Source: a virus
Virus record (IMG/VR): IMGVR_UViG_3300017773_000150
Location: 1 to 22,994 of that record
Reading direction: 5' to 3' (one strand)
DNA length: 22,994 nucleotides
A model generated the notes under the pieces. The model was not told the origin of the DNA. It ran no database searches and was given only the letters and a program-made list of their open reading frames with translations. Shown here piece after piece: positions 1 through 22,994 of this stretch. The translations under genes were made by a program, and so were the position numbers. Position 1 is the stretch's first letter, and every line of letters starts with the position of its first letter.

Positions 1-11
1 CAAAGAGTTTT

Positions 12-1937
12 TTAGAATGTTCCGCCGTCTAGAGTATTTGCCCAAGAGGCTACACCAGAAGTGTTCATGCTTAATATATAGTCAGAAGCAGTCGCGTTTC
101 CAGAAGGTTTCACAAGTCGAGTATATCCAGCATTTGAAGCAGCACCAATGAGCAAATCACCAACTGCTGTAGCTGAAATACCCTTAATTCGTAGAGCATC
201 TGAGTTTACTTCGACAGTAATATTGTCGTCGTTTACGTTGAGAGTGTTTCCTGATTTAGAAAGAGCATCTCCTGCAACGATTTGACCTGCACCTGAGAAC
301 TGAGATACAGTAAGTGCAGTACTACCAAGAGTAGGAGCACCATTGTGAGTAAAGACATAGCCGTTATCTGCGCCTACAGTACCTTCTTCTACGAAAGTAA
401 ACACGCCACCTGTCATTTCTGCAGAAACGTTGGCATCATCTGCTCGAGTAAGTACCCAAGCTGTAGAGCCATCGCCTACCGTAGTAACTACATAAATACC
501 GTTTTCTGCTCCAGAAGACTGGTCTTTAACAAGAATTCTGTTGCCCGCAACTACAGTTACACCGTCTAATTGCAGTGCAGCATTCGACCCAGAGTTTGTA
601 AGAGTTCCACCAGCATTATTATAGTTAGAAGCTAGGTTAGCAGTAGTAGCTAAACGTACAGAAGCTTTTACATCAAGAGCTTGTTTAATTGCGTCAACAT
701 ATTCTTTTGATACCAGAGAGTTTGCACCAAATCCAGTGCGATTCTTATATCCAGAAGGAACAGTAACTGTAGCAGTACCGTTTGGAGAAAGTACCAAATC
801 ACCGTTTGTGTTAGTAGTAGAAATTGTATTCGTATCTACGCGTACATTATCTACATCTAACTGCTGAAGACCCGCAAGCGAAGTAGTACTTACTCCAGGA
901 TTAAGCGCTGTACTACCTAAAGTAATAGCATTTACAGTTACAGCACCCGAAGATACTGAGAAGTCTGTAGAGTCAAAAGAAGCAACACCCTTATTACTTG
1001 ATGTAGCTAGTTCAGCTGCGATAGTGACTGTAGTACCTGTGGCGCTTGTATCAATACCTTCTCCGCCTGTGAAAGTAAAGGTTTCGCCAATAGTTGCCGC
1101 AGCATTACCAGAATCACTTGCAAGAGTTATGTCATTAGCAGTAATAGCACCTGAAGATGCTGTAAAGTGTGTGGAATCGAAAGAAGCAACACCTTTATTT
1201 GATGCACTTGCATCCTCCGCTTCAATGGTAAGAGTAACATCTGTTCCTGATTTTGCAACAGCAGTATCAATTCCTTCTCCGCCCACAATTCGTAAGTCAT
1301 CTGTAAGAAGTGCCGTGTCCGCAGTAGTAGAATCTGCGTCTACAGTAAGAGTTGCAGCAACATCCGTAAACGTAACTACACCTGAGCCGTTAGTAACGAG
1401 TGCTTGCCCACTAGTACCATCAGTGATTGGAAGTGTGTATTCTCCAGAAAATTCTACTTGCTTACTGAATTTAACTTTCTCTGCAGAGTTGGTTGTGTCG
1501 ATAGTAATATAGTTATTAGAGCCTTCACTGATAGTAAAAGCAGTAGCAGAATTATCCAGTAGTTTAAATTCTGTTGCCTGAGCACTTATATCTACACTGC
1601 CCGTAGTAAGTACTAAATTACTTGCAGGATTTAAAGTAAGATCTCCAGAAGAAGTATCAATATGATTTGTAGTATTATTTATACGAATATTGCCAGTAAG
1701 CAATTTATTAATTTTACTATTTGAGTCAACGATAATACCACTCGAAGCTGTAAGAATACCTGCTGTGTGGTCGAGCATATCTACATATACTTTACCGCCA
1801 ATTGCTATTACGGCATTATCTGCGGGAGCACCAATAAATAACTTGTCACTATTGTCCGAATATGCTAATTCACCTGCGGTAAGTGAGCCTGGTGCCGCAG
1901 TGGTGGTACTGCGTTTAATTTTGATTGTTTGAGCCAT
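12..1937 (-). CDS. Tail fibre-like virion protein
   Basis: A 641-aa Ser/Thr/Ala/Asp-rich protein with the beaded beta composition of phage tail fibres; likely role is host adsorption. Residues 1-40 hold an N-terminal module (KIKRSTTTAAPGSLTAGELA followed by KLFIG) that I recognise from marine phage fibres and that probably anchors it to the virion. Residues 219-344 contain two copies of a repeat starting GGEGIDT and including NKGVASFDST. Residues of about 410-545 carry a module with KEYVD, GNRILVKDQ, NGIYVV and LTRADDAN, common in tail fibres. The protein ends in TLDGGTF, shared with the next gene upstream. I see no intramolecular chaperone, peptidase S74 or lyase motif. The ATG is preceded by GGAGA at good spacing, 21 bases after the upstream stop. 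It is the last gene of the cassette driven by the promoter at 2752-2780. Fibre role is confident by composition and context; receptor is unknown. Confidence 0.78.
   Translation of the reverse strand: MAQTIKIKRSTTTAAPGSLTAGELAYSDNSDKLFIGAPADNAVIAIGGKVYVDMLDHTAGILTASSGIIVDSNSKINKLLTGNIRINNTTNHIDTSSGDLTLNPASNLVLTTGSVDISAQATEFKLLDNSATAFTISEGSNNYITIDTTNSAEKVKFSKQVEFSGEYTLPITDGTSGQALVTNGSGVVTFTDVAATLTVDADSTTADTALLTDDLRIVGGEGIDTAVAKSGTDVTLTIEAEDASASNKGVASFDSTHFTASSGAITANDITLASDSGNAAATIGETFTFTGGEGIDTSATGTTVTIAAELATSSNKGVASFDSTDFSVSSGAVTVNAITLGSTALNPGVSTTSLAGLQQLDVDNVRVDTNTISTTNTNGDLVLSPNGTATVTVPSGYKNRTGFGANSLVSKEYVDAIKQALDVKASVRLATTANLASNYNNAGGTLTNSGSNAALQLDGVTVVAGNRILVKDQSSGAENGIYVVTTVGDGSTAWVLTRADDANVSAEMTGGVFTFVEEGTVGADNGYVFTHNGAPTLGSTALTVSQFSGAGQIVAGDALSKSGNTLNVNDDNITVEVNSDALRIKGISATAVGDLLIGAASNAGYTRLVKPSGNATASDYILSMNTSGVASWANTLDGGTF
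912..1283 (-). repeat. Two-copy fibre repeat, 216-base period
   Basis: Inside the tail fibre gene, two copies of a repeat begin with GGEGIDT at residues 219 and 291, 72 residues (216 bases) apart. Both contain SNKGVASFDST followed by SSGA and an N-x-ITL motif. The second copy is shorter, about 52 residues. This is an internal duplication building the shaft of the fibre. Confidence 0.8.
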
Positions 1938-1958
1938 TTAGGGTCTCCTAGATTAGCC

Positions 1959-2390
1959 TTAAAAGGCTCCTGCGTCTAATGTGTCGGAATCTCCTGAACT
2001 GTCTCCTACTATTATAGGTACCCATTCATAAACTCCACTGCTAGTCTCGCGATATACTTTAAATTGTTCGTCGTTGGTATCGTACCAAGTGTCTCCTTCC
2101 GAAAGTGTAGATACACCAGCTACTATAGTTCCTGTAGGGGCTGTATCTGATCTAAAATTTTGGTCTGCTAGTTGTTGTAGCGCTAGCTGTACGTTGGTTG
2201 CTGTAATAGGACCATAGGGTTCTATTACGGTATTTGTTGCATCTTGATAGGTATTAGGAAGCACAAAGTTATTTACTTCCACATTTACATCTGATTGAGT
2301 AATATCTACAGATATCTCTTCCTGTCCTGTTACGGTTATATCCGTTACAGACTCAGTAACAGTTACTACTGTAGGATTCGTTATACTCAT
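1959..2390 (-). CDS. Small fibre-associated virion protein
   Basis: A 143-aa acidic protein. Residues 1-45 are a beta-rich Thr/Val/Glu segment. The middle (YGPITATNVQLALQQLADQ) resembles a short segment I know from marine phage fibre proteins. Residues of about 90-125 form a GDTWYD...FKVYRE...YEWV module, typical of small beta repeats in phage structural proteins. It ends in DTLDAGAF, very like the TLDGGTF end of the neighbouring 641-aa fibre, suggesting a common attachment or assembly signal. The start ATG overlaps the upstream stop by one base (TAATG), so translation is probably coupled. Likely an accessory fibre or fibre connector; this rests on composition and context, as no enzymatic motif is visible. 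Confidence 0.6.
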   Translation of the reverse strand: MSITNPTVVTVTESVTDITVTGQEEISVDITQSDVNVEVNNFVLPNTYQDATNTVIEPYGPITATNVQLALQQLADQNFRSDTAPTGTIVAGVSTLSEGDTWYDTNDEQFKVYRETSSGVYEWVPIIVGDSSGDSDTLDAGAF

Positions 2391-2731
2391 TATCGTGTAA
2401 CTTCTGGATTAAGAGTTATCTCTCCTTGAATTAGTCTACGAACAACTGCGTCTGCACTAGTATGTATCTCTAAATCATAAAAATATCTTCCTGCAGAAAG
2501 TGCAGAAGAGGTTGCGTTTCCAAGTTGCATTTTTACAACTCCTTGAGTGGCGGGAGTAAGTACAGTGCAAGTAAACGAAGCCGCAACAGTAGAAGCTGTC
2601 CTGCTTGACCGCATTTGAGCACGTGCAGAGTAGCCACTCAGATCCTTGATGGCTCCCAGCTCTTTAATTGTTAAGTTTATTGCAAAGTCGGAACCTTGAT
2701 CAATAACTAGGTTGTATACGGCTGCTGTCAT
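2390..2731 (-). CDS. Small BppU N-domain-like virion protein
   Basis: A 113-aa protein with the pattern DQGSDFAINLTIK, then DLSGYSARAQMRSS, then LSAGRYFYDLEIH, VVRRLIQGEITLNPEVTR. I recognise this as a widespread small phage beta-sandwich protein resembling the N-terminal domain of lactococcal phage BppU, a baseplate or tail-fibre adaptor. Full length for this type. It is the first gene after the promoter at 2752-2780; a GGAG sits 8 bases before the ATG, and the predicted leader is only about 14 bases. Its stop overlaps the next start (TAATG). Likely a structural adaptor at the tail tip or fibre base; the family resemblance is fairly clear but the exact function is inferred. Confidence 0.65.
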   Translation of the reverse strand: MTAAVYNLVIDQGSDFAINLTIKELGAIKDLSGYSARAQMRSSRTASTVAASFTCTVLTPATQGVVKMQLGNATSSALSAGRYFYDLEIHTSADAVVRRLIQGEITLNPEVTR

Positions 2732-2751
2732 TTCATTTTCTCCATTACAGA

Positions 2752-2780
2752 ATTATAGCCAACTTGAGGTGTTATGTCAA
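2752..2780 (-). promoter_or_regulatory. Consensus sigma70-type promoter (fibre cassette)
   Basis: On the minus strand TTGACA (2780-2775) and TATAAT (2757-2752) are separated by exactly 17 bases: a perfect match to the bacterial housekeeping promoter. An A-rich tract lies just upstream (about 2782-2793), like an UP element. Predicted transcription start is near 2745, giving a leader of about 14 bases that contains the GGAG ribosome binding site of the gene starting at 2731. It is oriented to drive the three adsorption genes. Confidence 0.88.
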
Positions 2781-2801
2781 GAATTATTTTTAACAAGGTG
2801 C

Positions 2802-3953
2802 TTAGTTAATGTTTGGATAGTACTTTTCGAGTGAAGTGAGATCAGAGTATAAGTTATACCAACCTTTGTCATTCTTTTCAACATTTAAAACGTCTGTAAA
2901 GTATTTTTCATACATTTCTACTACTCTATGCATATCGAAGTTATTCTCAGCCCACTTCCTACAAAAGCTTGGATCTATTTTATCAATATTTTTAGTTGCT
3001 TCGACAAAATCTCCAAAAGTTCTACATCTATACCCAGTTAGTCCGTGAAGATTATTTTCTGCAAAAGCGCCCCAGTCAGTAGTTATTGTAGGAGTACCTG
3101 AAAGTAATAACTCAACTTGTACCCCTCCAAAAGGTTCATGGTAAATAGAAGGCACATATGCTGCTTTTGCCTTTGACATAAGCTCTTTTCTAAGAGCAAC
3201 GTCTGCATAGCCTACTTCCTCTACATGATCCGGAACCGACGTATAGCCTAAGCCTGACATCTCTTGTACAATACCGCCTTGTCCTGCAACTTTTAACTTT
3301 ACGCCTGCTGCCTCTGCCGCTTGAATTGCAATATGTACTCCCTTTCCTTCATATACTCTACCCAAAAATAAAAAGTAATCCTCTTTTTCGTGTTTATCTC
3401 TGAATTCAAATTGAGACAGGTCAAAGTAGTTAGGTATAACTGTAGCATACCAATCTGTTTTGCACCTACCGGATGCTTCAGGGCCTCCCATAATATGCAT
3501 TAAGGCATAAGACTCAAATATTTTATACTTACAGAAAGTGCCGGAGCTATATCCTATTCCCGGCTCTACATTTATTAAGTCGGGAAAAGCATCACAAACT
3601 GCTTTGTGTCCCCATCCAAAAAACGCAAGAACAAAATCATACTTCTCTTTTCTTTTGTTTATTTCTTCTATGGTATTTTTATAGAAGGTATTATAAGCGT
3701 GATCTTTTACGTCAAACTTAAAAAAGTGCTCCTTCCAGTTATAGCTTCCATATGCTATTTCTAAGTCTTTGTTTGTGGTTACAGTAATGTGTTCGTCACA
3801 AGGAACATTTGAATCCTCATGTCCATAATGAAAAACAGTATGCCCCCTGCCCTCCATCATTTGACAAAATTTTACCACTTTTTGTGTGTATGCACACGCT
3901 ACGTAATCTAGGTTAGATACCGTATGGGGTAGTCCCAATACATGAAATCTCAT
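2802..3953 (-). CDS. GT4-like GT-B glycosyltransferase
   Basis: A 383-aa retaining-type glycosyltransferase of GT-B fold. The C-terminal half shows FLFLGRVYEGKGVHIAIQAA (from about residue 197), the usual start of the nucleotide-sugar domain, and EPFGGVQVE, an E-x7-E motif with glutamates at about residues 273 and 281, followed by LLSGTPTITTDWGAF. Such enzymes transfer a sugar from a nucleotide-sugar donor; donor and acceptor cannot be told from sequence. Length is normal and the protein looks intact and cytoplasmic, with no signal peptide or membrane anchor. It sits between the tip protein gene and the fibre cassette, in the same direction, 35 bases after the tip stop, with AAGGAAA about 10 bases before the ATG. 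The position suggests it glycosylates a virion protein, possibly the Thr-rich collagen-like tip; modification of host surface glycans is the alternative. It is unlike the T4 DNA glucosyltransferases. Confidence 0.85.
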   Translation of the reverse strand: MRFHVLGLPHTVSNLDYVACAYTQKVVKFCQMMEGRGHTVFHYGHEDSNVPCDEHITVTTNKDLEIAYGSYNWKEHFFKFDVKDHAYNTFYKNTIEEINKRKEKYDFVLAFFGWGHKAVCDAFPDLINVEPGIGYSSGTFCKYKIFESYALMHIMGGPEASGRCKTDWYATVIPNYFDLSQFEFRDKHEKEDYFLFLGRVYEGKGVHIAIQAAEAAGVKLKVAGQGGIVQEMSGLGYTSVPDHVEEVGYADVALRKELMSKAKAAYVPSIYHEPFGGVQVELLLSGTPTITTDWGAFAENNLHGLTGYRCRTFGDFVEATKNIDKIDPSFCRKWAENNFDMHRVVEMYEKYFTDVLNVEKNDKGWYNLYSDLTSLEKYYPNIN

Positions 3954-3969
3954 TACACTAATTTCCTTT

Positions 3970-3987
3970 TAAGTTTAAGTTTAAGTT
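3970..3987 (-). repeat. Three tandem AACTTA hexamers
   Basis: Three perfect AACTTA copies (TAAGTT on the plus strand) fill the gap between the tip gene stop and the ribosome binding site of the glycosyltransferase. They lie upstream of the AAGGAAA, so copy-number change would not alter its spacing to the start. Confidence 0.7.
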
Positions 3988-3988
3988 G

Positions 3989-6900
3989 TTAAGATAGTTT
4001 TCCTATTTTTACTCGAAGAGTACTACCGTCGTAAATTTCTATTTTTGTCGAGCTTATTGCTATCTTGCTTCCGTCTGATTCTGAAGAAACAGTTAAAGCA
4101 TCTGCACTAATAAATCCTCCATAGCTGCCAGTAGTAAGATCTTGAAAGCTTTGTCCAGAGGGAATAGTAGCCGCTGTAGTTGAGTTATTTTGCCACTGAT
4201 AAACTTTACCTGTTTGCACATCCCAATAAACATCGTTTTTTAGTACATCATTAGATCCTCTAAAGGATTGTATAAGCTCGTACTTGTTTGCATCAGTTTC
4301 TAATCCGTCCGTATCAAATACAATGGCATTTCCAGCCGAACCTGCAGGGCCGTCAGGTCCTGTAACACCTGTAACACCTGTATTTCCTCTAGAACCTGTA
4401 TCTCCATCAGGACCTTGGCTACCCGTATTTCCAACAGGGCCTGTATTACCTCTTGCACCCGTATCTCCTGCAGGACCTGTATCTCCATCAGGACCTTGAA
4501 CACCAGTATTACCTCGAGCACCTGTATCTCCATCGGGGCCTTGAACACCAGTATTTCCAACAGGACCTGTATTACCTCTTGCACCCGTATCTCCGTCAGG
4601 ACCTTGAACACCAGTATTACCTGTAGGGCCTACAGGACCTTGAGCACCCGTATCTCCGTCAGGACCTTGAACACCAGTATTACCTGTAGGGCCTACAGGA
4701 CCTTGAGCACCCGTATTACCTCGAGCACCTGTATCTCCGTCAGGACCTTGAACACCTGTATTTCCAGCAGGACCTTGAGTACCAGTATTACCTCGAGCAC
4801 CTGTATCTCCATCCGGACCTTGAACACCTGTATTTCCAGCAGGACCTTGAGTACCAGTATTACCTACAGGACCTTGAGTACCAGTATTACCTGTAGGGCC
4901 TACAACACCTTGGGCACCCGTATTTCCAACAGGACCTTGAGTACCTGTATCTCCGTCGGGTCCTGTGGCGCCTTGCTGCCCCTGAACTCCTGTTGCACCC
5001 TCAGGACCTGTAGCACCGGAAGAACCTTGAACACCTTGCTCTCCTTTCTGTCCTTTTATGAGAACAGGATCTTGAAAGTCGTCCTGAGTAATATCAGCAC
5101 TTGCTTTTTCTAACGCAGCTATAGTCCACTTAATATTTGTTATACCAGCTACCGTAGCATCTACATACCATCTATATTGAGAGTCTGTTTGTCCGCCTTG
5201 TACAGTTAACCAATACCCTCCGGTACTGATAAATACAGTAGGTGTTAGCCTAGTAAAATCACTTGTATTAGAAGAATTGTCTGCTCCTGCAAATATTTCT
5301 GCCCAATATGCAGTATCTGAACTAGGTACTCCTGACCTTCCACTATGATTTTGTAAAGCTACAAACACTTTCGAAGAGTATGATACTACGTTGCCTTGAG
5401 TGTAAGCGCTACCACTAGACCAGGCACTGATTGTAGGGGAAGTACTTAAAGTGTTATCAGGAGCTGTGCTATAATAAGAAAAAGATTGATTACCTGCAAT
5501 ACCTGTAGAACCTGCAGGACCTTGCTGACCAGAAGGGCCTACAATACCAGTACCTCCAGCAGGACCTTGAGTACCTGTATCTCCATCAGGGCCTTGAGTA
5601 CCAGTATTACCTGTAGGGCCTACAGGGCCTTGAGTACCAGTATTTCCAACAGGACCTTGACTACCTGTATCTCCATCAGGACCTTGAACACCTGTATTAC
5701 CTCTTGCACCCGTATCTCCACCAGGTCCTTGAGTACCAGTATTACCTACAGGACCTTGAGTACCAGTATTACCCCGAGCACCTGTATCTCCGTCAGGACC
5801 TTGACTACCTGTATCTCCATCAGGACCTTGAACACCTGTATTACCTGTAGGACCCACAACACCTTGACTACCTGTATCTCCATCAGGGCCTTGAACACCA
5901 GTATTACCTCGAGCACCCGTATCTCCGTCAGGTCCTTGACCACCTGTAGGACCTGCAACACCTGTATTACCTCGATTACCTGTGTCCCCGACAGGACCTT
6001 GAGCACCTGTATCTCCATCAGGGCCTGTAGCTCCTCGATTACCTGTGTCCCCGACAGGACCTTGAGCACCTGTATCTCCATCAGGACCTGTATCTCCTCG
6101 ATTACCTGTGTCCCCGACAGGACCTTGAGCACCTGTATCTCCATCAGGGCCTGTAGCTCCTCTCTCTCCTTTAGTGAATGTTTGTACTCTTGTAAAAGTT
6201 GTTTCAGCACCTAAGGAATCTTTTACTATAATGGTGAAGGTAAGTTTACCTGTTAGTCCTGGTAAAGCCGTTATTCCTGAATATCCTACTGTTGTAGTTT
6301 GCTCAACTGGAGAGGCACTACTGGCTGTGACCCCGTCCGCAGCTACTGCTGATACTCTGAACGAAGAGTTTGCGTAAGGTGAAGAATTATCATATGCTAA
6401 GTTTGTACTTCCTGATACTACTGAAATTATAGTGCCTGTATTAGTAAAATCTAAAGCATTACTGGCACTTACCGGAACCGTAGCATTATCATTCGTTAAT
6501 GAAATAGTTATCCCATCAAGTGCTCCGTCTGAGACTCCCTCAACTCCTCCAGTACTTGCACTTGCGTAATCAGCAGCACCCACTGTTGCCGCAACAAATG
6601 AAGAACCGACAGCATATGTTACTCCCGAAGTACCTGCAGTGGTATTCCAAGCTGCTTGATCTAGGCTTCCAAGACCAACTATGTTATAAGTTTTACCTAC
6701 AACAAAGCTTCCTGATAATTCATTATTATTGGGTTCGTAATTAGAGAAAACTACTTTTTGAGAAGTCTGTGTAGTTTGAGAGCCTCTTTTTACTTCATAT
6801 CTAAGCCAATAGTATCTACTGGTTTGTCCCGAGTCTATTACAGAATCTGTATAGGTATTTGAAGTAGTACTGCCAATATGTATAGCATTTGCTATATTAT

Positions 6901-9900
6901 TTACAGGGTTTCCGTTGCTATCTTTTCCGGACTTCCATATTTGTACCGTGTAATTTGCAGAATTAAAATTATCAGAGTTTTGCCAATTTAACTCAATGCC
7001 ACCCCTTTCATTTTGTGTAGCAGTAATAGTATTTGTTTTGACAGGTAAGGGTACTGCCATGTTAGCTACAGAAGGTATAGCAGGGGCTATTACTTGTGAG
7101 GGCTTGGCAGCAATTAAGTACCCTTCATCTGAGTGTTCTTCCGCTGTAATTTGAACCAAACAGTTTTCATTAAACTTTATATTGTCTATTCTGAACATCT
7201 TCTGCGACCAGCCAAATCTGCTGTAATTTATTCGCATAACGTCCCCGGCTCTTAATAAAACACCTTTAGGAACCATAGTGAAATTAATTTTTAAACCATG
7301 TCTTGAAGAATCTAAATATTGTTTTGCATTCATTCGGGCATTATAATAGTTTGTAACATAAGGCGTTCTCATGCTGCCCTTTTTTGGAACCATTCTATCT
7401 TCTTTGAGATAGTCAGAGTTAAACATCATTACAGAGCGCCCCTCAAACCTATTTTGAGGATCGTTTATTGTAAGATCTAGCTGATTATAAGTACCTTTTT
7501 GACCTACATCTTCAACACTGATAGAACCGATAATATCTTCTTCGTCTACTACTTCAACAGTATAAGACTCTCCATCTATCGATATGGTAGCAGGTGTTTG
7601 TGCTTTTCTTTTTACATCTAAAGAGTACTTACCATTTGAGTATCTTAGTATGCCGTTGAAATGGTTAAGCATGCTATTGATATTGGAAAACACAGATTTA
7701 GAAGTGTCTAGTACAACATTGGTTTGATGACGAGTAACGTGTCTTTGATTTTGTGCATCCCAGCCTAAATACCTCCAGTACTTGACATCATCCGCATCAT
7801 ATAAACTGTACCCAGAAGTATAAGAAGTTGTTGATTTATAGGTTTTAACTAAAGGATCTCCGTCAAAAGTAAATCTGTCACCATAGACAGGACTACCGCC
7901 TACAATGAAACGATTAATATCTAGTGCTAAAGTGCCGGATACAACACCTGTTAAAGATAGAGAAGCTGTAAGGCTGTTACTAGCATTATAAGTAACCAAA
8001 CCGTCAGACCCTGTATGTGTATGAAGTTTTCCATTTTTATAGTAAAGCTCTCCTGAATAAAAATATTTCCAATCTTCATGACGATGCGCAAGTTTACCTT
8101 TAACTTCCTTAAACTCTACAGAATAGCGTGTATCATTTCCATCCCCATTAGGCCTAGGAATAGTTATTGCTGAAGATACGCTTTTTACTTTTCCTTGCCA
8201 AAGAGTTTTTCCTGAGCTTGTAAACTTATACTCTGAGTTTATAGCAGGAGCTGTTTGAGCTAAAACTGTAACATTAGAACGCTCATCACAAGCTCGTGCT
8301 GCTGCAAAAAAACTTTCCTTATCTATATCAGCATCTATATCCAAACCTCTTCCATATCTAGAATCCGTTAAGTAGTCAAGTAGTTGCATGGCAGGATTTG
8401 TACTAACTCTTATATCTCTATTAGAAGTAAAAATCTTATAAGTGTCATTCTGAAGAGGAGGTTCAGAAAAAGGCGAGTCTACAGCAACTATTTTTGAAGT
8501 GCCTCCAGTATAAGCTGTTATTTTCTTTCTTTCAGGCTCTGACACACTTCCATCAGAGAAAACCCGAGTGAGCTCTATTTCTCTACCTATATAAGCTCCG
8601 GCTGCAGTTGATGCATTGGATGCCAGCTGAAAAGACTGTAAAGGAACTACATAAGTAGTCTCTTCAGTTAATGCGCTAGAATCTTCTGTTGTTTGTCCTA
8701 CGTTTTCAATAGTATTGTTATTTCTATTAGCTGGATAAGCATTCAGAGCTTCACCAGATTGACCAGTTTCTCTTCCATCTAAATCCGCTAAAATAGCAAT
8801 CATTTCTGATGCGTCAATTGCAGCTTGCTCAACCGCATTAGAGCTTCCTAATACAACGTCTACTCCGTCTCCTGAGGAGCTATTACTTACTGCCGTTATT
8901 TCCGGAGACATAGTTGCAGGAATAGTGCCTGTATGACCCGTATAGTCGGTTGTTACAAAATGTATTTTATTGCTGCTACCATCCTCGATATAGAAAGCAT
9001 TAAAGCTAGCAGTAGGATCTGTTTTAAACCTAACTCGAGTTTCAGCATTTCCATTCATATCAAGAATAGTATAAATATCTTCAATAACATGATTACCTAA
9101 AGAGACATCCGTGCTTCCACTAACTACATATTTTGAGGCTACAGTCTGTCCGATGTTAAAAGTGGAAGTAGCTACATCTGTTGTTGAGTAGTCAGGGTCT
9201 ATAACATAGGAAAAATCATAATTAAGACATGCAACTCCTTTTCCTCTTACAACAAAGTCTAGAGAAGGTATTGTGGTTTCTCCCTCTCCAATCGTATACT
9301 CACCTACTAGATAAGCTGTATCTAGTAGTTGATGATTAGCTCCCCAATAAGGTTCTGTACCTGAGTAATAATCTTGTGCAATTTTGAAATTATTTGAGTT
9401 ATGTAGAAGTATAGAATCTGCCTTTTGATTACTTGTACCTGCATGAAATTGCATTCTAACATCAATAGGGTTGTCAAATCTAGTGCCCTTTTCGTGGGTT
9501 ATACCTTTCCCTTGAGCAGAAGCTCCTATACCAGTAGCTGAAAAACCTTCTGGCGGATAATAATCATACTCTCTATAAAATCCATTGGCATCGTCGGTTG
9601 TCCATCTAACGCCTCCTCTACCAAAAATAGTTCCGAGGGCAGTAGCAATACTGCTGCTTCTCATATTTTGACCCGTTAGAGTGTCTCCTCTGTCAGCCCT
9701 TCCTGAACAAGTTACATCTACAGTTCCATTAGCAGTTTGATTTCCTCTAACACTTAAGTCGTTAGCATCTATACATATAGAAGAAGTATCATCAAAAAAT
9801 ATATCATATAAGCCTCCTACCTGACCTTCACAGATTGCATAGGCTACGAATACTTTTTTAGAGTCTGAATTTAAAGTGTCGACAAAAACAGGAATACTAT

Positions 9901-11005
9901 CAATCTTATTTACGCCATATACAACGGGCAAGTGTTTTGCTGCTAAGTTAAAGCGTAAGTCTACTTCTCTGTCTACAGTTACTTGATACTCCTCTTGAGT
10001 ATATGACTTCTTTAAACCAAACCAACTACTTTTCTTTTTTAATCTAGTTTTTGTTTCTTGTACTTGATATGTAGATACTAAATTAATTGCTTGTTCGCTG
10101 TGTAAAAATCCTAAATCTGCTGCGTACTCAGGGCGTATGGCAGCACTTGGATCAGGTTTTCCCTCTTGATTTAATGCCCTGTGGTTTTGATCTGCCGTAA
10201 TTCTTCCAGATACTCGAGAAAAATCTCCCCAATGGCTAGTAATACTCCAAGTTATTATGGAGCTTTTTGAAGGGTCTTCTTTTAACTTACCGGAAGCAAT
10301 TATGCCTTTAAATAGTAAATAAGGTTTTCCTATAATAGCACCAGTCTCTGTATCAATATGTGCTTTATATACAAATACATCTCTGTTTATATATCTAGCA
10401 TAGCTTGTGCCACTGGTTCTATCTATTAATATACTTTCTACTTCTGGGTTATTAAAAGTTAAGGTTACGCTCTGATTAGAGGCCGCGGCAAGAGTACCCT
10501 CAACAGAAGTTACTACCATTTTTGTATTATTAACTTCGAATCGATCTACTCTTACTTCTTTATTGTTATTGGTTCCTCCGGAAATAAGAAGTGTATCCCC
10601 TTCTCTAAAGCCTTCTTCTACAAAGTTTTTTGTACCTTGTATTGAGGTAGTGGTAAAAGTAACAGTATCAGTAGTTAAAGTATCTAAAGCAGTAGCACTT
10701 ACGTTGAGACTCATCGTAGTTGCTCTTGCCTGAGTGGTTTCACTAATCGAGCCTACACTTATAAGTTTATTTGCTATATAAGTTTGCGGTCCGTTTACGG
10801 TAGTACTGTTTGTAGGATAAGATAAGTCATCCCATATTATATCAGTAGAACCATCACTAAGATATACATAGTCTTGTGCTCTTTTTAAGCTCTTTCCTGA
10901 TTTCGTTATTACGGGTTTTTCAAATTTTACTAAATGTGCATATGTAAAAGAATCCTCTTTTAGCAAAGAGTTTCTAAGTGTAGCGTCTAAGTTTCTTACA
11001 CCCAT
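3989..11005 (-). CDS. Giant tail tip / central fibre protein (gpJ-like) with collagen arrays
   Basis: A 2338-aa composite tail tip protein expected to form the central spike and contact the host. Residues 1-230 resemble a tail hub module (AHLVKFE, YLSDGSTDIIWDDLSY, ISSI-type strand). About residue 260 is DFSRVSGRITADQNHR, typical of marine gpJ-like proteins. Residues of about 872-905 (LLDYLTDSRYGRGLDID...) match the gpJ core. A fibronectin III-like domain lies near 1320-1430 and a copy of the shared repeat module at 1435-1480. Gly-X-Y collagen arrays span 1613-1840 and 1985-2227. They are separated by a globular segment whose start (residues 1860-1903) resembles a CBM5/12-type carbohydrate-binding fold. 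The C-terminus (2228-2338) has GFISADALTVSS and STKIEIYDGSTLRVKIG. The start overlaps the distal tail stop (TAATG) and has GAGGAA upstream. Much longer than lambda gpJ (about 1130 aa), mainly because of the C-terminal additions. Confidence 0.88.
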   Translation of the reverse strand: MGVRNLDATLRNSLLKEDSFTYAHLVKFEKPVITKSGKSLKRAQDYVYLSDGSTDIIWDDLSYPTNSTTVNGPQTYIANKLISVGSISETTQARATTMSLNVSATALDTLTTDTVTFTTTSIQGTKNFVEEGFREGDTLLISGGTNNNKEVRVDRFEVNNTKMVVTSVEGTLAAASNQSVTLTFNNPEVESILIDRTSGTSYARYINRDVFVYKAHIDTETGAIIGKPYLLFKGIIASGKLKEDPSKSSIITWSITSHWGDFSRVSGRITADQNHRALNQEGKPDPSAAIRPEYAADLGFLHSEQAINLVSTYQVQETKTRLKKKSSWFGLKKSYTQEEYQVTVDREVDLRFNLAAKHLPVVYGVNKIDSIPVFVDTLNSDSKKVFVAYAICEGQVGGLYDIFFDDTSSICIDANDLSVRGNQTANGTVDVTCSGRADRGDTLTGQNMRSSSIATALGTIFGRGGVRWTTDDANGFYREYDYYPPEGFSATGIGASAQGKGITHEKGTRFDNPIDVRMQFHAGTSNQKADSILLHNSNNFKIAQDYYSGTEPYWGANHQLLDTAYLVGEYTIGEGETTIPSLDFVVRGKGVACLNYDFSYVIDPDYSTTDVATSTFNIGQTVASKYVVSGSTDVSLGNHVIEDIYTILDMNGNAETRVRFKTDPTASFNAFYIEDGSSNKIHFVTTDYTGHTGTIPATMSPEITAVSNSSSGDGVDVVLGSSNAVEQAAIDASEMIAILADLDGRETGQSGEALNAYPANRNNNTIENVGQTTEDSSALTEETTYVVPLQSFQLASNASTAAGAYIGREIELTRVFSDGSVSEPERKKITAYTGGTSKIVAVDSPFSEPPLQNDTYKIFTSNRDIRVSTNPAMQLLDYLTDSRYGRGLDIDADIDKESFFAAARACDERSNVTVLAQTAPAINSEYKFTSSGKTLWQGKVKSVSSAITIPRPNGDGNDTRYSVEFKEVKGKLAHRHEDWKYFYSGELYYKNGKLHTHTGSDGLVTYNASNSLTASLSLTGVVSGTLALDINRFIVGGSPVYGDRFTFDGDPLVKTYKSTTSYTSGYSLYDADDVKYWRYLGWDAQNQRHVTRHQTNVVLDTSKSVFSNINSMLNHFNGILRYSNGKYSLDVKRKAQTPATISIDGESYTVEVVDEEDIIGSISVEDVGQKGTYNQLDLTINDPQNRFEGRSVMMFNSDYLKEDRMVPKKGSMRTPYVTNYYNARMNAKQYLDSSRHGLKINFTMVPKGVLLRAGDVMRINYSRFGWSQKMFRIDNIKFNENCLVQITAEEHSDEGYLIAAKPSQVIAPAIPSVANMAVPLPVKTNTITATQNERGGIELNWQNSDNFNSANYTVQIWKSGKDSNGNPVNNIANAIHIGSTTSNTYTDSVIDSGQTSRYYWLRYEVKRGSQTTQTSQKVVFSNYEPNNNELSGSFVVGKTYNIVGLGSLDQAAWNTTAGTSGVTYAVGSSFVAATVGAADYASASTGGVEGVSDGALDGITISLTNDNATVPVSASNALDFTNTGTIISVVSGSTNLAYDNSSPYANSSFRVSAVAADGVTASSASPVEQTTTVGYSGITALPGLTGKLTFTIIVKDSLGAETTFTRVQTFTKGERGATGPDGDTGAQGPVGDTGNRGDTGPDGDTGAQGPVGDTGNRGATGPDGDTGAQGPVGDTGNRGNTGVAGPTGGQGPDGDTGARGNTGVQGPDGDTGSQGVVGPTGNTGVQGPDGDTGSQGPDGDTGARGNTGTQGPVGNTGTQGPGGDTGARGNTGVQGPDGDTGSQGPVGNTGTQGPVGPTGNTGTQGPDGDTGTQGPAGGTGIVGPSGQQGPAGSTGIAGNQSFSYYSTAPDNTLSTSPTISAWSSGSAYTQGNVVSYSSKVFVALQNHSGRSGVPSSDTAYWAEIFAGADNSSNTSDFTRLTPTVFISTGGYWLTVQGGQTDSQYRWYVDATVAGITNIKWTIAALEKASADITQDDFQDPVLIKGQKGEQGVQGSSGATGPEGATGVQGQQGATGPDGDTGTQGPVGNTGAQGVVGPTGNTGTQGPVGNTGTQGPAGNTGVQGPDGDTGARGNTGTQGPAGNTGVQGPDGDTGARGNTGAQGPVGPTGNTGVQGPDGDTGAQGPVGPTGNTGVQGPDGDTGARGNTGPVGNTGVQGPDGDTGARGNTGVQGPDGDTGPAGDTGARGNTGPVGNTGSQGPDGDTGSRGNTGVTGVTGPDGPAGSAGNAIVFDTDGLETDANKYELIQSFRGSNDVLKNDVYWDVQTGKVYQWQNNSTTAATIPSGQSFQDLTTGSYGGFISADALTVSSESDGSKIAISSTKIEIYDGSTLRVKIGKLS
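4325..5053 (-). repeat. Collagen-like array 2, 81 Gly-X-Y triplets
   Basis: Encodes tip protein residues 1985-2227 as 81 uninterrupted Gly-X-Y triplets, from GQK to GNA (counted by hand). GPD, GDT, GNT, GVQ and GPV dominate; about 32 triplets end in Thr. At DNA level there are units of 63 bases (CCAGTATTAC at 4611 and again at 4674) and 72 bases (start at 4751 and again at 4823). It should form a triple-helical rod before the C-terminal domain. Confidence 0.92.
5486..6169 (-). repeat. Collagen-like array 1, 76 Gly-X-Y triplets
   Basis: Encodes tip protein residues 1613-1840 as 76 uninterrupted Gly-X-Y triplets from GER to GNQ (counted by hand), about 29 ending in Thr. Proline is common at X, but Asp/Thr/Gln/Arg fill Y instead of hydroxyproline, as in other bacterial and phage collagen-like rods. 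It follows the FTK end of the preceding beta domain and precedes the carbohydrate-binding-like segment. Confidence 0.92.
5970..6158 (-). repeat. 63-base tandem repeat, three copies
   Basis: Three near-identical 63-base units start at 5970, 6033 and 6096 on the plus strand (each beginning CCTCGATTACC), encoding seven Gly-X-Y triplets each, of the type GDTGNRG...TGPDGDTGAQGPV. Only a few bases differ between copies, implying recent duplication or gene conversion. Confidence 0.88.
6566..6703 (-). repeat. Shared ~45-aa module, copy 3 (in tip protein)
   Basis: Tip protein residues 1435-1480 start VVGKTYNIVGLG and continue through AAWNTTAGTSGVTYAVGSS. The same module occurs twice in the 544-aa tail tube-like protein at 19100-19339, with AGTSGVTYAVGS identical to the second of those copies. 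Confidence 0.85.
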
Positions 11006-11778
11006 TATTGAACTTCCTCAAGACTTAAAGAAAATGCATATAAATTATCTGTATTTAGTGCATATTCCTGTACATCGCCTGCTATGACTACTTGGACCTT
11101 AGGATCGTTAAAAATAAGATCATCCCCCGCTGTAACTGATTTAGATAGTGCAGGAACAAAATGTATTCTTACTTGATTTGTAGTAGGACGAGTTGGTGAG
11201 GTACCAACTATATGATAATCAGTATTCGTTTCTACTCTTGTTACTTGGTACGCTTTTTTATGGTTGGAGTTGGCGCCTGCAATAGTAAACAAATCGCCTG
11301 GCAAGGGAGTTTTATCTGTAGCTACAACATAGTCAGAAGCTGTTAGTAGTAATGTGGTAGAACCTGCTGTGCCTGTTGAATTAGCCGCTGCAGAAGTTAC
11401 TACATGAAGCTGATTAGTGCTCCCACCAGACTCTTGCACCCAGGATCTAAAGTCAGGATCTTGAGGTAGGCGATATTGAGGTAGAGAAACAAAGAAAGGA
11501 TTTAAAGCTCCTCTTCTTTGTAATAAAAAATTATTAATAGGTTCAAACTCATCCCTCGTCATAGGATTATAGCTGATTTTTACTTTCCACATATGTCCTG
11601 TTTTGGCTCTTGCAATAAGTCTTCCCGAATTAGTTCTATCTCTTAAAACTTTTTGATTCGAAGAAAAAGTTACTGCAGAATATCCTGCCCCGTAAGAGCC
11701 TCCACCGGCCGCACCTGCGTCGGTTATTCTATTATTAGGATCTGGTAATATGTTTTGAAAAGTACTGAAATCTCCCAT
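11005..11778 (-). CDS. Distal tail / minor tail protein
   Basis: A 257-aa protein between tape measure and tip protein, the place of the distal tail (Dit, lambda gpM-like) ring that joins the last tube ring to the hub. Residues 1-90 contain a conserved core (MWKVKISYNPMTRDEFEPIN, then FLLQRRGALNPFFVSLPQY) that I know from distal tail proteins of marine siphophages. Residues of about 125-210 form an inserted beta domain with PGDLFTIAGANSNHKKAYQV, like the barrel insertions seen in such proteins. The C-terminus returns to a beta strand (YAFSLSLEEVQ). Start and stop both overlap their neighbours by one base (TAATG), and AGGGAGA precedes the ATG. Function is inferred from position and core motif. 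Confidence 0.75.
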   Translation of the reverse strand: MGDFSTFQNILPDPNNRITDAGAAGGGSYGAGYSAVTFSSNQKVLRDRTNSGRLIARAKTGHMWKVKISYNPMTRDEFEPINNFLLQRRGALNPFFVSLPQYRLPQDPDFRSWVQESGGSTNQLHVVTSAAANSTGTAGSTTLLLTASDYVVATDKTPLPGDLFTIAGANSNHKKAYQVTRVETNTDYHIVGTSPTRPTTNQVRIHFVPALSKSVTAGDDLIFNDPKVQVVIAGDVQEYALNTDNLYAFSLSLEEVQ

Positions 11779-14700
11779 TAGTATCTCCCTACGCCCATAG
11801 CGGCCGCATTAGGTTGTAGTACGGTAGTATCTACTTCTTCAACAAAAGACTGTCCATAAGAATTTGCAGCTTCTCTAATCATGCCTATTATATTTCCTCT
11901 TTGTAGTGTTAGCATATCCTCTACGCCTCCAGAATCTATTGTATTAATATTAAAAGTTACTTGGGCAGGAGCACCTGCTGCTTGTACTTCATCTGCAGGA
12001 GCTATACGTCCTGCACGATCAGGAATAAACATTTCAGGTCCTTGCTCTCCTACCATAAACCCTGCTGTCTCTCCTCCGGCTGCTCTATATTTGGCTCCGG
12101 TAAAGGCAGGCTTAAAGTTACCCGAACCTCCGATTCCATCTTCTCCTCTCAAATAAGCCTGTTCTCCTCTCGCGGACTGAGAAGTTGCTAAATCTACGCC
12201 CTTGCCTCTTTCTCCTATGCCAATGCCGGTAGGAACCGAGGAAGAAGCACTAGCACTAGATTGATAAGACGTGCCTGATATTATAGCTATTTGCGCTACA
12301 CCCATTGCCCCAATTAACCCAGCCAGTGCTATTGCAAAAGGTCCTAAGACCGCTGTCTGGGCCAATGCACCTGCGATACCTGCTGCTGTTGACATAACTG
12401 CTTGAGCAATCATTAACTTTTTATTAGTCTCAAAAGCCTTCTTCTTAATAGAATCTTTCTTAGCTTCCATAGACTTAATTTTAGCTAAAGACTTTGCGGA
12501 CTGTCCGTCTAGTTTTTTCTCTGCGTCGATTTGTTTATCTATAGCATCGATAGCTACATTCGATTGTGCTTTTAATACTGAAGCTATTCCTCCAATAATA
12601 TTTGCAGCGGCAGCAAACCCTGCAGAAAGCTTCATTGCAGTGTTATCACCGGCCTCAGCCATTATCTCCATAGCACCTACCACAGAAGTTAACATTGTGT
12701 TAGATAGCTCACCTAAAGTTGCAGCTAATTCTCCTTCAGGGCCTAACTCTCTTAAAGCCTCTGACATAGCTGTCATAGTATTACTAACCATCTGTAACGA
12801 CGCATGCTCAACATTCTTTTGTGCTTGAATTACTACTGCTTCTGCGGCTTCTGCGGCTAGTATAGCATCGTTTGCGGCTTGAGCAGCATCTTTTTCTCCA
12901 ACGCCGGACATTTGGGCTTGCTCGAGAGCAACTTGGGCGGATAGTGCGTCTAGCTTTTTTTCCGTCAGGTTCTTTTCTGCTTCTGCTAGGGTATTTACAG
13001 CGGCGGCGGCGGCCAGCATCCCTTCTGTCTGTACTTTGAACGCTTCCATTCCAAAACCTTCAGAGCCCATTCTATCAAAGCCTGTATCAAATCCAGACAT
13101 ACTACCTTGTATGGCTGAAGTAACACCTGTTCCTGCTATGCCTATAGACGCACTTGCCATTTGCTGTACTACAGCATTTTGTGCATCAAGTAATCGCAAT
13201 ACTTCTAGATGCTCTGCTGTTAGTTTCTCTTGGCCTCCAAACTGTGCTACTAATAAGGCTCTTTCAGCTTTTATTTTTGCCATTGTAAAAGCCAGATCTA
13301 ACTTTGCGGTTTTTATTTTTAACTCTGCCGCTTCAATTTGTATTTTTAACTCTTGCTGAGGCGTTAATTTTCCTCCTGAAGCTCTTGCTTGTCTAAGTAT
13401 TTTGCTAAGTTGTTGTTCGTTAGCTAAACGCTTTTTTGATAAGTCTAAAATCTTTTTTGAGGTTTTTAACTCATCAACTGCATTTTTGGCCGATATAATC
13501 TGCGGATCTATTTTCTTTGCCTCGGCTTCTGCTCTTAGCCTCGCAAGCTCTACTCCTCTTTCTGATAAGGCAAACTCGCCCTCTTTACCTGTAAATAAAG
13601 CTTCTTCAATCTTAAATTGTTTGTCTAAGTAATCTATTTCTTGGCTTAAAATTTCATTATTCTTTCTATCAAGAAAAGCTTGACCTCCTATAATACCTTT
13701 TGCTGCTTTTCCTAACTCTATAAAGGATGCTTTGGCTACAACTAATTGTTTTTTCATAGTATTTAAGGAATTTCGTGATGTATCTATCCAATCAATAAAT
13801 AACTGAACGCCTTCTGCATTTTTAGTAAATTGAGCAGGTAATTTCATATTTGCTACTTCTTCTTCCAAAGCTTTTAGTAGTTCTATAGCTTCTTGCCCTG
13901 CTTTTGTATAGCCGCTATCGAAGTCTGTTACTACAAAGTTTTCGTCTCGCTTTTTCATAAGATCTTCAAATTTTGCTGCTACTGCTTCTGCTCCTTCTTG
14001 TTCGTCTTGGAACATTTTTTTGACTTTTTGATTTCTCTTATTCATAGTACCGTTGAAAGTAGCAACTACTTGACTAACTTCTCCAAAAGCAGCTCTAACA
14101 GCATTTGGATATCTTTGAATAAGCTCCATTTCAACTAAAAAGTCTGAGTATGAAATCCTTCCAGATGCTAGCCGTTCTTGTAAAGAAACTAATTTAGCCA
14201 TAGAGCTAGCCATTAGGCTGGTATTAAAAGCAGAAGTATCTGTCTTTTTAGCTATTTTTTGTTGTACTTCCAATTGAAAAATAGCCCCTTTTAATATTTG
14301 AGCTGCAGTATCTGTTTCAATTTTTTTAATATCGTCCAATAGAGTTGCACTTTTAGTCTCTTGTCCCGTAATTTGCTTTTTAAGATTTAATATATAAACC
14401 ATTAAACCTTGAAGGGATTGAGCGTCGGCTACATCATTTGAGACTTTTTTTCTTTCAAACTCTAGGTTTTTTTCTTTCAAAAGTTCTACATTTCTTTGCA
14501 AAATTTCTTCGTTATCTCGAAGCTGTGAAGTAAGGTCTGATAAGTTTTGTGCAGCAACCTCTCTAATTTTCCCACTTATTTGATCTAGTACTCCTGCGAA
14601 AGCAATATAGCTTTCAGCAAGTCTTTGTCCCCCCTTTGAGCTAGACTGCATAAAACGAGATTGTATCTCTGCAAACTGTTCAAAAGATTTTTTAGCGTCT

Positions 14701-16286
14701 TCTATTCTCTTTTTTACCAAGTCTTCAGGAAAAAACTTTTCCTTTATTACTCCATAGAGAACAGATACTATAGAAATGATAAGACCTATGTAAGGCAAAG
14801 CAGTAAATAGTGCTGCTCCAAAAGCTTTTGCTCCTGTTCCCGCTATACGAAAAGCAGGTCCCATAGATTTAAGAGAGTTGCGTAAGCCTTTTTTCCCTTT
14901 AGTAGCTTTTTGCGTATTCTCACTATCCTCTTTGAAAGCAGATTTTAGACTGCCAAAGGAGTCTCTTAAATCAAAGTTAGCTGCAGAACCGATAGCAGTA
15001 GCTCTTGCGTTCGTTACTCGAGCCTTTCCTTGAAGATCTTCTAGCTCTGCGAGATCTTTCATTTGGTTTCTTACGCCTTGTATCTCTGCAGATTTTGAGG
15101 CATACTCTTCAGTGCCTTTTGTGAGACCGTTTAAACCTCTTGTTAGGCCTCCTAACTGTCCTTGGAGACTATTATTTGCAGTAGCAAACTCTTTTGAAGT
15201 AGCGGTGCCATTTTGCAGAGCTCCTGCAAGTTTTGCAAATTTAGGTGGAAGTTTGTTACCTTCAGTAGCGAGTCCTGCAAGTTCGGCACGTGCGGTTAAC
15301 GCTCCGTTGGCGGTTGCTGCAGCAGAATCTGCAAGCCTGAACATTCCTGGTGCAACTCCTCTTGTGATACCTAAAGCTAGTGTAGTACCTACGGCTGCTA
15401 AAGAAGCTAAATGTCTTGATGCAAACTCTACGGCACTGCTTAATCCTGTTACGGCCGAAGTTCCGTTAATAAAGGCTTTTTGTAAATCTGCTAAAGAAGC
15501 GGCGAGTTTATCGTAAGGATTAGAGTCTACACCTTGACTAAGATCTTCAAACTTTTTAAGTCCTTGTTCAATTGTTGCGTTTAAAAATGCCTGTCGTCTG
15601 TCAAATTGAGTAACTTGCCCTGCCGCTAATCCTAGTCTATCTGCATAGTCTTGTACAGCATCGTCAAGTCTTACCATAATACCTAATTCATCAAGAATTT
15701 CAGGTTCTAATTTTGCAGTACCTCTTACTAGACGATCTAAAGCATCTCCCATATCTCTTCCGAGGGCTATAGAAGCGCCTTTTGCTACTTTTGTTAATTG
15801 AATTAATTGATCAGATCGAAAACCTGCTGACATAGCTAATGCTGTTGCTCGCATTGCTTGTTCAGAAGAAATAGCGGCCCCCGTAATATCTCTAAGACCG
15901 TTAGCAACATCAGGAAGGTTTTGGCCTGCAGCAGCTCCTACAAGTCTCAAACCTTTTTCTAATTGTTCTATCTGAGCTGCTCGTCTAAGAGCGTTGAAGG
16001 CGGCAGTTGCTGCAAAGATGTTTGCAGCTAGAATTGCATAAGCACTGACTAAGCCGTTGCTGCCACCCATAGAGTCGCGCATTTTTGAGAAACCTTTACT
16101 CGCACTTAAACCAGCCTGCCCAACACCTTTGGCCCCTCGAGCAAAGTGATCTTGACCTTTATTAGCTTTTTTAGTAGCGCCTTCTACTTTTCCCAAGCTA
16201 TCAGCAGTTTTTTTAGCCTCTTTGGTAACAAGTGCTAAAGAACCTTTGTCATCAAGTTTTACCGTAAAAGTAATTTCGTTAGCCAA
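11778..16286 (-). CDS. Tail tape measure protein
   Basis: A 1502-aa protein, the longest after the tip, placed directly after the tail assembly chaperones as tape measure genes are. It sets tail length and is thought to pass into the host on infection. The N-terminus is Lys/Ala-rich and helical; residues of about 80-101 and 494-512 (PYIGLIISIVSVLYGVI) are hydrophobic, and 1297-1336 form a long Ala/Gly/Ile hydrophobic stretch. Extended charged coiled-coil sequence lies at about 520-1150. Residues of about 1414-1434 contain GEQGPEMFIPDRAG, a C-terminal motif common in tape measure proteins. No lysozyme or peptidase domain is visible. The start codon is TTG (16286-16284), with AAAGAGA upstream; no better ATG exists before the conserved-looking MANEITFTVKLDD. 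Its stop overlaps the distal tail start. Confidence 0.93.
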   Translation of the reverse strand: MANEITFTVKLDDKGSLALVTKEAKKTADSLGKVEGATKKANKGQDHFARGAKGVGQAGLSASKGFSKMRDSMGGSNGLVSAYAILAANIFAATAAFNALRRAAQIEQLEKGLRLVGAAAGQNLPDVANGLRDITGAAISSEQAMRATALAMSAGFRSDQLIQLTKVAKGASIALGRDMGDALDRLVRGTAKLEPEILDELGIMVRLDDAVQDYADRLGLAAGQVTQFDRRQAFLNATIEQGLKKFEDLSQGVDSNPYDKLAASLADLQKAFINGTSAVTGLSSAVEFASRHLASLAAVGTTLALGITRGVAPGMFRLADSAAATANGALTARAELAGLATEGNKLPPKFAKLAGALQNGTATSKEFATANNSLQGQLGGLTRGLNGLTKGTEEYASKSAEIQGVRNQMKDLAELEDLQGKARVTNARATAIGSAANFDLRDSFGSLKSAFKEDSENTQKATKGKKGLRNSLKSMGPAFRIAGTGAKAFGAALFTALPYIGLIISIVSVLYGVIKEKFFPEDLVKKRIEDAKKSFEQFAEIQSRFMQSSSKGGQRLAESYIAFAGVLDQISGKIREVAAQNLSDLTSQLRDNEEILQRNVELLKEKNLEFERKKVSNDVADAQSLQGLMVYILNLKKQITGQETKSATLLDDIKKIETDTAAQILKGAIFQLEVQQKIAKKTDTSAFNTSLMASSMAKLVSLQERLASGRISYSDFLVEMELIQRYPNAVRAAFGEVSQVVATFNGTMNKRNQKVKKMFQDEQEGAEAVAAKFEDLMKKRDENFVVTDFDSGYTKAGQEAIELLKALEEEVANMKLPAQFTKNAEGVQLFIDWIDTSRNSLNTMKKQLVVAKASFIELGKAAKGIIGGQAFLDRKNNEILSQEIDYLDKQFKIEEALFTGKEGEFALSERGVELARLRAEAEAKKIDPQIISAKNAVDELKTSKKILDLSKKRLANEQQLSKILRQARASGGKLTPQQELKIQIEAAELKIKTAKLDLAFTMAKIKAERALLVAQFGGQEKLTAEHLEVLRLLDAQNAVVQQMASASIGIAGTGVTSAIQGSMSGFDTGFDRMGSEGFGMEAFKVQTEGMLAAAAAVNTLAEAEKNLTEKKLDALSAQVALEQAQMSGVGEKDAAQAANDAILAAEAAEAVVIQAQKNVEHASLQMVSNTMTAMSEALRELGPEGELAATLGELSNTMLTSVVGAMEIMAEAGDNTAMKLSAGFAAAANIIGGIASVLKAQSNVAIDAIDKQIDAEKKLDGQSAKSLAKIKSMEAKKDSIKKKAFETNKKLMIAQAVMSTAAGIAGALAQTAVLGPFAIALAGLIGAMGVAQIAIISGTSYQSSASASSSVPTGIGIGERGKGVDLATSQSARGEQAYLRGEDGIGGSGNFKPAFTGAKYRAAGGETAGFMVGEQGPEMFIPDRAGRIAPADEVQAAGAPAQVTFNINTIDSGGVEDMLTLQRGNIIGMIREAANSYGQSFVEEVDTTVLQPNAAAMGVGRY

Positions 16287-16287
16287 G

Positions 16288-16671
16288 TTATTTTCTCTTT
16301 AGCTTATCGTACTCCCTCTTCATTTGTTCTTGGGACTTTTTGATAGCTCTTGAGTCTAACCAAGATATTATTTCTAGGAAGAACTCTGTGTCTGTTATTT
16401 TATGTACGTTTAAAAAATGCGATAGATTTGTATAATCTTTTCCTACATATCCTATCTCTGGATAAATTCTATCTCCCAAACTATTAAAAGTATTTATAGC
16501 TTCTTTAATTATTTCAGGAAAGTCCTCCCAATCAGGAGGAATTTCGTTATCACTTGGTTCTTTTCCTAACTGCTCGCACATATCTAAATACTTATTGCGA
16601 GTCATTCCAGTATCAAGATTCTTGTACATGCTCTCGAGGCGCTTTAATGCTTCCTCCTTTTGGCTTTGCAC
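16288..16671 (-). CDS. Tail assembly chaperone, frameshifted downstream part (gpT-like)
   Basis: An open frame of up to 127 codons overlapping the end of the 150-aa chaperone gene. The sequence (MCEQLGKEPSDNEIPPDWED, then FPEIIKEAINTFN, IGYVGKDYTNLSHFL) fits the downstream half of phage tail assembly chaperones, comparable to lambda T, which binds the tape measure protein. The first possible start is GTG at 16671 with no convincing ribosome binding site; the first ATG (16629) is 23 bases past the only AGGAGG, too far. It is therefore probably made only as a C-terminal extension of the upstream protein. The frame is +1 (or -2) relative to the upstream gene. A slip at 16658-16660 would give a fusion of about 258 aa. 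The stop lies one base before the tape measure start. Confidence 0.8.
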   Translation of the reverse strand: MQSQKEEALKRLESMYKNLDTGMTRNKYLDMCEQLGKEPSDNEIPPDWEDFPEIIKEAINTFNSLGDRIYPEIGYVGKDYTNLSHFLNVHKITDTEFFLEIISWLDSRAIKKSQEQMKREYDKLKRK

Positions 16672-17065
16672 GAAAGTTTTCTAAATCAAAGACTACCTCA
16701 TTGAGCCACGTATCAAATTCTGTGGAAGAAGAAACTAGAGTTTCTGCATTTTCTTCTGTATATTCTAATTCTTTTGAAAGATCTTGTCCATCAACGTCAA
16801 TTAAAATTAAAGTCTGTAAGTGTTCCAAAGTTAGCCCTTTCCAGTTTTTTATGGTTGAACGAGCAAATTCAGTTACAAATTTATCCTCATCTAGCGTCTC
16901 TGCAGCTTGTCTTGTTTTTCTATCGAACTTGGTCGTAGTACATCTCTTACGTAGTCCAGTTAGTTCTTTTCTTGATAAGTTAGCTACTTCCACAGAAAAA
17001 TCAGATAAACCAGGAAAGTCTACCCACACTGCTTTTGTATCAACCATTAATTTCTTTAAATCCAT
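16613..17065 (-). CDS. Tail assembly chaperone, upstream part (gpG-like)
   Basis: A 150-aa protein preceding the tape measure gene. The pattern W-V-DFPGLSDFSVEVANLSRKEL, LRKRCTT, IKNWKGLTLEHLQTL, then ENAETLVSSSTEFDTWLNEV and DLENF is characteristic of lambda G-type tail assembly chaperones, which coat the tape measure during tube polymerisation and are absent from the finished tail. The ATG has AGAGGA 7 bases upstream and lies 12 bases after the previous stop. The last 14 residues after the Lys of AKPK are replaced when the ribosome shifts into the downstream frame, leaving a 136-residue common part. Confidence 0.85.
   Translation of the reverse strand: MDLKKLMVDTKAVWVDFPGLSDFSVEVANLSRKELTGLRKRCTTTKFDRKTRQAAETLDEDKFVTEFARSTIKNWKGLTLEHLQTLILIDVDGQDLSKELEYTEENAETLVSSSTEFDTWLNEVVFDLENFRAKPKGGSIKAPREHVQES
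16653..16663 (-). promoter_or_regulatory. Candidate programmed frameshift site in chaperone overlap
   Basis: On the minus strand the sequence is CCA AAA GGA GG in the upstream frame. tRNA-Lys on AAA (16660-16658) could re-pair with AAG one base on, entering the downstream frame as AAG GAG GAA. The bases also form AAGGAGG, a strong Shine-Dalgarno-like element. The usable shift window runs from just after a downstream-frame TAG (shortly before 16671) to the upstream TGA at 16613-16615. The exact slip position is inferred; a -2 shift elsewhere in the window gives the same frame. Confidence 0.5.
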
Positions 17066-17077
17066 TCTTTATTCCTC

Positions 17078-17989
17078 TTAAGATTGTGTTGTATAAATTA
17101 GTACGGAAGCAATATTGCCTCCAGTTTGTCGAGTCATTCTCCAGTCTGTGCTTTGTGTAAACACACCTTGAGTATTAACTCTATTTGTAAAAGAGCAGCC
17201 GTTGGTATTACCTGTGTTTAAGTCTATGCCGTAAAAAGTACTTCCAATAGTAGTTCCTGCTTTTATACGTAAAGGTTTATCTAATCCAAAACTTTGAGCT
17301 ACAGTATTATTAGTATCTGTCGAATATCGAGTAATATTACCTGCTAAAATTTTGTTTCCATACTTAAACCCAGATGGATATTGCATTGTACCTGCTATTG
17401 CATTATTTACTGTTTTATGGTTAGTCCATTTTACTTCGTGCTGCAATTCCATTGAAAGAGAGCGTAAATCTGAAGAAATGTCTGCACCATCTAATAAGAC
17501 GGTTAGTTCAGGACACAAATTATAAGTGCGAGGAGAGGCAGGGGTCCTTAGAACCATGCCACTAATAGCATTGAATTCACTAGACTGTCCTGTAAGAAGC
17601 TTGGATGCCTCGCCTGACACGGTTAAACTCAGAGGTCGCAATCTCTCGATATTGATCTGCCCATTTGTTATAACACAATCATCAAGTTTAAAAACATCTG
17701 CCGCTGTTTTGATGTATAAATCGAAACCGCCACCTGCCAGCATTCGATCAAAAGTTATTCTAGTATCATCTTCTATAAGAAGATTCGTCTTTAACTCAAA
17801 ATTTGCAGGGTTGGCAAAGTTAATTGTAGACGCTTCAAACCAATCACTTTGATTATGCAGTGTTTTTACAGAGCGTGACTGCTCTGTAAATGTTTGGTTA
17901 AAAGTTATAGAGCTTATGTCTATTTGTACCTTAGTAGTACCAGACACTATATAAACTTCTGCTTCCTTTAAAAAACTATAATTTGCCAT
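17078..17989 (-). CDS. Second tail tube-like protein
   Basis: A 303-aa beta-rich protein with the pattern VYIVSGTTKVQIDISSITFN, then SVKTLHNQSDWFEAS, NPANFELKTNLL and FDRMLAGGGFDLYI, which I associate with the phage tail tube protein family (Phage_TTP_12-like). VFKLDDCVITNGQINIERLRPLSLTVSGEA parallels VYKLKDCVVNEASLDFDIDG in the 544-aa gene upstream, so the two appear paralogous. It directly precedes the tail assembly chaperones, the canonical position of the major tail tube gene, and has its own perfect promoter; this may therefore be the main tube subunit. The ATG has GGGA about 5 bases upstream in a leader of about 47 bases with a hairpin. A minor tail role is the alternative. Confidence 0.7.
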   Translation of the reverse strand: MANYSFLKEAEVYIVSGTTKVQIDISSITFNQTFTEQSRSVKTLHNQSDWFEASTINFANPANFELKTNLLIEDDTRITFDRMLAGGGFDLYIKTAADVFKLDDCVITNGQINIERLRPLSLTVSGEASKLLTGQSSEFNAISGMVLRTPASPRTYNLCPELTVLLDGADISSDLRSLSMELQHEVKWTNHKTVNNAIAGTMQYPSGFKYGNKILAGNITRYSTDTNNTVAQSFGLDKPLRIKAGTTIGSTFYGIDLNTGNTNGCSFTNRVNTQGVFTQSTDWRMTRQTGGNIASVLIYTTQS

Positions 17990-18007
17990 ATTATCCCAGA
18001 TATAACG

Positions 18008-18027
18008 AGGGGCTCCGAAAAGCCCCT
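18008..18027 (-). other. Leader hairpin downstream of promoter
   Basis: A perfect 7-bp stem AGGGGCT / AGCCCCT with a 6-base loop (TTTCGG on the minus strand) lies about 10 bases after the predicted transcription start and 18 bases before the ATG at 17989. No T-run follows on the minus strand, so it does not look like an intrinsic terminator. A transcript-stabilising or translation-modulating leader structure is more likely. Confidence 0.7.
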
Positions 18028-18043
18028 GTCTTTTATACTACAT

Positions 18044-18072
18044 ATTATATGTCAATCAACCAAAATTGTCAA
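18044..18072 (-). promoter_or_regulatory. Consensus sigma70-type promoter (tail block)
   Basis: TTGACA (18072-18067) and TATAAT (18049-18044) are separated by exactly 17 bases on the minus strand. A run of seven A lies upstream, followed by GTTC before the -35. A second TTGACA sits just before the -10 (18055-18050), too close to serve it. Predicted start is near 18036. It drives the second tube gene and probably the chaperones, tape measure and tip genes. Layout is the same as for the promoter at 2752-2780. Confidence 0.88.
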
Positions 18073-18097
18073 GAACTTTTTTTGGTGTGGTTAACTA

Positions 18098-19732
18098 TTA
18101 CTGCTTCGAAAAGTAAGTAATAGTAGCCTCATTAGTTCCATCAATAGTAGAAGGTAGCGCATTAAATGCAGTTTCTACAGAAATGACATCTTCGATAGAG
18201 TGTGTTGGAATCTCTAAGTGACAAGTAGGCATGCTAACTTGTAGTCTAGGAATTCCTGCTGTAGTTCCTCCAATTTTGAAGTCAAGAGCGAAAGAGTTAG
18301 TTACTACGCTACTAATAGATTTTAAATCTTCCCATAAATCAGCAGAGTTATTTGTTGCTGTAGTATCCTTACTCAAATAGCAGTTCATGCTTCCAGAGAT
18401 TGAACGAGTTCCTGTAACGTGACCAATAGGAGTATTCACCAAACCAATTTCTTCAGGAGTAATAAAGGTTACATTGTTAGTCATTGTAATATTACCGCCT
18501 GTAAGAGTAATAGCGTAGCTAGACTCTAGTTCGTTGCTTCCATCGCCTGTAGGATTCTGGGTAGTGGGTACAACAGTTAACTGAGTAAGTCGGTTACGAA
18601 TAAAGTTATCAGTGGCAAGAGTAGCCTCATAAATACCTCCAGTTAGTGTACAGCTACCACTACCAGGAACAGCAGTAATTGCACTCAGTCTATGTGAAGC
18701 TCCTGTATCGAGTACAATATCTCCTACTTTGACGATAGTGCTGCCTCCTCCGTCTCTAACAGCATTATAAGCGACAGGCGTGACACCTGTATGAGTCTTT
18801 GTAGTCATATCGATAATTTCTGAAGACATACCCGACCAGTTAATTGTTGCAATACCGTCAATATCAAAGTCAAGAGAAGCTTCATTAACAACACAGTCTT
18901 TTAACTTATATACTTTTCGGTTAGCATCACCAAGTACAAAGAAAATATCTGCAGTACCTAAGGTTGCGCTGTTTGACAAATCAGCATTAAATTTAGAACT
19001 TAATGTTGTTGGAACATTTACTACTTGCTCAAGAGTGGCGGTTCCTCCACTGGTAGTTACGGGAACAATAGTGTCTCCTACTACATAGGGTTGGCCTAAA
19101 GTACCGTCCCCTGCCCCCGCGCCTTGAGCAGTAAGAGTAGACCCTACCGCATAAGTAACACCTGAAGTACCTGCTAAAGTATTCCACTGTGTTTGTGAGG
19201 TAGTGCCGAGACCTGTAACTATGTAAGACGTTCCTACTACTCTGCTTGTTGCTACTACTGTAGTACCTGCTAGAGTATTAAATTGAAGTGGAGTTGTATT
19301 CCCAAGAGCATTAATTACGTAAGACGTTCCTGCTACTACGTTAGCTGGTAATACTGCCGCCGGCGGCGAGTCTTGAAACAGTTGATGATCATCTGCATAG
19401 CTTTTTCCGCCTAGAAACATAGCCCACAATACTTCTTCAATTGCATGAGTAAGTGCGGCATCGTCAGCAGTACCTGCTGCAGTACCTGCTGCTGCTTTAA
19501 AAGGTCTTACGTAAGTTGAAAAGGACCATTCAGCAGGTGCCAAAGAGTCATTAAACTGCTTACGACCTCGACGACTTGTTCCGCCAGATCCTTCCATTTC
19601 TGCGAGAGTAATCTCACTTGAGTTTGTTGCTTGAGAAAAGCTGAAACCATCTAGTACAGGTAAATCCCATACTTTAGTTCCGAACTTAATGTACACTTTC
19701 GTGTCGCGACTAAAAAATAGTTGTTGTGCCAT
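18098..19732 (-). CDS. Large tail tube-like protein with inserted repeat module
   Basis: A 544-aa beta-rich protein. The N-terminus (RDTKVYIKFGTKVWDLPVLD, GFSFSQATNSSEIT, LAPAEWSFSTYVRPF) and the later VYKLKDCVVNEASLDFDIDG fit a tail tube fold and parallel the 303-aa protein downstream. Residues 132-211 contain two copies of a module (GTSYVINALG and GTSYIVTGLG) also found in the tip protein; inserted domains of this kind often decorate the outside of the tail. The rest (to PSTIDGTNEATITYFSKQ) is beta-rich. The tail terminator gene lies just upstream, 63 bases away; the ATG has AGGAGA 7 bases upstream. Long for a tube subunit because of insertions. It could be the major tube protein or a decorated minor one. 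Confidence 0.7.
   Translation of the reverse strand: MAQQLFFSRDTKVYIKFGTKVWDLPVLDGFSFSQATNSSEITLAEMEGSGGTSRRGRKQFNDSLAPAEWSFSTYVRPFKAAAGTAAGTADDAALTHAIEEVLWAMFLGGKSYADDHQLFQDSPPAAVLPANVVAGTSYVINALGNTTPLQFNTLAGTTVVATSRVVGTSYIVTGLGTTSQTQWNTLAGTSGVTYAVGSTLTAQGAGAGDGTLGQPYVVGDTIVPVTTSGGTATLEQVVNVPTTLSSKFNADLSNSATLGTADIFFVLGDANRKVYKLKDCVVNEASLDFDIDGIATINWSGMSSEIIDMTTKTHTGVTPVAYNAVRDGGGSTIVKVGDIVLDTGASHRLSAITAVPGSGSCTLTGGIYEATLATDNFIRNRLTQLTVVPTTQNPTGDGSNELESSYAITLTGGNITMTNNVTFITPEEIGLVNTPIGHVTGTRSISGSMNCYLSKDTTATNNSADLWEDLKSISSVVTNSFALDFKIGGTTAGIPRLQVSMPTCHLEIPTHSIEDVISVETAFNALPSTIDGTNEATITYFSKQ
19100..19339 (-). repeat. Shared ~45-aa module, copies 1 and 2 (in tail tube protein)
   Basis: Copy 1 (19241-19339, residues 132-164) starts VVAGTSYVINALG and includes FNTLAGT. 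Copy 2 (19100-19240, residues 165-211) starts VVGTSYIVTGLG and includes WNTLAGTSGVTYAVGS and GAGAGDGT. The copies are adjacent and their starts are also alike at DNA level (TAAGACGTTCCT on the plus strand in both), suggesting recent tandem duplication. Confidence 0.85.
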
Positions 19733-19795
19733 AGTTTATCTCCTATGTTTTCTTGAAAAGGCTAGGACGTGAACGTTTGCTCGTGCCTGCATTTT

Positions 19796-20251
19796 CTAGT
19801 ATCGAACCTCAATAAGTATCTCTCCGATGCCTAAAGGTTCAAGTACACCCTCATCAGTATCAATACTGACTACAGTGATTTGTTGGGTTGAGTAGGAGTG
19901 GTTCTGTGCGTCGAAGTACTCCAAAGAACTATTTTGCTCTATTACAGTTTCTACATCTTCCATTAAAGCATTTAAAGCTCGTTGAGCATCTTCTTCATTT
20001 ACATAACACCTTACCGTAACCGATAAATACCTATCTTTGTAACCACCTGCTTGGTAGTCCCGTGTTTCAGATCCTGCATTTAGGTGAAGTGCAGGAAATT
20101 CTTCAATTTCATCCCAGAACTGTAGTCGAGGATGAACATTTTCATTGACATCCATGAGATATGCCCCAGAACCGTCAATGTCTTTTAGTTTTGTTACAAG
20201 AGCCTCTATAATGTTCATACGTCTAGAGGTGTATGTTCTTTCCGTACTCAT
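19796..20251 (-). CDS. Tail terminator / tail completion protein (gpU-like)
   Basis: A 151-aa protein with the pattern of siphophage tail terminators: N-terminal helix (RMNIIEALVTKLKDIDGSGA), then VHPRLQFWDEIEEFPALHLN, AGSETRDYQAGGYKDRYLSV, a helix (DAQRALNALMEDVETVIEQN) and a C-terminal VVSIDTDEGVLEPLGIGEIL strand pair ending in VRY. Such proteins cap the tube after it reaches tape-measure length and join it to the head. Normal length. The start overlaps the upstream stop (TAATG), with AGGAG just before it. The downstream neighbour is the first tail tube-like gene. Confidence 0.82.
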   Translation of the reverse strand: MSTERTYTSRRMNIIEALVTKLKDIDGSGAYLMDVNENVHPRLQFWDEIEEFPALHLNAGSETRDYQAGGYKDRYLSVTVRCYVNEEDAQRALNALMEDVETVIEQNSSLEYFDAQNHSYSTQQITVVSIDTDEGVLEPLGIGEILIEVRY

Positions 20252-21681
20252 TAGGTTCTCCTAGTAAACAACCTTCCGATTGCCATTTCTGCTGCTATTT
20301 CTCTAATAGACTTGTCAATAATAACACGAGGATCTCGTTGTGCATCTGCAAATCTACTGCCACTCGTACTTTCAAATACTTCATACGGATCTCTTTGATA
20401 TGTATAACCTATACTAGGAAAACCTTTAGGAGTAGTTGCTATATCAGTGGCCCTTACACTGGAGGCAAATCTACCTGTTCTATACTCTAAGGCAGGCGAT
20501 CCCATGTTCTGAGCTACTCTATCAGGTAGCTTAGCGTTTAAATTGCCCATAATAGCTGCAACAGAAAAATTACTTGCTGTTGCTTTTTTTACTTTTCCTG
20601 TGGGCTTAACACCAGTACTCTTAGCTTGTGTTACTTTAAACTTAGCTTTGCTTTTTGCTTTTCTACCTTGACTAACTTTACCCTTAGTTTTTAATTTTAC
20701 CTTTCTGGGGTCGATTGTTGCATCTATTTTTATGTTTTTGTTTTTTATATCTACAAAAACTAGAGGGGTAATGGCCTTAGAAATCATTTTCTGTTTAAGA
20801 GTACTAGAACCTTCCATAGACGCCAAGCCTTCAGCGCCTATTTTTTCAAAAAAAGATTCAACAACTTTTTTAGCAACAACCTCTCTCGCTCTATCTGTTG
20901 TTTGATTTGTATACTTATCTTGATAAGTAATAAAAGGTATATAAGTAGCAGATAATACACCTTTATCGGTTACTACCTGTTTATACTCTACAGTAACCCT
21001 TAAAAGATCAGTTACTTCACTAGGAGTAAGTGCTAAGTCTCCTGTTTTAAATTGATCCCCTGTTATATGGTCTTTAAACTCTTTTTGAAAAAGTTTTCTT
21101 GCTTCTTCATCATCTCCTAAAGCATTTTGAGCTCTTCCCATACCTTTGGCTATCTGTACGCCCGAGACAGCTAATCCATCACTAGCGCCATGTCCTCTGT
21201 CTACGGAGGCTCTTAATTTTTTTATATTATGTTCGGAGGTATTAACAAACAAGTCTATTATCTCCTTTTTGCATTTGCCTATTTGAGCAAAACTACTGCA
21301 TATAAACGCGGTGCCTCTCTTTACTTTATCAAAATCAGAAGAAAATTTATCTTGCAAATGTCTGCCTCCCATAGTATTTTCTATGTTGGAAGCCCCTGTA
21401 GGATATCTTTTATGTCTTTTGATATAACCTTCCTGATATCTTTCAGCAATCTTTCGTGCTTTTTCCAAATCTTCTGACGAAAACTCTAAAAGAGATAAAT
21501 CTTCGTCTAAGTGCTTTCTTTCTGTCAACTCCTTTATAGTCTCATTTATAAAGTCTAAATTATCTAAAAACAGAACCTGAGGTCGAGCCTTCTGTAACTG
21601 CTTACGAGTTCTTACATTTTCTTCCGAGCTTAAGTCTTTTAATAAAGCCTTTGCAAGTCTATCCCGTACATTACTTTCCAT
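20251..21681 (-). CDS. Probable neck / head-tail joining protein with basic linker
   Basis: A 476-aa protein between the connector and the tail terminator, where small neck proteins (HK97 gp10-like) usually sit, but several times longer. Residues of about 1-330 are helical and charged, with no motif I recognise. About 330-375 is a strongly basic Lys/Ser/Gly linker (KLKTKGKVSQGRKAKSKAKF). The C-terminal part has ALEYRTGRFASSVRATDI, SIGYTYQRDPYEVFES, AQRDPRVIIDKSIREIA and ends GRLFTRRT, a pattern I know from neck-position proteins of marine phages. It may bind near the portal, with the basic linker touching DNA; that is speculation. Both ends overlap neighbours by one base. Neck assignment comes mainly from position and the C-terminal pattern. 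Confidence 0.55.
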   Translation of the reverse strand: MESNVRDRLAKALLKDLSSEENVRTRKQLQKARPQVLFLDNLDFINETIKELTERKHLDEDLSLLEFSSEDLEKARKIAERYQEGYIKRHKRYPTGASNIENTMGGRHLQDKFSSDFDKVKRGTAFICSSFAQIGKCKKEIIDLFVNTSEHNIKKLRASVDRGHGASDGLAVSGVQIAKGMGRAQNALGDDEEARKLFQKEFKDHITGDQFKTGDLALTPSEVTDLLRVTVEYKQVVTDKGVLSATYIPFITYQDKYTNQTTDRAREVVAKKVVESFFEKIGAEGLASMEGSSTLKQKMISKAITPLVFVDIKNKNIKIDATIDPRKVKLKTKGKVSQGRKAKSKAKFKVTQAKSTGVKPTGKVKKATASNFSVAAIMGNLNAKLPDRVAQNMGSPALEYRTGRFASSVRATDIATTPKGFPSIGYTYQRDPYEVFESTSGSRFADAQRDPRVIIDKSIREIAAEMAIGRLFTRRT

Positions 21682-22265
21682 TAGTAAACTTTATACAAGT
21701 CTAAGACTCTCTTAATGTGATCTGGAAAAGCGACATTGTTACTTTGAGTGGTTGAAGCGGAGTTTTGTATACTTGCTCCACCCATTACCTTTCGTTCTTT
21801 ATGCTCATCTTTATGGTAATAAGTAATTAAATCAATTACTGCCAATTTTAAATCTGCAGGACAGGTATCATAGCCCGCCTTGTAGGTAATCTTTACAGCT
21901 GCCGGCCCTCCTGGCCAGTTTTTGGCACCTCCACTAGTACTTACTCTATAAATTGCATCTAAGGTTGTATCTGCAAAGTACTCGGTAGTGGGTACAGTAG
22001 TATAACTAGAACTGTAATCATCCCTTTCCTCTACAGACACGATTGAAACTAAAGGTGTCTCTGTAAGTTGTACTAAATTAGTATTCCAATTAATACTAAA
22101 AGTTTCTATCTTGTTTGATGCGTAGTAGTCTACAAAAGATGTTCCACAATAAGTTTTTACTAATTGACTCACGGATGGAATCAAAGCAGATAATTTCAAG
22201 TCGTCTTTAGGAGTTGAAATTCCTTCCGCTTCTTTGTAATCTTCCAATGTTATTAAGTCTGCCAT
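21681..22265 (-). CDS. Head-tail connector / head completion protein (gp6-like)
   Basis: A 194-aa protein with the hallmarks of HK97 gp6-like adaptors that sit on the portal ring: ITLEDYKEAEGISTPKDD, LIPSVSQLVKTYCGTSF, a central beta section (LVQLTETPLVSIVSVE), VKITYKAGYDTCPADLKLAV, and helix IDLITYYHKDEHKERKV. Usual lengths are about 100-200 aa, so it is at the long end. It follows the capsid gene and its terminator, so it depends on read-through or an unseen promoter. The ATG has only a weak GGA about 10 bases upstream. The stop overlaps the next start (TAATG). Confidence 0.85.
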   Translation of the reverse strand: MADLITLEDYKEAEGISTPKDDLKLSALIPSVSQLVKTYCGTSFVDYYASNKIETFSINWNTNLVQLTETPLVSIVSVEERDDYSSSYTTVPTTEYFADTTLDAIYRVSTSGGAKNWPGGPAAVKITYKAGYDTCPADLKLAVIDLITYYHKDEHKERKVMGGASIQNSASTTQSNNVAFPDHIKRVLDLYKVY

Positions 22266-22284
22266 ATTCTATAAGTCCATTAGT

Positions 22285-22311
22285 AAAAACTTGGGGGAGA
22301 TAAACTCCCCC
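22285..22311 (-). terminator. Intrinsic terminator after major capsid gene
   Basis: On the minus strand GGGGGAG and CTCCCCC (22311-22305 and 22299-22293) form a perfect 7-bp stem with a 5-base loop, followed after a short AAG by TTTTT (22289-22285). It lies 22 bases after the capsid stop. Such partial terminators lower expression of downstream connector genes relative to capsid. Confidence 0.8.
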
Positions 22312-22333
22312 TCGTTTCTATACTTTTTCAGTA

Positions 22334-22994
22334 TTAAGCAATGAAGTCAATCTTCACTACAGGCTGGTCAGCACCAGAGCCGGCATTGATTTCTTCAAAA
22401 CCGAGAGACTGGCTAGCCACGATTACGCGACGCTGATTCATAACTTCGTAGTCCTGCTCAACGGTTACACCGCGAAGACGAGGAGTTACATAGTTACGAG
22501 TGTAACATGCAAATGCAGCTGGTCCAGCCGCAGCTTCTGCTGCAAACTGATCAGATACAACTACTGGAGTACCATAAACGGCTCCGATAGTACCAGTTAC
22601 ACGTGCTGCAAGGTCAGATCCTACTTCATCCAGAGTCTGGAAGCTAGCATCTTCGAGCAGATCGTAGTAGCTGTTCTGGCTTACGATGTAGGCCAAATCA
22701 GTTGGGTTAAGACCATACTTACCCATGCCCTGACGAGCACCAAGCAACATAGCAGAAGTCATCTTAGCAGAGTTACCTGAAGCGATAGAAGCGCCATCAA
22801 GATCAATCTTGCCAGAGTGAGTAGCTGCGTAGCCGTCAAGACCGGTGATAGAACCACCGCCCATAATGAATGCAGATTCAACAGCTTTTGCGTGAGCACG
22901 AGCTACTGATTCAACGATCATAGGCATCAAGTTAATGAGTACTTGCTCGTCAACGTCGTTGTCCATGAAAGAACTAGAAACGAGACGGTAAGCA
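22334..22994 (-). CDS. Major capsid protein, C-terminal part
   Basis: The frame is open to the right edge of the window, so the gene is cut at its 5' end; the ATG at 22966 is internal, since codons upstream (AYRLVSSSF) continue without a stop. About 220 C-terminal residues are seen. Features fit an HK97-fold capsid protein: VLINLMPMIVESVARAHAKA (spine helix region), GLNPTDLAYIVSQNSYYDLL, GTIGAVYGTPVVVSDQF, then YTRNYVTPRLRGVTVEQDYE and a C-terminal strand ending VVKIDFIA. It would assemble into the icosahedral shell. Codon use is richer in CTG and C-ending codons (TAC, TTC, AAC) than in neighbouring genes, as expected of the most abundant virion protein. Confidence 0.85.
   Translation of the reverse strand, partial: AYRLVSSSFMDNDVDEQVLINLMPMIVESVARAHAKAVESAFIMGGGSITGLDGYAATHSGKIDLDGASIASGNSAKMTSAMLLGARQGMGKYGLNPTDLAYIVSQNSYYDLLEDASFQTLDEVGSDLAARVTGTIGAVYGTPVVVSDQFAAEAAAGPAAFACYTRNYVTPRLRGVTVEQDYEVMNQRRVIVASQSLGFEEINAGSGADQPVVKIDFIA

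Follow-up and report, generated by a model that had tools for sequence, protein, structure and literature searches.

Two sites in the viral fragment IMGVR_UViG_3300017773_000150 (IMG/VR; 22,994 bp, hereafter the window, meaning the whole stretch of DNA analysed) are very probably real host-type, sigma70-like promoters, to judge from their sequence and its conservation among relatives. We refer to them as P1 and P2, and consider it probable that both restart transcription within the late region, P1 for the tail block and P2 for the fibre cassette, and that they do so late and under phage control, as in phage T5. All main genes of the window lie on the minus strand and run, from the contig end, in the order major capsid, head-tail adaptor, neck, tail terminator, major tail protein, second tube protein, two tail chaperones, tape measure, distal tail protein, a 2338-aa central-fibre/collagen-repeat protein, a glycosyltransferase, a 113-aa fibre-assembly protein, a 143-aa protein and a 641-aa fibre-like protein. 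The features on which the argument turns are these:

22293..22311, minus strand: intrinsic terminator after the major capsid gene, GGGGGAGTTTATCTCCCCC-AAGTTTTTA (terminator scan)
18073..18083, minus strand: P1 upstream box AAAAAAAGTTC, an UP-element-like A-tract with TTC (sequence, clade-wide signature)
18044..18072, minus strand: P1, putative promoter of the tail block, predicted RNA start ~18037 (exact match, conservation in relatives)
18008..18027, minus strand: GC-rich hairpin AGGGGCTTTTCGGAGCCCCT in the predicted P1 5' leader, U-tract degenerate (CGTTATATCT) (fold -15.7 kcal/mol, z -2.55)
17078..17989, minus strand: second tail tube or baseplate tube-like protein, 303 aa, first gene after P1 (phrog_3889, E 2.3e-12)
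16613-17065 and 16288-16671, minus strand: tail assembly chaperones (phrog_313, 3914 and 3779, shared with the tape measure)
11778-16286, minus strand: tape measure (phrog_313, 3914 and 3779, shared with the chaperones); the core tail block is 11778..17065
11005-11778, minus strand: distal tail protein (phrog_1302, phrog_31 and tail fibre families, jointly with the 2338-aa protein)
3989-11005, minus strand: 2338-aa central fibre/collagen-repeat protein (phrog_1302, phrog_31 and tail fibre families, jointly with the distal tail protein)
2802..3953, minus strand: glycosyltransferase in the variable slot upstream of P2 (phrog_3408, E 3e-161)
2781..2799, minus strand: P2 upstream box ACC-N5-AAAAATAATTC (sequence; ACC box and A-tract enriched clade-wide)
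2752..2780, minus strand: P2, putative promoter of the fibre block, predicted RNA start ~2745 (exact match, conservation in relatives)
2390..2731, minus strand: 113-aa tail-fibre assembly protein, first gene after P2 (phrog_1084, phrog_3304 'L-shaped tail fiber protein assembly')
1959-2390, minus strand: 143-aa protein of the fibre block (fibre/virion families; follows the 113-aa gene in relatives)
12-1937, minus strand: 641-aa fibre-like protein of the fibre block (fibre/virion families; follows the 113-aa gene in relatives)

On the minus strand P1 reads TTGACA-attttggttgattgaca-TATAAT from 18072 to 18044 and P2 reads TTGACA-taacacctcaagttggc-TATAAT from 2780 to 2752, each an exact match to the sigma70 hexamers at their ~17-bp spacing. 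They are the only two exact TTGACA-N17-TATAAT sites in the whole window and both are intergenic, P1 in a 108-bp gap between the end of the major tail gene (18098) and the start of the next gene (17989), and P2 in a 70-bp gap between the end of the glycosyltransferase gene (2802) and the next start (2731). The sequence-only reading had placed both sites on this strand and at these positions, in gaps of about 70-108 bases, and had held exact consensus to be rare by chance, all of which is borne out: dinucleotide shuffles lead one to expect 0.04 exact sites, and 0/100 shuffles contained two. Counted by eye, 11 of 18 upstream bases match between P1 and P2, as it had said, and the A-tracts and TTC that it saw upstream of both belong to a clade-wide signature, AAAAATAATTC; its 'identical core' holds for the hexamers and the spacing, whereas the spacer sequences are unlike. 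Looser consensus scans return sites at about shuffle level (32 vs 29 and 25 vs 23), and therefore only perfect matches carry weight by themselves. A clade promoter model built from relatives, with the window excluded, gives scores of 37.1 for P2 and 36.5 for P1, against 6 or less for all other window sites on both strands and a maximum of 6.9 across 30 shuffles, and it was in keeping with this that no weaker extra promoters were found before the major tail or adaptor genes of the window. Among relatives, position and hexamers have been kept, as expected under selection, at 39/39 P2 loci and in 48/50 P1 gaps. The idea that P1 and P2 are chance matches to consensus in A+T-rich gaps, for which base composition speaks and nothing further, is refuted by the shuffles, the clade model and this fixed-position conservation, and deserves practically no credence.

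Protein comparisons indicate that the window is a fragment from an abundant, mostly marine, uncultivated phage clade that is distant kin of T5 (Demerecviridae). The cultured phages nearest to the window are T5-like, its capsid being 37% identical to that of Aeromonas phage TS3, and in relatives of 72-79 kb identity to Demerecviridae proteins is 45% for the DNA polymerase, 42% for the portal, 51-53% for the protease and 47-49% for D5. A T5-type set of capsid, portal, terminase, DNA polymerase, protease and D5 is present in the clade, and its phages can be classed as T5-like on the grounds that capsid, portal, terminase, polymerase and D-genes appear both homologous and collinear. A DNA-level search of 50,697 phage records returned zero isolates matching the window, and a search for the second tube protein among isolates returned none. 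One conserved tail protein sufficed to retrieve at least 592 relatives from IMG/VR, and the clade is therefore large and uncultivated; no paper covering it was found in the open-access literature on T5 RNA-seq and marine T5-like clades. Metagenome bins with a clade relative were assigned to Gammaproteobacteria in 4/7 cases (L256, L257, L259 and L262, labelled Halieaceae, Porticoccaceae and Gammaproteobacteria), those of L258, L260 and L261 disagree, and mis-binning is possible; these seven loci from bins of mixed taxa offer only a hint of a gammaproteobacterial host.

The tail genes of the window have some features of their own. The chaperone ORFs overlap at 16613-16671, as expected with programmed ribosomal frameshifting in tail assembly chaperones. 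The 2338-aa fibre protein (3989-11005) contains long GPxGDTG-type collagen-like repeat tracts, and has in common with the major tail protein (18098-19732) a short module, ...GLG...W NTxAGTSGVTYAVGSxxxA..., a domain that seems, from its sequence, to have been copied between the two genes.

The relatives used for P2 were chosen solely on the protein that the 113-aa gene encodes, which gave 39 loci with 31 distinct sequences. TTGAC[A/T]-17-TATAATT stands 19-21 bases before the start codon of this gene in every one of the 39, and agreement with the majority base, 0.42 further upstream, reaches 0.93 within the A-tract box, 0.96 within the -35 hexamer and 1.0 within the -10 hexamer, with conservation of the spacer exceeding what sigma70 requires. 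When the extended P2 motif was sought in 2.9 million viral contigs, it was found in 87 stretches, almost all of them before the 113-aa gene. The gene directly upstream belongs to about 18 families across 53 loci; as P2 is constant and this gene variable, P2 marks the constant upstream border of the fibre cassette, and the slot beside it is variable. That slot is occupied in the window by a glycosyltransferase that is 64% identical to that of Synechococcus phage S-CAM7 and has its closest phage kin in Synechococcus myophages. An identity of 61-64% to Synechococcus T4-like phages is found here within an otherwise T5-like phage, and in one relative (L111) a homologue of the glycosyltransferase occupies the same slot upstream of P2.

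For P1, relatives chosen by the tail terminator protein provided 50 distinct gaps downstream of the major tail gene, of which 48 contain a P1-type promoter (TTGAC[A/T]-17-TATAAT/TATACT/TAGAAT) with the same A-tract; it is kept also in relatives that have no second tube gene. A single strong GC-rich hairpin is present in each of these 48 promoter-bearing gaps. It stands ahead of the promoter in 30 of them, where it takes the form of a textbook terminator, AAAAAGGGGCTTCGGCCCCTTTTT; in the other 18, including the window, it is found some 15-25 bases downstream of the promoter, within the predicted 5' leader. The two groups serve as each other's control, and no locus has hairpins on both sides or on neither (opposite-side hairpin in 0/30 and 0/18). 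The U-tracts differ, with a mean of 4.9 T in 8 for promoter-first and 6.8 for hairpin-first loci (p ~1e-6, uncorrected for kinship), and an intrinsic terminator at this junction is found in the 30 hairpin-first relatives and not in the window, where the tail is only CGTTATATCT; the window hairpin as a plain terminator is for this reason unsupported. Several stem pairs have changed on both sides with pairing kept among 12 promoter-first hairpins, that is, the changes are compensatory. Mapped onto a tree built from three concatenated proteins, the order of promoter and hairpin requires five changes at best, at least three of them on well supported branches. A junction made of one promoter and one GC-rich hairpin, with the order swapped among relatives, looks new. 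A similar hairpin followed by AAGTTTTT/AGGTTTTT is present in the aligned capsid-adaptor gaps of relatives, where the stem sequence varies and the pairing is kept.

The two promoters of the window are instances of a design used throughout the clade. In almost all of 130 distinct clade promoters TTGAC[A/T] is immediately preceded by the A-tract box AAAAATAATTC or a near form of it, giving the common form AAAAATAATTC-TTGAC[A/T]-N17-TATAAT; the check that had been proposed, to look for an A-tract with consensus elsewhere, thus finds the pattern recurring through the relatives' genomes. Some 20 large relatives have at most 15 exact promoters per record, and a reversed control pattern gave 0 matches. 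What varies is the base on either side of the -10 box. In a thinned set, early-strand promoters have G before the box in 22/25 and A after it in 22/25, whereas promoters before the small terminase, portal-region and fibre genes have A after it in 0/25 and T in 24, the late set having been collected partly with a pattern that requires T at this position; the 39 P2 loci, chosen with no such requirement, all have T. The contrast between early-strand and structural promoters is significant in the thinned set (Fisher p 5e-11) and per ortholog family (p ~0.004 without P1 and 0.016 with it, hand-worked from the same table). P1 stands apart, as the sole structural promoter with an early-type A after the -10 box (46/48 relatives), with G before it in just 3/48, and on these flanks it would be a third promoter type. 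These -10 flank classes, G-TATAAT-A on the early strand against TATAAT-T before head and fibre genes with P1 as a third type, look new, and the difference in sequence between early-strand and structural promoters points to temporal classes. A bolder scheme would have near-perfect sigma70 promoters drive all genes of the clade, with the -10 box identical and its flanks setting the timing (G-TATAAT-A for the early class, TATAAT-T for the head and fibre genes) and with P1 a third type, its start tuned by a hairpin that has switched promoter side at least three times; we regard this as conceivable and, on balance, doubtful.

An ACC box is found 17-19 bases upstream of the -35 in 18/24 P2 and 18/48 other promoters, against 0 and 3 in a control stretch (36/72 against 3/72 for both sets together); in the window it is at 2797-2799, upstream of P2. 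To our knowledge such a box has no known sigma70 or UP-element meaning.

How the late region might work can be outlined from these elements. By analogy with T5, host polymerase would transcribe all gene classes. Capsid messages would stop in part at the terminator at 22293-22311, and the major tail message would end or be protected at the hairpin of the P1 junction, so that the two hairpins may truncate the abundant capsid and tail messages or make them more stable. Behind the highly expressed major tail gene and its hairpin-marked junction, P1 would start the tube, chaperone, tape-measure and tip genes, and P2 would provide the fibre genes with an independent start, regardless of which cargo gene lies upstream. 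The division of the late genes into a tube, tape-measure and tip block and a fibre block, as first proposed from the sequence, is supported, while the RNA starts at P1 and P2, the partial termination and the late timing are what we infer.

It is over timing that other readings have to be weighed. The sequence-only reading took P1 and P2 for constitutive boosters, always on and merely adding to late transcripts driven from upstream. Perfect consensus with an UP-like A-tract would indeed be strong on unmodified host polymerase, and the early-like A after the P1 -10 box counts against late timing and in favour of this reading. However, the strong sigma70 promoters PG25 and PJ5 within the late region of T5 give transcripts only ~30 min post infection (PMC7472727); since such promoters are timed in T5, a perfect consensus does not mean constitutive expression, and the clade moreover retains distinct -10 flanks on its early-strand and structural promoters. 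We therefore think constitutive boosting rather improbable. The contrast that was drawn with late control from a single promoter by lambda-type antitermination is the wrong comparison for a T5-like phage.

A different possibility is that P1 is attenuated, RNA starting there at all times and halting at the hairpin until a phage factor intervenes, in the manner of lambda pR'-tR' with Q. The hairpin does follow the promoter in 18/48 loci, the window among them, some of these loci (L152, L158, L211, L247 and L252) have a good U-tract after it, and the early-type A is confined, among structural promoters, to P1. Against this, a hairpin that precedes the promoter in 30/48 loci cannot have attenuation as a shared function, the U-tract of the window makes a poor terminator and those of promoter-first loci are weaker as a group, which leaves attenuation unlikely, if not strikingly so. 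The promoters might instead be repressible, with a phage or host regulator setting their timing by binding a dyad over the -35 box (GAC-N7-GTC or TTGACAT-N3-ATGTCAA). GAC-N7-GTC is present in 22/31 distinct P2 sequences, a perfect TTGACA...TGTCAA occurs in several P1, P2 and early promoters, and the P2 spacer is kept beyond sigma70 need; yet the half-site spacing varies between promoters, P1 and P2 of the window have no clean dyad, and shared descent alone could account for the P2 pattern. We give repression little weight. The dyads themselves (TTGACAT-N3-ATGTCAA, GAC-N7-GTC and TTGACA-N10-TGTCAA) are a possible operator of varying spacing, with carriers in the P2 family (e.g. L071, L089, L027 and L053), at P1 in L168 and L170, and in the early promoter L160:2283. 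Restarting of late transcription by P1 and P2 under phage control is the reading that we retain.

For specialists the interest would lie in the clade-wide regularities more than in the individual promoters. The separation of early and late expression in T5, with promoters all of the sigma70 type, has been stated to be unknown in its basis, and T5 early promoters have, according to the same authors, a common discriminator motif (PMC7472727). The clade offers natural contrasts for this puzzle, in that across hundreds of genomes the hexamers, spacing and A-tract are constant and the -10 flanks and spacer vary by gene class; as the flanks vary by class in otherwise constant promoters, the discriminator idea becomes directly testable. 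Repeated swaps of order make the P1 junction a natural experiment on a hairpin placed before or after a promoter, and a start of its own at P2 would be a simple reason why tail-fibre cassettes accept new neighbouring cargo genes.

Among known systems, lambda pR'-tR' with Q is similar to the promoter-first loci only, in that a strong promoter is followed at once by a terminator-like hairpin. It differs in that the clade hairpin begins no more than a few tens of bases from the promoter, and on its other side in most relatives, and that the window hairpin lacks a U-tract; lambda-like late control as a general model was rejected, given that the hairpin precedes the promoter in 30/48 loci. The fibre loci of T4-like cyanophages and pelagiphages contain kin of the 113-aa protein (34-40%) and of the glycosyltransferase (61-64%), whereas the head, connector and DNA polymerase genes of the clade are T5-type, unlike those of these phages. 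Their fibre genes that were fetched lie 3-72 bp after the preceding gene, and an informal look saw no clade promoter before them.

The closest likeness is to T5 itself (GenBank AY543070). PJ5 and PG25, like P1 and P2, are sigma70-type promoters with upstream A-tracts, on the late strand and within the structural region, and a terminator after the major capsid gene is annotated in T5 as it is found in the clade. The G-TATAAT-A flanks of early promoters are also common to both, with G in 16/24 and A in 21/24 in T5 and 22/25 for each in the clade, although the early -35 is TTGCTW in T5 and TTGACW throughout the clade. The gene positions differ, PJ5 lying within T5.146, ahead of the major tail gene, and PG25 ahead of T5.139, while P1 follows the major tail gene and P2 precedes the fibre-assembly gene; this bars calling them orthologues and does not bar calling them late promoters of the T5 kind. 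At the junction equivalent to that of P1, T5 has a 4-bp gap with neither promoter nor hairpin. By tblastn there were no homologues of gpT5.026, A1 or A2, T5 proteins tied to transcription control, which, with the differing gene positions, counts against a T5-like late control; D5, which the T5 annotation describes as needed for late transcription, is present in the clade and counts in its favour. Taken by this comparison, P1 and P2 would represent late transcription of the T5 kind within a distant clade, using promoters that are themselves ordinary in design.
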